A DNA stretch of 64,000 nt from Parasedimentitalea maritima. Lineage in GTDB: Bacteria; Pseudomonadota; Alphaproteobacteria; Rhodobacterales; Rhodobacteraceae. Positions 1 through 64,000 of the stretch are shown piece by piece. The notes under the pieces were generated by a model. The model worked only from the letters and a program-made list of their open reading frames with translations. It was not told where the DNA came from and did not search any database. The stretch's first letter is position 1; each line of letters begins with the position of its first letter. The translations under genes and the position numbers were made by a program. Where the stretch lies: contig NZ_VAUA01000002.1 in NCBI RefSeq assembly GCF_005771405.1, forward strand, positions 434,001 to 498,000. Direction: 5' to 3'.

Positions 1-2
1 TG

Positions 3-668
3 AGCTATGCAGGCTCGATACTGATTGATGGTGAAGGCCAACCTCTGGGCCTGAAACAGTCCCCACGACTGCACGCGATAACCGCTGCTGAGGTGTTCAA
101 AAGAAACCCAGTGGGCAACGGCTCGGTGGCTATCTTTCGCCGCGCCGCGCTAATGGACATAGCTTATACCCCGCAGAAAGATCGGCCACGGCAGTGGTTC
201 TTTGACGAAACATTTCGCCAGTCCGAAGATATCGAATGCTGGTTGCGTCTGGCACTGACCACTGATTGGGAAATCGAAGGCATTCGTGGTCATCTGACCA
301 TGTACCGGATTGCAGGCGGCGGTTTGTCGGCCAACACCAACAAGCAGTTGGCATCTTGGAACCGCATGGTCGAAAAACTGCGCCCGTTGTCCCCAATTTT
401 CTTTGCCAAACACGAACCCGCGGCCCGTGCATATCAGTTGCGCTATCTCGCCCGCCGCGCTGTTAGCGCAGGCGATGAACTCAAAGCTAAAAAATATGCG
501 CGTGAATTCCTCAAGGCCTCTTTTTCTCCGCTGCTTGAGGAACCACTGAAAACACTAACCACACTCGTCGCTACCGCGTGTCTCTCCAGGACCGGATATG
601 ACCCGATGCGATTTGCCGCGATGCTACGGCGCGGAGCCACAGAACCGCGTCAACAGAAACAAACATAG
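3..668 (+). CDS. Family 2 glycosyltransferase, C-terminal part (cut by window edge)
   Basis: The frame is open from base 3 and runs to the stop at 668, so the N-terminus lies outside the window; the GTG at 93 is internal. The visible part has the ED motif of GT2 enzymes (SEDIECWLRL, where an acidic pair normally positions the catalytic base) followed by a segment ending YRIAGGGLSAN that is common in bacterial GT2 proteins. The tail is helical and not diagnostic. GT2 enzymes transfer a sugar from a nucleotide-sugar donor, usually at the cytoplasmic face of the membrane, during polysaccharide assembly. It lies 9 bases upstream of a GT4 gene on the same strand, so both probably belong to an exopolysaccharide or O-antigen cluster extending to the left. 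The sugar specificity cannot be read. Confidence 0.75.
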   Translation, partial: SYAGSILIDGEGQPLGLKQSPRLHAITAAEVFKRNPVGNGSVAIFRRAALMDIAYTPQKDRPRQWFFDETFRQSEDIECWLRLALTTDWEIEGIRGHLTMYRIAGGGLSANTNKQLASWNRMVEKLRPLSPIFFAKHEPAARAYQLRYLARRAVSAGDELKAKKYAREFLKASFSPLLEEPLKTLTTLVATACLSRTGYDPMRFAAMLRRGATEPRQQKQT

Positions 669-677
669 GAGACCACA

Positions 678-1661
678 ATGAGCCATGCTTCCATTCTGCA
701 CTTAACCGACGATACAACGCCAGGTGGCGTCATGAGAGTTATCGACACAATTCTTTCGTCAAAATATCTTGCCAAGACCGGCAAGCACCGCATGGCAGTT
801 GTTGAGAACAGCAAGCTGACACTGCCCAAAGGTGGCGTTGATGTTATTGTTTCACATTTAGCGTTGAACTGGCGCAATTTTGCAGCCCGTGCTCGGCTCA
901 GGGCAATGTACCCAGATACACCAATGATCCATGTCGAACACAGTTACACTCAGGGCTTCGTGGCGCAGAAAGTCCTGAACAAAAATCGGTTTTTTTCCAT
1001 GCTGCGCAGCGCATTTTGTCTGTTCGACCGCGTGGTCGCAGTCAGCAATGCACAAAAAGACTGGCTGATCCGACGCGACCTGATCGACGAAGACAGGTTG
1101 TCAGTCATCCATTCTTCGGTCGACCTGACCGGATTTGAAACCTTACCCAAACCTGCCACCAGCCCTCGGATCTTTGGACTGGTAGGGCGTCTACACGAAC
1201 AGAAAGGATTTGATATTGCGATCCGCGCCTTTCGCGAATGCAGCGGGCTAGATCTGCGACTTATGGTGTTTGGCGATGGTCCATTGCGGTCAGAACTGGA
1301 AGCGCTTGCCTTTTGTGATCCCAGGATCACCTTCCATGGCCATTGCGACGATCCGCTGGAACCCATGCGCTCCATTGATGCCTTGTTGATGCCGTCCCGC
1401 TGGGAAGCATATGGGCTGGTTGCACACGAAGCCCGTTCAGCCGGTCGCAAGGTCATTGTTGCGACGACAGACGGCCTGAAAGACCACATTCAGGCGGGCG
1501 CAACCAATGTTCATGATCATAGTATTGCTGCGTGGAAACAGGCGATAATTCAAGCAACCCAGACCCTGGACAAAAACAGTCGCAACAACCGATCAAACAG
1601 CAATATGGAAGCAACCCGGTTCGAAAGTGACTGGAAAAAATGCTTGAGCAGCCTCCAGTAA
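678..1661 (+). CDS. GT4-type glycosyltransferase (group 1)
   Basis: A 327-residue protein with the GT-B layout: an N-terminal acceptor domain (TPGGVMRVI near residue 15 resembles the glycine-rich loop of GT4 enzymes) and a C-terminal donor domain with GLVGRLHEQKGFD and the E-x7-E motif in EAYGLVAHE, which binds the nucleotide-sugar in retaining GT4 enzymes. AGGAG lies just upstream of the ATG. It follows the truncated GT2 gene by 9 bases and should be cotranscribed with it. The likely role is sugar addition to a lipid-linked polysaccharide precursor in the cytoplasm; donor and acceptor are unknown. The family call is firm, the pathway is inferred from the neighbour. Confidence 0.82.
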   Translation: MSHASILHLTDDTTPGGVMRVIDTILSSKYLAKTGKHRMAVVENSKLTLPKGGVDVIVSHLALNWRNFAARARLRAMYPDTPMIHVEHSYTQGFVAQKVLNKNRFFSMLRSAFCLFDRVVAVSNAQKDWLIRRDLIDEDRLSVIHSSVDLTGFETLPKPATSPRIFGLVGRLHEQKGFDIAIRAFRECSGLDLRLMVFGDGPLRSELEALAFCDPRITFHGHCDDPLEPMRSIDALLMPSRWEAYGLVAHEARSAGRKVIVATTDGLKDHIQAGATNVHDHSIAAWKQAIIQATQTLDKNSRNNRSNSNMEATRFESDWKKCLSSLQ

Positions 1662-2334
1662 AACTTACTGAGTTCTTTGCTTAAAGCCTCGGTACAAAAA
1701 AACCTCGGCCTTGCTGGTGGTGTTGTCAGACCTATTTGAACTCGCCTTAACTAAATCAACACCACTGCCCTTTGTCCCACATCGACATGACACAACTCCA
1801 TTCGAACAGCGGTTCTAGATAGCTCAAAATACTCACGTTTCAAAAGACTGCATTTTGACTTAAGCGGTTGAAATCGGACATTTATATGGACGAAAATTTC
1901 AACCGGATCCGCATTCAATGCAAGCGATGCTTTACCCCTTATCGCTGTCGAAACGGCCGATGTGAATTATTACATCACTTGTTTAACCAGTCACTGGTTT
2001 CGTGATTTTCCGCATTGCCAATGATCTTCATTGCAGCGCAGCAGGATCTAAATTTGTCCGTTCTGATCACATTGCGAAACGGCATGTCATTCATACAGAA
2101 ATGTACATTTCTCGCAGGAAAAGTGTTTCGATTTCCGACCCTACTTATGCCCGTTATGCGGGAGATTTCATCAGTCGATAGCCGTATAATCACCTACGAT
2201 AAGTCACTCACATAACAGCTCCAAACCTTGTAACAGAATCGGGTGGTTTTTTTCAACAAAAAGTTAGCTAGTTCAATTGGTTCAAGCTATACACATGTGT
2301 AGCAATTCACCTAAAAATCAAAGGCTGAGTAAAG
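1662..2334. other. 673-bp AT-rich intergenic region
   Basis: No convincing gene is seen. Short open frames around 1975-2215 lack ribosome-binding sites and recognisable protein. The stretch is visibly richer in A/T than its neighbours. It marks the end of the glycosyltransferase cluster and holds the promoter region of the SDR gene, including the 12-base palindrome at 2290-2301. Confidence 0.5.
2290..2301. promoter_or_regulatory. Candidate operator palindrome upstream of the SDR gene
   Basis: TACACATGTGTA is a perfect 12-base palindrome ending 33 bases before the SDR start. Palindromes of this size and symmetry are bound by dimeric HTH repressors such as GntR-family proteins. No cognate regulator lies next to it, so the assignment is inference. 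Confidence 0.35.
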
Positions 2335-3099
2335 ATGTATGGATTGCAAAATAAAGTGTGTTTGATTACCGGTGGCGCCGGATCGATTGGTTTAGCAACT
2401 GCTCAATCTTTGATTGAAAGTGGTGCACGGGTCGCACTGGTAGACCGTGATGCCGAGGCGCTGGAAAAAGCCGCAGAAAAATTGAATTGCTTGCCGGACA
2501 ACCTGTTGCTTTTGACCGCTGATGTTTCGGTCGAGGCAGACGCGGAGAAATATGTAAATGCAACGGTCGAGGCCTTTGGTAGAATTGATGTGTTGTTCAG
2601 CAATGCAGGCAACTTTGGCACAATCGCTCCAATTCAGGACTATCCGACCGAGGCCTTTGACGCTGTTTATGCGGTCCATGTTCGCGGGGCATTTTTGGCA
2701 GCCAAATATGCGGTGCCACATATGACCCGTGGCAGTAGCATTATCATCACCTCCAGTGTTGCGGGGCTACGGGGGGATCCCGGTGTTTATGCCTACATCA
2801 CAGCCAAACATGCGCAGACCGGTCTGATGCGGGTGATGGCAAAGGAGCTGGCTCCTCAGGGAATTCGCGTAAACACTATCAATCCTGGCCCCGTCAACAA
2901 CGGCTTTCAACAGCGGGTCGAGGACGAATTATCCGAAGAAATCGGTCGTGATGGCACCGAATTCTTTGACGAGATCATTCCCATGGGGCGACACGGTCAG
3001 CCCGAAGAAATTGCACAATCAGTTCTATATTTGGCGTCAGATCAAAGCAGTTATACCACTGGAACTGTGCTGTTGGTGGATGGCGGTATGAATGTCTAA
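2335..3099 (+). CDS. Short-chain dehydrogenase/reductase (SDR)
   Basis: A 254-residue classical SDR, the usual family length. The NAD(P)-binding motif TGGAGSIG is near residue 13, SNAGNFG is the NNAG-type motif, the serine is in ITSSVAG and the catalytic Tyr/Lys pair is in YITAKHA. The Asp at the end of the second beta strand (VDRD) suggests NAD rather than NADP. It stands alone between the AT-rich gap and a convergent ABC operon, so no pathway can be assigned. The substrate is probably a secondary alcohol or ketone. The ATG is chosen because the first residues (GLQNKVCLITGG) begin the SDR fold directly. Confidence 0.85.
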   Translation: MYGLQNKVCLITGGAGSIGLATAQSLIESGARVALVDRDAEALEKAAEKLNCLPDNLLLLTADVSVEADAEKYVNATVEAFGRIDVLFSNAGNFGTIAPIQDYPTEAFDAVYAVHVRGAFLAAKYAVPHMTRGSSIIITSSVAGLRGDPGVYAYITAKHAQTGLMRVMAKELAPQGIRVNTINPGPVNNGFQQRVEDELSEEIGRDGTEFFDEIIPMGRHGQPEEIAQSVLYLASDQSSYTTGTVLLVDGGMNV

Positions 3100-3108
3100 T
3101 GCGAGAAT

Positions 3109-3147
3109 AGGCACCGTTTCTGATCCACTTGTGCGGTAACGGTGCCT
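3109..3147. terminator. Stem-loop between convergent genes, likely bidirectional terminator
   Basis: AGGCACCGTT (3109-3118) pairs perfectly with AACGGTGCCT (3138-3147) around a 19-base loop. It lies exactly between the end of the SDR gene and the end of livF, which converge. There is no strong T tract, so termination strength is uncertain. Confidence 0.55.
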
Positions 3148-3160
3148 GCCTCTGCTGGCT

Positions 3161-3928
3161 TTAGTTACCCCGCATCGAGGCGCCATTTTCCATTGTTGTC
3201 CGATTGGGATCAGTCTGCACGTGATCTGCTCCGAAATAGGCGGTCTCTAATAGAACAGGATCAGTCTGCAAAGCAGCGGCCGAACCGCTATAGCTTGTTT
3301 GCCCGCCACGCAGCACCATTGCCTGCTCGGAGACTCCTAGGGCAAGATCGGTAAACTGCTCTATCAGCAACAACCCAACACCCCGCGCTTTTAGACTGTT
3401 CACTACGCCCATCAGGCGTTTCACCACCAAGGGCGCCAAACCAAGCGACATTTCATCGATCAACATATACCGCGGGCGGCACATCAACGCATGCCCCAAG
3501 GCCACCATCTGCTGCTGCCCTCCAGACAAAGTTCCGGCGATCTGACTTTTGCGTTCTGCCAATTCAGGGAACAATTGATAGACATCGGTCAGGGTTTCCC
3601 TCAGCCCCTCGGGCAAAATCGCACCAGCAGCCCGCAGGTTTTCATCAACGGACAACTTGGTCAAAACACGGTGACCTTCAGGGACCGCAGCAACGCCAGC
3701 AGCTCTAATCATATCGGGGCCTCGCCCGGTCATCGCAACACCATCAACAATCATTGTGCCGAACGCGATTGGCAACATTCCGGCGATGGCCAGTACCAAT
3801 TCGGATTTACCCGCCCCATTTGATCCCAGCACTGCGGTGACCTGACCAGGTTCCAGAGTCAGACAGGCCTGCGAAACCAATGTACGAGACCCATCTTTGA
3901 CGACAATATCTTTAAGTTCCAACGCCAT
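3161..3928 (-). CDS. livF: Branched-chain amino acid-type ABC transporter ATPase LivF
   Basis: One of two ATPases of a LIV-type (HAAT family) importer. With the ATG at 3928 it is 255 residues. Walker A GSNGAGKS lies at residues 35-42, the intact signature LSGGQQQM in mid-protein, and Walker B is MLIDEMSLGLAP followed by the LivF-type helix. An upstream TTG at 3934 is in frame, but the ATG follows the livG stop by two bases and is preceded by GAGGA inside livG, so 3928 is preferred. It is the last gene of the livKHMGF run on the minus strand. Substrate class is set by the binding protein and is not certain to be an amino acid. Confidence 0.88.
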   Translation of the reverse strand: MALELKDIVVKDGSRTLVSQACLTLEPGQVTAVLGSNGAGKSELVLAIAGMLPIAFGTMIVDGVAMTGRGPDMIRAAGVAAVPEGHRVLTKLSVDENLRAAGAILPEGLRETLTDVYQLFPELAERKSQIAGTLSGGQQQMVALGHALMCRPRYMLIDEMSLGLAPLVVKRLMGVVNSLKARGVGLLLIEQFTDLALGVSEQAMVLRGGQTSYSGSAAALQTDPVLLETAYFGADHVQTDPNRTTMENGASMRGN

Positions 3929-3930
3929 GA

Positions 3931-4644
3931 TCAAATATCCTCGGTACCAAGATAGGCTGCTTTGACCTTGGGATCTGACAGCACTTCAGCTGTTGGGCCA
4001 AAGGCGATTTTTCTACCAAAATCCAAAACCAATGTTTCGGAACAGATGCGCGCAATCAGATCGACATCGTGATCAATTACCAGCGTCTGCGCCCCGGTTC
4101 TTGCATGGATATCTAGGATCAGATCACCCAGACGGGCCGTCTCTTCCACCGACAGCCCCCCCGCCGGTTCGTCAAACATGATCAATTTGGGATCGCCCAC
4201 CAGACATTTGGCGACATCGGTCAAACGCCGCTCAAATGAATTAAGTCTCGCTCCGGGCCTATCAGCTTGATCAGCCATGCCTACGATTTCTAACACGTGG
4301 GCAACGTCTTTGTTTTTGTGCGCAGCGGTCAGTGTCGAGTGATCCACCTGGACAAGCACATTTTCTGCAACCGTCAGGTCATCCGCAATTTCTTCTTTTT
4401 GGAAAGACCGTCGTAGACCCCAATGTGCACGTTTGTATGGGGCTAGCCCCATCAAGTTTTGATTGTCTTTGACTATCTGACCGTTTTGTGCTGCTACAAA
4501 CCCCGAAACTACATTCATCAGTGTGGTCTTACCCGCTCCGTTTGGGCCAATAATGCCGCTCACGGGGTTGGCAAACTGAGCCTCAACCCCGTCAAGGGCC
4601 ACCACACCGCCAAAGCGCACAGTTACATTCTGAACCTCAATCAT
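3931..4644 (-). CDS. livG: Branched-chain amino acid-type ABC transporter ATPase LivG
   Basis: Partner ATPase of LivF, 237 residues from the ATG at 4644 (an in-frame TTG lies at 4659). That ATG is preceded by GAGGG and overlaps the end of livM by 8 bases, suggesting translational coupling. Walker A GPNGAGKT is at residues 33-40, Walker B is LIMFDEPAGGLS and the switch histidine is in VIDHDVDLI. The signature loop is not LSGGQ-like: the position holds LNSFERRLTD. This could mark a LivG subfamily or an asymmetric ATP site; the other LivG features are intact. Confidence 0.86.
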   Translation of the reverse strand: MIEVQNVTVRFGGVVALDGVEAQFANPVSGIIGPNGAGKTTLMNVVSGFVAAQNGQIVKDNQNLMGLAPYKRAHWGLRRSFQKEEIADDLTVAENVLVQVDHSTLTAAHKNKDVAHVLEIVGMADQADRPGARLNSFERRLTDVAKCLVGDPKLIMFDEPAGGLSVEETARLGDLILDIHARTGAQTLVIDHDVDLIARICSETLVLDFGRKIAFGPTAEVLSDPKVKAAYLGTEDI

Positions 4645-5671
4645 CTGCACTGCCCTCAATAACGATAGACGCGACCAAGCCCAGTTTGTTGCTCAGCTTC
4701 TGAATTAACCCGGCGAAAAGCTCCATGATTTGACCGGCAATACCGTTTGGCGCCGCGATAACAGCATGCAGCAACCCTGCGCCAAAAATGACAAACGACA
4801 GGTCAGCATCCACCCCCCAGTTGTTCAGCAACGCTGGCAAAACCCGGAACAACGCGGCAGCAATGACAGCCCCCAACCAGAACCGTGCACCGCCGACCAC
4901 AGCAAGAGCAAAAAGCATGACACTTTCGCTGGCCCTAAATGTACCACCGTCCAACAATCCCAGACTACCCGCCAACAGCGCACCAGCCCCGCCAGCCAGC
5001 AGCCCCGAAATTCCAAAAGCCCAAGCCTTGTAGAAGGTGACGTTAACGCCAGCCGCCATTGCCGCCGCCTCGGACCGCCGGATAAGCGCCCAGGCCCGCC
5101 CCGGGGCCAGTCGCCGGTGCAACTCGATGAATAGAAAACCTGAGGTCACCATGGCAACGACATATCGTAGATAGGCCTCGGGGCTTTGTGCCAACGCGGG
5201 TCGTCGGAACGCTGCCCCCGACCCTGTCTGAACACCCCAAAACCCGGAACCACCATTGGGAAACTGAAAGGTCGAGAGAATAATCTCCAACCCACCGGCT
5301 GCCATCAGTGTGACTAGCGCAAGATACAACCCTCGTAGCCGCAGGGCTGGCAGCGCCAACACCCACCCCAGTACCATTGTTGCAAACCCAGCGATCACCA
5401 TGTTGACCTCAAACGGCAGGGCAAACCCATGGTTTAATCGCAGCATGACCCAACCGCCAACACCCATAAGCCCAACTTGAGTCAAGCTAACCATACCCAG
5501 ACGGGCATACATGAAGGCCACCCCAGCAGTTGCCAGCGTAAAGCACCCCATAGATGTAAAGACATTCAGCCAAAGGCTGCCAGCAAGAGTAGGCACAACA
5601 AAAAAGGCGAAGACCGCAAACAGAAGCCCGGCAGCGCCCGACGGCGTGATATGAAAAAGTTTTGGCAGCAT
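4637..5671 (-). CDS. livM: Branched-chain amino acid-type ABC permease LivM
   Basis: Inner-membrane permease of the LIV-type importer, 344 residues from the ATG at 5671. The open frame extends 28 codons further upstream into livH, but the ATG at 5671 has GGAAGGG upstream and begins a normal membrane N-terminus. About nine to ten hydrophobic helices are visible, with the LivM-type region GLYLALVTLMAAGG and the ATPase-contacting loop containing AMAAGVNV. It starts 5 bases after the livH stop. It should pair with LivH as the translocation pore. Confidence 0.86.
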   Translation of the reverse strand: MLPKLFHITPSGAAGLLFAVFAFFVVPTLAGSLWLNVFTSMGCFTLATAGVAFMYARLGMVSLTQVGLMGVGGWVMLRLNHGFALPFEVNMVIAGFATMVLGWVLALPALRLRGLYLALVTLMAAGGLEIILSTFQFPNGGSGFWGVQTGSGAAFRRPALAQSPEAYLRYVVAMVTSGFLFIELHRRLAPGRAWALIRRSEAAAMAAGVNVTFYKAWAFGISGLLAGGAGALLAGSLGLLDGGTFRASESVMLFALAVVGGARFWLGAVIAAALFRVLPALLNNWGVDADLSFVIFGAGLLHAVIAAPNGIAGQIMELFAGLIQKLSNKLGLVASIVIEGSADD

Positions 5672-5675
5672 TAAA

Positions 5676-6629
5676 TCAATCCCTTCCGCCAAAGGTGAGT
5701 TGTGTACCACGCTGGGACCACAACAAGACCAAAGAGGCGATAACAAATGGGGCAATGGGGCGCGCGCCTTTCAAGCCGGGTGACAGGGTCAGCAGGCTTT
5801 CGATCACCCCCATCGACAGGCCACCAACAAGCACAACCATCAGGTTGTCCAGGCGGCCACAGATGGCAGCAGCAATCGAAGGTATCACCATAAACGTGAT
5901 AACCGTCGGTTCCAGACGGATCAGATCGCCGAACATCAGCCCGGTAAAGCCAGCAATCAGCCCTGACAGACCCCAGGCAATAGTTTCGACCTTAAGAATT
6001 GGAATGCCAATCAGGGCAGAAAGATCTCGGTCATTGGCCAATGACCGCATGTTCAAACCAATTTTGGTCTGACCCAAAAACAGATAAATAGCGATGACCA
6101 GCCCAATCGTAGACAAAAACACGATCATCCGGGTGGCTGTCACACGCAACCCTAAGAGCTTGATCCCAATTTTGTCAGTTGGCAGCGAGATAGAGCGAGG
6201 GTCATCAATCCAGAGAAAGCTGACCAAGCCAAGGATGATCAGTGCAAAACCCAGCGTGGCCACGGCCTTAACCACCGGTTCACGCCAAGCTAGCAATGGC
6301 GCTATCATTCGGCCGTAAAACAAGGAAATGAGCAAAGCAACAAGAATGCAGGCCGCCCAAGTGAGAGGCGCCCAGACCCCCCATTGGCCTAATTGCCAGG
6401 CCGTCATCACGCCGGCGGCACCCGCCGCTCCATTGGCAAGGTTCAACACGCCGGTAGCACGGAAAAGCACCACCAGACCAATTCCGCCCAATGCATATAG
6501 CGAACCCACTGCCAGCCCAGAGACGAAAAACATCCCGATGATCTTGTTTGGCTTGCCCCAGCCCAGCCAAGTCACAACCACCACCATGAGCACGGCATAG
6601 ATCAGCCAGTTGATGTATTTAGTCTTCAT
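5676..6629 (-). CDS. livH: Branched-chain amino acid-type ABC permease LivH
   Basis: Second permease subunit, 317 residues from the ATG at 6629; a GTG directly before it is also possible. Features are the hydrophobic N-terminus, GLAVGSLYALGGIGL in helix 2 (typical LivH), and the cytoplasmic loop MRSLANDRDLSALIGI that contacts the ATPases. It is the first gene after the hairpin at 6650-6683 that separates it from the binding-protein gene. Identification by family features is firm; the transported compound is not known. Confidence 0.87.
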   Translation of the reverse strand: MKTKYINWLIYAVLMVVVVTWLGWGKPNKIIGMFFVSGLAVGSLYALGGIGLVVLFRATGVLNLANGAAGAAGVMTAWQLGQWGVWAPLTWAACILVALLISLFYGRMIAPLLAWREPVVKAVATLGFALIILGLVSFLWIDDPRSISLPTDKIGIKLLGLRVTATRMIVFLSTIGLVIAIYLFLGQTKIGLNMRSLANDRDLSALIGIPILKVETIAWGLSGLIAGFTGLMFGDLIRLEPTVITFMVIPSIAAAICGRLDNLMVVLVGGLSMGVIESLLTLSPGLKGARPIAPFVIASLVLLWSQRGTQLTFGGRD

Positions 6630-6649
6630 CACAACGGTTCTTTCCGGTC

Positions 6650-6683
6650 AAAAAAACACCCGCCGAACCTATCGGCGGGTGTG
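6650..6683 (-). terminator. Rho-independent terminator/attenuator between livK and livH
   Basis: On the minus strand CACCCGCCGA pairs perfectly with TCGGCGGGTG (plus-strand arms 6657-6666 and 6672-6681) around a 5-base loop, followed by a run of seven T. It lies after the stop of the binding-protein gene and before the permease genes. It probably ends most transcripts and leaves the binding protein more abundant than the membrane components. Confidence 0.85.
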
Positions 6684-6701
6684 ATACACAAATGCTTGGT
6701 G

Positions 6702-7958
6702 TCAGCGCAGGCCCAGCTTTTTTTCCAAAGCGATATGGGGTTCGAAATAGGCGCTGTCGAATTCGTAGCAGTCGCGCACAACCTTGAAACCGCCGCCAAC
6801 CATCTGAAGCATATAGCCCGCATGGTTTGGCATGTGGAAATCGGAGTCACCGACGTAATAGGGACCACACATAAGGTCCGAGGTCAGGCCTTTGATGGAC
6901 TTGATCGCATCGGTCACCTTGGCACGGTCACCAACCTCTGCGGGGTCCATGGCCAGCATTGTGTCTGTGAAAAAGCGAGCCGAGAGATAACCCGACTGCG
7001 CAAAGGTATCGCGCGGATCATTGGGGTTGGCATAGCTATCCATAACAGCAAGCCAGTTTTGCGCATCCGCACCATTCAGGTGGAAGGGGGCAAGTTCCGC
7101 ATTCACCCAAACCTTGCCATCCCAATACTCACCCAAGGCTTCGGGGACCGACAGGTCATACAATGGTGTCGGCGCAATCCAGTTGTACGAGTCCCGCAGA
7201 TCCTGTTCTTCTGCGGCCTTCAGCACCGCAATGGCCAGACCCGCTGGCAGGTTCATCAGGATTGTGTCCGCACCATTCGCAATCGATTCCAACAGAGCCG
7301 AGTTCACATCAGGAGCGCCAGGGTTGAGCAGCGCCATCGAACCATCACCACCGCGGGCCTTCATCAAGTCGATCGAAGGCTGACAAGACCAAGGGCCGTT
7401 GTTGGGAATATTCAAACCGATGCAGGCCACATTGGTCGCACCCAGCTCTTCTTGCGCATATTGTGTTGCGCCGAGGTTCGACGGCAGTGGACCTTGGTTG
7501 GTCGACACAATGTTGGACGATTCAAAACATTCCGAAATGGCGCAGGCCGATGCCATGACCATGACATTGGCCTTGGCATAGGTGCCTGCGTTTACAGCCA
7601 TTTCCATGAACGACCCATTGCCAACCAAGGCCACAGCGCCAGCATCATCAACCAGCTTGGCAGCCGCTTGTGATGCCAATTCCGGGTTCCATTGGTCATT
7701 CTCGACCCGGTAGTCAATGGGACGACCGTTGATCCCCCCATTGTCATTGACGCATGAGAAATAGGCCGCAGCGGCATCAGTGGACGCCGAGAAATCTCCG
7801 GGAGCGGCATTGCCGTGGATACCACCAACAATGATGGGTTCACCGGTTGCTGCCTCGCCAGTATTGCTGCCGCAAGACGGTGCCGCAGCAGCCTGGCCAG
7901 CCATGGCAACGCCCACGAATCCTACCGTTGCTGACAACATGATGTTCAGTTTCTTCAT
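6702..7958 (-). CDS. LIV-type ABC transporter periplasmic substrate-binding protein
   Basis: A 418-residue type I periplasmic binding protein (Peripla_BP_6/LivK class). It has a Sec signal peptide (MKKL, then a hydrophobic core ending GQAAAAP), and the mature protein starts near residue 26. The region PIIVGGIHGNAAPG matches the start of the ligand-binding fold. Mature cysteines near the N-terminus and in FSCVND may form disulfides. GGGAG precedes the ATG. It heads the liv operon on the minus strand and lies downstream of the GMC oxidoreductase and aldehyde dehydrogenase genes. The ligand may therefore be an alcohol, amine or aromatic precursor rather than leucine; this is inference. Confidence 0.85.
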   Translation of the reverse strand: MKKLNIMLSATVGFVGVAMAGQAAAAPSCGSNTGEAATGEPIIVGGIHGNAAPGDFSASTDAAAAYFSCVNDNGGINGRPIDYRVENDQWNPELASQAAAKLVDDAGAVALVGNGSFMEMAVNAGTYAKANVMVMASACAISECFESSNIVSTNQGPLPSNLGATQYAQEELGATNVACIGLNIPNNGPWSCQPSIDLMKARGGDGSMALLNPGAPDVNSALLESIANGADTILMNLPAGLAIAVLKAAEEQDLRDSYNWIAPTPLYDLSVPEALGEYWDGKVWVNAELAPFHLNGADAQNWLAVMDSYANPNDPRDTFAQSGYLSARFFTDTMLAMDPAEVGDRAKVTDAIKSIKGLTSDLMCGPYYVGDSDFHMPNHAGYMLQMVGGGFKVVRDCYEFDSAYFEPHIALEKKLGLR

Positions 7959-8110
7959 GATTTTCTCCCTAGAATTTTTTGATTGCCGGTTGTTTCGCGC
8001 TTAACACTGCCACTGCGTCCAAGTTGGCTGACGACCCTCCACAGGCATCCCCAACAGCGAATGGTTTGTTACCGATTGCTTTCCCTTCACCCCTGCTACC
8101 TAAAACTGGA

Positions 8111-9709
8111 TCAGCAATTCAGCGTCTCTTTGCCCGTGATGAACCGTGCTCCCCGCTCGGCGATCATCATCGTTGGAGCATTGGTATTGCCAGAGACCAA
8201 CCGGGGCATAATCGACGCATCCGCAACCCGCAGACCTTGAACCCCGCGCACCCGTAGCTCTGTATCGACAACTGCCATTGAATCACTGTCGGGGCCCATC
8301 TTGGCGGTACCAACCGGATGAAAGACGGTCTTGGCTGTCTGGCGAACAAAATCCTTTAGCGCATCATCGCTGTTTTCGATGCCCGGCTCTGGCAAGGCCC
8401 GCCGTTTGATCAATCGGGCCAACGACGGGGCCTCAAGGATCTCGATTGATTTCTTTACCCCCCGCACAAGGATTTCGAGATCGTCATTATGTGAGAAGCT
8501 ACCGGCGTCAAAAAGAGCCGCGTCCTTGAAATCAGCTGATCTCAGCTTGACCGAGCCGCGAGACTTCGGGCGTAAAAAGCAAGGGCCAATGGCAATGCCG
8601 TGCTCTTCGATGGGTTCTCTATCCGCCCAACCCACCATAAAGGGCAAGACATGCAACTGCAGATCCGGCAACCCAACGTCCGAAACATCGATAAAGCCAC
8701 CACTTTCAACCACATTTGACGCCAGCATGCCGGTCCGCGTCGCCAGGTACTGCGCCATATGCAATGCCCCCCGGAGACCTTTGTCCTGACGATAGAACGA
8801 GATTGGATCTTTGGTGACGCCCTGTACTGTGGTTTCCAGATGGTCTTGATAGTTTTCTCCTACCCCCGGCAGATCCGCGACCACCTCTATACCGTGATCC
8901 GACAGGTGCTTGGCGTTTCCGATGCCGGACAGTTGCATCAACCGGGGTGTTTCAATTGCCCCAGCGCATAAAACAACTTCGCCAGCCGCCCCATAGCGTG
9001 ACCCATCTTCAAGCGTGACCCCCACCGCTCGGGTGCCCTCAAACAGGATCCGTGCAACCCGCGCCTCAGTTATGATTTTCAGGTTTTTACGCTTTTCTGC
9101 CTTGCGCAAAAATGCCTCGGCCGCTGACCAGCGTCGCCCGTTATGGGTTGTGGTTTGATAGAACCCCACACCAGTCTGGTCACTGCCGTTAAAGTCTGGA
9201 TTGTAGGGGATCCCAGTTTCCTGAGCCGCCCGAATAAATGCCCGGCTCAACGGATGATGAAATCCGGTCTCGGATACATGCAATTCCCCCTCGGTGCCGT
9301 GAAACTCACCGGAATGCTCCATGTTGGTTTCAAGGTCCCGGAATACGGGCAAGACATCAGAGTACCCCCAACCACGATTGCCATCCTGCGCCCAGCCATC
9401 GTAATCTTCGGCCTGCCCGCGCACATACAGCATCGCATTCACCGAAGATCCGCCGCCGATCACATTGCCCTGCAACACAACTGATGGCCGTCCGTTCACC
9501 CCTTCAGCAGGTTCACCGACATAGGCCACGATATCCCTGCCCTTTTCGATTACTTTGAAAAAGGTGGCCGGGATTTTGATGAAAGCCGCATCGTCACGGC
9601 GCCCGCTTTCAATCAGCAACACCCGGGCCCCGGGATCTTCGGATAATCGGCTTGCCATCACGCAGCCAGACGAACCACCACCGACAACGATGTAATCAAA
9701 CTTTTCCAT
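8111..9709 (-). CDS. GMC-family FAD oxidoreductase (choline/alcohol dehydrogenase-like)
   Basis: A 532-residue glucose-methanol-choline oxidoreductase. The FAD-binding GGGSSG is at residues 10-15, the GMC signature region is GGGSSVNAMLYVRG, and the C-terminal catalytic region includes TVFHPVGTAKMG (His of the active site) and GNTNAPTMMIAERGA. It oxidises an alcohol to an aldehyde, passing electrons to a quinone or other acceptor. It lies 9 bases after the aldehyde dehydrogenase gene on the same strand, so alcohol to aldehyde to acid is a coherent two-step route. It resembles BetA and AlkJ-type enzymes about equally by eye, so no symbol is given. Confidence 0.86.
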   Translation of the reverse strand: MEKFDYIVVGGGSSGCVMASRLSEDPGARVLLIESGRRDDAAFIKIPATFFKVIEKGRDIVAYVGEPAEGVNGRPSVVLQGNVIGGGSSVNAMLYVRGQAEDYDGWAQDGNRGWGYSDVLPVFRDLETNMEHSGEFHGTEGELHVSETGFHHPLSRAFIRAAQETGIPYNPDFNGSDQTGVGFYQTTTHNGRRWSAAEAFLRKAEKRKNLKIITEARVARILFEGTRAVGVTLEDGSRYGAAGEVVLCAGAIETPRLMQLSGIGNAKHLSDHGIEVVADLPGVGENYQDHLETTVQGVTKDPISFYRQDKGLRGALHMAQYLATRTGMLASNVVESGGFIDVSDVGLPDLQLHVLPFMVGWADREPIEEHGIAIGPCFLRPKSRGSVKLRSADFKDAALFDAGSFSHNDDLEILVRGVKKSIEILEAPSLARLIKRRALPEPGIENSDDALKDFVRQTAKTVFHPVGTAKMGPDSDSMAVVDTELRVRGVQGLRVADASIMPRLVSGNTNAPTMMIAERGARFITGKETLNC

Positions 9710-9718
9710 GGGCTTACC

Positions 9719-11125
9719 TCAACTAAAGACAACCTGAATGTTGGTGTATTCCGCCAGACCTTCTTCGCCGAATTCGACACCAAGACCGGAGGACTTCACG
9801 CCGCCAAAGGGTGCATTTGGCTGGATCGCACCATGTTTGTTGATCCAGACCGATCCGCATTGAAGCTGGCGCGCAACGGTGCGGGCTTTTTCAACGTCAT
9901 TTGACCAGACCGACCCGCCCAAACCGTTTTCGCTGTTGTTTGCAGCGACAATGACTTCATCGATGTCAGTATATTTGATGATCGGAAGTGCCGGACCAAA
10001 CTGTTCTTCATCGACCAGAGCGTCCCCATTGGAAAGATCGGCAATGATTGTAGGAGGGAAAAACAGCCCTTCACCGGGGTCTCCCCCCAACAGGACACGG
10101 CCCTTGCTTTTGGCATCAGCGACAAGTCGTACCACCTTGTCAAATTGCATTTGGTTGCCAATCGGACCCAAGACCGCACTTTCATCCTGGCCATCACCAA
10201 CCGGGATATCGCGAGCGTAGTTGACCAACGCACTACAGACAGCCTCATAGACATCTTCATGAACATACAGCCGCTTCATTGCCGCACAGGTTTGCCCATT
10301 GTTGATGAAGCTACCCCAGAACAACCCTTCGGCAATCGCCGCTGGATCTACGTCCGGCAGCACGATGCCTGCATCGTTGCCACCCATCTCTAGGGTTAGG
10401 CGCTTCATTGTCTCCGACGAGGAGGTCATCACCTTTTTTCCTGTTGCACAGGACCCGGTAAAAACCATCTTGCCGATGTCAGGATGCGCCGCCATGGCCG
10501 CGCCAATATTGTCCGAGACATCATCTGAGGTCACAATGTTTACGACCCCTGCAGGCAAAACTTCGTTCATTAGTTCAATCAGGCGAAGCGTCGACATTGG
10601 GGTATAAGGGGATGGTTTGATCACCACTGTGTTGCCGGTGCGCAGCGCTGGCAGAATATGCCAAACTGCAATCATGACCGGGAAATTCCAGGGGGTGATC
10701 GACCCGACAACCCCAATAGGATTACGATGCAGTTCAACGCGGCCTTCTTCGTTATCCTGCAGCACCTTTACCGGCAGTGACAAACTGCCAGTATACCCGG
10801 CCCAAGCCTGCGCTCCGCCCAGTTCAAACCTTGAGCCAAGCCCATTCAACGGCTTGCCCTGCTCCAGTGTAACCAGCTGCGCCAATTCCTCTGCATGCTC
10901 TTCGATTTTTGCAGCTACAGCCGCACATGCTGCCTGTAGCTCGTCATCCGAACGCTTTGACCAAGTCTCAAATGCGGTTTTGGCTGCTGTTACCGCACGG
11001 TTCAAATCCCCCAGACTGGCGTTGGGGACACGCCCCACCACGTCACCCGTGGATGGATTTTCCACGCTGAAATTTGCAGCTGTAAATACTGATTGGCCGT
11101 TAATCATCATACCAAAGTCCGGCAT
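9719..11125 (-). CDS. NAD(P)-dependent aldehyde dehydrogenase
   Basis: A 468-residue ALDH-superfamily enzyme. The catalytic Cys280 is in INNGQTCAAM, the general base Glu246 in LTLEMGGND, and the oxyanion/NAD region is TPWNFPV (near residue 144). It oxidises an aldehyde to a carboxylic acid in the cytoplasm, most simply the product of the adjacent GMC enzyme. GGGAGGG precedes the ATG. It is the first gene of the minus-strand run and faces the AraC-type regulator; the 22-base-spaced direct repeats between them are candidate activator sites. Substrate chain and class cannot be told from sequence. Confidence 0.88.
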   Translation of the reverse strand: MPDFGMMINGQSVFTAANFSVENPSTGDVVGRVPNASLGDLNRAVTAAKTAFETWSKRSDDELQAACAAVAAKIEEHAEELAQLVTLEQGKPLNGLGSRFELGGAQAWAGYTGSLSLPVKVLQDNEEGRVELHRNPIGVVGSITPWNFPVMIAVWHILPALRTGNTVVIKPSPYTPMSTLRLIELMNEVLPAGVVNIVTSDDVSDNIGAAMAAHPDIGKMVFTGSCATGKKVMTSSSETMKRLTLEMGGNDAGIVLPDVDPAAIAEGLFWGSFINNGQTCAAMKRLYVHEDVYEAVCSALVNYARDIPVGDGQDESAVLGPIGNQMQFDKVVRLVADAKSKGRVLLGGDPGEGLFFPPTIIADLSNGDALVDEEQFGPALPIIKYTDIDEVIVAANNSENGLGGSVWSNDVEKARTVARQLQCGSVWINKHGAIQPNAPFGGVKSSGLGVEFGEEGLAEYTNIQVVFS

Positions 11126-11140
11126 GTTTCCCTCCCAAGA

Positions 11141-11161
11141 AACTTGTCTCCTTTACAAGTT
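11141..11161. promoter_or_regulatory. Inverted repeat upstream of aldehyde dehydrogenase
   Basis: AACTTGT and ACAAGTT form a perfect 7-base inverted repeat with a 7-base spacer, 16 bases before the ALDH start. It could be an operator or a leader hairpin; no cognate factor is evident. Confidence 0.3.
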
Positions 11162-11191
11162 AAGGACCGAATTGTGGTGAGGTCTTGGGGG

Positions 11192-11221
11192 CTGGCGACA
11201 AAAAACTTGGACTCTGGCGAC
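11192..11221. promoter_or_regulatory. Direct repeats, candidate AraC-type activator site
   Basis: CTGGCGAC occurs at 11192-11199 and again at 11214-11221, 22 bases apart (two helical turns) in the same orientation, in the divergent region between the ALDH gene and the araC-like gene. Two same-face direct repeats are the usual arrangement for AraC-family binding. The link to the adjacent regulator is inference. Confidence 0.45.
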
Positions 11222-11282
11222 GACCAAAGCGGCGTTCAGAAATAGTTGGCGCGAATCCAATTTATCTGCATCCTAGGCCACT

Positions 11283-12218
11283 ATGCTTGCAAACATCGCT
11301 CACTCCAAACTGCCGGTCGAACAGTTCAACACTGAATTGCGCGACATCTGTGGGGCCTTTCAAACTCAGGCGATGGAGCAACAAACCGAACACCGGGGGG
11401 CGCTTCAGGTCGAAGAACGCTTTGGTTTGGAATTTGCACATGTCGCGACAGACATACACGCGATCCGCCGCTCAAACCGGGATGTCCGGCAGGACGACGG
11501 CGAAAATTTCTTCCTGATTTTCCAGGAAGAGGGCCGCGCGTTGATGTCGCAGAATGACACAACCTGTATGCTACAGCCTGGCGATCTGATCCTGATCGAT
11601 AGCGCGAAACCCTCTGAGTTCACCTTTTTTGGCAAATTTCAACGCCAGCTCTCACTTCACCTCCCTCGGCAAGAGATGTCAGAGCGATTTGGCGAACTTA
11701 TTCACGGCGGCAAATTTCTCACTCAGAACGACCAAACTGCGCAAGCCCTAAGCGCGGTTGTCTCAAAGGCATTTGCGCATAATTCCAATGAAATGCAATC
11801 AAACTACCTGCGCGAGGCGCTGTTTGGTCTGATTGGGGCAATGCTGTTTGAACAGGCCAGTGTTCCCAATGCCGCTGGGATTGATGCGGATGTTTCCGGT
11901 GCGCAGACCCTGAAGGGGGGATTGAATTTTATTGATCAGTGTTTCTCTAACAATGAACTCACAATTCCTCAGGTTGCGGATCACTTGGGCACCTCGATGC
12001 GACAACTGCAGCGCAGCTTTGCGCTTATTGGCACCACGCCAACGGATTACCTGATCCAAAAACGGTTAGAACACGCCTGCCAGCTGTTGCTCGCGCGCCA
12101 TTCAAAGCCCGGAACTCAGCTTGTATCCACAATTGCCTACGCCAGTGGTTTCAACGACGTTTCCTATTTCAATCGTCAGTTCAGGCGGGCCTTTGGATGT
12201 GCGCCAGGGCAATTTTAA
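11283..12218 (+). CDS. AraC-family transcriptional activator, FeaR-like
   Basis: A 311-residue regulator. The N-terminal ~190 residues form a cupin-like sensing domain of the AraC-binding-like type seen in FeaR (amine/aldehyde catabolism regulators), including FFLIFQEEGRALM. The C-terminal ~100 residues carry two HTH motifs: TIPQVADHLGTSMRQLQRSF, then the second helix-turn-helix with IAYASGFNDVSYFNRQFRRAFG, which is classic AraC. It is divergent from the ALDH/GMC/liv operon and probably activates it in response to the substrate or its aldehyde. The ATG at 11283 is the first in frame. Confidence 0.82.
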   Translation: MLANIAHSKLPVEQFNTELRDICGAFQTQAMEQQTEHRGALQVEERFGLEFAHVATDIHAIRRSNRDVRQDDGENFFLIFQEEGRALMSQNDTTCMLQPGDLILIDSAKPSEFTFFGKFQRQLSLHLPRQEMSERFGELIHGGKFLTQNDQTAQALSAVVSKAFAHNSNEMQSNYLREALFGLIGAMLFEQASVPNAAGIDADVSGAQTLKGGLNFIDQCFSNNELTIPQVADHLGTSMRQLQRSFALIGTTPTDYLIQKRLEHACQLLLARHSKPGTQLVSTIAYASGFNDVSYFNRQFRRAFGCAPGQF

Positions 12219-12387
12219 TCAAAGACATCTGACGGGGGTGTCAGATCAGTGTGAAGGCGTTGTGTAACTTGTCGCTCGGTCTAGACTTGTTCCGTCGGAT
12301 GCAATCTGCAAAGTGTCAACCAAACCGATTGGCCCACAGTCGGACTGTTTCCCGACTTACAGTTACAACCCGCTCTGGCATTCACGT

Positions 12388-12960
12388 TTAGCCTGTTGCT
12401 CTCCACCGTTGTGCAACTGGCGCAGCCACGTTCAGCATATCAATCGCCCGGGCTGCAATTTGGTCAACGATGTCCGCTACATTTTGGGGTTTTAAATAAA
12501 AAGCCGGCACGGGTGGCAGAATGACGGCGCCTAATTCTGTTGCGGCCGTCATGTTTCGCAGATGTGCCAGTGTTAGCGGGGCTTCACGGGTCAACAAGAT
12601 CAGACGTCGACGTTCCTTGAGCTGTACGCTCGCCGCGCGGGTCAAAAGGTTATCGTCCAAGCCATGTGCAATTGCCGCCAGCGACCGCATCGAACAGGGG
12701 GCCACGATCATGCCTGCAACGGGAACCGAACCTGAGGCAATGCTGGCCCCGATATCATCGATGGCATGGCAGCGTGTGACTAAGCCGTGCAAAGTGGCAA
12801 GCGCCTGCGCGCCACATTCTGCGTCGAGGGTGCGCTCTGCTGCGGTACTGGTGACCAGATCAATTTCGACCTGCATATCTGACAGTTGCCTCGCAACCGA
12901 CAACCCCAATGCTGCGCCCGAGGCCCCCGCCACGCCAAGAACAACACGTGCCTCGCTCAT
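12388..12960 (-). CDS. ubiX: UbiX flavin prenyltransferase
   Basis: A 190-residue protein of usual UbiX length. It makes prenylated FMN, the cofactor of UbiD decarboxylases, from reduced FMN and dimethylallyl phosphate. The N-terminal GVAGASGAALG is the phosphate/FMN loop, APCSMRSLAAIAHGLDDNL carries the conserved serine and helix, and TREAPLTLAHLRNM is the conserved C-terminal motif. It overlaps the upstream ubiD by 4 bases (ATGA), so the pair is translationally coupled. It should supply cofactor for ubiquinone precursor decarboxylation, here next to the O2-independent ubi genes. Confidence 0.92.
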   Translation of the reverse strand: MSEARVVLGVAGASGAALGLSVARQLSDMQVEIDLVTSTAAERTLDAECGAQALATLHGLVTRCHAIDDIGASIASGSVPVAGMIVAPCSMRSLAAIAHGLDDNLLTRAASVQLKERRRLILLTREAPLTLAHLRNMTAATELGAVILPPVPAFYLKPQNVADIVDQIAARAIDMLNVAAPVAQRWRATG

Positions 12961-14390
12961 CCCCTTGCCCCCGGCATCAGGCGCGCAACTAAATCAGCGG
13001 CAAAACCTGCGTCTTCCTCTGACGTTCTCATAACCGTACCCCATTCTCTGGATGTTTCACTGTCAATTTTGGTGGTGGCATCAATGCCAATCTTCCCAGC
13101 CAGACCCGGTTGCGGAGAGGCAAAATCAAGATAATCCATCGGTGTGTTATCTAGCAGCATCACATCACGCGCCGGGTCCATCCGGGTGGCCAGGGCCCAA
13201 GCAATGTCATCCCAGTTTCTGGGGTCGATATCTTCGTCAACAACCACAATCATCTTGGTATAGCTGAATTGTGGCAACATCCCCCACAGTGCCATCATCA
13301 CACGGCGCGCCTGGCCCGGATAGCGTTTGCAGATACTGACAACGGCCATGCGATAGGAGCACGCCGCTGGTGGCAACCACAGATCATGAATTTCCGGGAT
13401 CTGCGCGCGGATGGTTGGCAGGGCCAGTGTATTGAACACTTCTCCGATAATCGCCGGTTCATCTGGGGGGCGCCCGGTATAGGTGGACAGGTAAACAGGG
13501 TGTTTGCGATGGGTGATTGCACTCACCTCCATAACCGGAAAAGACTCTGCCGGGTTGTAATATCCGGTGTGGTCGCCAAACGGTCCTTCCGGAGCAAGTT
13601 CACTAGGTGAGACCCATCCCTCCAGCACGATTTCTGCGTCGGCGGGCACCATTAGGGGAACTGTTTTTGCAGGCACCAAACGGGGGCGACTGCCAGTCAA
13701 CGCGCCTGCAAATGTCAGCTCGGACACGGATTCGGGCAAGGGAAGTGCAGCCGAGAGCAACGTCGCAGGACCGGCACCCAAGACCACAGCAACGGGCATC
13801 TTTTCCCCTTGCCGCGCCCAGCTTTGGTGATGCGCCGCACCGCCACGATGCGGCAACCAGCGCATGATCAACCTGTTGTGGTCCAGAACCTGCGCCCGGT
13901 AGACACCCGCGTTATAGGTCCCGACCTCTGCGGCCTCGGTTCCGTAGGGGCGCGTCACAACCACTGGCCAGGTTATCAGCGGCCCTGCATCTTGTGGCCA
14001 ATGCGTCTGGATCGGCAGGGCCATCAGATCTACGTCATCACCTTTTGAGACAACACTCTGCACCTGCGCAGATTTGACGATCTTAGGGCGCGTCGCCAAT
14101 GCCGCCTTAAGCATCGGCCAACGCGCCAATGCATCCCGCAATCCATCTGGTGGCGTAGGTGCCCTAAGTGCCGCCAGAAAAGCCCCCAGATCGTCCAATC
14201 CGTCCAATGTCACGCCCAACCCGGCGGCAACCCGCTCGGGTGTGCCAAACAGGTTCACCACCACGGGAACTGTCGACTTAGCCCCCCCTGGCAGCACCGG
14301 GTGGTCAAACTGCAGAACCGGTCCCCGACGTTCCAGCACTGCACGATGCACAGCGGTCATTTGATGGGTCACCGAGACCGGGTCTGGCAC
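12957..14390 (-). CDS. ubiD: UbiD-family decarboxylase
   Basis: A 477-residue UbiD-family protein. It should decarboxylate 4-hydroxy-3-polyprenylbenzoate using prenylated FMN from UbiX. The sequence includes the conserved region EGPFGDHTGYYNP (catalytic Glu and the prFMN/metal site) and VVDEDIDPRNWDDIAWALA toward the C-terminus. It lies directly before ubiX and is divergent from ubiTUV, whose products hydroxylate the ring without oxygen. Other UbiD-family enzymes act on aromatic acids such as protocatechuate; the neighbours favour ubiquinone synthesis. No other start is better supported than the one at 14390. Confidence 0.87.
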   Translation of the reverse strand: MPDPVSVTHQMTAVHRAVLERRGPVLQFDHPVLPGGAKSTVPVVVNLFGTPERVAAGLGVTLDGLDDLGAFLAALRAPTPPDGLRDALARWPMLKAALATRPKIVKSAQVQSVVSKGDDVDLMALPIQTHWPQDAGPLITWPVVVTRPYGTEAAEVGTYNAGVYRAQVLDHNRLIMRWLPHRGGAAHHQSWARQGEKMPVAVVLGAGPATLLSAALPLPESVSELTFAGALTGSRPRLVPAKTVPLMVPADAEIVLEGWVSPSELAPEGPFGDHTGYYNPAESFPVMEVSAITHRKHPVYLSTYTGRPPDEPAIIGEVFNTLALPTIRAQIPEIHDLWLPPAACSYRMAVVSICKRYPGQARRVMMALWGMLPQFSYTKMIVVVDEDIDPRNWDDIAWALATRMDPARDVMLLDNTPMDYLDFASPQPGLAGKIGIDATTKIDSETSREWGTVMRTSEEDAGFAADLVARLMPGARG

Positions 14391-14520
14391 TCGCTGAAAT
14401 TGGTCAGATGCGGCACACCAATCCAGGAAACTACGGAGGCTGGGATATGAAGGTAAAGCTCGAATGGGACGGTTCCAGACTTAAGGCTCGCAGCCCTTAG
14501 CAACAAAATCGTTTGAAAAA

Positions 14521-14534
14521 TTGACACCCGTCAA
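14521..14534. promoter_or_regulatory. FNR/NNR-type box upstream of ubiTUV-nnrS
   Basis: TTGACACCCGTCAA is a perfect TTGAC-N4-GTCAA dyad, a variant of the FNR consensus TTGAT-N4-ATCAA. Its centre is about 75 bases before the ubiT start and 137 bases before the ubiD start. It fits activation of ubiTUV-nnrS when oxygen is low or NO is present. Either of the two Crp/Fnr proteins in this window could bind it. Confidence 0.7.
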
Positions 14535-14602
14535 TTTCCGACACCCAAAAAGCTCTTACGAAGGCCTCAGAGAAATAAAGATCGAGACTACAGGAAACTC
14601 AT

Positions 14603-15145
14603 GTGTCCCAATCCCAGGCCTTAATCCCGCTGTTTCCACCGGGCCTTGCGCGTGTGCTCAGGGTGATCCCCCTTGCGCCGCTGTCATTATCGCTGACGGC
14701 CTATAGTCGAAAGATCGCAAAAACCCATCCCAGCCTGTTTCGGCGTCTTGGTGAGTTTGACCATGTTAAGTTTGTACTGGACCCGGTCGATCTGCCCTTT
14801 GTGATCTGTCTAGCTCCAAATGGCGGCGTGCCGCGTGTGACAGTGACTCGGGGAAAAGGAGACGGAGTAGCACGGATTTCCGGCCCACTTGCCGCATTGA
14901 TTGGCTTGGTCCATGGCGCATATGACGGCGACGCGCTCTTTTTCTCCCGCGATCTGGTGGTTGAAGGCGATACCGGGGCAGCCCTTGCCCTACGCAACGC
15001 GATTGATGATGCCGAACTTGATCTGGCACAGGAGATTGCAGCAATATCAGGCCCCTTTTCAGGCCCTCTGCTACACCTGACTGCATTTATCCAGCGGCAC
15101 ACCCAAGTTTATCTGACCCGACCAGAAGAGGCCGAAGCATGGTGA
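14603..15145 (+). CDS. ubiT: UbiT, SCP2-domain factor for O2-independent ubiquinone synthesis
   Basis: A 180-residue SCP2 sterol-carrier-like protein. UbiT is a lipid-binding accessory factor needed for anaerobic ubiquinone synthesis in proteobacteria. The SCP2 fold shows in PVDLPFVICLAPNGG and the strand pattern ending at DALFFSRDLVVEGDT. The start is a GTG at 14603: the ATG at 14601 reads into a stop after seven codons. CAGGAAA lies upstream. It overlaps ubiU by 7 bases (or 1 base if ubiU starts at 15145). The identification rests on the SCP2 features plus the ubiU-ubiV neighbours. Confidence 0.88.
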   Translation: MSQSQALIPLFPPGLARVLRVIPLAPLSLSLTAYSRKIAKTHPSLFRRLGEFDHVKFVLDPVDLPFVICLAPNGGVPRVTVTRGKGDGVARISGPLAALIGLVHGAYDGDALFFSRDLVVEGDTGAALALRNAIDDAELDLAQEIAAISGPFSGPLLHLTAFIQRHTQVYLTRPEEAEAW

Positions 15146-16122
15146 TGGAAATCGTTTGCCCGGCTGGGACACCGGCGGCTTTGCGTGCAGCAGTCAAAGC
15201 CGGAGCCCACACCGTCTATTGTGGATTTAATGACGAAACCAATGCCCGAAATTTCCCAGGCCTGAACTTTGACCGGCAAGAAATGCGCGAGGGGATCGCC
15301 TTTGCCCACGCGCATGGTTCTAAGGTTCTGATTGCGATCAACACCTTCCCAAGGGCTGGCAATGAAGCCATTTGGCACCGCGCTGTAGCGGACGCAGAGT
15401 CTTGTCACGTTGATGCGGTGATCCTGGCGGATCTGGGCCTGCTGGACTATGCGGCCCGCAACCATCCTGGCCTGCGCCGCCACCTCTCGGTTCAGGCGGC
15501 GGCAGCAAACGCCGATGTCATAAACTTCTACGCCCGGACCTTTGACGTGAAACGTGTTGTCCTGCCACGGGTACTGTCAGTGCAGGAAATTGCTGCGATC
15601 AACGCAGAAACCGAGGTAGAAACCGAAGTCTTTGTTTTTGGCGGCCTGTGCGTGATGGCCGAGGGACGCTGCTCGCTTTCGTCTTATGCCACTGGGCTGT
15701 CACCCAACATGAATGGTGTCTGCTCTCCTGCGAGCCACGTCGAATACCGTGAGGATAAAGGCGTACTTGATGCCCGTTTGGGCGGCTATACCATTCACCG
15801 CGTCGGCCAAAACGAGCCCGCCCCCTACCCAACCCTGTGCAAAGGATGCTTTGGCGCCAGCGACAAACGCGGTCATCTGTTTGAAGATCCAGTCAGCCTG
15901 AACGCTGAACAATTGATCCCGCAATTGCAAAAAGCTGGTGTCACCGCGCTCAAGATCGAAGGCCGCCAAAGATCGCGGTCTTATGTAACACAGGTTGTGC
16001 GCAACTTCCGAACCGCCGTCGATGCGCTGGAGGCAGGGCGGCCAATGCCCGAAGGCATGCTGGCACGTCTTTCCGAAGGTCAGGCAATGACAACCGGCGC
16101 CTATAAAAAGACGTGGAGATAA
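15139..16122 (+). CDS. ubiU: UbiU, [4Fe-4S] U32-family subunit of anaerobic ubiquinone hydroxylase
   Basis: A peptidase-U32-family protein which, with UbiV, hydroxylates ubiquinone precursors without O2 (using prephenate as oxygen donor). Four cysteines that ligate the [4Fe-4S] cluster in the family are present at residues 171, 178, 195 and 234 counted from the ATG at 15139. If translation starts at the in-frame ATG at 15145 (which overlaps the ubiT stop as TGATG) they become 169, 176, 193 and 232, the numbering I recall for E. coli UbiU, so 15145 may be the true start. The N-terminal CPAGTPAALRAAVKAGA is typical. It is cotranscribed with ubiT and ubiV. Confidence 0.92.
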   Translation: MVMEIVCPAGTPAALRAAVKAGAHTVYCGFNDETNARNFPGLNFDRQEMREGIAFAHAHGSKVLIAINTFPRAGNEAIWHRAVADAESCHVDAVILADLGLLDYAARNHPGLRRHLSVQAAAANADVINFYARTFDVKRVVLPRVLSVQEIAAINAETEVETEVFVFGGLCVMAEGRCSLSSYATGLSPNMNGVCSPASHVEYREDKGVLDARLGGYTIHRVGQNEPAPYPTLCKGCFGASDKRGHLFEDPVSLNAEQLIPQLQKAGVTALKIEGRQRSRSYVTQVVRNFRTAVDALEAGRPMPEGMLARLSEGQAMTTGAYKKTWR

Positions 16123-16126
16123 CTAG

Positions 16127-17044
16127 ATGGAACTGACTGTTGGACCAAATCAGTTTTTCTGGTCAGCGGATCGCTGGACAGAGTTCTATGACGACCTAGC
16201 CAGTACGCCGGTGAACCGGGTGGTTTTAGGCGAGCTCGTGTGTTCCAAGCGGCTGCCCTTCTATCAGGATCGGATTCCCGAAGCAGTTTCCACCCTAATT
16301 GAGGCTGGCAAAGAAGTGGCCCTGACCAGTCTTGCCCTGATCACCCTAAAACGCGAGCGCAAGCAAACGGCGGAACTGGCAGAGATGGGTGTCGAGGTTG
16401 AGATCAATGACCTGACCGCCCTGCCCCACCTTCCCAAGGGGGCAAAACTCTCAGTTGGGCCACTGGTCAATGTCTATAACGAAGGCACTCTGGTCTGGCT
16501 TGCCTCCCAAGGGGTGAGACGTATTTGCCTGACACCGGAACTGCCCCTAGCATCCGTTAGAACCCTAGCCTTTGCAGGAGCTGACCTAGGCGTTGAAATC
16601 GAAATTTGGGGCCACGGGCGTCTGCCCTTGGCGATTTCCGGTCGATGCTATCATGCTCGTCTACACAAACGAACCAAAGACAACTGCCAGTTCGCCTGCG
16701 AAGATGACCCTGATGGCTTGGACGTGACCACCCTAGAGGGCAAACCCTTTTTGGCCATGAATGGGGTGCAGACCCTGTCCGACACTTATGCCACCGCCCT
16801 CCATCAAATTGATACACTCAGCGAGGCCGGGGTGTCGGCGCTTCGCCTGTCGCCACAATCCAATGGGTTCATTGAGCTTTGTAAGCTGTACCGGCAAGTG
16901 TTGGATAAGGATATCAGCGGCGCGGATGCCGTCGAAACCCTCACCCGTATGGATGATAATGTCCGGCTTTCCGATGGGTTCCTGACTGGCAACCGTGGAG
17001 TGGATTGGTCAGGTGAACAAGCGCAGCCTACGCTACGGATATGA
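16127..17044 (+). CDS. ubiV: UbiV, [4Fe-4S] U32-family partner of UbiU
   Basis: A 305-residue U32-family protein, the heterodimer partner of UbiU. Cysteines 39, 174, 187 and 191 have the spacing of the cluster ligands of the family (the last three in GRCYHA, DNCQFAC). It follows ubiU by 4 bases and overlaps nnrS by 4 bases (ATGA). Together ubiTUV allow ubiquinone synthesis under anoxia, which fits a denitrifier that needs a quinone pool when respiring nitrogen oxides. Confidence is high because spacing, length and context agree. Confidence 0.92.
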   Translation: MELTVGPNQFFWSADRWTEFYDDLASTPVNRVVLGELVCSKRLPFYQDRIPEAVSTLIEAGKEVALTSLALITLKRERKQTAELAEMGVEVEINDLTALPHLPKGAKLSVGPLVNVYNEGTLVWLASQGVRRICLTPELPLASVRTLAFAGADLGVEIEIWGHGRLPLAISGRCYHARLHKRTKDNCQFACEDDPDGLDVTTLEGKPFLAMNGVQTLSDTYATALHQIDTLSEAGVSALRLSPQSNGFIELCKLYRQVLDKDISGADAVETLTRMDDNVRLSDGFLTGNRGVDWSGEQAQPTLRI

Positions 17045-18279
17045 TGCCCACAGCGAGCACGGACTGGGACCTTAGCCATTTCTGGGAGGCCCCGCACCGG
17101 CCGTTGTTCCTGGCCGCATTCTTTTGCGCATTGGCTACTATAGCATGGTGGCCTTTGGGAGTGAGCCTTGGATTGCCTGCCCCGCAGTTTGAACCTGTGG
17201 TCTTGTGGCACGTCCACGAATTGGTTTTCGGTTTTGTGGCCGCTGCTATGGCCGGCTATTTGCTCACCGCCCTGCCCAATTGGACGGGCTTGCCTCTGCT
17301 GCGCAGGGCAACCTTAAAGTTGTTGTTGCTGTTCTGGCTGGTGTCTAGATTGACAATCGCACTGGCCGACCATCTGCCTCTTTGGTTGCTTCACATATTC
17401 AACACCGGCTTTTTCCTTTTGCTAGCGGGAGTGCTCTGTCACCAGTTCCTGTTGGCGAGACGCTTTCATAAGAGCTGGATATTGGTGGTTGTTTTAGCCA
17501 TCGGATATGCCGAGGCCCTGTTTTTGCATACCGCACTGGAAAGGTCTCATTCAGCCAGTCTCGATCTGGCCCGTACGGCGGTGATCGGGATCACCCTTTT
17601 GATGACAGTTATCGGATCACAGGCCATTCCCGCCTTCACCAACAACTGGTTTATGCGCTGCGGGCGCACTGAACTTTTGATCCCAGCGATGCCCGCCGCG
17701 CGCAACCTGACAACGGGGCTGATGGTACTGGCGATGCTCGGAATGACGCTCACGCAGTTCGATCTGGCTTATGGGGCACTGATCTGTGCCGCGTTGACCC
17801 TTTTGTGGATCATGAGCGGATGGCGAACCGCTACCTCATTGCGCAACCCGCTTTTGGCGGCACAGCATCTGGCGTTTCTCTGGCTGCCTGTCGGCCAGAT
17901 CGCCATCGCAATCTTGTGGTTCTTCCCCGAGATCTATCCACTGACGACTACCCTTCATACCCTTACCATAGGCGCGATGTCTGGTCTGATCATGGCAATT
18001 GCAGGACGCGCGGCCGCTCATCAGGGCAATGGCGACATGCAAGCCGGCAAAGGCTTTATGCTTGGCGCCTTGATGATGTGGGTCACCACCTGTGTCCGAC
18101 TGGCAGCTCCTCTTGCTCCACACAACTCACATACAATCTTGACCATCGCCGCAATGCTCTGGTGCCTAAGTTGGGGCGTCTTTATCGCCGGGTTTCTTCC
18201 TGCAATTTGTGGACCTGTTGTTCGACCAGTGTTGAGTGGGAAAAAAACATCCTACAGCCACTCACCTACCATCACCTAA
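17041..18279 (+). CDS. nnrS: NnrS-family haem/copper membrane protein (copy 1)
   Basis: A 412-residue, about 12-helix membrane protein of the NnrS family, which protects against NO and nitrosative stress. The conserved N-terminal motif WHVHELVFGF and ALPNWTG are both present, with IPAFTNNWFMR further on; the histidines are candidate haem/copper ligands. The start overlaps the ubiV stop. Being in the ubiTUV operon behind an FNR-type box ties it to low-oxygen/NO conditions. A second nnrS lies at 42062. The exact biochemical role of NnrS is not settled. Confidence 0.88.
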   Translation: MMPTASTDWDLSHFWEAPHRPLFLAAFFCALATIAWWPLGVSLGLPAPQFEPVVLWHVHELVFGFVAAAMAGYLLTALPNWTGLPLLRRATLKLLLLFWLVSRLTIALADHLPLWLLHIFNTGFFLLLAGVLCHQFLLARRFHKSWILVVVLAIGYAEALFLHTALERSHSASLDLARTAVIGITLLMTVIGSQAIPAFTNNWFMRCGRTELLIPAMPAARNLTTGLMVLAMLGMTLTQFDLAYGALICAALTLLWIMSGWRTATSLRNPLLAAQHLAFLWLPVGQIAIAILWFFPEIYPLTTTLHTLTIGAMSGLIMAIAGRAAAHQGNGDMQAGKGFMLGALMMWVTTCVRLAAPLAPHNSHTILTIAAMLWCLSWGVFIAGFLPAICGPVVRPVLSGKKTSYSHSPTIT

Positions 18280-18347
18280 GCCGCGACAGTGATTTGAACT
18301 GGCTCAATGGAAAACGCGATCCCCGTGGGTTGATCGCCAATGTTTGA

Positions 18348-19493
18348 TCACCCGGCACCCTTCGGTTTCGGTAACGTGCCGTTTTTGTATGCGCTCCAAT
18401 CTTCGATCTCGGGATAGAACTTTTTGCGCCAAGCCCGGACGCGCGGGTTGAACACTCGGCGCCACAGAGGCGGGATCATTGCCAGTGCTGTCATCGGCGG
18501 ATAACCAGTTGGCAACATCGGAACTTCGCTTTCGTCATAGACCTGCAACAGCGGAAAACGCCGCATTGGATGAACATGGTGGTCAGCATGACGTTGCAGA
18601 TTGATCAACAGCAACCCTGAAACACGGTGCGCTGAATCCCAGGAATGATGCGGCCGTACAGGCTCATATTTTCCATCACCCAGATGTTTGCGCGTCAGCC
18701 CATAGTGTTCGACATAGTTGGTCAGCTCCAACTGCCAAATCGCAACAAAAGCCTGAAAAACAAACAGACCCACACCGGCCCAACCGCCAATACCAAATGC
18801 GATGGCTAGAAACGTTGACTGTAGCCCGAGATATTTCCAAATAGGATTGGACAGATGCCATGGAGACCGTTTGCGCCGGGCCAACATCGCCTTTTCCGCA
18901 CGCCATGCCGATCCGAAGCCTGTCAGCAAGATACGCGCGTAGGCCCGGTGAAACCCCTCGTTATAGCGGGCTGTCACAGTGTCACGCGGTGTGCCAACAT
19001 AAGGATGATGGACCAACAGGTGTTCGGTTCGGAAATGCCCATATAGCACCAGTGCCATCAACAGGTCCCCCAACCCGCGCTCGACCCGGTTGGATTTGTG
19101 GAACAGCTCATGTGCATAGACTATGCCAACGGTGCCAGTGGTGACGCCAATGCCAAACATGATGCCCAGCGTTTCCAATGTTGAATACTGGCCGACGCGC
19201 GTAAGGTAATAGAGCGTTCCAAATACCAAGGCGAATTGTACTGGAAACCAAATGTAGGTGAGCAAACGAAACCAAAACAATTCGGCGTCCGGGGTCTCTG
19301 GGTCTGGGTTGCGCAGGTCCTTACCCACCACAGCATCCAGCAAAGGCATCAGCACCCAGCCATAGATTGGGATCAGAAGGATGGTCCACCCCCCAAACAG
19401 AACCGCCAGAACCACCAGTGGAACAAAGGTGAGTGTCATCCAATAGGGCCAGGCGTTTAGCCGTCCCTTGCCATCAGTTGTGGACAGTGTCAT
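18348..19493 (-). CDS. alkB: Alkane 1-monooxygenase (AlkB-type di-iron membrane hydroxylase)
   Basis: A 381-residue integral membrane non-haem di-iron monooxygenase of usual AlkB length. It hydroxylates the terminal carbon of medium-chain alkanes using O2 and electrons from rubredoxin. The histidine boxes are HELFH (residues 128-132), EHLLVHH (157-163), NYVEHYGL and LQRHADHHVHP. Six or so hydrophobic segments are visible. It overlaps the upstream P450 gene by 4 bases (ATGA) and has AAGGAG before the ATG. No rubredoxin or rubredoxin reductase gene is adjacent, so electron donors must be encoded elsewhere. Fatty-acid or xylene hydroxylases share the fold but the LQRHxDHH box favours AlkB. Confidence 0.9.
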   Translation of the reverse strand: MTLSTTDGKGRLNAWPYWMTLTFVPLVVLAVLFGGWTILLIPIYGWVLMPLLDAVVGKDLRNPDPETPDAELFWFRLLTYIWFPVQFALVFGTLYYLTRVGQYSTLETLGIMFGIGVTTGTVGIVYAHELFHKSNRVERGLGDLLMALVLYGHFRTEHLLVHHPYVGTPRDTVTARYNEGFHRAYARILLTGFGSAWRAEKAMLARRKRSPWHLSNPIWKYLGLQSTFLAIAFGIGGWAGVGLFVFQAFVAIWQLELTNYVEHYGLTRKHLGDGKYEPVRPHHSWDSAHRVSGLLLINLQRHADHHVHPMRRFPLLQVYDESEVPMLPTGYPPMTALAMIPPLWRRVFNPRVRAWRKKFYPEIEDWSAYKNGTLPKPKGAG

Positions 19494-20992
19494 GTGCCGC
19501 TCTCCTTGTTGATCTTTTCCGCCCGTCGGGTCAGGCGCAACCGAATACCATTGGCCGAACGCACGGTAAGCTGAGCGGCAGGTATTGGCGTATCCCCCTC
19601 GACCAGCTCAAACCGATAGGCCCGCACCAGCATCGACAGAAGCAACACACCTTCCGCCATCGCAAAGGCCGAACCGGGGCAAACCCTGGGGCCTGCTGAA
19701 AACGGGATGTAGGCCGACCGCATGCATTCCTTGCCGTTAGGGGTATCAAACCTGCCCGGATCAAATTCATCAGGTCGCTCCCACAGCCGTTCATGACGAT
19801 GCAGATGCCATGGGCTAAGAATAACCTGAGAGCCGCGCTTGACTTCACGGCCGCGAAACTGTTCCGGACAGGCCGCTTCGCGGACATACATCGGCACTGG
19901 GGGGTACAGACGCATTGCTTCGCGAAAGACAGAACGAGAATGGCGGAGTTTGGACAGCGTTGAGAAATAAATTTTCTCGGGCTCCATCGTCTCAAGTGCC
20001 TCCGCCGCCAGTTTATTCTGCCACTCAGGATAGCGCGCTAACAGATACAGCGCCCAGGCCAGTGCAGCAGCCGAGGTTTCATGCCCGGCAAGAAAGAAAA
20101 TCGCGACTTGGTCAATCATCTCTTCGGTTTCAAACACCTTTCCCGTTTCGGGGTCCGGGGTGGTCATGATCTTGGTTGCCAAGTCATCTGGGGCGGTACC
20201 ATCGGCAATGTCGCGGGCACGCTGCTGGGTCAGTTGTCCAATCAGCGCACGGATTCTACGGGCCGTTTCCTTGGTTTCGCGTGAATGGAAACGAGGAAAC
20301 CACTGCGGCAGCGGTAGTATCGCCGCAACATTGGCAACCGGTTGTGCCGCCTGATGCTGGCGAAAGGCCTCAAACGCTGCGTTTGCAACTTCATGTTCAA
20401 TGGGCACCGAAAACAAGGTGCGAAAGATCACATCCATTGCGAGGTGACTGGCCTGAGCCTCAATTTCCACCGGGGAGCCATCCGCCAAGGGCTTCAGCCG
20501 TTGAACAGCCGCAACGCCGCTGTCCCACATCGACGGGAACACCTTGCGAATTCGACCTCCTTCAAATGCGGGATCTATGATCCGACGCTGACGCGCCCAC
20601 GTCTCACCATTCGAAATGAAAACCGATTCCCCCAACAGCGGCTTCAAACCAACCCGGATACGTTCGGATTTTGGAAAATCTTGCGCACGTTGTTTCAGAA
20701 CAAGATCGACCAATGCCGGATCATTGCACAAGTATGATCGAAAGAACGGCGTTCGCATTTCAGCCATCCAGGCGCGATACAAATGCGCAGGCTGGGACGA
20801 CAGAATGTCCTTTTTGAATTGCCGGAAATAGGTCCAGAGAGAGACCCGACCCTGTCGTGACGCAGGCTTAGGCGGTACATCTGGCAGTCCGATCAAATCA
20901 TGGTCCAGCAATTCGGTTTCCCCGATTGTGCAAATGGTCAAAGTTGGACGATTTTCCCTTGGCCTCTGGGTTTTGTAATTGACGATCATCAA
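19490..20992 (-). CDS. Cytochrome P450
   Basis: A 500-residue soluble bacterial P450. The I-helix motif is AGHETSAAAL, the K-helix ExxR is in REAMRLYPP, and the haem loop FSAGPRVCPG places the proximal cysteine at about residue 438. There is no N-terminal membrane anchor. It is coupled to alkB by a 4-base overlap, so the two may act on the same hydrophobic substrates, for example alkanes and their oxidation products. No ferredoxin or reductase is adjacent. The start is uncertain: ATGs at 20992 and 20989 lack a strong ribosome-binding site. The P450 family number cannot be given without a search. Confidence 0.88.
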   Translation of the reverse strand: MMIVNYKTQRPRENRPTLTICTIGETELLDHDLIGLPDVPPKPASRQGRVSLWTYFRQFKKDILSSQPAHLYRAWMAEMRTPFFRSYLCNDPALVDLVLKQRAQDFPKSERIRVGLKPLLGESVFISNGETWARQRRIIDPAFEGGRIRKVFPSMWDSGVAAVQRLKPLADGSPVEIEAQASHLAMDVIFRTLFSVPIEHEVANAAFEAFRQHQAAQPVANVAAILPLPQWFPRFHSRETKETARRIRALIGQLTQQRARDIADGTAPDDLATKIMTTPDPETGKVFETEEMIDQVAIFFLAGHETSAAALAWALYLLARYPEWQNKLAAEALETMEPEKIYFSTLSKLRHSRSVFREAMRLYPPVPMYVREAACPEQFRGREVKRGSQVILSPWHLHRHERLWERPDEFDPGRFDTPNGKECMRSAYIPFSAGPRVCPGSAFAMAEGVLLLSMLVRAYRFELVEGDTPIPAAQLTVRSANGIRLRLTRRAEKINKESGT

Positions 20993-21048
20993 AATCTTGG
21001 CTCGGTGGCTGGTTTTCTTATCAAAATCAGGCCGAACCGCAGGTGTTA

Positions 21049-21062
21049 TTGACCAGCATCAA
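21049..21062. promoter_or_regulatory. FNR box between the P450/alkB operon and the FNR-like gene
   Basis: TTGACCAGCATCAA matches TTGA(T/C)-N4-ATCAA. Its centre is about 64 bases from both the P450 start and the regulator start at 21120, so it may control one or both divergent promoters, including autoregulation. Confidence 0.7.
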
Positions 21063-21119
21063 ACACAGGTCAGGCAGTTATGCCTATTCAGCTGTATGAT
21101 ATCTGATCCGAGGAGCGGG

Positions 21120-21830
21120 ATGCTGGACCAATCAAATCGTTCACACCCTTGTGGAAACTGCGCATTTTACAAGGACAGCATATGGCAGCCAGTGTCATCC
21201 AGTTGCGTATCCGTTCTGTCGCGAGGATTTTTGCGCAGGGATCTCACCGCAGGACAACCCCTGTATTATCAAGACGACGACAACCGTGGTGTGTTCTGCG
21301 TCTCCAAAGGTTTAATTGCGCTACGCACCCAACACCATGACGGAACATCAACTTTGATGCGGCTGGCGTATCCGGGGGAAATCATTGGGTTTCGGTCTTT
21401 TCTCGAATCTCGCCCACACCGTACCGAAGCACGCGCGCTTGTCGGCTCTCGCGTTTGCACCGTAGCCCAACGTGATGCACGACATGTCGTGCAGGGCAAT
21501 CCATCGGTACTGACCCGTTTAGCGTCACGCTGTATAAAGGAAATTGACCGCAATCACGAACGAATTATCGCCGCAGCAACAACGTCAAACAAGCAACGGT
21601 TATCAGATATACTGCTTAGGTTGATGGAGACGCATGGTGAGCGAACCGGGCAGTTTCTGCATATGCAACTACCACTGTCGCGCTCAGACCTTGCCGACCT
21701 GATTGGAGTGCAAACCGAAACCGTGTCACGCCTGTTCACGCGCATTCAGGCCGACGGGATTTTTCGCGTGTCTGGTCGTGAAATTCAAATGCTTTCTGTC
21801 CCGTCGAACAAGCAATCTGCCAACATGTAA
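21120..21830 (+). CDS. Crp/Fnr-family regulator, FNR-like with N-terminal cysteines
   Basis: A 236-residue protein from the ATG at 21120, chosen because GAGGAGCGGG lies directly upstream; the open frame extends to 20979. It has an N-terminal cysteine cluster (C11, C14, C29), a cNMP-like effector domain with a further Cys113 in SRVCTVAQ at the place of FNR Cys122, and a C-terminal HTH with ETVSR, the FNR recognition sequence for TTGAT half-sites. This suggests an oxygen-sensing [4Fe-4S] FNR relative, but the C-x2-C-x14-C spacing differs from FNR and FnrL. It is divergent from the O2-dependent P450/alkB operon. Targets beyond the adjacent box are unknown. Confidence 0.83.
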   Translation: MLDQSNRSHPCGNCAFYKDSIWQPVSSSCVSVLSRGFLRRDLTAGQPLYYQDDDNRGVFCVSKGLIALRTQHHDGTSTLMRLAYPGEIIGFRSFLESRPHRTEARALVGSRVCTVAQRDARHVVQGNPSVLTRLASRCIKEIDRNHERIIAAATTSNKQRLSDILLRLMETHGERTGQFLHMQLPLSRSDLADLIGVQTETVSRLFTRIQADGIFRVSGREIQMLSVPSNKQSANM

Positions 21831-22225
21831 GCCGTTGACCTCGGGCGTTTGGTTGCTCACTGGAGGAGATTATGGTCGGCATTGGAAATTCACACCCTCA
21901 ATCCCAACATTCAATCTTCCTTGAAATCGTTCTGTTTACCTAACTGTACTTCGGTATTTCAAAGGGACGCGAGCCAAATCTATTTCCGCTAGCCTGATTA
22001 GTGTCGAACCGCTCTGCAAGTATTTAAAAGAACCACGTTTCGTCATATTGAAGCGCAACAATTCTCCCCTTTCTCCTCAAGAATATTCCCCCTGACGCCG
22101 CTGCAATTCCAGCTCAACAGGTAGACCAAATCGACGCGGCATACAAAAAGTCATCGCAAAAAGAGTTGACTCAAACGTGTGATTTCTATTAGTTCGGTAG
22201 GTAGACGAACTAATAGGGGCCCACT
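21831..22225. other. 395-bp intergenic region before the ROK operon
   Basis: No gene is seen. The right end carries the ROK operator inverted repeat and a GTG start with AGGGG. The left part shows no clear terminator after the FNR-like gene. The sequence from about 21960 to 22200 is A/T-rich, as expected for a promoter. Confidence 0.5.
22186..22216. promoter_or_regulatory. Perfect inverted repeat, candidate ROK operator
   Basis: CTATTAGTTCG (22186-22196) and CGAACTAATAG (22206-22216) are perfect 11-base arms around a 9-base spacer. The right arm ends in the ribosome-binding site of the ROK gene, 9 bases before its GTG. Occupancy would block transcription or translation of the operon, suggesting autorepression relieved by the substrate. 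Low G+C and no T run argue against a terminator. Confidence 0.75.
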
Positions 22226-23440
22226 GTGCTTGATCAATCCAACCTATCGCGACGCATGACACTCAGCTCGGTTGTTCAGGCCATCACATCCTATGGCCCC
22301 ATATCGCGCGCAAGCGTCGCCAAGATGACGGGCCTATCCAAACAAACAGTTTCAGAGATTGTGTCCTCGCTTGAAAAAGATGGTTGGGTACAAACCGTTG
22401 GGCGTACCGAAGGAAATGTCGGTCGCCGTGCGGTGGTGTATGAAATTGTGCCCGAGGCCGCGCTGGTTGCCAGTGTCGATCTGGGTGGAACCAAAGTACG
22501 CACCGCCCTATGTGACCTCACCGGCAAAGTTGTTGCTGAAATGGTTGAGCCCACCACTCAAAGCGGTGGTGAAGCTGTCGTTGATCAAATCGGGCGTCTT
22601 ATTCTTGAAACCGCCACATCTCATAATATCGAACAAGAAAAAATTCGGGTTGCAGTTGTTGGAGTACCCGGTGTCCCCGAGGCTGAAACAGGCCATGTAA
22701 AAATGGCCCCCAATATCAAGGGCGTCGATGCGGTCAATTTCCCCGAACTGTTGAATGAACGGCTTGGCATTGAGGTCCTTGTCGAGAACGATGTGAATCT
22801 GGCGGCTCTGGGTGAACACTGGATGACCCATCAGGGCGACAAAGATGATCTGGTCTATCTATCAATTGGCACAGGAATTGGTGCTGGTGTTGTCATCGGC
22901 GGCAAATTGGTACGCGGCGCTTCTGGCGCAGCAGGCGAGGTCGGATTTTTGCCTTTTGGAGCTGATCCGTTTGAGGAAGACAGCAAAACAACAGGTGCTC
23001 TGGAACGAGTTTCAGCAACGCAGGCGATCACCAGCCACTATTTCCAACTAACCGGCACCAACAAAAACGTCCCTGCTGTATTTGACGCGGCCCTCGCTGG
23101 TGATGCCCACGCAAAACAGGTTCTGGAAACCGTTGCCAGCTATATCGCACGCGCTGTGGTTGCAATCGCATCGGTAATTGATCCAGCCTGTGTTATCATC
23201 GGCGGCTCCATCGGCGCACGCGAAGAGCTGGTCAGCCTGATCAAGCCAGAAATTGACCGCTGCTTCCCCCGCTCTATTTCGGTTGAGCCTTCTATTCTGG
23301 GCAATCACGCCGCCCTTGCAGGCGGCACCTCCATTGCCCTGTCGCGCCTTCACATTGCCCTGTTTTCAGGCGGTCTTCCGGGTGCACAAATTGTTGTTCC
23401 ACCACCCCATGTCAAAACCTACCTTGAAGACGTGACATGA
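22226..23440 (+). CDS. ROK-family transcriptional repressor
   Basis: A 404-residue protein. The N-terminal winged HTH (about residues 10-65, with ISRASVAKMTGLSKQTVSEI) is followed by a ROK sugar-kinase-like domain with DLGGTKVR and SIGTGIGAGVVIGGK. The ROK zinc motif (CxCGxxGC) and the GH pair of active ROK kinases are missing: the place reads GEVGFLPFGADPFEED. It is thus likely a pure sensor rather than a kinase. It starts with GTG behind AGGGG and overlaps the M20 gene by 4 bases. It probably represses the whole downstream operon, with an amino-sugar or its phosphate as inducer; the ligand is inference. Confidence 0.87.
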   Translation: MLDQSNLSRRMTLSSVVQAITSYGPISRASVAKMTGLSKQTVSEIVSSLEKDGWVQTVGRTEGNVGRRAVVYEIVPEAALVASVDLGGTKVRTALCDLTGKVVAEMVEPTTQSGGEAVVDQIGRLILETATSHNIEQEKIRVAVVGVPGVPEAETGHVKMAPNIKGVDAVNFPELLNERLGIEVLVENDVNLAALGEHWMTHQGDKDDLVYLSIGTGIGAGVVIGGKLVRGASGAAGEVGFLPFGADPFEEDSKTTGALERVSATQAITSHYFQLTGTNKNVPAVFDAALAGDAHAKQVLETVASYIARAVVAIASVIDPACVIIGGSIGAREELVSLIKPEIDRCFPRSISVEPSILGNHAALAGGTSIALSRLHIALFSGGLPGAQIVVPPPHVKTYLEDVT

Positions 23441-24702
23441 TCGACGACACCATAAATGCCAAGTTACGAGCAGCCCAAGACAATCTTGCAGATGTTGAAT
23501 TGCTGCAGGAAGCAATAGGCAAGCAAAGCATAACAGGCTCCGAATCCAACTTTGTTGAGCATCTGCAAGACGTCTTGGCGATTATTGGGCTAGAACCTAT
23601 CACTGGCGAATTCCTGCCGGGCCGCCCAAACATTTGGGGCCAGCGCAAAGGGGCCGAACCCGGACCCAACCTGATGTTTGTCGGCCATACAGATACTGTA
23701 AACGTACAGGGCTGGTCCGAAGCCTGGGCTGGTCAAGTTCGCGAGAACCCATTTGGCGCGGTCGAAATTGACGGTGAAATCTGGGGGCGCGGTGCCTGTG
23801 ATCTCAAAGCTGGGATCTGCGCCTCACTGGCGGCGCTGCGTTTGCTGGATGCTGCCAATATCAAACTACGCGGGCAAGTTTCATTTGCCTTTATCGGTGA
23901 CGAAGAAAGTGGCGAACCCGGACTGGGTGTCAGCGCCGGTGCTAAAGATCTTGTGCAACGGGTCAAACAGGGTGAAATCTCGACACCCGATTTTGCGATC
24001 TATGTCGAGCCAACCAAGCTCAATGTCTACACCGCACAAATTGGCTTTTTCATCGCCGATATCAAAGTAACCGGAAAGTCAGCCTATTTTGGCACCCCTG
24101 AGGATGGGGTTGATGCCTTGAAAGCGAGCCACAAAATTCTGTCCGCCCTTTGGCAACACGAAGAAGAGCTTACGTCTGGGCCAGCACATGATTTTGTCGG
24201 CCCCTCTGGCATATTGGTGACTGACATCAAAGGCGGCGGATACATCGCCGTCCCCGGTCAGTGTTCGTTGTCGGTCATTCGCAAACTACGCCCTGGTGAA
24301 GACCTGGACAAATCCGTGGCCCAGTTTGAAGAGGCTGTAAACTCAGCAGACTTAAGCGATGGGATTTCAGTAGAAATAGAATATCCCGCCGGCCGGGATC
24401 ATCCGTTTGGTGGGTCCCCTGTTGAAATCGACCCAAACCATGACGCCGCGCGTTTGCTGGCCGAATGCGTCCAACAAGAGCACCCTAGTGGAGGCCAGAT
24501 TGGTGGTGCCCCCTACTGGTCAGAAGCACCGTTTCTGGTGAACGCAATAGGCTGCCCAACCGTCTACTGCGCACCCGGCGACATCAGTGTCGCCCACACA
24601 TTCAATGAACGCGTCAATGTCAAAGAGTATCTGGCAGCAGTCCGTTCATTTGCCCTGTTCATGGTTGCCTACTGTGGCACCGAAACAGGGAAAGAAGAAT
24701 AA
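23437..24702 (+). CDS. M20-family metallo-amidohydrolase (ArgE/DapE-like)
   Basis: A 421-residue M20 hydrolase. Metal and catalytic motifs: GHTDTVN (metal His and catalytic Asp), GRGACDLKAG (bridging Asp), and GDEESGEPG (general-base Glu pair), with the final histidine in VAHTFNE. Members use one or two Zn ions to cut N-acyl or peptide-type amide bonds in the cytoplasm. It is coupled to the ROK gene and lies upstream of a sugar-type ABC importer, so it may deacylate or split the imported compound. No signal peptide is seen. ArgE, DapE and carboxypeptidase G2-like proteins share these motifs, so the substrate is open. Confidence 0.86.
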   Translation: MIDDTINAKLRAAQDNLADVELLQEAIGKQSITGSESNFVEHLQDVLAIIGLEPITGEFLPGRPNIWGQRKGAEPGPNLMFVGHTDTVNVQGWSEAWAGQVRENPFGAVEIDGEIWGRGACDLKAGICASLAALRLLDAANIKLRGQVSFAFIGDEESGEPGLGVSAGAKDLVQRVKQGEISTPDFAIYVEPTKLNVYTAQIGFFIADIKVTGKSAYFGTPEDGVDALKASHKILSALWQHEEELTSGPAHDFVGPSGILVTDIKGGGYIAVPGQCSLSVIRKLRPGEDLDKSVAQFEEAVNSADLSDGISVEIEYPAGRDHPFGGSPVEIDPNHDAARLLAECVQQEHPSGGQIGGAPYWSEAPFLVNAIGCPTVYCAPGDISVAHTFNERVNVKEYLAAVRSFALFMVAYCGTETGKEE

Positions 24703-24716
24703 CAAGGAGGAACTCA

Positions 24717-25772
24717 ATGAAACATCTAACAAAAACCTGCCTGTCTGCTGCGGTCTTTGCGCTGGCCACTCTGCCAGCATTGGCCCAAACCATGGGACCA
24801 CAGGGCGAAACTGCCACCCCATCCAATGTCGTTGCCGTTGCAGACGCCGATCTCGAAGCCGTGCGCGCGGGCAATCACACTGCCGCCCTGTTGTGGCACG
24901 ATCAGTCCGATTTTGTGAACGCCGTGACCGCCGGAGCCACAGCCGAATTTGAACGCCTGAACATCAAAGTTGTTGCCACCACAAGCGCCGGATTTGATGC
25001 CGCCAAACAGCGTAGTGATATTGAAACTGTTCTGGCTAAAAATCCCAGCATCATCCTGTCACTTCCTCTTGACCCTGTAACTTCGGCTGCCGCTTTTGAA
25101 GAAGCCAAGTCCGAAGGCATCAAACTGGTGTTTCTGTCAAACCTGCCCTCAGGATATGAGCACCCTGCCGACTATGCGGCTATTGTGACCGATGATTTGT
25201 TCCAAATGGGCAAACAGGCGGCGGATGCGTTGGCCAAATCAATGGGTGGGACCGGCACGGTAGGCTGGATCTATCACGATGCCAGCTATTATGTCACCAA
25301 TCAGCGCGACAACGCGTTTAAAACAACCATTGAAAACGACTATCCAAACATCTCGATCGTTGCCGAACAGGGGATCACAGACCCTGCCCGCGCCGAAGAA
25401 ATTGCCAATGCCATGTTGCTGCGCAACCCGGACCTTGGCGGCATTTACGTCACCTGGGCTGGCCCAGCCGAAGGTGTACTGGCCGCTCTGCGGGCAAATG
25501 GCAACAAAACCACCAAGATCGTAACGCTGGATCTGTCCGAACCCGTTGCGCTGGACATGGTGCGGGGCGGTAACGTTGCGGCCATCATTGCAGATGAGGC
25601 TTATGAACTGGGTCGTGCAATGGCTGCTGCCGCTGTTCTGGACCTGTTGGACCAAGACGTGCCCCCATTTGTGGTGGCTCCTGCTGTCACGGTTACAGCT
25701 GACAACGTCGCCGAAGGCTGGATGCAGTCCCTGCACATCAACGCCCCGGCAAGCCTGACAACCAGCAACTAA
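24717..25772 (+). CDS. Sugar ABC transporter periplasmic binding protein (RbsB-like), copy 1
   Basis: A 351-residue type I binding protein of the ribose/LacI-like class. The signal peptide (MKHLTKT, hydrophobic core, cleavage after ALPALAQ) ends near residue 23. The mature part includes SLPLDPVTSAAAFEEAK and the hinge region GIYVTWAGPAEGVLAAL. AAGGAGG lies before the ATG. It is followed by a strong stem-loop and then by a close paralogue (copy 2) before the single permease gene. The ligand is unknown; operon content suggests an amino-sugar derivative. Confidence 0.88.
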   Translation: MKHLTKTCLSAAVFALATLPALAQTMGPQGETATPSNVVAVADADLEAVRAGNHTAALLWHDQSDFVNAVTAGATAEFERLNIKVVATTSAGFDAAKQRSDIETVLAKNPSIILSLPLDPVTSAAAFEEAKSEGIKLVFLSNLPSGYEHPADYAAIVTDDLFQMGKQAADALAKSMGGTGTVGWIYHDASYYVTNQRDNAFKTTIENDYPNISIVAEQGITDPARAEEIANAMLLRNPDLGGIYVTWAGPAEGVLAALRANGNKTTKIVTLDLSEPVALDMVRGGNVAAIIADEAYELGRAMAAAAVLDLLDQDVPPFVVAPAVTVTADNVAEGWMQSLHINAPASLTTSN

Positions 25773-25783
25773 GTCAAGAAATT

Positions 25784-25814
25784 GCCCAGCAGAAAAAGTC
25801 GCGTTCTGCTGGGC
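25784..25814 (+). terminator. Intercistronic stem-loop between the two binding-protein genes
   Basis: GCCCAGCAGAA (25784-25794) pairs perfectly with TTCTGCTGGGC (25804-25814) around a 9-base loop. No T tract follows, so it is more likely an mRNA-stabilising or attenuating hairpin that raises expression of the upstream binding protein than a full terminator. Confidence 0.6.
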
Positions 25815-25899
25815 GGTTGCCCCGTTCCCACAAGGCAAAATTAGCAGCGTTCGCGCGCTGCCCCTGCGGCATACCAAATTGTTCAGGAGGAAGTAAATA

Positions 25900-26952
25900 A
25901 TGAACCCGTTTATTAAACTGGCCGCTATTTCTGTATTGTCAGCTGGCCCAACACTTGCACTTGCCGAAAACCCTGCCACCGTTGGCCCAAATGGCGAGGC
26001 CCCCACCCCGGTGTCTCAGCTGGTACTGACAGCAGAAGACGAAGCCAAAATCAAGGCTGGCGGCCATTCCGCCGCTCTGGTCTGGCACGAGTTATATGAC
26101 TGGTCCAATTCAGTAGCCCGTGGTGCCAAAGACGAATTTGCGCGCCTCGGTATCGAAGTCGTTGCCGAAACCGATGCAGGATTTGATTCCAGCCGTCAGA
26201 AATCCGATGTAGAAACTGTGATGGCGCGGGAACCCTCGATCATCGTGTCCCTTCCAATTGATCCCACCACCGCAGCTGGCGTTTATGGAATTGCCCGGGA
26301 TGCAGGGGTGAAGCTGGTGTTTGTCGACAATGCCGTCAACGGTTTCACCCATGGTGAGGACTATGTGACTGTGGTGTCTGCCGACCTGTTCCAGATCGGC
26401 AATAAAGCCGCCGTTGCCTTGGCCGAGTCGATGGGGGGCAAAGGCGAAGTTGGTTACATGTACCACGACGCGGACTTCCCGGTGACCAACCAACGGGATG
26501 GCGCCTTTAAGTGGACCATCGAAAACAAGTACCCTGACATCAAGATTGTCACCGAAAGTGGTATGACGGATCCGGCCAATGCAGAAGACATCGCCCGTGG
26601 CATGCTGTCCCGCAACCCCGAACTTGACGGTATCTACACTCCCTGGGCCGAGCCCGCGCTTGGGGTTCTCTCCGTTCTGCGCCAGCAAGGCAATGCTGAC
26701 GCCAAGGTCGTCACCATTGATTTGAATGAACCGGCTGCTCTGGACATGGTGGGAGGTGGCAACATCGCCGCAATCATTGCGGATGAGGCCTATAGCATTG
26801 GTGTTTACGCCGCCCGCGCCGCCGCCGCCGGATTGCTCGACAAGCCGGTTGACCCGTTCCTTGTGGTGGATGCTTTGACCATTGGGCCAAACAATGTGGC
26901 AGATGGCTGGATGAAATCCCTGCACTCCGAAGCACCAAAAAGCCTGCGCTGA
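25900..26952 (+). CDS. Sugar ABC transporter periplasmic binding protein (RbsB-like), copy 2
   Basis: A 350-residue paralogue of the preceding binding protein: about half of the residues agree along the whole mature chain by eye, with identical segments such as VTNQRD and AAIIADEAY. The signal peptide ends after LALA (about residue 23). The ligand-pocket regions differ (WHELYDWSN against WHDQSDFVN; TPWAEPALGV against VTWAGPAEGV), so the two may bind related but distinct compounds or the same compound with different affinity. AGGAGG precedes the ATG. It is followed by a GC-rich hairpin and the permease gene. Confidence 0.88.
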   Translation: MNPFIKLAAISVLSAGPTLALAENPATVGPNGEAPTPVSQLVLTAEDEAKIKAGGHSAALVWHELYDWSNSVARGAKDEFARLGIEVVAETDAGFDSSRQKSDVETVMAREPSIIVSLPIDPTTAAGVYGIARDAGVKLVFVDNAVNGFTHGEDYVTVVSADLFQIGNKAAVALAESMGGKGEVGYMYHDADFPVTNQRDGAFKWTIENKYPDIKIVTESGMTDPANAEDIARGMLSRNPELDGIYTPWAEPALGVLSVLRQQGNADAKVVTIDLNEPAALDMVGGGNIAAIIADEAYSIGVYAARAAAAGLLDKPVDPFLVVDALTIGPNNVADGWMKSLHSEAPKSLR

Positions 26953-26966
26953 ACACACTCTCTCTG

Positions 26967-26992
26967 CGAGGGGCGTGCGCGCCCCTCGTTCT
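26967..26992 (+). terminator. GC-rich hairpin between binding protein 2 and the permease
   Basis: CGAGGGGCG (26967-26975) pairs with CGCCCCTCG (26980-26988) around a TGCG tetraloop, followed by TTCTT. It probably acts as a partial terminator that lowers expression of the permease and downstream genes relative to the binding proteins. Confidence 0.7.
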
Positions 26993-27019
26993 TGCAAACA
27001 CCGACTCTGAAAGACTGAT

Positions 27020-27973
27020 ATGACCCGCGTCACCTCACGCCTGAACGGATTGGACTTCCAGCAAGCGGTTGTCTATTTCGGCTTCCTTGCCATTTTCCTG
27101 TTCTTCGCCGTCACCCTCTATGATGATGGGTTTCTGACCCAGCGAAATCTGACAAACATCGTGCTGCAAACAGCACCTGCCACGATCATGGCTGTTGGAC
27201 TGGTCTTTGCCCTGTCCGCAGGCGAAATCGATCTCAGTTTCGGTTCCATCGTCGCAGTTTCTGCCCTGTCCTGTGCAGTCATCCTTCAGGACTACCCACT
27301 GCCCTTCGGCGTTGCCGTAGGTCTGGGCGTTGGTATGGGCATCGGGGCCTTCAACGGAGTCCTGATTGCCTATTTGAAACTGCCCTCGTTTCTGGTCACT
27401 TTGGCCACCATGGGTCTGTTTGCAGGCATCGCCCGCTCAATGACCAACCTGCGGTCCATTCCAGTGATGAACGACACGTTCACAGGTATCTTTGGCTCCG
27501 GCAAATTGTTCTCGGTCCCTTCACTGGTGATCTGGACAGTGATCGGCGTTGCAGTTGGCCATCTGATTTATCGCCATACCCGATTTGGTGCCCATGTTCT
27601 GGCCACCGGAGACAATCCCCGCGCCGCACAGGTGTCAGGCATCAAAGTACCGCGCGTGCGTCTGTACGTCATGATGATCTGCGGCGGTTGTGCCGGTCTG
27701 GCCGGGTTACTCTATGCCGGGCGCCTTCAGGCCGCGAAATACACCCTGGGCGAAAGCGATCTTATGACCGTTATCGCCGCCGTAATCGTAGGTGGCACTG
27801 CCCTAAACGGAGGAAAAGGCTCGGTTATCGGCGCTCTACTCGGCTCACTCCTGATGGGGATGCTCAACAATGGGCTAATCCTGATGAACCTCAAGGTCTC
27901 CGATCAGATGATCGTTCGAGGCCTCATCATTCTCGTCGCCGTCGCTCTGTCGCTGCGCGACAGCAACCGCTAA
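27020..27973 (+). CDS. Sugar ABC transporter permease (RbsC-like)
   Basis: A 317-residue permease of the BPD_transp_2 / RbsC class with eight or more hydrophobic segments. Features include LSAGEIDLSFGSIVAVSA and FNGVLIAYLKLPSFLVTLATMG-type regions of ribose permeases, with the ATPase-contacting loop ATGDNPRAAQVSGI. It is the only permease in the operon, so it probably homodimerises as in RbsC systems. It is served by the two upstream binding proteins and the ATPase at 29196. The start ATG at 27020 gives the usual short cytoplasmic N-terminus. Confidence 0.88.
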   Translation: MTRVTSRLNGLDFQQAVVYFGFLAIFLFFAVTLYDDGFLTQRNLTNIVLQTAPATIMAVGLVFALSAGEIDLSFGSIVAVSALSCAVILQDYPLPFGVAVGLGVGMGIGAFNGVLIAYLKLPSFLVTLATMGLFAGIARSMTNLRSIPVMNDTFTGIFGSGKLFSVPSLVIWTVIGVAVGHLIYRHTRFGAHVLATGDNPRAAQVSGIKVPRVRLYVMMICGGCAGLAGLLYAGRLQAAKYTLGESDLMTVIAAVIVGGTALNGGKGSVIGALLGSLLMGMLNNGLILMNLKVSDQMIVRGLIILVAVALSLRDSNR

Positions 27974-27987
27974 GAAAGGAGCAGGAA

Positions 27988-29199
27988 ATGCTTCTCGACA
28001 CTCTCATACGCCGCAACCCAGCTTTTATCGAAGCTGCCATGGAGCTGCATCAACAAGGTAAGATCCCGGCCAACTCATATGTGCTTGACCTCGACACCGT
28101 TGAACGCAACGCCAAAACCTTTTCTGAGACCGCAACCAAACTAGGGCTTAAAACCTTTGCCATGACCAAACAGGTCGCCCGGCATTCTGGGTTTTGTCAG
28201 GCCTTGATCCGTGGCGGCATTGCGCGGTCCGTTGCCGTCGACATGGATTGTGCCGTCGCCTGCCATCGCGCGGGGTTAAAAACCGGCCACCTTGGTCACC
28301 TGGTACAAGTACCGCGCGGCGGCGTAGACTTTGCCGCCAGCCAGCTCAAACCGGACTACTGGACCGTGTTTAGCCACGACAAGGCAAAGGAAGCAGCGGC
28401 AGCAGCGGCCAAGGCCGGTCGCGTTCAGAACATTTTGGCCCGCATCCAAACGCAGGGCGATACCTTCTATCGTGGTCACGAGGGCGGATTTTCTGCCGAA
28501 GATATCTGTGAGGTCGCAGATCAGATCGATGCGCTGGAGGGCGCGCGTTTTGCGGGGATCACCACGTTTCCGGCCCTGTTGTTTGATCTGGAAAGCCGCA
28601 GCGTCAAACCAACACCCAATCTGGACACCCTGAAACGAGCGGCAGCTGCGCTTGCTGCGGCAGGGCGCACCGACATTGAAATCAACGCACCCGGCACCAA
28701 TTCGGCGGCCGTCCTGCCTGCCCTTGCTGCGGCAGGCGCCACCCAATGTGAACCCGGCAATGCGCTGCATGGCACCACGCCGCTGCACGCAATGGAGGAT
28801 CTACCTGAAGAGCCGGCGGTTTTGTACCTGTCAGAGGTTTCGCATCAACACGGCGGCAATGCTTTTTGCTTTGGCGGCGGGCTATATATTGATCCGGTGT
28901 TTCCGAAATATGATGTGAAGGCGCTTGTATCCTCGCAACCAACCAGCGCCCGCAAAGATCTGGCCAGCGTTGAAATCCCTGACTATTCGGCCATCGACTA
29001 TTACGGCATGATCGACGCAACTGGGGATGTGAAACCCAAAACCGGCGACACCGTTGTCTTTGGCTTTCGCGGTCAAGCCTTTGTCACCCGCGCCAATGTG
29101 GTTGGCGTTTCGGGCGTTTCCAGCGGAAACCCGCAGGTCACCACCATCGAAAATATCTTTGGACAGGCCGTTGACTGGCCAGAAAAGGCTTTGTCATGA
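27988..29199 (+). CDS. YhfX-like PLP protein (alanine racemase N-terminal-type barrel)
   Basis: A 403-residue protein from the ATG at 27988, which has AAGGAGCAGGAA upstream; the same frame is open 100 codons further up but that part is permease DNA in another frame. It resembles E. coli YhfX over its length: NPAFIEAAMELHQQGKIP, YVLDLDTVERNAKTF, the PLP-lysine candidate in AMTKQVAR, and GHLVQVPRGG. The family has an alanine-racemase-like PLP barrel and no settled function. It sits between permease and ATPase, so it should act on the imported compound or its amino-acid part. D-threonine-aldolase-like enzymes are an alternative reading. Confidence 0.8.
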   Translation: MLLDTLIRRNPAFIEAAMELHQQGKIPANSYVLDLDTVERNAKTFSETATKLGLKTFAMTKQVARHSGFCQALIRGGIARSVAVDMDCAVACHRAGLKTGHLGHLVQVPRGGVDFAASQLKPDYWTVFSHDKAKEAAAAAAKAGRVQNILARIQTQGDTFYRGHEGGFSAEDICEVADQIDALEGARFAGITTFPALLFDLESRSVKPTPNLDTLKRAAAALAAAGRTDIEINAPGTNSAAVLPALAAAGATQCEPGNALHGTTPLHAMEDLPEEPAVLYLSEVSHQHGGNAFCFGGGLYIDPVFPKYDVKALVSSQPTSARKDLASVEIPDYSAIDYYGMIDATGDVKPKTGDTVVFGFRGQAFVTRANVVGVSGVSSGNPQVTTIENIFGQAVDWPEKALS

Positions 29200-29936
29200 C
29201 TGCTGAACAAAACGTGTTGTCCCTGACCAATATTCACAAGGCATTTGGCGGTGTTGTCGCTATTCAAGACTTTTCTCTGAACCTGAAGGCAGGCGAAGTG
29301 GTTGCGCTGGTTGGAGACAACGGCGCAGGCAAATCCACCCTGATCAAGATCGTGTCCGGGGTCTACACCCCTACATCGGGATCGATCGAGTTGGACGGCG
29401 AAGAAACATCCTTCAGCGATGCCAGTTCTGCCCGCAGCAAGGGTATCGAAGTGGTCTATCAGGACTTGGCTCTGGCAGATCAACAGCCGGTATTCATGAA
29501 CATGTTTCTGGGTCGTGAGCTAACCAAACCACCGTTTGGCTTGTTGGACAAGGACCGCATGCGACGTGAGTCACAAGAGCTGGTGGACGAGTTGGATGTG
29601 CGCATTCCTTCAGCAAGCTCGACCATCAGCCAGCTGAGTGGTGGCCAGCGGCAGGGCATTGCTATTGCCCGAGCCACCCATTGGGCCAGCAAGCTGATCC
29701 TGCTGGACGAACCCACCGCTGCACTTGGCGTCGCGGAAACCGCCCGGGTTGAGGGCCTGATCGAGAATCTCAAGAAAAAGAACCTCGCCATTTTGATCAT
29801 CAGCCACAGCCTGGATCAGGTGTTCCGCCTGTCCGACCGGATTTGCGTGCTGCGTCGTGGTCAACAAATCGGCATTCGAGAAACCGCAAAAACCGACAAA
29901 AACGAAATAGTCTCAATGATTACCGGAGTCGCCTGA
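29196..29936 (+). CDS. Sugar ABC transporter ATP-binding protein
   Basis: A 246-residue single-domain ATPase. Walker A is GDNGAGKST (near residue 38), the signature LSGGQRQG, Walker B LILLDEPTAAL, and the switch histidine is in IISHSLDQVF. Unlike RbsA/MglA it carries one nucleotide-binding domain, so it would act as a homodimer, as FrcA-like proteins do. It overlaps the YhfX-like gene by 4 bases and is followed after 1 base by the SIS gene. It drives the importer with the RbsC-like permease. Confidence 0.9.
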   Translation: MTAEQNVLSLTNIHKAFGGVVAIQDFSLNLKAGEVVALVGDNGAGKSTLIKIVSGVYTPTSGSIELDGEETSFSDASSARSKGIEVVYQDLALADQQPVFMNMFLGRELTKPPFGLLDKDRMRRESQELVDELDVRIPSASSTISQLSGGQRQGIAIARATHWASKLILLDEPTAALGVAETARVEGLIENLKKKNLAILIISHSLDQVFRLSDRICVLRRGQQIGIRETAKTDKNEIVSMITGVA

Positions 29937-29937
29937 T

Positions 29938-30975
29938 ATGGATACGAAAATAATCGGCACCATAATGGCACATGAAGTGGCTGAGATTCCGGAGGTCCTG
30001 CACCGGCAGGTCCAACAAGGACTGGACACCTATCTTCTGGCTGGCCAGCAGGCAGCCCGAACAAACCCCCGTGGTTTTGTGACCTGTGCACGCGGGACAT
30101 CCGATCATGCTGCAACTTTCTTCAAATATGTGATGGAAACCCGGACAGGACTGCCGGTGACCTCTATTGGGCCATCAATTGCCTCGGTCTACAAAACACA
30201 GTTGAAATTGCAGGATCTCATTTGCCTAACAATTTCGCAATCGGGGGGCAGCCCCGACCTGGTTGCCTTACAAGCGGCAGCAAAACAAGGTGGCGCGCAA
30301 ACGCTGGCGCTTTTGAACGAAGCAGACAGCCCCGTTGGCCGATCTGCCGACACTGTTTTGGACGTTCTTGCCGGGCCAGAAAAAGCGGTTGCTGCAACTA
30401 AGTCGTTTGTCAGCACCCTGTTTGCCATCCTTGGTTTTGCTGCTGGCTTTACCGATGACACCGAGTTGGAAACCGCCCTGCGCAGTTTTCCTGATGTCTC
30501 CAAACTCGCCTTGAACAAAGACTGGAGCAAAGCCCAACTGTCACTGGCCCGCGCTGGATCCGTGTTTACGGTTGGTCGTGGTCCCGGTCTGGCTGTTGCT
30601 GCTGAAGCAGCGCTGAAACTGAAAGAAACCTGTCGGATTCACGCCGAGGTGTTCTCAGCCGCCGAGCTTCTTCACGGACCTGTTGTCTTAGCTGACAACC
30701 GGTTTGCGAGTCTGGTTTTTGATAGCCAAGACGAAACACAAGAGTCAATTCGGGCGGTAATCCAAACCATGGCCGAGCGTGAAGCCGCAGCATTTGTGGT
30801 GACCCCTCTTGCAGACAGCCCCGACCATCTGCATGTTCCAGATGTAAATCACCCGTTGTTGCAACCACTGGTCCAGATTATTGGATGCTACAAATTCGTA
30901 GAAAAACTGGCCCGCAATCTTGGTGAGAACGCTGATGCGCCAAGTGGCTTGAACAAGGTCACCGTGACCGTCTGA
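29938..30975 (+). CDS. SIS-domain sugar isomerase/deaminase (NagB-II/GlmS C-half-like)
   Basis: A 345-residue double SIS protein of the type found in the isomerase half of GlmS and in AgaS, NagB-II and FrlB. The first SIS domain contains ARGTSDHAATFFKY and ISQSGGSPDLV (sugar-phosphate loop), the second has RGPGLAVAAEAALKLKET and AELLHGP. The N-terminal segment MAHEVAEIPEVL is typical of stand-alone deaminases. It would isomerise or deaminate an amino-sugar phosphate or split a sugar-amine conjugate phosphate in the cytoplasm. No sugar kinase is in the operon. It is the last gene of the ROK operon. Confidence 0.85.
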   Translation: MDTKIIGTIMAHEVAEIPEVLHRQVQQGLDTYLLAGQQAARTNPRGFVTCARGTSDHAATFFKYVMETRTGLPVTSIGPSIASVYKTQLKLQDLICLTISQSGGSPDLVALQAAAKQGGAQTLALLNEADSPVGRSADTVLDVLAGPEKAVAATKSFVSTLFAILGFAAGFTDDTELETALRSFPDVSKLALNKDWSKAQLSLARAGSVFTVGRGPGLAVAAEAALKLKETCRIHAEVFSAAELLHGPVVLADNRFASLVFDSQDETQESIRAVIQTMAEREAAAFVVTPLADSPDHLHVPDVNHPLLQPLVQIIGCYKFVEKLARNLGENADAPSGLNKVTVTV

Positions 30976-31256
30976 ACTTTGTCACCATGAATTCAGAGTA
31001 GAGACTGTCGTATCAATTGGCAGGGTGCTGGGCGGTAGGCGAAAGTTCGTCGCGTAACGCACTAACACCTAATGCACGGCAAATGCTGCCAAGCGTGTTT
31101 CGTGACAGAGTGGTAAGGAAGGCCCAATACTGGCAGTCATGCAAACAGCCACTTCGAGCGCAACCAACCAAACTTGAAGTTGGCTGTACAAAAAGTATTT
31201 CAAAGTCTAGCGTCCTCCCTAAATCTGCAAAAGACAATTCGGGGTTAGAAATCATC
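30976..31256. other. 281-bp intergenic region
   Basis: No gene can be supported. Open frames on both strands (plus 31017 onward, minus 31013-31396) lack ribosome-binding sites and known motifs. The plus frame runs into the SDR gene, whose Rossmann fold starts only at 31257. Confidence 0.4.
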
Positions 31257-31991
31257 ATGCCGGGCAAAGTTGCGGTTGTTACAGGAGCAGGTGGCGGAAT
31301 GGGGCGCGCGATTTGCCTCAAACTTGTGCAGGATGGGCTGACCGTGGTCGGACTGGATGTATCCGCTGAAAGGCTCGAAGAAACGTCGACGGCCATCGGC
31401 GATGGTTTTCACAGCTTGGCCGTTGACCTGACAGATGCCACCGCAGTTGCAGAGGCCTTCGCAAACATTAAGTCCCAGCACGGCGGGTTGGATGCATTGG
31501 TCAACAATGCCGGAACCTGCCTGATGTCCGATTTCCCGATTATCCCAGCCTCAGAGCTCGACAGTCAAATGGCGATAAACTTCAATTCGGCATTTTATTG
31601 TTGCCAGCAAGCGGTCCCCTTGATGATGGACCGTCCCGGCGTTCGCAAGATCGTCAATATCTCATCCAACGGCGCCTACAACTTTGATGTTTTTGACCCA
31701 CCACATTATCGCGCCAGCAAAGCCGCGATGGACACTTTGACAAAAGATCTTGCGCGGCGGTATGCAGCAGAAAAAATCGCCGTTAATTCGATTGCTCCAG
31801 CCATGACCACCACGCCGTTGTTCGATGTATTAACGGATGAGGTCCTACAACAGGCAATATCGGCAATGCCACACGGACGGGCGATGGATCCGTCTGAAAT
31901 TGCCAGTTGGGTTGCCTTCCTGATCTCACCTGCCGGGGATATCTCCAGCGGCAACATCATCATTCTCAATCAAGGGCGGGATGTGCGTTAG
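31257..31991 (+). CDS. Short-chain dehydrogenase/reductase (SDR)
   Basis: A 244-residue classical SDR from the ATG at 31257; the frame is open for 80 more codons upstream but those do not resemble SDR sequence. The cofactor motif is TGAGGGMGRAI, then NNAGTC, ISSNGAYN and the catalytic pair in YRASKAA. Asp in GLDVSA suggests NAD. The last four bases overlap the end of the convergent MBL-fold gene. It follows the sugar operon after 281 bases and might oxidise or reduce a product of it, but a separate role is equally possible. Confidence 0.83.
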   Translation: MPGKVAVVTGAGGGMGRAICLKLVQDGLTVVGLDVSAERLEETSTAIGDGFHSLAVDLTDATAVAEAFANIKSQHGGLDALVNNAGTCLMSDFPIIPASELDSQMAINFNSAFYCCQQAVPLMMDRPGVRKIVNISSNGAYNFDVFDPPHYRASKAAMDTLTKDLARRYAAEKIAVNSIAPAMTTTPLFDVLTDEVLQQAISAMPHGRAMDPSEIASWVAFLISPAGDISSGNIIILNQGRDVR

Positions 31992-32746
31992 GTATATGCT
32001 TCGGGCGATTTTTTGAGTTTTGGCCATTGCTCAGGCGAATGCCCATAGATCACAAACGCGCCGGTTTCTTTGGCCAGGTTCATCAAGCGATCTGCGCTGG
32101 CAATAGCTTTGGCCTCGTCCCAGGAACCGGCAAACCTCTCGTCAATTTCGGCGGGGCGCGAGATCGCGTCACTGGTCAGCAAAACCATCCCGGTCTCTGG
32201 CAGTTCCAACATCAGCGCCAACTGGCCCGGCGCATGGCCCGGTGAGGTGAGAACACGAAACCCAGGGCCGACCTCAACGTCGTCTTCGATCACCAGATAC
32301 TCTTGATCGGGCCATTCAAGCGGTTGGACATCGCCCCAGTAAAGCGGTTTAGGCAAACGCCGCTCTGCGCCTGATACCAAAATTGGGGTCTGGGGAAAAT
32401 CACCAAGACCGCCAACATGGTCAATATGGGTGTGTGTCAGAACATGCAGATCGATCTGATCCGGTTTGATCCCCGCCAAGGCCAGCTGAGCCGCAGGCAT
32501 ATTGACCATCCCACACTCCAGAACTTCGCCAAACTCATACAGCCTGTCCTGTTCAGTGGCTGCGGCTTTGTCCTCGGCATATTTTTGCGGAAAGCCGGTA
32601 TCGACCAGAATGGATTCACCCGCGTCTGTCTGAATCAGAAACCCGAAAATGCCGATAACTCTGCCGTTTGCGTGCACTTTGAACAGCCCGTAATCCAGAA
32701 CATGCAACGAGATCGGCCGCCCTTTCAAATAACCTTTGGCTTGCAT
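31988..32746 (-). CDS. Metallo-beta-lactamase-fold hydrolase, lactonase-like
   Basis: A 252-residue MBL-fold protein. The metal motif is THTHIDHVGGLG, with the later histidine in SPGHAPGQLAL and a final one in YGHSPEQWP. The N-terminal part (LDYGLFKVH, VDTGFP) resembles the N-acyl-homoserine lactonase (AttM/BlcC) group. Members open lactones or cut related esters with two metal ions. GAGGGAATGTA precedes the ATG. It is divergent from the aminotransferase gene and convergent, with a 4-base overlap of stops, with the SDR gene. Whether it degrades quorum signals or a metabolic lactone is not decidable here. Confidence 0.8.
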   Translation of the reverse strand: MQAKGYLKGRPISLHVLDYGLFKVHANGRVIGIFGFLIQTDAGESILVDTGFPQKYAEDKAAATEQDRLYEFGEVLECGMVNMPAAQLALAGIKPDQIDLHVLTHTHIDHVGGLGDFPQTPILVSGAERRLPKPLYWGDVQPLEWPDQEYLVIEDDVEVGPGFRVLTSPGHAPGQLALMLELPETGMVLLTSDAISRPAEIDERFAGSWDEAKAIASADRLMNLAKETGAFVIYGHSPEQWPKLKKSPEAYT

Positions 32747-32786
32747 TACATTCCCTCATAACTGCTCCAACCATCGCGGGTCCCTG

Positions 32787-33914
32787 ATGAAAGTCAAGAT
32801 TCATACCCTGTTCCAGTATCTGCTTGATACAACCGAGACCGATCCAGAAGCCTTTATAGGGTTCTCGCTGGCCGAGTCGCCAAAACTGGGTGATTTTCTG
32901 GACGATCTTGACCCTGAAATGTCACTTGATTGGAACCTAAAATCCTTTCGGGGGCTGCCATCCCTGCGCCAGCGTGTCATTGATCAGGCTGGTTTGGCCA
33001 AGAATTGTACAGCGGATGATGTGTTGATCACTGCTGGCGCAGCAGAGGCCAATTACCTGGCGTTCATGCAGCTTGTTGAAGCCGGGGATGAGATTGTCAC
33101 AGAAACACCTGGATGGCCGCAGATAGAAGTTTTGGCCAAGGCCAGACAGGCAACTGTCAAATTGGTTGAAAGAAATGAGGCCGCAGGCTGGGCTTTACCG
33201 GTGGATCAGCTGGAAAACCTGGTCACCGATAAAACCAAGCTGATTTTTCTGACCAACCCAAACAACCCAACCGGCAAATTGTTAAGCAAAGAAGACCTGC
33301 AGCGGATTGCGCAGATTGCTGACAAGGTCGGAGCTTGGTTGATCGTTGACGAGGTTTATGCTGGCCTGGAATGGACAACCGACAGAGCGCCGTCGATTGC
33401 GGGGATTTATGAGCGCGGCATTACTACAGGCAGCGTGTCCAAGGCCTTGGGGTTGCGGGGGTTGCGCACCGGTTGGCTGATCTGCCGTGACAAAAACATG
33501 GTGATGGATGCGATTATCCTGCGGGAAAACAGCAGTGAAATTATGAATATCATGGGGGAAGTGATCGCTGAAGTTGCTTTGGGCCCAGATCGACTAAGCC
33601 AGGCTTTGGCCAATGCGCGACGTGATAGCATCGCTACGCTTGAGTACTTGGACACATACATCGCCGCCGAGCCCAAGCTGTCCTGGCACCGGCCCGAGGC
33701 CGGATTAATAGGTTTGGCACGACTGCCAGAGGGAATAGATAGCGATATCTTTGCAAAACGCCTGCTGGCTGACCCATATAAAACATTTTTACTGCCTGGC
33801 AGTGCGTACGGGCTGTCGAACCACATTCGACTAGGAGTTGGCGGCGGTGCCTCTGCAAAATTGGATGTTGGTCTTACCCGGATGTCACAACTATTGGCCG
33901 AATGGGGCACCTAG
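32787..33914 (+). CDS. Class I/II PLP-dependent aminotransferase
   Basis: A 375-residue fold-type I aminotransferase from the ATG at 32787; the open frame starts at 32736 but the extra 17 residues overlap the divergent gene. Motifs: TNPNNPTGK (substrate/PLP region), VDEVYAGLE (Asp to pyridine N), and SVSKALGLRGLRTGW with the Schiff-base lysine; the C-terminal arginine lies in HIRLGVGGG. It transfers an amino group between an amino acid and a 2-oxo acid. Its neighbours give no specific pathway; it precedes the recombinase remnant. Confidence 0.84.
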   Translation: MKVKIHTLFQYLLDTTETDPEAFIGFSLAESPKLGDFLDDLDPEMSLDWNLKSFRGLPSLRQRVIDQAGLAKNCTADDVLITAGAAEANYLAFMQLVEAGDEIVTETPGWPQIEVLAKARQATVKLVERNEAAGWALPVDQLENLVTDKTKLIFLTNPNNPTGKLLSKEDLQRIAQIADKVGAWLIVDEVYAGLEWTTDRAPSIAGIYERGITTGSVSKALGLRGLRTGWLICRDKNMVMDAIILRENSSEIMNIMGEVIAEVALGPDRLSQALANARRDSIATLEYLDTYIAAEPKLSWHRPEAGLIGLARLPEGIDSDIFAKRLLADPYKTFLLPGSAYGLSNHIRLGVGGGASAKLDVGLTRMSQLLAEWGT

Positions 33915-34037
33915 ATCTGACAGTTGGTTGAGCGGCGGGCCGAATGGGATAAAAGTAAGAACCACTATGTCATTGAAATACAAAATCCTTTCCCATGGCA
34001 GAACGTTCGATCTCCGAAACTCAGCCATCAAAGGAAT
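33915..34037. other. Intergenic segment with a possible transposase tail
   Basis: After the aminotransferase stop and a second stop at 33918, the same frame stays open from 33921 to a stop at about 34095. It ends with a segment containing LVGKTPYEVLREKL, which resembles the C-terminus of IS481/IS3-type DDE transposases. There is no start codon in good context and no terminal repeat is seen. It may be a relic of an insertion at the edge of the recombinase remnant. Confidence 0.25.
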
Positions 34038-35170
34038 GAAGCCGAGAAGCTTGTCGGAAAGACGCCTTACGAAGTCCTCAGGGAAAAGCTATAGTCAACA
34101 AACGGGATGTCCCACGGGTAACCGCACCTTACATGGCAGTAGAAGAGTCGGAAGCCTCAGTAATTCGCTTGATGTTCGATCTTGCACTCTATGGTGATGG
34201 CCAAACCGGTCCACTGGGACTGAAGGAAATCGTTAAGTGGCTGAATGAGAGAGGTTATCGCACGCGCAAAGGCACCAAATGGGGCATAAATGCCGTTCAT
34301 CGCTACTTCCAAAAAACCACGGTCGCTGGAGAGTTCATTTTCAACAGCAGCCAGGACGGCGGCAAAGCAATCACTATCCCAGTTCCTCCGATCATCGAAA
34401 GATCCAAGTTTGATCTGGTTAGAGCAACCATGGAAGCCAGAGCCCCAAGTCAAACACCTCCTCGAGTCGTAACAGGCGACGTTTTGTTAACAGGGCTCGC
34501 CAAATGCTCGAACTGTGGCAACGAGATGACAATGGGGGCTGGAAATGGAAACGGTGGCCGGTACCACTACTACCAGTGCGCGGCACAAATGCGCCAAGGC
34601 AAGACAGCCTGCGAGGGGCACCGATTCCCGATGAAAGCTCTCGACCAATTGATTGTAGATCAGGCTCTGGCTGACCTGTTCAGCGCAGAAAAAATCAGTG
34701 CCCTCATGGAGCCGATGCTCAGTCGGCAGTCTCAAAGCAAAGCTGAAATTGCCAAGCGCCTTGCAGATCGAGAAACTGAAGTCCTGGATGCCGAGAAGAG
34801 CATCGATAACTTGTACGACCTTGTTACCACTAATCTGGTGCACTCATCGGATCCCGACTTTCGGCAACGGTGCGAGCGGGCACAGGAAAACATGCCCGCG
34901 TCAAGAAAGAGCGGGACCAGGTTGCCGCTGAGGTCGCGCCGAAAGCCCGGCTGACTAACGAAAAGGTATCGCGGTTTGTGTCTTCAATGCATGCGCTGCT
35001 GACTAACGAGCCAGTGGCCGTTCGGAAAGGGTACCTACGATCTGTCATAGACAGGATCGATGTCGGTGAGAATTGCATCCAAATTCGAGGGCGACGCGCA
35101 TCAATCGAGCAGGCGGTGCTGTCGGGCGAGGTTCACCCCTCAGCAGTTCCCACTTTTGTTCGTGAATGGC
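34038..35170 (+). pseudogene. Degraded large serine recombinase next to tRNA-Ser
   Basis: The frame from 34038 holds the Recombinase domain (EASVIRLMFDLALYG, KEIVKWLNERGYRTRKG) and the zinc-ribbon (CSNCGNEM and later QCAAQMRQGKTAC), then a coiled coil. It ends at a stop at 34952-34954, but the coiled coil and C-terminal region continue in another frame (VKKERDQVAAEVAPKARLTN, LRSVIDRIDVG), so a single-base frameshift lies near 34890-34900. The whole catalytic resolvase domain (Ser nucleophile) is missing upstream. The second frame stays open through the tRNA to 35274. It looks like the relic of an element that used the tRNA 3' end as attachment site. Confidence 0.8.
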
Positions 35171-35256
35171 GGGGAGACAGGGATTCGAACCCTGGGAACG
35201 CTCTCACGTTCAACGGTTTTCAAGACCGCCGCATTCGACCACTCTGCCACCTCCCC
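35167..35256 (-). tRNA. tRNA-Ser (UGA anticodon)
   Basis: On the minus strand the sequence begins GGGGAGGTGGCAGAGTGG and ends with TTCGAATCCCTGTCTCCCC and an encoded GCCA (35170-35167). The acceptor stem GGGGAG/CTCCCC pairs, there is a long variable arm (ACGTGAGAGCGT region), and the anticodon loop CTTGAAA carries TGA. Length is 90 bases with CCA, normal for class II tRNA-Ser. The 3' end faces the recombinase relic. Confidence 0.93.
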
Positions 35257-35467
35257 GGTCGAAGTGGGGTTTAGGCGCTGTTTCGAACACTGGCAAGCGA
35301 AAAACAAAAACAACTTCAATTAGCTTGTTACGGGGATTTCTTGCCGAGCTCACAGTGACAGACTTTTCATGATACCCGCCACGCGCTATGGTGGCGCTAT
35401 TAGAGGGCCAACCGGGGCAACCGGCACGGGGCGTAACGACGTCTACAAGACAGGCAAGGAATACATT

Positions 35468-36355
35468 ATGAGTGACGCGAAGGTGACGAGATCCCAGGCT
35501 GCGCGCCTTACGATTGCCGTTGTGAGCCTTGCACTACTGGCCGCATGCGAAGAAGGCTCAATGCCCGACTTCTTGCAAGCCAACGACAGTGCAGGCGACA
35601 GTGCCCCGATAGCAAGCAACAGCACAAAACTTGTTGAGCGCGATGTCGAGGCACCGGATGTTTTCCAAGTCACTGAAGCAGGTCTGTGGGATGGCCGGCC
35701 GTCCCTTGGTGGCGTCTGGGTGGCACATCCAGACGCCAAAGATCCGGAACGTGTCATCATTCGTAACAGTGCCAACGGTAAGTTTGTAATTGGTGCCTTA
35801 TTTCGCCGTGAGCGTGAAATTCCCGGCCCCAGGCTACAGGCGTCGTCAGATGCCGCTGCCGCTTTGGGAATGCTAGCCGGTGCACCTGTTGAACTGAATG
35901 TGACTGCTTTGCGCCGTGAAACGGTTGATGAAACGCCAACAATTGAAGACGCGGCAGACGTAGAGGTCGCAACGCTAGAGCCCAGTTCAGACATAAGTGG
36001 CGACATTTCACAAACCCAGCTTGATCCTATCGCGGGTGCGGCAGCCGCACTTGAGGCATCGACACCGCCAGCCCCCACTGCTCCGACACCGACCTCCACC
36101 CTACCAGCCAAGGTGTCACCGCTTGCCAAGCCCTATATTCAGATTGGGATTTTCAGCGTGGAAGCCAACGCCAAGCGCACAGCCGGGCAGATGCGGAATG
36201 CCGGAATGATCCCCACGGTTATTGAGCAAACGTCGAATGGTAAACCATTCTGGCGCGTCGTTGTTGGCCCCGCTCAAAGCAAGTCCGAACGTTCGGCACT
36301 TCTGAAAAAAGTCAATGCCGCAGGCTTTTCGGATGCCTATGCCGTCACTAACTAA
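35468..36355 (+). CDS. SPOR-domain lipoprotein
   Basis: A 295-residue protein from the ATG at 35468 with AAGGAATAC upstream; the open frame begins at 35369 but the signal peptide starts at 35468. It has a lipoprotein signal (hydrophobic core ending LLAAC), a long low-complexity Ala/Pro/Thr middle part, and a C-terminal SPOR domain (from about residue 220: YIQIGIFSVEANAKRTAGQM). SPOR domains bind denuded peptidoglycan at the division septum. Cotranscription with the D-Ala-D-Ala carboxypeptidase 18 bases downstream supports a cell-wall role, as for RlpA-related proteins. No RlpA double-psi barrel is evident. Confidence 0.82.
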   Translation: MSDAKVTRSQAARLTIAVVSLALLAACEEGSMPDFLQANDSAGDSAPIASNSTKLVERDVEAPDVFQVTEAGLWDGRPSLGGVWVAHPDAKDPERVIIRNSANGKFVIGALFRREREIPGPRLQASSDAAAALGMLAGAPVELNVTALRRETVDETPTIEDAADVEVATLEPSSDISGDISQTQLDPIAGAAAALEASTPPAPTAPTPTSTLPAKVSPLAKPYIQIGIFSVEANAKRTAGQMRNAGMIPTVIEQTSNGKPFWRVVVGPAQSKSERSALLKKVNAAGFSDAYAVTN

Positions 36356-36373
36356 GCGCTGGAGGGTACAGCT

Positions 36374-37555
36374 ATGATCAAGATCCTGAAATCCTCGGCT
36401 AGGATGGTTGCGGTGGGCGGTTTGTTCCTAGGGCTATCCGTGTTGTCAGCAACTGCGTTCGAGACCAAGGCCCGCGCCGCCTATGTTCTGGACCAACGAA
36501 CTGACACCGTTTTGTTGGCAAAAAACGCCGAACAGCCACTACCACCCGCCTCGATGTCCAAGTTGATGACGCTTTACGTTGCCTTTGAGGCGATCCGTGA
36601 CGGGCGCTTAACTCTGGACGAGCAGCTACCTGTTAGCGAGCATGCGATGAGTTATGGCGGGTCTACCATGTTCCTAGATACAACTGACCGGGTTCGAGTC
36701 GAAGATCTGCTGCGCGGCATCATTGTCCTGTCAGGTAATGACGCCTGCGTGGTTCTGGCCGAGGCACTCAGCCCCGACGGCACCGAGGCAGGCTTTGCCC
36801 GTTACATGACCAAGCGGGCCCAGCAATTGGGCATGATGAATTCGACCTTTGCCAATGCCAATGGCTGGCCTGCTGCTGGACATCGGATGTCAGTGCAAGA
36901 TCTGGCTATTTTGGCAGAACTTCTGATCGAAGATTTCCCGGAGTACTATCCTCTGTTCTCGGAGACCGAGTTCAAGTTTGACGGCAGAGCTCCTTCAAAC
37001 ACCAGAAACCGTAACCCTTTGCTTAGTCTTGGCATTGGTGCAGACGGGTTAAAAACGGGTCACACTTCCGAGGCAGGTTATGGTCTGGTCGGTTCCGCAA
37101 TTCAGGGTGATCGCCGCGTCATATTTGTCGTATCGGGGCTAAACAGCACCGCTGCCCGCGCAGAGGAGGCCGAAGCCCTCGTTAACTGGTCGTTTCGCCA
37201 ATTTACCAGCAAAACCATCGCGAAAGCCTCTGTTCCGGTGGCTCAGGCCGAAGTCTGGCGAGGCACGGAAAAAACCGTAGGACTGGTTCCTGCGGAAGAC
37301 CTGACCGTGTTACTGCCTGCTCTGTCAGGCAAACAAATCAATGCAGAAGTGGTCTATACTGGCCCTATCGAAGCACCAATTGTAAAAGGCCAGGAGCTTG
37401 CCAAACTTGTATTGAAACCCGAAGATTTGCCTGAAATACGACTCCCGCTTGTCGCAGCCAAAGATGTGCCTAGTGGCGGTTTCCTGGTTCGCGTCATGAG
37501 TGCGGCAGATATTCTGGTTTCACGATTTCTAACCGGTCCCGAGGGGGCGATGTGA
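36374..37555 (+). CDS. dacA: D-alanyl-D-alanine carboxypeptidase (PBP5/6 class)
   Basis: A 393-residue low-molecular-weight penicillin-binding protein. It has a signal peptide (cleavage near residue 29, ATAFE), then SxxK at 60-63 (SMSK, acyl-serine 60), SGN at 120-122 and KTG at 227-229, in the usual order and spacing. The C-terminal ~110 residues form the PBP5_C beta domain. It trims the terminal D-Ala from peptidoglycan stem peptides in the periplasm. GGAGG precedes the ATG. It overlaps tmk by 4 bases. dacA or dacC is the usual name; the choice is arbitrary. Confidence 0.9.
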   Translation: MIKILKSSARMVAVGGLFLGLSVLSATAFETKARAAYVLDQRTDTVLLAKNAEQPLPPASMSKLMTLYVAFEAIRDGRLTLDEQLPVSEHAMSYGGSTMFLDTTDRVRVEDLLRGIIVLSGNDACVVLAEALSPDGTEAGFARYMTKRAQQLGMMNSTFANANGWPAAGHRMSVQDLAILAELLIEDFPEYYPLFSETEFKFDGRAPSNTRNRNPLLSLGIGADGLKTGHTSEAGYGLVGSAIQGDRRVIFVVSGLNSTAARAEEAEALVNWSFRQFTSKTIAKASVPVAQAEVWRGTEKTVGLVPAEDLTVLLPALSGKQINAEVVYTGPIEAPIVKGQELAKLVLKPEDLPEIRLPLVAAKDVPSGGFLVRVMSAADILVSRFLTGPEGAM

Positions 37556-38187
37556 CAATACTTCCGACGAACGGCCTGTTTCTGACATTTGAAGGTATCG
37601 ACGGCTCGGGCAAATCCACCCAATGTCGTTTGCTAGCCGAAACTTTGCGTGAACAGGGCCATGAGGTTGTTCTAACCCGCGAGCCAGGTGGATCCAACGG
37701 TGCCGAAGAAATTCGCCGCTTGGTGCTTGAAGGTGACCCAGACCGCTGGTCTGCTGAGACGGAGCTTTTGTTATTCACAGCCGCCCGGCGCGACCACCTG
37801 GAACGCACGATCGAACCAGCTTTGGCGGCCGGGAAAGTTGTGATTTGTGACCGCTTCGCCGACAGCACCCGGATGTATCAGGGCCTGTCGCGTGGCAATC
37901 TGAGAGCACAGGTCGATAAACTGCATGAGATGATGATTGGCCGGGAACCAGATCTGACCATTCTGATCGACATGGACCCCGAAATTGGCCTGTCTCGTGC
38001 CAAAGGCCGGCAGACTGCCGAAGAGCGGTTCGAAGATTTTGGTCTCGAACTTCAGTTGAAAATGCGCGCCGGATTCTTGGCCTTGGCTCAAGAGTTTTCC
38101 CCTCGGTTTCGGGTGATCGATGGCACTCAATCTCTTGACGCAGTTGCCGCCGATGTTCTGACCCAGGCTCAGGCTGCGTTGTCATGA
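37552..38187 (+). CDS. tmk: Thymidylate kinase
   Basis: A 211-residue dTMP kinase, normal length. The P-loop GIDGSGKST is at residues 15-23, the DR motif is in ICDRFADST, and the lid region is RAKGRQTAEERFE. It phosphorylates dTMP to dTDP for DNA synthesis. The start is a GTG at 37552 with GAGGGGG upstream, overlapping the dacA stop. tmk-holB adjacency is common in alphaproteobacteria and supports the call. Confidence 0.95.
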   Translation: MTILPTNGLFLTFEGIDGSGKSTQCRLLAETLREQGHEVVLTREPGGSNGAEEIRRLVLEGDPDRWSAETELLLFTAARRDHLERTIEPALAAGKVVICDRFADSTRMYQGLSRGNLRAQVDKLHEMMIGREPDLTILIDMDPEIGLSRAKGRQTAEERFEDFGLELQLKMRAGFLALAQEFSPRFRVIDGTQSLDAVAADVLTQAQAALS

Positions 38188-39311
38188 AAGGCAAAACGGT
38201 AGACGAAGACTTGCCGCGCGCCGATCAGGCTCCCGGTGCGCCACACCCGCGCGAAACCGAACAACTGTTTGGCCAGGAAGACGCCGAAACCGCTTTCTTG
38301 ACGGCCTTCAATTCTGATCGCCTGCATCACGGCTGGCTCCTCACCGGCCCCCAAGGCATTGGCAAGGCCACCCTTGCCTGGCGCATCGCCCAGTTTTTGC
38401 TGGCCACGCCCCCCACCGATGATGGCTTGTTCGGCGCGCCGCCCCCGGTGGAAACGCTGGACATACCCCCAGACCACCCGGTCGCACACCGCATTCAGGC
38501 TTTGGCCGAACCGGGTCTCGCCGCGATCAGCCGCAGCTACAACGACAAGGCTAAACTGCGCAGCCAGATCGTGGTCGATGACATCCGAGCGTTGAACCGC
38601 TTCTTCGGCCTTTCGGCTACCGACGGAGGCCGCCGCGTAGTGATTGTTGATGCCGCCGACGACATGAACACAAGTGCTGCCAATGCTTTGCTGAAAATGC
38701 TCGAAGAACCACCAGCGCGCACAACTCTACTGCTGATCTCGCACCAACCGTCACGTCTGCTGCCCACGATCCGATCGCGCTGCCGCACTCTGCGCCTGTC
38801 GCCTCTTACCCCCGACGACATGCAATCTGCGCTGATACAGTCCGGTGCAGAACTCCCGAATAACCCGGATCACCTCGCGGCACTCGCAGCCGGATCCGTT
38901 GGGGCAGCCCTGCGCCTGCTAAACCTGGGGGGATTGCAAATCTATGCTGAACTGGTGCAAATCCTTGCTTCAATGCCCCGCCTCGACCGCCCGCGCGCCA
39001 TGGCACTGGCTGAAGCCGCTGCCCAACGCGGTGCGTCCGACAAGTTCGAACTGCTGCTCACTCTGATTGACGTGGCGCTGGCCCGTCTGGCACGTACTGG
39101 GGCCATCGGCACCCCGCCAGCACCTGAGGCAGCATCGGATGAGGCAGACATGTTAAACCGCCTGTCCCCCACTCCGCAGGCGGCCCGAGTCTGGGCTGAC
39201 CTTGCCGCTGAAGTCACGGCGCGGGTCCGCCACGGTCAAGCCGTGAACCTTGACCCTGCAGCGCTTGTCCTAGATACCGTTTTCAAGATGCAAACAACAG
39301 CGTCCCGCTAG
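38184..39311 (+). CDS. holB: DNA polymerase III delta' subunit
   Basis: A 375-residue clamp-loader subunit. The P-loop-like TGPQGIGKATL lies near residue 54, the delta' strand VVIVDAADDMN and the SRC-like motif (PTIRSRCRTLRL) follow; the AAA+ N-terminal part fits HolB. It forms part of the clamp loader that places the beta clamp on DNA. It overlaps tmk by 4 bases. No four-cysteine zinc module is seen in the N-terminal region. Confidence 0.92.
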   Translation: MKGKTVDEDLPRADQAPGAPHPRETEQLFGQEDAETAFLTAFNSDRLHHGWLLTGPQGIGKATLAWRIAQFLLATPPTDDGLFGAPPPVETLDIPPDHPVAHRIQALAEPGLAAISRSYNDKAKLRSQIVVDDIRALNRFFGLSATDGGRRVVIVDAADDMNTSAANALLKMLEEPPARTTLLLISHQPSRLLPTIRSRCRTLRLSPLTPDDMQSALIQSGAELPNNPDHLAALAAGSVGAALRLLNLGGLQIYAELVQILASMPRLDRPRAMALAEAAAQRGASDKFELLLTLIDVALARLARTGAIGTPPAPEAASDEADMLNRLSPTPQAARVWADLAAEVTARVRHGQAVNLDPAALVLDTVFKMQTTASR

Positions 39312-39354
39312 ACCACCGACGGTCCGCACCGACGCATCCGCGACAGAGACAGGC

Positions 39355-40170
39355 ATGACCCAAACCACTGACACTCCACAGATCACTGACAGCCACTGCC
39401 ATCTGGATTTTCCTGATTTCGAAGACCAACTGGACTCAGTTGTCGCCCGTGCCGCAGAGGCTGGGGTGACGCGCATGGTGACCATTTGCACCAAGCTCAG
39501 AAACGAACCCAACGTCCGTGCTATTGCCGAAGCTCATGCTCCCGTGTTCTACGCCGCAGGCACACATCCGATGAGCGCCGCGTCTGAACCAATGGCCACA
39601 CTCGACGAACTTCTAACACTTGCTAAGCATCCCAAGTTTGTGGGCATTGGCGAAACCGGACTGGACTACCATTATACTGCTGACAGCGCTCAAGTTCAAA
39701 AAGACAGCCTGCGCATCCATATCGCTGCTGCGCGTGAAACCGGCCTGCCCTTGATCATCCATTCGCGTGCTGCAGATGAAGACATGACACGCATCCTGAC
39801 CGAAGAAATGAACAACGGTGCGTTTTCCTGCGTCATGCATTGCTTCTCGTCCTCACCCGAACTGGCCCGTGCCACGCTGGACCTTGGCTGCTACCTGTCG
39901 ATGTCGGGCATCGCTGCCTTTCCCAAAAGCCAGGAAATCCGTGATATTTTTGCAGCGGCGCCGATTGAACGGGTATTGGTGGAAACCGATGCTCCTTATC
40001 TTGCACCGCCGCCCCACCGTGGCAAACGCAACGAGCCGGCCTATACTGCCCATACCGCCCGCATTGGAGCTGAGGTCTTTGGTCTGGACTACGTAGATTT
40101 TGCTGCGCGCACCCAAGAAAATTTCGAACGCCTGTTCAGCAAGGCCGCGGCCTATACGGTTCCCGCCTAA
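39355..40170 (+). CDS. tatD: TatD-family metal-dependent DNase/hydrolase
   Basis: A 271-residue TatD/YcfH-family protein. Metal-binding motifs: DSHCHLDF near residue 12, GIGETGLDYHY, IIHSRAADED, VMHCFSSSPELA and ETDAPYLAP. TatD proteins are 3'-5' nucleases with roles in DNA repair and turnover; the precise role of this YcfH-like branch is not fixed. It lies after holB and overlaps the next gene by one base (TAATG), a common order in Rhodobacteraceae. Confidence 0.92.
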   Translation: MTQTTDTPQITDSHCHLDFPDFEDQLDSVVARAAEAGVTRMVTICTKLRNEPNVRAIAEAHAPVFYAAGTHPMSAASEPMATLDELLTLAKHPKFVGIGETGLDYHYTADSAQVQKDSLRIHIAAARETGLPLIIHSRAADEDMTRILTEEMNNGAFSCVMHCFSSSPELARATLDLGCYLSMSGIAAFPKSQEIRDIFAAAPIERVLVETDAPYLAPPPHRGKRNEPAYTAHTARIGAEVFGLDYVDFAARTQENFERLFSKAAAYTVPA

Positions 40171-40967
40171 TGGGTGAATTGCGCTTTACCATCCTAGGCT
40201 GCGGTTCGTCCGGCGGCGTGCCGCGCTTGGGCGGTCATTGGGGTGATTGTGATCCCAACAATCCGCGCAACAATCGCCGCCGCTGCTCAATGCTGGTGGA
40301 ACGCGACGGGCCAGATGGAACCACAACGGTTCTGATCGATACGACTCCGGATATGCGCAGCCAATTGCTGGGAACCAGTACAGGGCGTCTGGATGCGGTT
40401 CTGTATACCCACGCCCATGCTGACCATGTACATGGCATCGACGATCTACGGATGATCGTGTTCAACATGCGCCAACGGGTGCCGGTCTATGCTGACGGGG
40501 ATACCCAGAACGCACTGTTGTCCCGTTTTGGATACGCATTTGTACAACCCGAGGGCTCTCCATACCCACCTATCCTCGACCTGCGCACCATCGATGGAAC
40601 CGTAACCATCGACGGACCGGGTGGCGAGATTGATTTCCGTCCTTTCCGCGTCAATCACGGCTCGATTGATGCACTGGGATTTCGCATTGGTGACCTGGCT
40701 TATCTACCCGATGTCGCCGAGATATATGACGATGCGCTTGAAGAATTGAGAGATCTCGATTGCTGGATCGTCGACGCATTGCGTCGTAAACCTCACCCAA
40801 CACATTTCCACTATGACCGAACGCTTGAGTGGATTTCCAAAATGGCGCCCCGTCGTGCCGTGTTGACCAATATGCATATTGATCTGGATTATGCCACTGT
40901 AGAGGCCGAAACCCCGGGCAACATCACACCTGCCTATGATGGTATGGTGATTAGGTATCCAACTTGA
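40170..40967 (+). CDS. MBL-fold hydrolase, PhnP-like
   Basis: A 265-residue metallo-beta-lactamase-fold protein. Motifs: LGCGSSGGVPRLG at the N-terminus, THAHADHVHGIDDLR, and FRVNHGSIDALGF with a distal histidine. This branch resembles PhnP (cyclic phosphate phosphodiesterase) and is found with tatD in many alphaproteobacteria, where its substrate is not established. The ATG shares its A with the tatD stop. It should be cotranscribed with holB-tatD. Confidence 0.85.
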   Translation: MGELRFTILGCGSSGGVPRLGGHWGDCDPNNPRNNRRRCSMLVERDGPDGTTTVLIDTTPDMRSQLLGTSTGRLDAVLYTHAHADHVHGIDDLRMIVFNMRQRVPVYADGDTQNALLSRFGYAFVQPEGSPYPPILDLRTIDGTVTIDGPGGEIDFRPFRVNHGSIDALGFRIGDLAYLPDVAEIYDDALEELRDLDCWIVDALRRKPHPTHFHYDRTLEWISKMAPRRAVLTNMHIDLDYATVEAETPGNITPAYDGMVIRYPT

Positions 40968-41041
40968 AGCCCGCTGTTTCAGTTTGCCAACCCCTTTCGC
41001 ACTGGAGGCTGTTGTCCTTCGCCATTTATTGCAGGCAGTAG

Positions 41042-41974
41042 ATGTTTCAGAACCTGATTGATGTCATCCTACCGGTTTTCTTGGTTATCGGCGCCGGTTA
41101 TAGCGCTACCAGAGCTGGCTACTTCACACAGGATCACGTTGATGGGTTGATGAAGTTCACCCAGAACTTTGCTATTCCCTGCCTGCTATTTCGCGCGATT
41201 GCCAATCTAGACCTGGCAGCAAGCTTTGATCTGCGCCTATTGGCCAGCTTTTACGCGGGTGCTGCGATCTGCTTTACCATTGGAATCACTGGTGCTCGTC
41301 TGATTTTCAAGCGGGAGTGGGAAGACTGCGTAGTCATTGGGTTTTGCTGCCTGTTTTCCAATTCAGTCCTGCTGGGGCTACCAATCACCGAGCGCGCATA
41401 TGGCGCCGATAATCTGACTGGTAACTTCGCCATCATCGCCTTTCACGCTCCATTTTGTTACGGGCTTGGCATCACCGTGATGGAAATCGTGCGCAACCGA
41501 GGGTCGGGTGGCGTCAAAACCTTGTCCTCTGTATTTTCAGCCATGTTCAAAAACGTGCTCATCCTGGCGATTGGCCTGGGTTTTGTCGTCAACCTGACCG
41601 GGCTGTACATTCCAGGCGCTATTGACGAAGCTCTCTCACTTCTGATCCGCGCCGCCCTGCCCGCCGCATTGTTTGCCCTTGGTGGTGTATTGGTGAAATA
41701 TCGCCCCGAGGGTGATATGCGAACGATAGCATTTGTCTGCACGACCTCGCTGCTTGTCCACCCGTCTCTGGTCTGGATGTTTGGCACCTCGCTGGCTGTG
41801 CCGCAGGATCTGTTTCGGTCCGGCGTTCTGAATTCTGCAATGGCACCCGGGTTCAACGCCTATATCTTTGCCAACATGTACGGACGTGCCAAACGAGTGG
41901 CAGCATCGTCTGTGTTGATTGCGACAGGGACTTGTCTGTTTACAGTCTGGTTTTGGCTGACATTGCTGGGATGA
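41042..41974 (+). CDS. AEC-family (auxin efflux carrier-like) transporter
   Basis: A 310-residue membrane protein with about ten hydrophobic helices in two inverted halves, typical of the AEC/MdcF family. The N-terminal half begins VILPVFLVIGAGY and the second half contains LPAALFALGGVLVKY, the conserved mid-helix break. Members move organic acids such as malonate or malate, or unknown solutes. It lies between the housekeeping block and nnrS copy 2 with no obvious operon partner. Confidence 0.83.
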   Translation: MFQNLIDVILPVFLVIGAGYSATRAGYFTQDHVDGLMKFTQNFAIPCLLFRAIANLDLAASFDLRLLASFYAGAAICFTIGITGARLIFKREWEDCVVIGFCCLFSNSVLLGLPITERAYGADNLTGNFAIIAFHAPFCYGLGITVMEIVRNRGSGGVKTLSSVFSAMFKNVLILAIGLGFVVNLTGLYIPGAIDEALSLLIRAALPAALFALGGVLVKYRPEGDMRTIAFVCTTSLLVHPSLVWMFGTSLAVPQDLFRSGVLNSAMAPGFNAYIFANMYGRAKRVAASSVLIATGTCLFTVWFWLTLLG

Positions 41975-42061
41975 AGCTGAACCTTGGATGTTTGTTTTAT
42001 CGCAAGGTTGCAACGTTTCCCGTTCGCTATTGTGAAGCAAACTGATCTCAGGAGCTTTCAA

Positions 42062-43264
42062 ATGTCGTCCTCAACCGCTCAGCAGATGCGCCAATGGCAG
42101 GGGCCTGCGCTCCTGTCTTATGGCTTTCGACCTTTCTTTCTGCTGGGCGCTCTTTGGGCAGGGCTGGCCATGGTCCTGTGGATCCTGAGCCTGTCTGGAA
42201 CTCTAACTCTGCCCTCCGCATTTGATCCCGTCAGCTGGCACGCTCATGCTTTGTTATTTGGCTATCTTCCCGCAATTGTTGCCGGTTTCATGCTAACAGC
42301 AGTGCCGAACTGGACTGGGCGCCTGCCAGTAGTGGGCTGGTCCCTTGGGGGGCTGGTGGTGCTTTGGGTGCTGGGCCGACTTGCAGTTTTGTTTTCTTTC
42401 GCGCTGCCGCCTCTGTTGGTGGCATTGGTGGACCTGTCAGCGATGGTCGCACTGGCGACGGTCATGACCCGCGAGATCGTGGCTGGTAAAAACTGGCGCA
42501 ACCTGATCGTTCTGGCAATGCTGGCCTTGTTGGTCCTGGGTAACGCCGTATTCCATATTGAGGCCGCACGCGGCGAATATGCGGCCAAAGGATATGGGCT
42601 GCGCATCGGACTTGCCGCCGGGGTCTTGATGATCTCAGTTATCGGTGGGCGTATCGTCCCATCGTTCACCCGCAACTGGTTGGTTAAGTCCGGTTCGGAC
42701 TTCCGCCCTGCACCACCAATGCAGAAGTTCGATAAGCTGGTGTTACTGTACTCAGTTGTTGTGCTAGGATTCTGGGTGGCGCAGCCCGATAGCCTGTATG
42801 CCGGTGCGGCGTTCCTATTGTTTGGTGTCTTGCATGCCGTCCGATTGGCGCGCTGGTGTTCGCTGCAGACCCGATCCGAGCCGCTGCTTTGGGTGCTGCA
42901 TCTTGGGTATGGCTTTATCCCCCTTGGCGCCTGGGGTCTTGGCACCGCGATGCTGTGGCCCAGCGTTATCTTGCCCGCCGCAGCCCAACATATCTGGATG
43001 GGCGGGGCGCTGCCACTGATGACCGTGGCGGTAATGGCGCGCGCCACCCTAGGTCACTCCGGCAACGCACTAAGTGCTGGTCCGGGCACTGTGGCAGTAT
43101 TTCTAACCGTTCCAATTTCAGTTTTCGCCCGTGTTGCAGCTGGAGTTTGGCCCACCGGAGCCGAGACACTCTATCACCTTGCGGGCACAGCCTGGGTATT
43201 GGGGTTCCTTGGGTTTGTAGTAATTTACGGCCCGATGTTGCTGTCCCGGCGCCCGCCCAGCTAA
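42062..43264 (+). CDS. nnrS: NnrS-family haem/copper membrane protein (copy 2)
   Basis: A 400-residue, about 12-helix NnrS protein from the ATG at 42062, which has CAGGAG upstream; the open frame starts at 41984. Conserved motifs match copy 1: WHAHALLFGYLPAI, AVPNWTGRLP, and IVPSFTRNWL. It is followed after 95 bases by an NnrR-type regulator and then the nor operon, the classical NnrS setting. It probably helps cells tolerate NO formed during denitrification. The first-copy histidine HVHE is HAHA here, so the acidic residue is lost. Confidence 0.88.
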   Translation: MSSSTAQQMRQWQGPALLSYGFRPFFLLGALWAGLAMVLWILSLSGTLTLPSAFDPVSWHAHALLFGYLPAIVAGFMLTAVPNWTGRLPVVGWSLGGLVVLWVLGRLAVLFSFALPPLLVALVDLSAMVALATVMTREIVAGKNWRNLIVLAMLALLVLGNAVFHIEAARGEYAAKGYGLRIGLAAGVLMISVIGGRIVPSFTRNWLVKSGSDFRPAPPMQKFDKLVLLYSVVVLGFWVAQPDSLYAGAAFLLFGVLHAVRLARWCSLQTRSEPLLWVLHLGYGFIPLGAWGLGTAMLWPSVILPAAAQHIWMGGALPLMTVAVMARATLGHSGNALSAGPGTVAVFLTVPISVFARVAAGVWPTGAETLYHLAGTAWVLGFLGFVVIYGPMLLSRRPPS

Positions 43265-43359
43265 CGAAGACCGCTTTTGTGAGAGACTCTACCCTTGGAA
43301 TTCAAGCGCAGCAGCGGTAGGCAAGCAGTGACACTTATCGCTAGGCGAAGGGCCCCGCT

Positions 43360-44067
43360 GTGCTGCAAAAACTCGATGAAAGCTTGCTGACGCATCTGCC
43401 GCCGTTTGCGAAACTGCACCGCAGCCAGATCCGTGCAATTCTGGATCAGGCCAGCTCCAAGCGGTTCGACCCCGAACAGACAGTGTTCAGCGAAGGTGAA
43501 ACGGCCGAGCGGTTCTATATGCTACTGGACGGCTACATCCGGGTCATCCGCATCACCCCGGATGGCGAACAGGTGATTGCCCTGCACATACCAGCAGGCC
43601 AGCTCTTTGGGATTGCCCTTGCTATTGGACGAGAAAGCTACCCTGCGACTGCAGTGACCGCAGCCGAAAGCATTGTTCTGTCCTGGCCCACCAGATTGTG
43701 GACTGATTTCAGTACCAATTATGATGGCTTTGCTACCGAAACCTATAAAACGCTAGGTTCCCGTATCGGCGAAATGAACAATCGTATCCTGGAGATGGCT
43801 ACTCAACATGTAGAGCAACGGGTTGCTAATGCGCTGTTGCGGCTGATCAACCAAACTGGCCGCAAGACAGAAAACGGTGTTGAGATTGACTTCCCTATTA
43901 CCCGACAGAATATTTCTGAAATGACAGGAACAACCCTGCACACAGTCAGTCGCTTGCTCAGTGCCTGGCAAAAGCAGGGAATTGTCGAAAGCCAACGCAA
44001 GCGGGTCATGGTGCGTCAGCCACATCAATTGGTAGAGCTGGCCCAAGGCCCTCTCTCTTCGTCTTAA
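43360..44067 (+). CDS. nnrR: Crp/Fnr-family NO-responsive regulator (NnrR/DNR type)
   Basis: A 235-residue Crp/Fnr protein. The N-terminal effector domain (residues about 20-130) lacks the cysteine cluster of FNR. The C-terminal HTH (ITRQNISEMTGTTLHTVSRLL) has HTVSR in place of the FNR ETVSR, as in DNR/NnrR proteins that sense NO by haem. The start is a GTG at 43360 with AAGGG upstream. It lies between nnrS and norCBQD and probably activates both. It overlaps the convergent DUF1858 gene by 62 bases. Confidence 0.85.
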   Translation: MLQKLDESLLTHLPPFAKLHRSQIRAILDQASSKRFDPEQTVFSEGETAERFYMLLDGYIRVIRITPDGEQVIALHIPAGQLFGIALAIGRESYPATAVTAAESIVLSWPTRLWTDFSTNYDGFATETYKTLGSRIGEMNNRILEMATQHVEQRVANALLRLINQTGRKTENGVEIDFPITRQNISEMTGTTLHTVSRLLSAWQKQGIVESQRKRVMVRQPHQLVELAQGPLSSS

Positions 44068-44230
44068 CCGCCTCTGCCAATTCAGCACGAAATGCCTTTG
44101 GCTCCAGCTGGTATTCTTTGCAAGCGTCGGCAAGGGTGTGGAATGGGCGTATCTGACAGCCAACGCAGAGCATCTGATTTCTCAGGAAGACGTCGATTAC
44201 CTGTGGCCAGCGATGCATTAGCTCTTCCAA
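44006..44230 (-). CDS. DUF1858-domain small protein
   Basis: At least 74 residues from the TTG at 44230. The domain contains HRWPQVIDVFLRNQMLCVGC, with the conserved CxxC (CVGC) expected of DUF1858 proteins found beside ScdA/hybrid-cluster and denitrification genes. The frame continues upstream through residues reading DNPDLTL, which normally belong to this domain, to a CTG at 44263 that has GGGAGGG directly upstream. The true start may therefore be that CTG. The gene is convergent with and overlaps the NnrR-type gene. Its link to NO or Fe-S repair is inferred from the domain and neighbours. Confidence 0.78.
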   Translation of the reverse strand: MEELMHRWPQVIDVFLRNQMLCVGCQIRPFHTLADACKEYQLEPKAFRAELAEAVKTKREGLGPALPIDVADAP

Positions 44231-44317
44231 GGTAAGATCCGGATTATCAAAGCAATCGATCAGACGTCCCTCCCTTTGCTAACTCCTGTTTCTAACGACA
44301 ACAATAGCTCCGCAACG

Positions 44318-44331
44318 TTGTGCTAGAACAA
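44318..44331. promoter_or_regulatory. Candidate NNR/DNR box upstream of norC
   Basis: TTGTGCTAGAACAA keeps TTG and CAA at the correct spacing of FNR-type sites (TTG-N8-CAA). The centre is about 69 bases before the norC ATG, fitting activation from position -41.5 with a 28-base leader. The inner bases deviate from TTGAT/ATCAA. Confidence 0.5.
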
Positions 44332-44360
44332 CCTTGGTGCATCCGACCTGCGTTAGGAGT

Positions 44361-44382
44361 CTTTTTAGTGAAATCTAAAAAG
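44361..44382 (+). promoter_or_regulatory. Leader hairpin overlapping the norC ribosome-binding site
   Basis: CTTTTTAG (44361-44368) pairs with CTAAAAAG (44375-44382) around a 6-base loop. The right arm includes the start of the AAGGAAG ribosome-binding site of norC. It could affect translation; the A/U stem is weak. Confidence 0.35.
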
Positions 44383-44393
44383 GAAGCCCCGTA

Positions 44394-44846
44394 ATGGCAG
44401 AGATCCTTACAAAATCACGGGCGCGCAATATTTTTTACGGCGGATCAATATTCTTCGTCGTCATATTTGTGCTGCTGACTGTGCAAAGCCACCGATTCAT
44501 CGTCAAAACCTCGACCGCAGGCATGGAATTGTCAGAAGCCGTGGTGCTGGGCAAACACGTCTGGGAACGCAATAGCTGTATCAACTGTCACACCATTCAC
44601 GGCGAGGGCGCATATTTTGCGCCAGAGGTCGGCAATGTAATGACCCGCTGGGATGTTCAGGACGAACCCGAAGAGGCCTACGAGATGCTGGACGGTTGGA
44701 TGAAATCCCAACCAAGCGGTGTCGAAGGCCGCCGTCAGATGCCCTTCTTTGACCTGACAGAAGAAGAAACCCGCGGATTGGCGGAGTTCCTACGTTGGGC
44801 CGATCAAACTGACACTCAGGGCTGGCCGCCCAACGACGCCGGTTGA
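44394..44846 (+). CDS. norC: Nitric oxide reductase cytochrome c subunit
   Basis: A 150-residue subunit of cNOR. One N-terminal membrane helix (residues about 13-32) anchors a periplasmic cytochrome c domain; the haem motif CINCH is at residues 62-66 and RRQMPFF carries the candidate axial Met. It passes electrons to NorB for 2 NO to N2O. AAGGAAG lies before the ATG. It is the first gene of the norCBQD operon and likely driven by the upstream NNR-type box. Confidence 0.95.
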   Translation: MAEILTKSRARNIFYGGSIFFVVIFVLLTVQSHRFIVKTSTAGMELSEAVVLGKHVWERNSCINCHTIHGEGAYFAPEVGNVMTRWDVQDEPEEAYEMLDGWMKSQPSGVEGRRQMPFFDLTEEETRGLAEFLRWADQTDTQGWPPNDAG

Positions 44847-44857
44847 GGAGAGAGATA

Positions 44858-46228
44858 ATGAAATATCAATCACAAAAAGTGGCTTACGCCTACTTCCTTT
44901 GCGCCCTTGGCCTGTTCGCCATTCAGGTTCTGGGTGGGTTGCTGGCGGGCTGGATCTATGTCGCCCCCAATTTCCTGTCTGAACTCATGCCATTCAACGT
45001 AGTGCGCATGTTGCACACCAATGCACTCGTCGTCTGGCTGTTGCTTGGCTTCTTTGGTGGGGCCTACTTCTTACTTCCAGAAGAAAGCGAGCGAGAGATT
45101 TATTCGGTCAATCTTGCCTATCTTCAACTCGCTATTCTGGTTGTCGGCACACTTGGCGCTGTTGTCACATATGTCTTCAATCTGTTTCCGGGAAACTGGA
45201 TGTTTGGGATGCAAGGCCGTGAGTTCATCGAACAGCCGACCTGGGTCAAACTCGGTATTCTGGTCGCTGCGCTGATTTTCCTGTTCAACGTAACCATGAC
45301 TGTTCTTGCAGGTCGTAAAACCGCTATCAGTAATGTCTTGCTGGTTGGTTTGTGGCTGCTGTGCCTGCTCTGGGTTTTTGCCTTTATCAATCCAAACAAC
45401 CTGAGCCTAGACAAGATGTACTGGTGGTTTGTGATCCACCTGTGGGTCGAGGCAACTTGGGAACTGGTGATGGCCGCAATCCTAGCCTTCCTGTTGCTCA
45501 AACTGACTGGTGTCGATCGTGAAGTCGTTGAAAAATGGCTCTATGTCATTGTCGCAACTGCCTTGTTCTCAGGCATTCTGGGCACTGGACACCACTTTTA
45601 CTGGATCGGTACACCGGGATACTGGCAGTGGATCGGCTCGATCTTCTCGACCTTCGAAGTGATCCCCTTCTTCCTGATGATGAGCTTTGCCTTTGTCATG
45701 GTCTGGAAGGGCCGTCGTAACCACCCAAACAAAGCCGCTCTGTTGTGGTCTTTGGGTTCCTCCACAGTTGCTTTCTTTGGCGCTGGTGTCTGGGGCTTCC
45801 TGCACACATTGCACGGGGTGAACTTCTATAGCCACGGTACTCAGATCACAGCAGCTCACGGGCACCTTGCATTCTTTGGCGCATACGTTGCCCTGAACCT
45901 GGCCATGTTCGCCTATGCGATACCCATGCTGCGCCAGAAAGCGCCTTATAATCAGGTGCTGAACATGGCTTCATTCTGGTTGATGACCGGTGGCATGGCC
46001 TTCATGACCTTTGTCCTGACTTTTGCCGGCACCATCCAAACCCACATGCAGCGCGTACTGGGTGAAGACTTCATGTCGGTACAGGAAGGCCTGTCGCTAT
46101 TCTACATCATGCGCTTTGGTTCGGGTTTGGCTGTCGCAATTGGCGCGCTACTATTCATCTATTCGATGCTGGTAGTTCGTAAACGCGAAGTCATCACACC
46201 TGGCAACCTTGCAGCTGCGGAGGACTAG
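44858..46228 (+). CDS. norB: Nitric oxide reductase catalytic subunit
   Basis: A 456-residue, 12-helix haem-copper-superfamily protein from the ATG at 44858 (GAGGAGAGAG upstream; the frame opens five codons earlier). Conserved haem and FeB ligand histidines are in MLHTNALVVW, IHLWVEATWE (with the FeB-associated Glu), GTGHHFYWIG and HGHLAFFGAYV. It reduces NO to N2O in the membrane with NorC. It follows norC by 11 bases. cNOR type rather than qNOR is clear from the separate norC. Confidence 0.96.
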   Translation: MKYQSQKVAYAYFLCALGLFAIQVLGGLLAGWIYVAPNFLSELMPFNVVRMLHTNALVVWLLLGFFGGAYFLLPEESEREIYSVNLAYLQLAILVVGTLGAVVTYVFNLFPGNWMFGMQGREFIEQPTWVKLGILVAALIFLFNVTMTVLAGRKTAISNVLLVGLWLLCLLWVFAFINPNNLSLDKMYWWFVIHLWVEATWELVMAAILAFLLLKLTGVDREVVEKWLYVIVATALFSGILGTGHHFYWIGTPGYWQWIGSIFSTFEVIPFFLMMSFAFVMVWKGRRNHPNKAALLWSLGSSTVAFFGAGVWGFLHTLHGVNFYSHGTQITAAHGHLAFFGAYVALNLAMFAYAIPMLRQKAPYNQVLNMASFWLMTGGMAFMTFVLTFAGTIQTHMQRVLGEDFMSVQEGLSLFYIMRFGSGLAVAIGALLFIYSMLVVRKREVITPGNLAAAED

Positions 46229-46231
46229 AAA

Positions 46232-47029
46232 ATGAACGCTGTGACGCCCGAAATGAACATCCCACACTATCAGCCAACTGGCCGCGAATGTGAGCTGTTT
46301 GAAATGGCGCAGAGCAACGGTTTGCCCCTTCTTCTGAAGGGGCCGACCGGCTGCGGCAAAACACGCTTTGTTGAGCATATGGCCGCCCGAATGGGCCGTC
46401 CTTTATATACTGTTGCCTGCCATGATGATTTGTCAGCAGCAGATCTGATCGGTCGCTACCTGCTACGCGGTGGTGAAACCGAATGGGTCGACGGACCACT
46501 CACCCGGGCTGTTCGGGAAGGCGCGATTTGCTACCTGGACGAAGTGGTCGAGGCCCGCAAAGATGTCACCGTAGTCCTGCACCCGCTGACGGATACGCGA
46601 CGCGCCCTCATGATTGACCGTACCGGGGAAGAACTGATTGCGCCTCCTGGGTTCATGTTGGTGGCCAGCTATAACCCCGGCTATCAGAACGTACTGAAAC
46701 GGATGAAGCCCTCTACCCGCCAGCGTTTCCTTTCGCTGACCTTTGATTTTCCGGATCAGGAAACCGAAATCGCAGTGGTAACCACCGAAAGTGGTCTGGA
46801 CGTGGCCCGTGTCACTCCACTGGTGCGCCTAGGAGGCCATATCCGTAAGCTGTCCGGCATGGATCTCGAGGAAGGGGTCTCAACCCGCTTGCTGATTTAC
46901 GCGGCCACCCTGATCGCCAAAGGTATGCCAATTGATCAGGCCCTTGAAGTGGCAATTGTCGAACCCTTGACTGACGATGCTGACGTTCAGACTGCGCTTC
47001 GCGACCTGATCGCAACCATCTACGGATAA
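46232..47029 (+). CDS. norQ: NorQ, MoxR-type AAA+ ATPase for NO reductase assembly
   Basis: A 265-residue AAA+ protein. Walker A GPTGCGKT is at residues 37-44, Walker B is ICYLDEVVEA and sensor/arginine regions follow (ASYNPGYQ, KPSTRQRFL). With NorD it forms a chaperone that inserts the non-haem iron into NorB. It starts 3 bases after norB. CbbQ proteins are close relatives; context gives NorQ. Confidence 0.94.
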   Translation: MNAVTPEMNIPHYQPTGRECELFEMAQSNGLPLLLKGPTGCGKTRFVEHMAARMGRPLYTVACHDDLSAADLIGRYLLRGGETEWVDGPLTRAVREGAICYLDEVVEARKDVTVVLHPLTDTRRALMIDRTGEELIAPPGFMLVASYNPGYQNVLKRMKPSTRQRFLSLTFDFPDQETEIAVVTTESGLDVARVTPLVRLGGHIRKLSGMDLEEGVSTRLLIYAATLIAKGMPIDQALEVAIVEPLTDDADVQTALRDLIATIYG

Positions 47030-47033
47030 TACT

Positions 47034-48938
47034 ATGGACCTGAGCCCGCTTGACCTGATGGAACCGGAAGAAACGGTTGGCAATCTCTGGCACGACTATG
47101 CCAGCGGCATTGGCGCTGCGCCGTCTTTTCCCGGTGCAGCTGTAAACTTGGCTCAAGTCCGCCCAAGCCTTGCCGTTCTGTTTCGCGCATTAGACGGCGC
47201 CCCGGGCGTCGAACTGGGGGATGCCCCAGGCCTGCCTGTCACACACCGTCGCGCTGCAAGGCACAAACTGGGCACTGGCGGGGACATTGTAGCTCAGGCC
47301 ACTTTTGACGGAGAGCGGTTACGGCTGCCTCCAGTCATGGACCTCTTCCCCCAATTTGCATTGAACCGTGCAGCCTATTTCTGGCTTGCTGCACTGGCAG
47401 CAAAGACTGACATGTCGCAGATATATCTGCCGGACCCCAAAATCAGCCTACAAGATTTTGACCGTGCCCAGATCCATGCAAATGTGCTGGCGGCAGCGCG
47501 CGCCTTTGCGACCTGCCCCGGTTTGCGTGAAGTCTACGCAAGTCTCTGCCGCCATACGCTTCAAATGCGCCCTAGGCTACGGCTTCCAACTGCCGAAGCT
47601 AATATCGAACGACTCGTAAGCAACCAACTTTCTGGCCAGGCGGGTGATCAAGAGCTGTCGCAGGAGGCGCGAGGCTATCTCCCCTTTGCCCCCGTCCCAA
47701 TTTGGCTCAGGTTTCTGCAGCCCGGCGCGGGCGACACCGCGCAGGCAGATCCGGACGAAGCCGCGCCGCCACCGCCGGCCGCAGGCGTAACGAAGCGAAA
47801 ACTGGGGTTTCGTCGCGATCTGGACCAGGCCAACCGCAAAGACAGCTTTATTATTCACCGGTTTGAATCAATCCTCTCTTGGGTTGAAAGCATGAACCTT
47901 AACCGGTCTGTTGATGACGATGATGATGAGCATGCCCAAAAGGCCGCCGATGATCAGGATAACATCACCCTGACCAAAAATGATCGACGTGCCGCCACGC
48001 GGTTGCGGTTGCATTTGGATTTGTCTCCTGCAGATGCTGAGCATGAAAAACTGTCTGGTGAGTTCATCTATCCCGAGTGGAACCACCGCGCCCGTAGCTA
48101 CATGGACGGCCACTGTCGAGTACTGGAAGCAGATGCCAAGCAGGATCCCGAGGCCGAAGCATTTATTCCAAACCCACACCAAATCAAGATGGTGCGCCGT
48201 CAGTTTGAGGCCCTGCGCCCCAAGCGGATCCTGCGCCCGAGGCAAATGGATGGCACCGAACTGGATCTGGATGCCGTCATTGCTTCACGGGTTGATCTAA
48301 AGGCCACAGGCGAAACCAGTGACCGCATCTATATCTCATCTCGACAGATTGAGCGCGATCTGGCGGTGGCATTTCTAGTCGACACCTCACGTTCAACCGA
48401 GGCTGCCGTTGGCGATACTTGCGTTAATGACGTCGCCCGTGACGCGCTTGCAGCGATGGCAGCAGGAATTGATGTGGCTGGTGATCGACTGGGAATTTGG
48501 GGGTTTTCTTCACTGCGCCGTGACCGGGTATTCCTGACAAAATGCAAGGGATTTGATGATCCTATGTCGCAAAGAATAACCGACAATATCTGTTCGCTCC
48601 GCCCCAGCCATTACACCCGTTTGGGCGCTGCTATTCGCCATACCTCGGCGATGCTGGCCAAGGAAACAGCCACTCGAAAATTGCTGATCGTCCTGACAGA
48701 CGGCAAACCCAACGATCTGGACCACTATGAGGGCCAACACGGCATCGAAGACAGCCACATGGCGGTGCGCGAAGCCCGCCGCGTCGGTATATCCCTCCAT
48801 GGCGTCATTATTGATGAAGATGGCCAGGACTGGTTTGCCCGTATTTTTGGCCGCGGTGGCTTCACTTTGCTACCGCACCCGCAACGGCTGGCCAACGCCC
48901 TACCCGATATCTACCGCACCCTGACACTGGAGACCTGA
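47034..48938 (+). CDS. norD: NorD, VWA-domain partner of NorQ
   Basis: A 634-residue protein with a C-terminal von Willebrand A domain; the MIDAS motif DTSRS lies near residue 449 and VLTDGKPND follows. The middle has an acidic, low-complexity stretch (DDDDDEHAQ). NorD recruits NorQ to the NO reductase for iron insertion. It follows norQ by 4 bases. Length and domain order match NorD. Confidence 0.94.
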   Translation: MDLSPLDLMEPEETVGNLWHDYASGIGAAPSFPGAAVNLAQVRPSLAVLFRALDGAPGVELGDAPGLPVTHRRAARHKLGTGGDIVAQATFDGERLRLPPVMDLFPQFALNRAAYFWLAALAAKTDMSQIYLPDPKISLQDFDRAQIHANVLAAARAFATCPGLREVYASLCRHTLQMRPRLRLPTAEANIERLVSNQLSGQAGDQELSQEARGYLPFAPVPIWLRFLQPGAGDTAQADPDEAAPPPPAAGVTKRKLGFRRDLDQANRKDSFIIHRFESILSWVESMNLNRSVDDDDDEHAQKAADDQDNITLTKNDRRAATRLRLHLDLSPADAEHEKLSGEFIYPEWNHRARSYMDGHCRVLEADAKQDPEAEAFIPNPHQIKMVRRQFEALRPKRILRPRQMDGTELDLDAVIASRVDLKATGETSDRIYISSRQIERDLAVAFLVDTSRSTEAAVGDTCVNDVARDALAAMAAGIDVAGDRLGIWGFSSLRRDRVFLTKCKGFDDPMSQRITDNICSLRPSHYTRLGAAIRHTSAMLAKETATRKLLIVLTDGKPNDLDHYEGQHGIEDSHMAVREARRVGISLHGVIIDEDGQDWFARIFGRGGFTLLPHPQRLANALPDIYRTLTLET

Positions 48939-48940
48939 AC

Positions 48941-49120
48941 ATGAAACGCCTCCTCGCTTTGCTGACTTTGTCGATTTCAGCTTCACCACTTTTCGCCGCT
49001 GGCTACACCCGCCCTGTGCCACAGGCCCAATCCGCAACAGCGGAATTCTGGTTTGCCCTTGCCTCATTGGCCCTAGTCGCCGCGCTATTTGCGGTGCACA
49101 AGATTATTTTTAGAAAATGA
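48941..49120 (+). CDS. Small secreted/membrane protein downstream of norD
   Basis: A 59-residue protein in frame from the ATG at 48941, 2 bases after the norD stop. It begins MKRLLALLTLSISASPLFA, a signal peptide or first membrane helix, and ends with a second hydrophobic helix and the positive tail HKIIFRK. It overlaps the next gene by 4 bases (ATGA). Position and coupling suggest a nor accessory protein, but no family is recognised. It is too short for routine ORF cut-offs. Confidence 0.7.
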   Translation: MKRLLALLTLSISASPLFAAGYTRPVPQAQSATAEFWFALASLALVAALFAVHKIIFRK

Positions 49121-49350
49121 CCAAATCCGGCTGGCCCACCTGGAAAATAACTCTGGCGCTCTATCCATTTGGAGTGGGCGCCTTTGCAGTGAACGTGTTT
49201 TTTGCCTCCCTCATCGGTAGCTGGGTTGGCGGCCCAGTTCTGACCACGGCTTGGTCACTGTTTCTTGGCGCTCTGATCGCCCTGCCTGCGACATGGTATT
49301 TCTCCAAACATATCCGAAACCTGATGGATCAAGCAGATCTGAGCAACTGA
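49117..49350 (+). CDS. Small two-helix membrane protein of the nor operon
   Basis: A 77-residue protein with two hydrophobic helices (LYPFGVGAFAVNVFFASLIG and LFLGALIALPATWYF) and charged ends. It overlaps the 59-residue gene by ATGA and so belongs to the norCBQD transcript. The size fits NorF-like accessory proteins of other denitrifiers, but no sequence match can be claimed. A NorE (CoxIII-like) gene is absent from the operon. Confidence 0.7.
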   Translation: MTKSGWPTWKITLALYPFGVGAFAVNVFFASLIGSWVGGPVLTTAWSLFLGALIALPATWYFSKHIRNLMDQADLSN

Positions 49351-49389
49351 CCGAAGAGCTCGAGGCCAAGGCAGATTTACCCAATAGTT

Positions 49390-50421
49390 CTATTTAAGTC
49401 GCGACAGCAACAAAGGTGCCAACATCACAACCAACGCGATCCGAAGAATATGGTGTAAAACAACATAGGTTAGGTCTGCGCCAGCAATGATGGCCAGTAC
49501 CACCATCTCGCCCTGCCCACCCGGCAAATAGGCTAAAAATGCGTCCAGCGCGGGTGCAATCGCCAAGCCACTCACAGCCAGAATGAACACCGCGCTGACA
49601 GAGGCCAGCAGTACCCCATTTGCAATGCCGGCCAACACCACCTTGCGCAATTCCCCCAAGGTCACACCAACATATTTTGCCCCAACCGCCATGCCGATAA
49701 AAAATTGGCAAGCCCAGATCATTTCAGCAGGTGGTCGCTGAGTGATGATGCCAGACAGACTCAACCCAGCGGTCAGTAACATCGGTCCTATGATTGAAGC
49801 GCCAAGGATATTGAGCCGTGTCGCAATCCCCCAGCCCGCCAATCCGGCAACGACCATCCAAGCAAGCTGTGTCAGCGGAGTGTCACTGGCATTGCTACCC
49901 GGGCGCGCCAACAGATCCACTTGCCACAGCATATTCAGTACAAACGGTGCCACACTGACGATCAGTAAAATGCGAGTGGCATGCACTAGCGACAGCACCC
50001 GCAGATTGGCCCCGGCCAATTCTCCAAACACCATCAGATCCTGCAACCCACCAGGCATAGCGCAATAATAGCTGGTTACTTTGTCAAACTTGAAAAGGTG
50101 CCGCATCAAGGGAAACGACAGCAATGCCACCGAGACAACAAAAACAGGCACCAACATCAGGGAACCAGCCATCTTGGGCAGCGCAGATACCACGTCAGGT
50201 GTGATCGATGACCCTGCTGCCACTCCCAATATGGTGCGGAACGCCATTCCCAACTGTCCCATCCCCATCATCTTTACGCCCCCAAGCGCAAACAGCAGAC
50301 ACATCAACATCGGGCCAAGTAAGAAGGGTAAGGGAAACTTCGCCCACAAAAATAACATCACTCCAAACAGAGCAATAACTGCCGTGAGCAAACGCGGCTT
50401 GAGCTGAAGCGTAGAGATCAT
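49390..50421 (-). CDS. AbrB-family membrane protein (AmoA-regulator-like)
   Basis: A 343-residue membrane protein with ten or so hydrophobic helices in two halves, of the AbrB duplicate-domain family (Pfam AmoA/AbrB type). The repeated signature is GWGIATRLNILGASIIGPM and the proline-rich KFPLPFLLGPML. The function of the family is not settled; it is often near tricarboxylate transporters and annotated as a regulator or transporter. It is the last of four minus-strand genes with tctA, tctB and tctC and starts 61 bases after tctA. Confidence 0.8.
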   Translation of the reverse strand: MISTLQLKPRLLTAVIALFGVMLFLWAKFPLPFLLGPMLMCLLFALGGVKMMGMGQLGMAFRTILGVAAGSSITPDVVSALPKMAGSLMLVPVFVVSVALLSFPLMRHLFKFDKVTSYYCAMPGGLQDLMVFGELAGANLRVLSLVHATRILLIVSVAPFVLNMLWQVDLLARPGSNASDTPLTQLAWMVVAGLAGWGIATRLNILGASIIGPMLLTAGLSLSGIITQRPPAEMIWACQFFIGMAVGAKYVGVTLGELRKVVLAGIANGVLLASVSAVFILAVSGLAIAPALDAFLAYLPGGQGEMVVLAIIAGADLTYVVLHHILRIALVVMLAPLLLSRLK

Positions 50422-50482
50422 TTGGATTTTCCGGAGGTCAATAAGTAATCAGGGGAGCCTGCGCCCCCCCAATTTGTTAGTT

Positions 50483-51997
50483 TTAATCGCCGTCAGCGAT
50501 GCCTTTGGCTCGGTTTCGTGCTCTCCGGGCGCGGTAGCTGGGTAAAACAATCAGGATCGCAGCTATTCCCAGAAGGCCCATCGTCATTGGCCGTTCCACG
50601 ATAAACTGTATGCCATCATATATTTGCATCGAGCGAGCAAAGTTATCTTCCAACATTGAGCCAAGGATGAACCCAATCAGAAGCGGCGCCAGAGGATAGT
50701 CTGCAAACCGCAACACCGTTGCGCAGATCCCAAGTCCCACAAGCAACAGCAGTTCAGTTGCGTTATTCTGACCAATATATGCGCCCATCATGGTAAAGAA
50801 CAAAATGAACGGGATCAGGTAGTTGCGAGGAACGGCCAGAACCTTGGCGATGTAAGGGATCAACGGCAGGTTCAGGACCAGCAGAACCAGGTTACCGATA
50901 TACATCGAAATGATAACCGCCCAGAAGATCTCTGGCTGATCCACCATCAACCGCGGACCCGGGTTAACGTTCAGCGCAATCAAGGCACCCAACAGGATCG
51001 CTGTAGTCCCTGACCCAGGAATACCCAGTGTCAGCAGTGGCACAAACGAACCGGTACAGGCTGCATTGTTGGCAGCTTCAGGAGCAGCCAAACCTTTGAC
51101 CGACCCCTTGCCAAACTGATCCTGTTCTTCTTTGGGCGCAATATTACGTTCCACAGCATAGCCAAGGAACGAAGCGATTGTCGCGCCTGCCCCCGGCAGC
51201 ACGCCAATCAAAAAGCCTTGAATTGACTGGCGACCAATGACCGGTGCGATCGACTTGGCTTCGGCTTTGGTGATCCGCAGATCTTTGATTTCGCCGCCGG
51301 TTTCGTTGTTGGACCGCGAAGGGTCCAGCACCAAATACAGCGCCTCAGGCAGAGCGAACATCGCCATTGCCAGCGTGATAAAGCCAAAGCCAGACTGCAG
51401 ATCCATGATGCCCATGGTGAAGCGCGGCAAGTTGAACAGCGCGCCTTCGCCCACTGTGGCCATGATCAGACCCAGAACTGTCATCAACATCGCTTTGGCC
51501 ACCTGACCGGAGCCCGCGAATGCTGCAATGGCGGACAGGCCAACAACCATAAGTGCAAAGTACTCGGACGAATGGAACAGCAGGGCGACAGTAGCCAGAG
51601 CCGGTGCAAAGATCATCAACAGGATGGCACCGATAGAACCACCACAAAAAGATGAAATCGCAGCAACGGTCAGCGCCTTGCCCGCTTTACCAGCGCGCGC
51701 CAGCGGATAACCGTCAAACGAGGTGGCAACGGTCGAGGCAACCCCCGGTGCGTTGATCAGGATCGACGAGGTCGAGCCGCCAAAAATCGCACCATAATAA
51801 ACGCCAGCCAGCAAGATCAGCGCCGCAGATGGATCACCGATGGTGATCGCTACGGGGATCATGATGGAAATGATGCTCATCGGGCCCAGTCCGGGCAGCA
51901 TTCCGATGAAGGTACCAATCAGACAGCCTCCGATGACCATCATAAGGTTTGTCAGTGTAAAGGCCGTGGACAGCCCGATCATAATGCCTTCGAGCAT
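50483..51997 (-). CDS. tctA: Tripartite tricarboxylate transporter large membrane subunit
   Basis: A 504-residue TctA from the ATG at 51997, which has CGGAGG upstream and follows the tctB stop closely; an earlier in-frame ATG at 52048 lies inside tctB. Twelve or so helices and the family motifs GMLPGLGPM, GVLPGAGATIASFLGYA and LGIPGSGTTAILLG are present. It is the channel of a TTT importer driven by cation gradients, working with TctB and the periplasmic TctC. The substrate is a di- or tricarboxylate or another carboxylic acid. Confidence 0.93.
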   Translation of the reverse strand: MLEGIMIGLSTAFTLTNLMMVIGGCLIGTFIGMLPGLGPMSIISIMIPVAITIGDPSAALILLAGVYYGAIFGGSTSSILINAPGVASTVATSFDGYPLARAGKAGKALTVAAISSFCGGSIGAILLMIFAPALATVALLFHSSEYFALMVVGLSAIAAFAGSGQVAKAMLMTVLGLIMATVGEGALFNLPRFTMGIMDLQSGFGFITLAMAMFALPEALYLVLDPSRSNNETGGEIKDLRITKAEAKSIAPVIGRQSIQGFLIGVLPGAGATIASFLGYAVERNIAPKEEQDQFGKGSVKGLAAPEAANNAACTGSFVPLLTLGIPGSGTTAILLGALIALNVNPGPRLMVDQPEIFWAVIISMYIGNLVLLVLNLPLIPYIAKVLAVPRNYLIPFILFFTMMGAYIGQNNATELLLLVGLGICATVLRFADYPLAPLLIGFILGSMLEDNFARSMQIYDGIQFIVERPMTMGLLGIAAILIVLPSYRARRARNRAKGIADGD

Positions 51998-51998
51998 A

Positions 51999-52493
51999 TC
52001 AGCCTCCGGTTCCAAAAACATATGGCAAGGGTCGCAGATAGATCCCAAGCACTTGTTGCACTAAATACCAAACCAACCCGGTTGCCAGCAGCGTCACCGG
52101 CAGTAGGAACTGCAGTTTCCGCTCCCCCAATACCATCGCCCCGAGTGTTAGAAACGCGACGGTGGAAATCAAGAAACCAACAGGCCGCAGCATCAGCGCA
52201 TAACCTGCCATCATCGCCAGCAGCAGCAGCGCCTGGCCCAAGTTGTAGTCCATCAAACGGCGGTAATTGATATCGCCTTCTTTGGCTTCGTCATCGCTTT
52301 TTCCCTGTCCCAACAGGATAATCAGCGCACATGTGATGGCCAAAACTGAAAGTACCTTTGGAAAGGTGCTGGGCCATATTGCGTTGCGTTGCATGAAAGG
52401 CGGCAAGCCGGCATCCATGGTGAAAAAGGCCGCGTATCCATAAGCCATGCAGATCATCAGGATGATCAATGCGATCCAGCGATCAAGCGCCAT
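51999..52493 (-). CDS. tctB: Tripartite tricarboxylate transporter small membrane subunit
   Basis: A 164-residue protein from the ATG at 52493 with GGGAGGATCCT upstream; the frame opens 11 codons earlier. Four hydrophobic helices are seen (for example GYALMLRPVGFLISTVAFLTL), as in TctB. It is the poorly conserved small subunit of the TTT transporter. It sits between tctC and tctA with a terminator-like hairpin on the tctC side. Confidence 0.9.
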   Translation of the reverse strand: MALDRWIALIILMICMAYGYAAFFTMDAGLPPFMQRNAIWPSTFPKVLSVLAITCALIILLGQGKSDDEAKEGDINYRRLMDYNLGQALLLLAMMAGYALMLRPVGFLISTVAFLTLGAMVLGERKLQFLLPVTLLATGLVWYLVQQVLGIYLRPLPYVFGTGG

Positions 52494-52556
52494 AGGATCC
52501 TCCCAAACGTGGTTTACCCTATCCAACCCATATAGGGCGCCAGATGAGAGTTTCGT

Positions 52557-52591
52557 AAAAAAGCCCGGGGCAGGACGAGCCCACCCCGGGC
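52557..52591 (-). terminator. Terminator/attenuator between tctC and tctB
   Basis: GCCCGGGG (52563-52570) pairs perfectly with CCCCGGGC (52584-52591), followed on the minus strand by six T. It lies just after the tctC stop and before tctB, so it should favour tctC transcripts over tctBA. Confidence 0.85.
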
Positions 52592-52603
52592 AAATGCTCT
52601 TGC

Positions 52604-53587
52604 TTAACGGAAGCCAAGCTCGGACATCAGTTCGCCAATGACTTTTTCCTGCTCTTCAAGAAAGCTGACAAAGTCTGGCCCACTGTTGTGGATGTTGACC
52701 CAACCGTTACGCTCACGCACAGCTTCCCACTCAGGGGTGTCGTACATTTTGCTCAGAGTGTTCTGATACACGGCCAGACGCTCGTCAGACAGGCCTGGTG
52801 CTGCAAAGAAACCGCGCCAGTTTACGAACTCGGCTTCGATGCCCTGCTCTGTCATAGTTGGCGCATCTGCATAGGCCGAAACCCGGTCACCAGAGGTCAC
52901 ACCGATGATTTTGACCTCACCCGCGTTTGCCAGATCTACTGCTTCAGAGAAACCAGTCGACAGAGCCGCGATTTCACCCGACAGCAGAGCGGCCATTGCC
53001 ATTCCGCCAGCATCGTAAGGGATGTACTTGACGGCCGTTGGATCTTCACCTGCGGCCTTCATGACCATCGCTGCAACCAAGTGGTCCATGCCACCCGGAA
53101 CCGAACCACCGCCGATGGCGGTTTTACGTGGGTTGGCCTTATACGCTGCAATCAGATCACCCATCGAATTGATTGGGCTGTCTTTGCCAACAACAAACGC
53201 AGCATAATCGCCGATCGTACCAGCAACCATAGTCAAGTCGCGGAAGTTGTATGGGAAGACCCCTGTCAACGACCGGATGACGATAGGTGTCGAGTTCACC
53301 ATCAGAGTTCCGTGCTGGCTTTCCGCGTTCTCGATCATAAAGCCGATCGCCTTGCCGCCGCCGCCGCCTGACATATTTTCATAGCTAGCAGTGCCTACGA
53401 TGCCTGCTTTGGTCAGCGCTTCGCCTGTACCACGTGCAGTGCCGTCCCAACCACCACCGGCACCACCGGGGATCAGAAAGTGTAGACTGTCTAGAGTTTT
53501 TTCCTCAGCCATTGCTGGGGCACCAAGCGCTACAACAGCCGCAGCAGCCGCCATCATCGCACGTCGAGTCAGTTTCAAGTTAATCAT
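52604..53587 (-). CDS. tctC: TctC-family periplasmic substrate-binding protein
   Basis: A 327-residue Bug/TctC-family binding protein with a twin-arginine-like signal peptide (LTRRAMMAAAAAVVALGAPA). The ligand region includes GGAGGGWDGTARGTGEAL and GGGSVPGGMDHL, typical of the family. It delivers the carboxylate to TctAB. It is divergent from tctDE; three TCACGGC repeats lie between. Expression is probably induced by TctDE in response to the substrate. Confidence 0.92.
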   Translation of the reverse strand: MINLKLTRRAMMAAAAAVVALGAPAMAEEKTLDSLHFLIPGGAGGGWDGTARGTGEALTKAGIVGTASYENMSGGGGGKAIGFMIENAESQHGTLMVNSTPIVIRSLTGVFPYNFRDLTMVAGTIGDYAAFVVGKDSPINSMGDLIAAYKANPRKTAIGGGSVPGGMDHLVAAMVMKAAGEDPTAVKYIPYDAGGMAMAALLSGEIAALSTGFSEAVDLANAGEVKIIGVTSGDRVSAYADAPTMTEQGIEAEFVNWRGFFAAPGLSDERLAVYQNTLSKMYDTPEWEAVRERNGWVNIHNSGPDFVSFLEEQEKVIGELMSELGFR

Positions 53588-53608
53588 TTTGTCCTCCCAT
53601 TTGACAAA

Positions 53609-53669
53609 TCACGGCTTAGCCGCTCATGACTAAAAGGATCACGGCAAGCTGACACAAACCTGTCACGGC
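53609..53669. promoter_or_regulatory. Three TCACGGC repeats between tctC and tctD
   Basis: TCACGGC occurs at 53609-53615, 53639-53645 and 53663-53669 in the same orientation, in the divergent promoter region. Direct repeats are usual for OmpR-type response regulators; TctD is the obvious candidate. Spacings are 30 and 24 bases. The assignment is inference. Confidence 0.4.
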
Positions 53670-53691
53670 AGCAGAAAGGACCATTGACCAG

Positions 53692-54357
53692 ATGCGTTTC
53701 CTATTGGTTGAAGACAACATCAGCCTAGCCACCGCGGTTTTGGACCGGCTGCGGATGGATGGTCATGTCATCGACCACGCAGCCAATATTGCCGCAGCCG
53801 AGGACTTTTCTGCCACCGCGGACTACGACTTGATATTGTTAGATATTATGCTCCCAGATGGCGATGGCCGCGCCTTTCTGAGGGCCCATAGAAACCGGTT
53901 GGTGGAAACTCCGGTTATCGTCCTCACGGCTCGGTCAGAGGTCTCGGACCGGGTCGGAATGCTGGATTTAGGAGCCGATGATTACATCACCAAACCGTTT
54001 GATTTCTCCGAGTTAGAAGCACGCTGCCGGGCAGTCTTGCGGAGGCATGGTGGTGACAGCTCCAACCAAAAACGATTCGGGGACCTCATTTTCAATCCTC
54101 TTGCAGGAACTTTATCGGTCGGCGACAAGACTATCACCCTGCGAAACAAAGAGTTGCGATTGCTGGAAATTTTCCTCAGCGGCCCAGACCGTATTTATTC
54201 AAAGCCCAAACTGGTTGATCGCTTGTTTTCTTATGACGAAGACGTCTCGGAAAATGCCATCGAAGTCTATGTTGGTCGGTTGCGTAAGCATTTGTCAGGT
54301 TCCGGGGTCGAGATTACCACTGTGCGGGGACTCGGATACAGGATGTCGCTGGCATGA
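53692..54357 (+). CDS. tctD: OmpR-family response regulator TctD
   Basis: A 221-residue regulator with an N-terminal receiver domain (phospho-acceptor Asp51 in LILLDIMLPDGDG, switch residues VLTAR, and the Lys in ITKPFDF) and a C-terminal winged HTH of OmpR type (from about residue 130). It is the response regulator of the TctDE two-component system that induces tricarboxylate uptake. It overlaps tctE by 4 bases and is divergent from tctCBA. Confidence 0.92.
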   Translation: MRFLLVEDNISLATAVLDRLRMDGHVIDHAANIAAAEDFSATADYDLILLDIMLPDGDGRAFLRAHRNRLVETPVIVLTARSEVSDRVGMLDLGADDYITKPFDFSELEARCRAVLRRHGGDSSNQKRFGDLIFNPLAGTLSVGDKTITLRNKELRLLEIFLSGPDRIYSKPKLVDRLFSYDEDVSENAIEVYVGRLRKHLSGSGVEITTVRGLGYRMSLA

Positions 54358-55739
54358 ATGAACCATTGCAAACCAGTGGATCTCTACGCCGTCGACTAAT
54401 GCTACAACTGGTTGGCAGCGCAGCGTTTTTGGCGACGCTGTTGTTTTTTGTAGTGCTGGGTTTTGCGCGCGACGTGGCGCAACAAACCCATGACAGTATC
54501 CTGCTTGCCTCAGCCACCTCAATCATGGATTCAGTTTCCGTGCAGGCCGACGAAATTACCGTCGACATTCCATACGCGGCTTTGTCTATGCTGGGGAATG
54601 TCAGCAATGATAGAGTGTTTTATCGTGTCTCGACACGCGACGACGTTCTGACTGGGTATGAGAACCTTCCTACAACCAGCCAAAGCGTTCGATCTGGGCA
54701 TTCAGCCTTTGATACACTGACTTACAAAGGTGACAGTATTCGCATGGTGACCTCGTTACGACGCCTGTCGCTGAATAGTGCGCCAGCCGACATCATTATC
54801 TCCGTCGCTCAGACCCGTGAAGGTCAAGCCGCACAGCTTGCACAGTTGTCGCGATCAGCGATGCAGCTTGGACTAGGTTTTTTTCTGGTCGCAACAATAC
54901 TGGCAATCTGGGCCGCGCAATCCAGTATTAGACCACTAAAACAACTCACCGAGGCTGTCTCACGACGTGGTCCCAAAGACCTGCGGCCAGTTCAGCGGCC
55001 TGTTCCTAGCGAAATGATCCCTCTGGTCTCCTCTTTGAACCGATTTATCGGCCGGCTACGAGTGTCTTTAACAAGGTCAGAGGATTTTATTGCCGAGGCG
55101 GCTCACAGAGTGCGCACACCGCTGGCAACAGTCAGAACCCAAGCGGAAATCACTCTGCGTAGGGTAGACAGAGCCGAAAACCGCGCCTCGCTGCGTGAAA
55201 TGATCCGCGCTATAGACGAAAGCTCGCGTGCTGCCGGGCAACTGCTGGATCATGCCATGGTCACCTTTCGTATCGATAGTTTGGAGCGCAAGGCGATTGA
55301 TCTAACTGAACTAGGCCGAGAACTGGTTGACCGACTTCAACCCATCGCGGAGCTGAAAGACATAGATCTGCATTTCTTCGGAAGTGGAAATCCCAAAATC
55401 ACCGGTGACGCAATCTTGATCCAAAACGCTGTACGCAACATTTTGGACAACGCTATCAAATACTCCCCAAATGAAAGCGCAATTCAGGTAAGCACTCGCC
55501 AAAACGGCAATACGGCGCGGATCCAAGTTGAGGACGAGGCAGGCGGTTTTGTAGGAATGGACACTGATGCACTTACCCAGCGGTTTACACGTGGCGAAAA
55601 TGCGGCTGGCACCATCGGCTCGGGACTGGGGCTAACCATCGCCCGTGAAGTCGTCGAAGCTCACGGTGGCGTCCTAATAATTGAAACCAGCAAGACCGGA
55701 ACAGGCGCATGCGTATCTCTTTGCTTTCCTTTGCACTAA
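54354..55739 (+). CDS. tctE: Sensor histidine kinase TctE
   Basis: A 461-residue membrane kinase. Two helices (about 15-40 and 170-189) flank a periplasmic sensor domain, followed by a HAMP-like linker, the H-box with phospho-acceptor His251 (AEAAHRVRTPL), the N-box (RNILDNAIKYSP) and the G-boxes (GSGLGLTIAREV). It phosphorylates TctD. Its last 31 bases overlap a gene for a periplasmic binding protein, which may feed signal to it. Confidence 0.92.
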   Translation: MNEPLQTSGSLRRRLMLQLVGSAAFLATLLFFVVLGFARDVAQQTHDSILLASATSIMDSVSVQADEITVDIPYAALSMLGNVSNDRVFYRVSTRDDVLTGYENLPTTSQSVRSGHSAFDTLTYKGDSIRMVTSLRRLSLNSAPADIIISVAQTREGQAAQLAQLSRSAMQLGLGFFLVATILAIWAAQSSIRPLKQLTEAVSRRGPKDLRPVQRPVPSEMIPLVSSLNRFIGRLRVSLTRSEDFIAEAAHRVRTPLATVRTQAEITLRRVDRAENRASLREMIRAIDESSRAAGQLLDHAMVTFRIDSLERKAIDLTELGRELVDRLQPIAELKDIDLHFFGSGNPKITGDAILIQNAVRNILDNAIKYSPNESAIQVSTRQNGNTARIQVEDEAGGFVGMDTDALTQRFTRGENAAGTIGSGLGLTIAREVVEAHGGVLIIETSKTGTGACVSLCFPLH

Positions 55740-56761
55740 TCCTAGCGAGCGCTTTCTCCGCGGTACTGGCGATGCCCACCACGAGTCGTGCGTTTGAGGT
55801 CGAGGAAAACCGGTATTTTGGTCCAAAAGACAGCGATGCTCTTAAAATACTTTCAACCACCGACACGGACCTTTTGGCACCGTTGATTGGCAGCTTTCTC
55901 GCACTAAATCCCGGCGTTGCAATTGACTACACCAGCGTCAGCAGCGCCGAGCTGATGAAAGCGGTCATGCTTGAAGGGGCAGAATTCGACCTCGCGCTGT
56001 CTTCGGCCATGGATCTGCAGGTTAAACTGGCCAATGATGGCTATACGCTTGCGCATTATTCGGACTTGATTGATTTGGTCCCAACCTGGGGAACCTGGCG
56101 CAACCATGTCTTCGCATTCTCACAAGAGCCCGCATCAATTGTGATTTCTCCTGCAGCATTTGCAGGGCTGGAACTTCCTCGCTCACGGCAAGAGCTGATT
56201 TCGCTGCTTCGTAAACACCCAGACCGGTTTCGAGGACGCATTGGGACATATGACGTTCGCACCAGCGGTCTTGGCTATTTGTTTGCAACCCAAGATGCCC
56301 GCACATCAGAATCCTACTGGCGGTTGATGGAAATCATGGGGGGATTAAAGATCAGGTTGTTTTGCTGCTCTGGGGACATGATCGAAAACGTAGCGCGTGG
56401 CGACATTGCCGTCGCGTACAACGTACTGGGAAGCTATGCGCGCGCGCGCAAAGATCTGGCCTCCCGGATCACGATTGTTGAGCCAGAAGACTACACCAAC
56501 ATGATGCTACGCACCGCTGTTGTGCTGCGCACAGCAAAACATCCTAAACTGGCGGGAGCATTTATTGACCACCTGCTCCGCGCGGCCTGGGACACACCGG
56601 ACGTGCCCGAATACCCATTTCACCGCTACCCCATCTCTGACGAAGCCCAGAACGCCCCCTTTCGCCCGATCCAGATGGGGCCAGGGCTACTTGTTTTTCT
56701 GGATCATCTAAAACGTAAACGGTTCTTGGCCGAGTGGCACAGCACGGTGCAACAGAACTAA
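55709..56761 (+). CDS. Periplasmic binding protein coupled to TctDE
   Basis: A 350-residue type II periplasmic binding protein, of the ABC iron/2-aminoethylphosphonate-binding-like class by eye. A signal peptide (ending SRA, about residue 27) starts at the ATG at 55709, inside tctE. Features: LKILSTTDTDLLAPLIGSFL, then a cysteine pair FCCSGDMIENVARGDIAVAYN. There is no ABC permease or ATPase next to it, so it is probably not a transporter subunit; it may be a ligand-binding partner of the sensor kinase, as third genes in several TctDE-like loci appear to be. The overlap of 31 bases shows cotranscription. Confidence 0.8.
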   Translation: MRISLLSFALILASAFSAVLAMPTTSRAFEVEENRYFGPKDSDALKILSTTDTDLLAPLIGSFLALNPGVAIDYTSVSSAELMKAVMLEGAEFDLALSSAMDLQVKLANDGYTLAHYSDLIDLVPTWGTWRNHVFAFSQEPASIVISPAAFAGLELPRSRQELISLLRKHPDRFRGRIGTYDVRTSGLGYLFATQDARTSESYWRLMEIMGGLKIRLFCCSGDMIENVARGDIAVAYNVLGSYARARKDLASRITIVEPEDYTNMMLRTAVVLRTAKHPKLAGAFIDHLLRAAWDTPDVPEYPFHRYPISDEAQNAPFRPIQMGPGLLVFLDHLKRKRFLAEWHSTVQQN

Positions 56762-56771
56762 GTCACTGCTG

Positions 56772-57506
56772 TCACCAACGAGGATCATCCAGTTCAAGTG
56801 GGAACCCGCGCGGCATAATTCCCGACTGGAACCACTTGATGAACGAATAGATCGAGAACACCGGCAACCCAGTGACTTTGCGGATGTCACGGGCATATGG
56901 CACCATATTGGTACATTCCAACACGATGGCGCCAACATCAGGGTGGCTCTGTACCATCTCAAGCCCCGCATCGATCATATCCAAACGGCACGACTCAAAA
57001 TCGATTTCCAATTTGTCGCCCAAGATGCTCGTGGTGAGGTTACGCCCGCCTTCGGTACCAACGATTGGCGTATCAACTGGGGCTCCAGCGGCAATCATGT
57101 GATCGTCTGTCAGTGACGTTTTTGAAATAGTGATCACGCCGCAGCGTTTCCCCGCTGGCAAGAGGTTTTGCACCATAGGCACCTGCATCAAGGAAGAGGT
57201 CGCCACCGGTACACCCAGCGCCTGTTTTATGTCGTCCTGAATCAGCGCCAGAAAACCACAATTGGTGGTGATGCCATCGCAGCCAGATCGCACCAGATCG
57301 CGCCCTGCTTCGATGAAACTATCGATCAGTTCATTAGGGCTATTGCGTACAACTTTGTCCGGTGTGGCACCCGGAACAACCCGGTATTGAACTGGGAAGT
57401 CCCAGGTCATCGCATTTCCCATGTCACCGTAGATTCGGGGGAATTGGGTTTCCAGCATCAGGATGCCAACTGTGGCCCCATAAACGGTTTTACCGCCCTG
57501 TTGCAT
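56772..57506 (-). CDS. Asp/Glu/hydantoin racemase-family enzyme
   Basis: A 244-residue protein of the aspartate/glutamate racemase superfamily. The two catalytic cysteines are in TNCGFLAL and LECTNMVPY, the usual pair of proton donor/acceptors. Members include Asp and Glu racemases, hydantoin racemase, maleate isomerase and arylmalonate decarboxylase; the sequence cannot choose among them. It converges with the binding-protein gene and is downstream of the GntR gene (24 bases), so both are probably cotranscribed and part of the ThDP/TRAP catabolic cluster. Confidence 0.82.
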   Translation of the reverse strand: MQQGGKTVYGATVGILMLETQFPRIYGDMGNAMTWDFPVQYRVVPGATPDKVVRNSPNELIDSFIEAGRDLVRSGCDGITTNCGFLALIQDDIKQALGVPVATSSLMQVPMVQNLLPAGKRCGVITISKTSLTDDHMIAAGAPVDTPIVGTEGGRNLTTSILGDKLEIDFESCRLDMIDAGLEMVQSHPDVGAIVLECTNMVPYARDIRKVTGLPVFSIYSFIKWFQSGIMPRGFPLELDDPRW

Positions 57507-57529
57507 TGGGAGTCCTTCCTAGTGATCTT

Positions 57530-58222
57530 CTAATCTTGCGGTACATATAATTGCGAAAATGCAATTTGCACTGCCTCGGTCGCGGCTTCTCGTCGTTTCT
57601 CAATGTGTCCTCGCATTGCAGCCTCCGCAGCAGCTGGATCTCGGCCTGACAGCGCAAGGAAAATTCGGCTATGCGCTGACAATTCACCCGGCACCCGTTT
57701 GCCGGTTTTGTCGCGTAGGCGTTTGAGATCAATCAGACGGATATAACGGATGCGATCATTCAGATTTCTCAGCATCCTTCCCAGTTCATCATTCCCTGAC
57801 AACTGCGCCAACCGTAAGTGGAATGCCTCATCCATCGCCAGTTGCTCCGCCGGATCAGAGCCGCTTTCATAATCCGGTTCTATCTGTTCAAGATAATCTC
57901 CGAGTGCCGTGATCTCATGATCTTTTGCGCGTCGACACGCTAGCCGTAACGCCTCACATTCAATCGCCACCCGTGCTTCGTACAGGTCGAGTATATATTT
58001 TGGCGTCAATGAGCGACAGAAGAACCCCCGGTTATTCTGAAAAGTAAGAAACCCCTCTGCGACCAGACGGTTAAGCGCCTCACGCAGTGGCGTACGACTG
58101 GCACCCAGCAGTTTGGACAACTCGCTTTCGTTGATGCGTTGATCAGGTTTGAACGCAAAATCCGCCGCCATCTGACGCAGCGATTCATACACTCTATCCA
58201 CGTTGCTTAACTGCTTGGACAT
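57530..58222 (-). CDS. GntR-family regulator, FCD subfamily
   Basis: A 230-residue regulator from the ATG at 58222 (AAGGTGAG upstream; the frame is open to 58330). The N-terminal winged HTH contains ESELSKLLGASRTPLREALN, and the C-terminal all-helical FCD domain has the metal-ligand pattern DEAFH, then SAHSRI and RGHIEKR. FCD regulators bind a carboxylic acid and release DNA. It is divergent from the ThDP gene, and the perfect palindrome AATTGTATACAATT between them is its likely operator. It probably represses this cluster. Confidence 0.88.
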   Translation of the reverse strand: MSKQLSNVDRVYESLRQMAADFAFKPDQRINESELSKLLGASRTPLREALNRLVAEGFLTFQNNRGFFCRSLTPKYILDLYEARVAIECEALRLACRRAKDHEITALGDYLEQIEPDYESGSDPAEQLAMDEAFHLRLAQLSGNDELGRMLRNLNDRIRYIRLIDLKRLRDKTGKRVPGELSAHSRIFLALSGRDPAAAEAAMRGHIEKRREAATEAVQIAFSQLYVPQD

Positions 58223-58290
58223 TTTGTGGCTCACCTTGAGTTTGGGCAACGCTACAAGGGAATTGACATGAGCGCAAGTTTGTATTCTAA

Positions 58291-58304
58291 ATTGTATACA
58301 ATTC
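58291..58304. promoter_or_regulatory. Palindromic operator for the GntR regulator
   Basis: AATTGTATACAATT is a perfect 14-base palindrome between the divergent GntR and ThDP genes, 47 bases before the ThDP start. The core TTGTATACAA fits sites bound by FCD-type GntR proteins. Confidence 0.65.
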
Positions 58305-58350
58305 TGTATGCGCCAGTTTCCAGAGCGCATTTAGGTCAAAGGAAATCGGA

Positions 58351-60042
58351 ATGACATCCAAATTGAATGGCGCCGAAGCCATGGTTCAAATGCTCGAGGC
58401 ACACGGGGTAAAACATATTTTCGGGCTTTGTGGCGACACGACACTGCCCTTCTATGATGCAATGCTGCGTGGCGATCATGGCATGACACATGTGCTGACC
58501 CGCGATGAGCGTAGCGCGACATACATGGCTGACGGCTATTCGCGCGTGACCGGCCGGGTTGGTGTTGCAGAAGGTCCATCTGGCGGAGGCGCAACCTACA
58601 TCCTCCCCGGCCTGATTGAAGCGACTGAGAGTTCTTATGCTGTGTTGGGCATCACTACAGACATTTCAGTTGGGTCTTACGGGAAATATCCGCTGACCGA
58701 AGTCGACCAAGACAGATTGATGCAGCCACTGACCAAGTGGAACACGGTGATCAAACAGTCGGCGCATATTCCGCGCATGGTACGTACTGCATTTCGCGCC
58801 ATGACAACTGGCCGTTCAGGGGCCGCGCATCTTGGCCTGCCCTACGACATTCAATACGATCAGGTCGACCCGTCAGATATCTGGGCTGACCCAAAGCACC
58901 AAAGCTACCCCGCCTATCCTCAAGCGCCGGAACAAGGCGCTGCTGAAGCCGCCGTGGACGCAATCCTGTCCGCCAAAAAACCGCTGATCGTCTGTGGTGG
59001 TGGTATTGTGATATCCGGCGCAATGGAGGAGTTGTCTCGCCTCGCGACCCGGCTCGATATTCCTGTGGCCACCTCGATCTCTGGTCAAGGCTCTCTGGCC
59101 GAAACCCACCCCAACTGTCTGGGTGTTGTTGGCTCGAACGGCGGCACAGATCAAACCTGGGAATTGATGGAACAAGCCGATCTTGTGGTCTTCATGGGCT
59201 GCCGTGCAGGCTCAACCACAACCTCCCGCTGGGAAGCCCCCACTGCAGCCGCTCGGATTGTACACTTTGACAATGACCCCATGGTGATTGGTGCAAACTA
59301 CCGGACCGAAGTGGGTGTCGTTGGAGATCTGCGGCTGGCCCTCGCTCAGGTAAACGCAGTTTTAGATGCGGGCGATCAGGGTGCTGATACCTTTGGTGGC
59401 GCAACCGCCATTGCCGACATCAAAAAGCGCAAGTTTGACGTGTTCCGGAAATTCGCTGCCAGCGATGAAGCACCAATTCGCCCCGAGCGGGTGATCGATA
59501 CCTTGATGAAGGTGCTGCCGCCTGATGCAACTGTAGTGTCAGATCCCGGCACCAGCTGCCCTTATTTCTCGGCCTACTACCAGCTGCCTCAGGCAGGGCG
59601 TTATTTCATTACCAACCGCGCACATGGGGCACTTGGGTATTCGCTATCTGCGGCTCTGGGCGCATGGTTCGGGCGACCTAGCAGCAAGGTCGTGGCCCTG
59701 ATGGGGGATGGTTCGTTTGGGTTCACAGTGGGTGAATTGGAAACCGTATGCCGGTGTCGCGCGCCAATTACATTTGTTGTGTTCTCCAACTCAAACTTTG
59801 GCTGGATCAAAGCGAGCCAGCATGCAGACAAGGATGCGCGCTATTACAACGTTGACTTCAACCGCACCGATCATGCGGCTATCGCTGCTGCCTACGGGGT
59901 TAAAAGCTGGCGCGTTGAAAACCCTGCGGATCTGGAACGGGTGATGCGGGAAGCGGTTGACCATGACGGGCCGACATTGATTGATGTGGTGACACAGCCG
60001 CTAGAGGAAACCAACGCACCTGTTCGGCGTTGGATGGGCTAA
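58351..60042 (+). CDS. Thiamine diphosphate-dependent enzyme (acetolactate synthase-like)
   Basis: A 563-residue protein of the ALS/POX/decarboxylase family. The catalytic Glu53 lies in TRDERSATYMADGYSR (position of the ThDP-activating Glu), the central domain has a Rossmann part, and the ThDP/Mg motif GDGSFGF...N follows near residues 451-480 (NSNFGWIK). It would decarboxylate or carboligate a 2-oxo acid, or act on a sulfo- or oxalyl-type substrate. AAAGGAAA lies before the ATG. It is alone on the plus strand between the GntR gene and the TRAP genes. No small ALS subunit is next to it, so a catabolic role is more likely than branched-chain synthesis. Confidence 0.82.
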   Translation: MTSKLNGAEAMVQMLEAHGVKHIFGLCGDTTLPFYDAMLRGDHGMTHVLTRDERSATYMADGYSRVTGRVGVAEGPSGGGATYILPGLIEATESSYAVLGITTDISVGSYGKYPLTEVDQDRLMQPLTKWNTVIKQSAHIPRMVRTAFRAMTTGRSGAAHLGLPYDIQYDQVDPSDIWADPKHQSYPAYPQAPEQGAAEAAVDAILSAKKPLIVCGGGIVISGAMEELSRLATRLDIPVATSISGQGSLAETHPNCLGVVGSNGGTDQTWELMEQADLVVFMGCRAGSTTTSRWEAPTAAARIVHFDNDPMVIGANYRTEVGVVGDLRLALAQVNAVLDAGDQGADTFGGATAIADIKKRKFDVFRKFAASDEAPIRPERVIDTLMKVLPPDATVVSDPGTSCPYFSAYYQLPQAGRYFITNRAHGALGYSLSAALGAWFGRPSSKVVALMGDGSFGFTVGELETVCRCRAPITFVVFSNSNFGWIKASQHADKDARYYNVDFNRTDHAAIAAAYGVKSWRVENPADLERVMREAVDHDGPTLIDVVTQPLEETNAPVRRWMG

Positions 60043-60072
60043 ACGGCCTCAGCACCTGCAGTCCATGCCCAA

Positions 60073-60114
60073 TAAAAAAAACCGCCCCAGCCAATGGCCG
60101 GGGCGGTTTTTTTG
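60073..60114. terminator. Bidirectional rho-independent terminator
   Basis: ACCGCCCC (60081-60088) pairs with GGGGCGGT (60100-60107), flanked by seven or more A on the left and T on the right. It ends transcription from the ThDP gene (plus) and from dctM (minus). Confidence 0.93.
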
Positions 60115-60130
60115 TTTTCGGTTTTCTGAC

Positions 60131-61444
60131 TTAGCTTCCAGGCCGCGAGCGGATGTTTTCTGGTAACCACGTGGCCAGTTCAGGCCAGACCACCAAAATC
60201 ACAACCATCAGCAACATCAGGCCAACCATCGGGATGGCGGTTTTTGAGATGTAGGAGATTTCGTGCTTGGTCATGCCTTGCAGCACAAACAGGTTGAAAC
60301 CAATCGGTGGCGTCACCTGCGCCATCTCAACGACCACAACAATGAAGATACCAAACCAGATCGGGTCAATTCCAGCCTGACGGATCATCGGCTCGATGAT
60401 CGCCATCGTCAGCACAACCGAGGAAATCCCATCCAGGAACATACCAAGGAAGACATAGAATATGGTTAGCGCAACGATGAGCGCCAATGGTGACAGGTTC
60501 AGAGTATCAATCCAGTCAGCTAGCGCGCGCGGCAGGCCAGTGAAGCCCATCGACAGTGACAGGAAAAAGGCCCCCATCAGGATCAATGAGATCATCGCCG
60601 ACGTTCGTGTAGCCCCCATGAGGGACTCGGTAAACGTACTCCAGCTGAGCGAGCCCTGCATAAAGGCAAGCGTCAGGGAGCCAAGCACACCAACAGCGGC
60701 AGCTTCTGTGGCTGTGGCAAAGCCAAGATACATCGAGCCAATGACAACCGTAACCAGCATCAACACCGGTACAAGGAAACGACTCTCGGCCAGCATGGTC
60801 CCAAAACTCATCGGTGGTTCCGGATCTGGACGCGGGCCTTTGGTGAAGAAATGCCAACCCATGATGTAGAGAGTGAACAGGCTTGCCAGCACCAGTCCTG
60901 GAAGGATCCCGGCCATGAACAGTTTGGTGATCGATTCATTGATCGTAACGCCATAGACGATCAAGGTCAGGGATGGCGGGATCATCAGGCCCAATGTGGC
61001 TGCGCCAGCCAAAGTACCAATGATCATGTGCTCGGGGTAGCCGCGTTTGCGCAGCTCCGGGATCGACATTTTGCCAACCGTAGTCAGAGTGGCCGCAGAT
61101 GATCCAGAAACAGCAGCAAAGATCGTGCAGCCGGCAATATTGGTATGGAGCAACCCACCTGGCAGCCAGCGCATCCAGGGCGCCAATCCGCGGAACATAT
61201 CTTGTGATAATCGGGTTCGATATAATATCTCACCCATCCAGATAAACAGCGGCAGAGCGGTCAGAGTCCAGCTCGAGGAGCCGGTCCAGATGGTTGTGAT
61301 CATCGCATCCCCGGGAGGACGAGAAGTGAACATGACCATACCAACCCAGGCCACGCCCATCAGCGCCAGCCCGATCCAAACTGATCCGCCCAAAAGGGCG
61401 AACAGTACGAACAAGAAAATAATGGTAGTGTAGAGCTCGCTCAT
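60131..61444 (-). CDS. dctM: TRAP transporter large permease subunit (DctM)
   Basis: A 437-residue membrane protein with about twelve helices, typical of DctM. Motifs include GTLAGAATLGLMIPPSLTLIVYG and LGMFLDGISSVVLTMAI-type regions. It is the sodium-driven membrane channel of a TRAP importer. It overlaps dctQ by 4 bases and is last in dctPQM. The cargo is a carboxylate of unknown identity, perhaps the compound processed by the ThDP enzyme. Confidence 0.92.
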   Translation of the reverse strand: MSELYTTIIFLFVLFALLGGSVWIGLALMGVAWVGMVMFTSRPPGDAMITTIWTGSSSWTLTALPLFIWMGEILYRTRLSQDMFRGLAPWMRWLPGGLLHTNIAGCTIFAAVSGSSAATLTTVGKMSIPELRKRGYPEHMIIGTLAGAATLGLMIPPSLTLIVYGVTINESITKLFMAGILPGLVLASLFTLYIMGWHFFTKGPRPDPEPPMSFGTMLAESRFLVPVLMLVTVVIGSMYLGFATATEAAAVGVLGSLTLAFMQGSLSWSTFTESLMGATRTSAMISLILMGAFFLSLSMGFTGLPRALADWIDTLNLSPLALIVALTIFYVFLGMFLDGISSVVLTMAIIEPMIRQAGIDPIWFGIFIVVVVEMAQVTPPIGFNLFVLQGMTKHEISYISKTAIPMVGLMLLMVVILVVWPELATWLPENIRSRPGS

Positions 61445-62154
61445 TCGACTGCCTCCGAAATAATGCTAGTCTGGCGCGTGACCAGAAGCCGGGTCAGATA
61501 GTCCCAAATGGCGACAGCCAGCAGGACCGTGCCAATCGACATCGGTAGTTGTGGCAGCCAAACTGGAGTGTAGACCCACTCAGATCCGGTTTCGGCCCAG
61601 ATCTGCGCCCATTTGCTGGGTGCGTTTGCGAACATGGCAAAAAAGGACAAAAGCCACTCGGGCACAAAGTCCTGCCCTTGCGTGCGATCGTTCAGTAGCT
61701 TCGATAACACGTTGGTTTTAATCGCGTAGCGGGCAAAATACGTCGCTGTGATCGCAGCAATCCACATCGCCAATGCATCCAACCAAAAACCCAGAAACCG
61801 GTTCATATTCAGGAATATGGACACCCGGATATGGGCCCCACGGGTCAGCGCATGGGCCATCGCCAAGAACGACGTGGCAGCCATCGCATAACCGGCATAT
61901 TCAGTGGAGCCCGAAAACGTTACACTGCTCCAACGCGAAATCATCTGTGCGATGATTAGCAGGAGGATGGTCACCATAAAGCAGGCCGCCACCACTCCGG
62001 CGCCTAGATAAATACGATCAAGCACACGCCAGACGGGCGTCAGCAACCGCTCCGCTGGTTTTCGATAAAGCAGACAAAATGCTGCCAATATGGTTGGAAA
62101 AATGAAAAGCCATACCCATAACGGCAGGCCCAGAAAAGGTTGCCAGTCGCGCAA
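61441..62154 (-). CDS. dctQ: TRAP transporter small permease subunit (DctQ)
   Basis: A 237-residue protein with four main hydrophobic helices (IILLLIIAQMISRW-like region, GYAMAATSFLAMAHALTRG, and two more) plus an extra N-terminal helix, longer than the classical ~160-residue DctQ. It is the small membrane subunit that pairs with DctM. It lies between the hairpin after dctP and dctM. Confidence 0.88.
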   Translation of the reverse strand: MRDWQPFLGLPLWVWLFIFPTILAAFCLLYRKPAERLLTPVWRVLDRIYLGAGVVAACFMVTILLLIIAQMISRWSSVTFSGSTEYAGYAMAATSFLAMAHALTRGAHIRVSIFLNMNRFLGFWLDALAMWIAAITATYFARYAIKTNVLSKLLNDRTQGQDFVPEWLLSFFAMFANAPSKWAQIWAETGSEWVYTPVWLPQLPMSIGTVLLAVAIWDYLTRLLVTRQTSIISEAVE

Positions 62155-62179
62155 TACCCTATCCCCCGGTCAGATGAGA

Positions 62180-62211
62180 CACGGCCCCACGCATAGGTGC
62201 GAAGGGCCGTG
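62180..62211 (-). terminator. Intercistronic stem-loop between dctP and dctQ
   Basis: CACGGCCC (62180-62187) pairs with GGGCCGTG (62204-62211). No T run follows on the minus strand, so it is more likely an mRNA-stabilising or attenuating hairpin that raises dctP expression over dctQM. Confidence 0.55.
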
Positions 62212-62225
62212 AAATTTGTGTGGAT

Positions 62226-63206
62226 TTAGTTGGCGTTATAGGCGTCAAGGATCGCTTGACCATCTGCGCCGGTGTCCTTCAGCCAAGTGGCCTGCATGTC
62301 AGCACCAATGGCTTCCAGTTCTTTCAGGAAATCAGCACCAGCGTCTTCGACTTTCATGCCGTTTGCTTCAAGCTGCTCAAAATACCAACCTGCAAGCTCC
62401 TCTGACTTGGCAGAACATGCAGCACCCGTTTCGTCGGCGGCCTTTTGTACAGCAGCCTGCGTGTCAGCATCCAGGCCTTCCCAAACACCTTTGTTCACCA
62501 TCACATAGTTTCGTGGCAACCAGGCGTTGACCTTGTAATAGTTGGACAGATGCTCCCAAACCTTGCGGTCGTAACCAGTAGAACCGGACGAGATGAATGC
62601 CTCGGCTACACCTGTGGCAAGGGCTTGGCTCAATTCTGCCGCTTCGACCTGAACTGGGACCATGCCGAGTGCCTCAGCAAAGGTAGCAGTTGCAGTGTTG
62701 TAAGAACGGAACTTGACGCCCTGGGTGTCAGCAGACGAGTTCACGTCTTTGTTGAAGTAGAACCCCTGCCCCGGCCATGGGCATGTGTACAAAGTGACAA
62801 GATTTAGATCTGCCAGCTGCCCGTTGACTGTGTCCTTCGCTGCTTCCCAAAGTTTAGCATTGTCAGCATAGGTTGTGGCAACAAACGGCAGGTTATCCCA
62901 ACCCAGAAGTGGCACTTCGTTAGCGTGGGCTGCCATGAAACGTTCGCCGATTGGCACCTGTCCAGTTTGAATAGCACGCTTGATTTCGCCGCCTTTGAAT
63001 AGCGAACCACCGGGGTGCACAGTGATGTCCAGGTCACCGCTTGTGTACTCACGCACTTTGTCTGCAAACACGACTCCCATTTCCGAGTGGAAGTTGGTGG
63101 CCGAATAGGCCATTGGCATGTCCCATTTCTCTGCCGAGGCTGCGGTAGCGCCCAGCGCTATCGTCGAAACAGTTAGCGCGGCTTTTACTGAGTATTTCAT
63201 GATCAT
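62226..63206 (-). CDS. dctP: TRAP transporter periplasmic binding protein (DctP)
   Basis: A 326-residue DctP-family binding protein with a signal peptide (MIMKYSVKAALTVSTIALGA, cleavage near AASA). The family regions LDITVHPGGSLFKGGEIKRA and KFRSYNTATATFAEALGM are present; the arginine in KFRSYN is the usual carboxylate-binding residue of TRAP proteins. GGGAGA precedes the ATG at 63206. It heads the dctPQM operon on the minus strand, downstream of the DadA-like gene. Confidence 0.93.
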   Translation of the reverse strand: MIMKYSVKAALTVSTIALGATAASAEKWDMPMAYSATNFHSEMGVVFADKVREYTSGDLDITVHPGGSLFKGGEIKRAIQTGQVPIGERFMAAHANEVPLLGWDNLPFVATTYADNAKLWEAAKDTVNGQLADLNLVTLYTCPWPGQGFYFNKDVNSSADTQGVKFRSYNTATATFAEALGMVPVQVEAAELSQALATGVAEAFISSGSTGYDRKVWEHLSNYYKVNAWLPRNYVMVNKGVWEGLDADTQAAVQKAADETGAACSAKSEELAGWYFEQLEANGMKVEDAGADFLKELEAIGADMQATWLKDTGADGQAILDAYNAN

Positions 63207-63247
63207 TTTGATCTCCCTGTTGATTATTTTATTGTTCTGTTGGCCTT

Positions 63248-64000
63248 TTAGGCGAACCGTTTTGGCTCGTAAGGCTTCATATCTATATTGTTGCGCTGGC
63301 CGCAGATCATATCCGCCACCATGCGTCCGGTTTTAGGTCCGCCCGTCAACCCGATGTGATGGTGACCAAAGGCGGCATAGACACCGGAACTCCCCACTTC
63401 GCCGATCAACGGCAGGCTGTCAGACGGGGCTGGCCGAAAGCCCAGCCACTCTTCTTCGCTGCTGGCCGTCATATTAGGAAACACTTCCCGAACCTTCTTG
63501 CGCATCAGCTTAAGTGGTGCCTTTGACGGAGTATCCTGTAACCCACCAAATTCAACAACACCTGCGCACCTTAGCCCCTGATCCATTGAAGTCGCAACGA
63601 ATTTCCCAGACGTTAGCATCAGCGGGTTGTTGGGGGTCTGTGAAGGATCTTTGAACAAGATGTGATACCCTCGTTCAGCTTCGAGTGGAACATTAAGGCC
63701 CAGCTTCTGCATCAGAGGTTTTGACCAGACCCCTGTTGCAAGCACCGCTTGATCGCAATCAAACCGCCCCTGCGTGGTTTCAACCGCAGTGATACGCCCG
63801 CCACTTAGGTCAAAATCTTTGACCTCGGCCTGAACAAATTGTCCGCCCAACTGCTTCAACAGCTTGACCAAATCCTGGACATAGTGGCCGGGATTATGGA
63901 TAAACCCATGGTTCTTGTTCACAGCCAGCAGTTTAACGGTCTTCGCCAGAATTGGTTCTTTTTCCTGAACGGCGGCCCCCTCGATCAATTCAGGCACAAA
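63248..64000 (-). CDS. FAD-dependent oxidoreductase, DadA-like (cut by window edge)
   Basis: The C-terminal 250 or so residues of a DAO-superfamily flavoprotein; the frame is open to the right edge, so the N-terminal FAD-binding GxGxxG lies outside. The visible part has CDQAVLATGVWSKPL and the C-terminal FAD-contact region GEVGSSGVYAAFGHHHIGLTGGP with WLGFRPAPSDSLPLIG, typical of D-amino-acid dehydrogenases (DadA) and related enzymes. It oxidises an amine or D-amino acid to an imino acid. It lies 41 bases upstream of dctP on the same strand and may be in the same operon. Together with the racemase-family enzyme it hints at amino-acid chemistry in this cluster. Confidence 0.83.
   Translation of the reverse strand, partial: FVPELIEGAAVQEKEPILAKTVKLLAVNKNHGFIHNPGHYVQDLVKLLKQLGGQFVQAEVKDFDLSGGRITAVETTQGRFDCDQAVLATGVWSKPLMQKLGLNVPLEAERGYHILFKDPSQTPNNPLMLTSGKFVATSMDQGLRCAGVVEFGGLQDTPSKAPLKLMRKKVREVFPNMTASSEEEWLGFRPAPSDSLPLIGEVGSSGVYAAFGHHHIGLTGGPKTGRMVADMICGQRNNIDMKPYEPKRFA

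Follow-up and report, generated by a model that had tools for sequence, protein, structure and literature searches.

A ROK-regulated YhfX operon of Parasedimentitalea maritima and its possible role in the use of N-acylated amino sugars

In the 64,000-nucleotide stretch of Parasedimentitalea maritima DNA that was analysed (the window), eight co-directional genes on the + strand (22226–30975) may form a dedicated, ROK-regulated operon through which an N-acylated amino sugar, or an amide-bearing sugar derivative the size of a monosaccharide, is taken up and broken down, a reading that we favor tentatively. Gene content and order, the putative operator, conservation, the enzyme families, and the metal, PLP, and phosphate motifs were obtained directly from the sequence. 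The better supported half of the proposal is the end-point of the pathway, which is probably an amino-sugar-6-phosphate. The weaker half is that the M20 enzyme would precede the YhfX protein and that YhfX would act on a sugar-bearing amine.

Operon architecture, regulation, and conservation

The open reading frames of the window bear out the continuous eight-gene run described in the first-pass annotation, with gaps of 1–127 bases or 4-base overlaps, and the families of all eight genes were confirmed with Pfam and NCBIfam profile searches. The first gene (22226..23440, +) encodes a ROK-family transcriptional regulator, which has a ROK domain (PF00480, 168.6 bits; cut-off 22.9) and an N-terminal winged HTH (HTH_24, 26.8 bits; cut-off 21.9). 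Its score of 149.1 bits against the NagC profile is under the cut-off of 650. An operator-like inverted repeat, CTATTAGTTCG-N9-CGAACTAATAG, with perfect 11-bp arms and an N9 spacer (22186..22216, no strand), is located 9 bp upstream of the ROK start; position 22186, where the first-pass annotation began the operon, is the start of this palindrome. The core (22189–22213) has no mismatches and was the sole match at up to three mismatches, where 0.04 were expected. The pattern GTTCG-N6..11-CGAA is found upstream of the ROK gene in 68 of 72 loci, compared with 0.5% in shuffles.

A regulon scan with the operator pattern, allowing up to two mismatches, covered the P. maritima genome and 16 other genomes or records, with locus L069 left out. 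In P. maritima, the only site without mismatches is that of the operon; a second, asymmetric site (C17:300745) has two mismatches. Each of 15 alphaproteobacterial genomes has one site with zero or one mismatch, and in the four genomes compared by coordinates (G013, G093, L061, and L105) this site is at the operon. G013 has one additional two-mismatch site. Because a reversed control pattern gave 0–3 matches per genome at the same stringency, two-mismatch sites mean little. A kinase belonging to the operator regulon was considered and rejected, as the P. maritima genome has no second site with zero or one mismatch.

The importer genes encode two CUT2-type periplasmic binding proteins, SBP1 (24717..25772, +; 14 bases after the M20 gene; Peripla_BP_4, 137.2 bits, cut-off 35.1) and SBP2 (25900..26952, +; gap 127; 56% identical to SBP1), a CUT2/RbsC-type permease (27020..27973, +; gap 67; PF02653, 144.2 bits, cut-off 26.8), and an ATPase (29196..29936, +) that overlaps the YhfX gene by 4 bases. 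The RbsB-like binding proteins and the RbsC-like permease resemble those of Rbs-type (CUT2) importers. However, the ATPase (246 aa) is a single ABC half, matching only positions 1–235 of the 492 of YtfR, and does not have the two fused halves of the RbsA type. In an alignment of SBP2 with 2ioy, two positions that we take to contact ribose in such binding proteins change from Asn to Trp and from Gln to Asp; the corresponding residues of SBP1, W and D, do not vary in any of the 77 sequences compared. The six SBP relatives that were opened (41–46% identical) all occur with Gfo/Idh dehydrogenases and sugar-phosphate-isomerase-type genes.

Homologous loci were taken from the best 80 of 270 YhfX relatives, and 64 of these had sufficient flank (full loci). 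The order ROK-M20-SBP(s)-permease-YhfX-ATPase is kept in 63 of the 64; therefore, the linkage is more than chance. This six-gene core recurs among many marine and soil bacteria. Conversely, all 12 plasmid records with an M20 protein more than 54% identical also carry YhfX; in the listed 40 of the 81 records, identity then falls to 31% for the next-best M20. The first-pass annotation had made its proposal depend on conserved linkage, and for YhfX and M20 the linkage in this genome-context search is strong. For the SIS gene it holds in part: SIS is beside the operon in 20 of the 64 full loci, and 42 have neither SIS nor NagB there. The importer with two binding proteins is present here as described, but the second is not essential, since 33 full loci have it and 31 have a single one. 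Ruegeria sp. TM1040 likewise has a single SBP, and its operon lacks an adjoining SIS gene.

The M20, YhfX, and SIS proteins

The M20 gene (23437..24702, +; 4-base overlap with ROK) encodes a metallo-amidohydrolase of the ArgE/DapE type, with DapE (Z 43.5) and ArgE (Z 41.2) as its best structural matches. Residues H84, D86, D122, E156, E157, E191, H387, and Y217 are invariant in all 73 aligned sequences, namely the window and 72 of the 76 loci with M20 (three were dropped for coverage and one for a stop). With the metal-ligand and catalytic Glu positions that we assign from M20 enzymes, the fold and all metal ligands agree with the ArgE/DapE deacylases, which carry a lid-domain His where this protein has the invariant Tyr217, as seen in the alignment to 7uoi. 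The protein scored 170.5 bits on TIGR01910 (ArgE/DapE deacylase; subfamily cut-off 217.6) and did not reach the curated cut-off of any of the 25 families listed out of 50. M20 relatives of the ArgE/DapE type have N-acyl amino acids as substrates and are not known to use sugars, a point against the amino-sugar reading.

YhfX (27988..29199, +; gap 14 after the permease) is a PLP protein with the alanine-racemase fold (PF21279, 95.3 bits, cut-off 27; PF01168, Ala_racemase_N, 64.4 bits, cut-off 24.1) and matches the structure 4kbx with an E value of 6.9e-79. M59 and K61 are invariant in 25 of 25 sequences, and the lysine is likewise kept in each of eight sequences inspected; K61, in an MTKQ motif, is presumably the PLP-binding lysine of the family. 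D-threonine aldolase, BhcC, DAP decarboxylase, and alanine racemase are all fold neighbours within 3 Z units, so the fold lists do not settle the reaction. On the D-threonine aldolase/BhcC profile NF045642, YhfX scored 20.2 bits (cut-off 690), whereas the L024 protein reached 749.9. EH occurs after residue 300 in one of 80 YhfX sequences, and the hhalign alignment spanned only residues 24–239; the C-terminal EHG is, we assume, the metal motif of D-threonine aldolase and BhcC.

The E. coli-type yhf operon comprises yhfZ, yhfU, yhfT, php, yhfS, yhfX, and yhfW. It shares with the present operon YhfX itself, which is about 40% identical and has been solved as 4kbx. In an annotated Cetobacterium record and, by reading, in gammaproteobacterial loci, yhfX is beside YhfT-, Php-, and phosphopentomutase-like genes, and no SIS, M20, or ABC importer gene was seen adjoining it in these loci. 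In the YhfX tree, the operon and yhf types form two clades split by the longest internal branch. A literature search at the title and abstract level turned up no work on the function of YhfX or on this operon.

The last gene (29938..30975, +; gap 1 after the ATPase) encodes a double-SIS protein that is NagB-II-like, of the glucosamine-6-phosphate deaminase type, with predicted deaminase activity. It scored 285.6 bits on NF046059 (NagB-II), under the equivalog cut-off of 430; this cut-off was reached in 0 of 32 and 0 of 198 genomes, and even the homologue beside NagA in locus L138 has only 289.2 bits. On NF008481 (FrlB fructoselysine-6-P deglycase), it scored 25.8 bits (cut-off 430). All 19 sequences compared keep the SQSG loop, KxxE, HGP, and the C-terminal K, and we regard the first as the phosphate loop and the others as NagB-type residues. 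Because these are kept, action on an unphosphorylated substrate, which the first-pass annotation had allowed, appears unlikely. Three loci (L069, L073, and L086) have a classical NagB-type gene directly after the ATPase; that of L073 scored 263.7 bits on TIGR00502 (cut-off 236.9), and that of L086 contains a run of N. The three form one clade in the tree, and the replacement was possibly one event.

Proposed pathway and alternatives

In the pathway that we propose, the compound would enter through the CUT2 importer and its one or two SBPs, and binding of the compound or of a product would release ROK from the operator. M20 would strip the acyl group and leave a free amine, with which YhfX would form a PLP Schiff base and alter the amine-bearing carbon, by epimerisation or a related reaction, to yield a glucosamine-type sugar. 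A host kinase would then produce the 6-phosphate, from which SIS, or NagB in some relatives, would release ammonia to give fructose-6-phosphate. The amide-bearing, sugar-like substrate of the first-pass annotation is supported on the amide side by the ArgE/DapE-like M20 with all its metal ligands, and on the sugar side by the dehydrogenase and isomerase sets around the six SBP relatives, the NagB-II-like SIS, and NagB in three loci. A more specific reading, to which we give a low probability, is that YhfX of this clade is a PLP-dependent epimerase or mutase for amino sugars. Once M20 has released the amine, it would act on an unphosphorylated 2-amino aldose, at the carbon that bears the amine, and could for example turn mannosamine into glucosamine. 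If this were so, an alanine-racemase-fold enzyme would act on a sugar, not an amino acid, and the amino-sugar route would be NagA-independent.

In its original form, the first-pass proposal had M20 split a sugar-amino acid conjugate, after which YhfX would handle the amino acid and SIS would take the sugar part. The closest matches of M20 are N-deacylases of amino acids, those of YhfX are PLP enzymes of amino acids, and a row of genes in the actinobacterium Embleya, comprising a ROK regulator, an APC permease, YhfX, a ROK kinase-like protein, and a NagB-II-like SIS, uses an amino-acid-type permease. However, no M20 was found in the fetched Embleya region, and the best-scoring M20 on that record, at 29%, lies at a distance of about 0.8 Mb. 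With the kinase-like protein and SIS in the row and M20 absent nearby, Embleya YhfX appears tied to the sugar steps, not to M20, an argument that rests on one genome. In the tree, the longest internal branch (support 1.000) places this YhfX with the alphaproteobacterial sequences; the kinase-like protein reached 74.5 of 260 bits on ROK glucokinase, and the record has one perfect operator site, far from YhfX. The role of YhfX on an amino-acid product of M20 is thereby weakened, and the conjugate is a rather unlikely substrate.

Scavenging of N-acyl (D-)amino acids, in which M20 would deacylate, YhfX would racemise, and SIS or NagB would be an accessory hitch-hiker, is unlikely. The fold neighbours of M20 and YhfX act on amino acids, and with SIS and NagB both missing beside 42 of 64 full loci, the deaminase gene could have been added as an accessory for unrelated reasons. 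Against this, the ROK regulator and the CUT2 importer both fit a sugar substrate, the slot after the ATPase is filled by either of two unrelated deaminase families, and SIS and YhfX are found together again in Embleya and in the distant alphaproteobacterium L139. It is very improbable that the substrates are Amadori compounds (glycated amino acids), with SIS as an FrlB-kind deglycase and M20 trimming a glycated dipeptide. The APC permease, kinase-like protein, and SIS of Embleya do resemble what we take to be the frl layout, but SIS scores far lower on FrlB than on NagB-II (25.8 against 285.6 bits), three loci have NagB at the SIS position, and PLP enzymes require a primary amine, which Amadori compounds lack.

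The preferred amino-sugar reading gives YhfX, a family with a solved structure, a tight and widely conserved partner set that predicts the chemistry: amide hydrolysis, a PLP step, and amino-sugar phosphate deamination. Its function is therefore directly testable, and the operon may reveal a nitrogen-sugar source for roseobacters and rhizobia.

Kinase and deaminase genes in carriers and relatives

As the first-pass annotation stated, no kinase is encoded within the eight-gene operon, and neither is NagA. Neighbour queries with NagB-I, ROK kinase, Glk, NagK, NagA, MurQ-like, and APC proteins (E <= 1e-6) covered 14 + 80 homologous loci and another 16. They detected NagB-I in three loci, and L097 has a 29% identical Glk; matches to the ROK query were the query itself, ROK regulators, and a few other ROK places; NagK, NagA, and MurQ-like queries had no match in these loci. 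A candidate NagA after the L091 operon was dropped, because the gene reads as PhnM-like by eye. Of 18 carriers whose operon includes SIS or NagB, 12 have NagA and six have neither NagA nor NagK.

The nearest known systems include GlcNAc-type operons with NagB-II and two further amino-sugar operons of the same genome, L137 and L138, whose SIS proteins are of the same NagB-II-like group (292.1 and 289.2 bits). These two differ in that L137 carries its own Glk and L138 its own NagK-like kinase and NagA, while the YhfX operon has neither kinase nor NagA; their importers read as CUT1, in contrast to the CUT2 importer, M20, and YhfX found here.

In the 30 genomes tested from the 42 full loci without SIS or NagB, a deaminase-type gene was found elsewhere in all 30, as NagB-II-like in 29 (186–359 bits) and NagB in one (314 bits). 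As a rough baseline, NagB-II-like proteins occur at E <= 1e-48 in 70 of 198 family genomes, or in 63 of about 191 without the seven recognised carriers, a baseline that is unmatched for kinship beyond that family. The matches in G1131 and G1133 are weak and partial (186–189 bits, from position 38); therefore, they may belong to another SIS family. The L073 genome has a partial NagB-II-like match (198 bits) besides its NagB.

Gene organization and conservation of the operon

The first-pass annotation had described one continuous run of eight genes, and this was borne out by eight plus-strand ORFs at 22226-30975. They encode ROK, an ArgE/DapE-type metallo-amidohydrolase (M20), two CUT2-type periplasmic binding proteins (SBP1 and SBP2, 56% identical), a permease, YhfX, an ATPase, and a double-SIS, NagB-II-like protein (SIS), with the families backed by Pfam and NCBIfam profile matches. 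ROK/M20 and YhfX/ATPase overlap by 4 bases, and the other gaps are 14, 127, 67, 14, and 1 bases. The ATPase differs from RbsA in consisting of one ABC half (246 aa).

YhfX was found at at least 67% identity in 15 of 394 genomes of the family. A further 81 family genomes gave weak matches (≤35 bits), and the one scanned (L024) is BhcC. At class level, 4 of 385 genomes contain PF21279, and at phylum level 11 of 398. GTDB species genomes yielded 270 YhfX relatives, and the best 80 of the 270 (66–99% identity) were fetched; going by their record titles, they come from bacteria of Rhodobacteraceae and Rhizobiales type and from Thalassospira. The ROK-M20-SBP(s)-permease-YhfX-ATPase order is kept in 63 of the 64 loci with sufficient flank. 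SIS is found in 20 of the 64, NagB in 2, neither gene in 42, and two SBPs in 33. The sole exception to the order, L075, is without ROK and M20 and has a stop inside its SIS stretch. A locus from an alphaproteobacterium of another family (L139, genome G735) also has the seven-gene order with SIS included. A search of PLSDB in the opposite direction, starting from M20, gave 12 records above 54% identity, and every one of them also carries YhfX; below these, identity drops to 31% for the best M20 among the matches listed (40 of 81 records). The operon is real and conserved.

Reduced forms were also observed. On pNGR234b of Sinorhizobium fredii NGR234 (L193), a truncated copy begins within the permease, of which the C-terminal 118 residues are left; YhfX, ATPase, and SIS are kept, and ROK, M20, and SBP are unmatched in the 17-kb stretch. 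In a same-genus genome, all that is left of SBP2 is its last 34 codons (L039:9853-9954), which lie between the genes for SBP1 and the permease; the second binding protein seems to have been lost. A 52% identical YhfX relative in genome G615 (L140:8942-10150) adjoins a Lon-like protease gene and seems to stand alone, with no operon of this kind around it.

Predicted enzymes and ligand

The M20 model (pLDDT 92) is structurally closest to DapE (Z 43.5, rmsd 2.6, 379 aligned), with ArgE next (Z 41.2, rmsd 3.2, 366 aligned). All 73 orthologues keep the metal-site residues, and all have Tyr217 where DapE has its lid His. This suggests a predicted N-deacylase with changed substrate recognition.

The AlphaFold model of YhfX (pLDDT 89) superimposes on the solved YhfX structure 4kbx with Z 49.3 (rmsd 2.1, 381 aligned), followed by D-threonine aldolase (27.7), BhcC (26.7), DAP decarboxylase (26.2), and alanine racemase (25.1). 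All 25 sequences compared keep K61. BhcC has a DEHG stretch (331-334 of L024) for which no counterpart is visible by the invariant IDYY of YhfX; this is suggestive only, the two having been aligned outside the C-terminal part. EH occurs past residue 300 in 1 of 80 YhfX sequences. YhfX seems less likely to be a metal-dependent aldolase or dehydratase; its reaction may be racemase-like or other PLP chemistry. In the part of the literature covered by our search, no functional study of the operon was found.

SIS scored 285.6 bits against NagB-II (cut-off 430), 171.9 against a GlmS subfamily model, and 25.8 against FrlB. Falling below the NagB-II cut-off does not distinguish it from the two other NagB-II homologues of its own genome, which adjoin kinase genes, because these score 289 and 292 bits. 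Phosphate-loop and catalytic-type residues do not vary among the 19 sequences aligned. In L069, L073, and L086, a NagB-type gene starts about 40 bases past the ATPase; that of L073 passes TIGR00502, and that of L086 holds a run of N. These loci form one YhfX clade; therefore, the NagB displacement may be a single event.

Thirty genomes of the 42 loci without SIS or NagB were searched. A separate NagB-II-like protein (186–359 bits; two matches, of 186 and 189 bits, are partial) was found in 29, and the remaining genome has a NagB at 314 bits. As a rough baseline that is not kinship-matched, NagB-II-like matches (E ≤ 1e-48) turned up in 70 of the 198 family genomes; 7 of the 70 are carriers of the operon among the matches listed (108 genomes unlisted), giving 63 of about 191 others. 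In carriers G013, G014, and G029, the operon SIS is the only NagB-II-like match. Among 18 carriers with a local deaminase, some of whose assemblies are MAGs, NagA was found in 12, a NagK match in 8, and neither in 6; therefore, NagA appears not to feed the deaminase in those 6 assemblies. The genome studied here has two other amino-sugar gene sets, one (L137) with Glk, a NagB-II-like SIS, and ROK, and one (L138) with a NagK-like protein, a NagB-II-like SIS, NagA, and a single-SIS protein, presumably MurQ-like.

The SBP1 segments LSN, NQRD, VTWA, TLD, and AD, which we assume from ribose-binding proteins to be pocket positions, are invariant or nearly so across 77 sequences. Less similar SBPs occur in 24 plasmid records, and the six opened (41–46% identity) all hold Gfo/Idh dehydrogenase and sugar-phosphate-isomerase-type genes, which favours a sugar-like ligand. 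In the most likely reading, the operon would break down an N-acylated amino sugar, with an amino-sugar 6-phosphate as the end-point.

YhfX in distant genomes

In the actinobacterium Embleya (L145), the gene order is ROK regulator, amino-acid permease (117.6 bits), YhfX (45% identity), ROK kinase-like protein (107.8 bits, no HTH detected), and double SIS (178.5 bits on NagB-II); the permease and kinase-like protein were scanned from chosen starts within longer ORFs. Its YhfX groups with the alphaproteobacterial clade in an unrooted tree. No M20 was found in the fetched region, and the same record has a 29% match about 0.8 Mb off. This one genome favours a reading in which YhfX, kinase, and SIS act in succession and M20 would be required only if the imported form is acylated. 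YhfX of gammaproteobacteria and of the fusobacterium Cetobacterium lies in the yhf operon, among other genes. In Cetobacterium, an amidase-family gene (L146:5994-7025) adjoins a phosphotriesterase-related gene and YhfX in this operon, a second link of YhfX to an amide hydrolase.

Operator and neighbouring genes

At 22186-22216 there is an inverted repeat, CTATTAGTTCG-N9-CGAACTAATAG, whose arms are 11 bases long; ROK starts 9 bases further on. Its core (8-base arms) is the sole match in the window at ≤3 mismatches, with 0.04 expected. Of 72 loci whose upstream sequence is available, 68 have GTTCG-N6..11-CGAA 29–77 bases ahead of the ROK match (0.5% in shuffles); this strict form was not found upstream of ROK in L073, L084, L086, and L113. 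The own genome has one site of the full palindrome at 0–1 mismatches, and 15 further alphaproteobacterial genomes likewise have one apiece; for 2-mismatch sites, a reversed control pattern gives 0–3 per genome. We infer that the ROK regulon comprises one operon. Embleya has a perfect TTAGTTCG-N9-CGAACTAA palindrome at W01:C1:832468-832492, about 2 Mb away from its YhfX locus.

The Mesorhizobium-type loci L108, L118, L119, and L121 have, on the operon strand and about 180–240 bases upstream of ROK, a gene of the D-2-hydroxyacid dehydrogenase family, the family scan covering that of L108 (3014-4042). Downstream of the operon in the window, 31257-33914 encodes an SDR dehydrogenase, an AiiA-like metallo-beta-lactamase-fold hydrolase (minus strand), and a class I/II aminotransferase; these genes are shared with a same-genus genome and have no match at ≥38% identity in the other 79 loci. 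A recombinase-type gene at 34133-34954 has Recombinase and zinc-ribbon domains, the catalytic resolvase domain being unmatched in the ORF scanned. On the minus strand at 18348-20992, a membrane fatty-acid-desaturase-family gene, whose product we read as AlkB-like, and a cytochrome P450 gene stand side by side, possibly an alkane hydroxylation pair.
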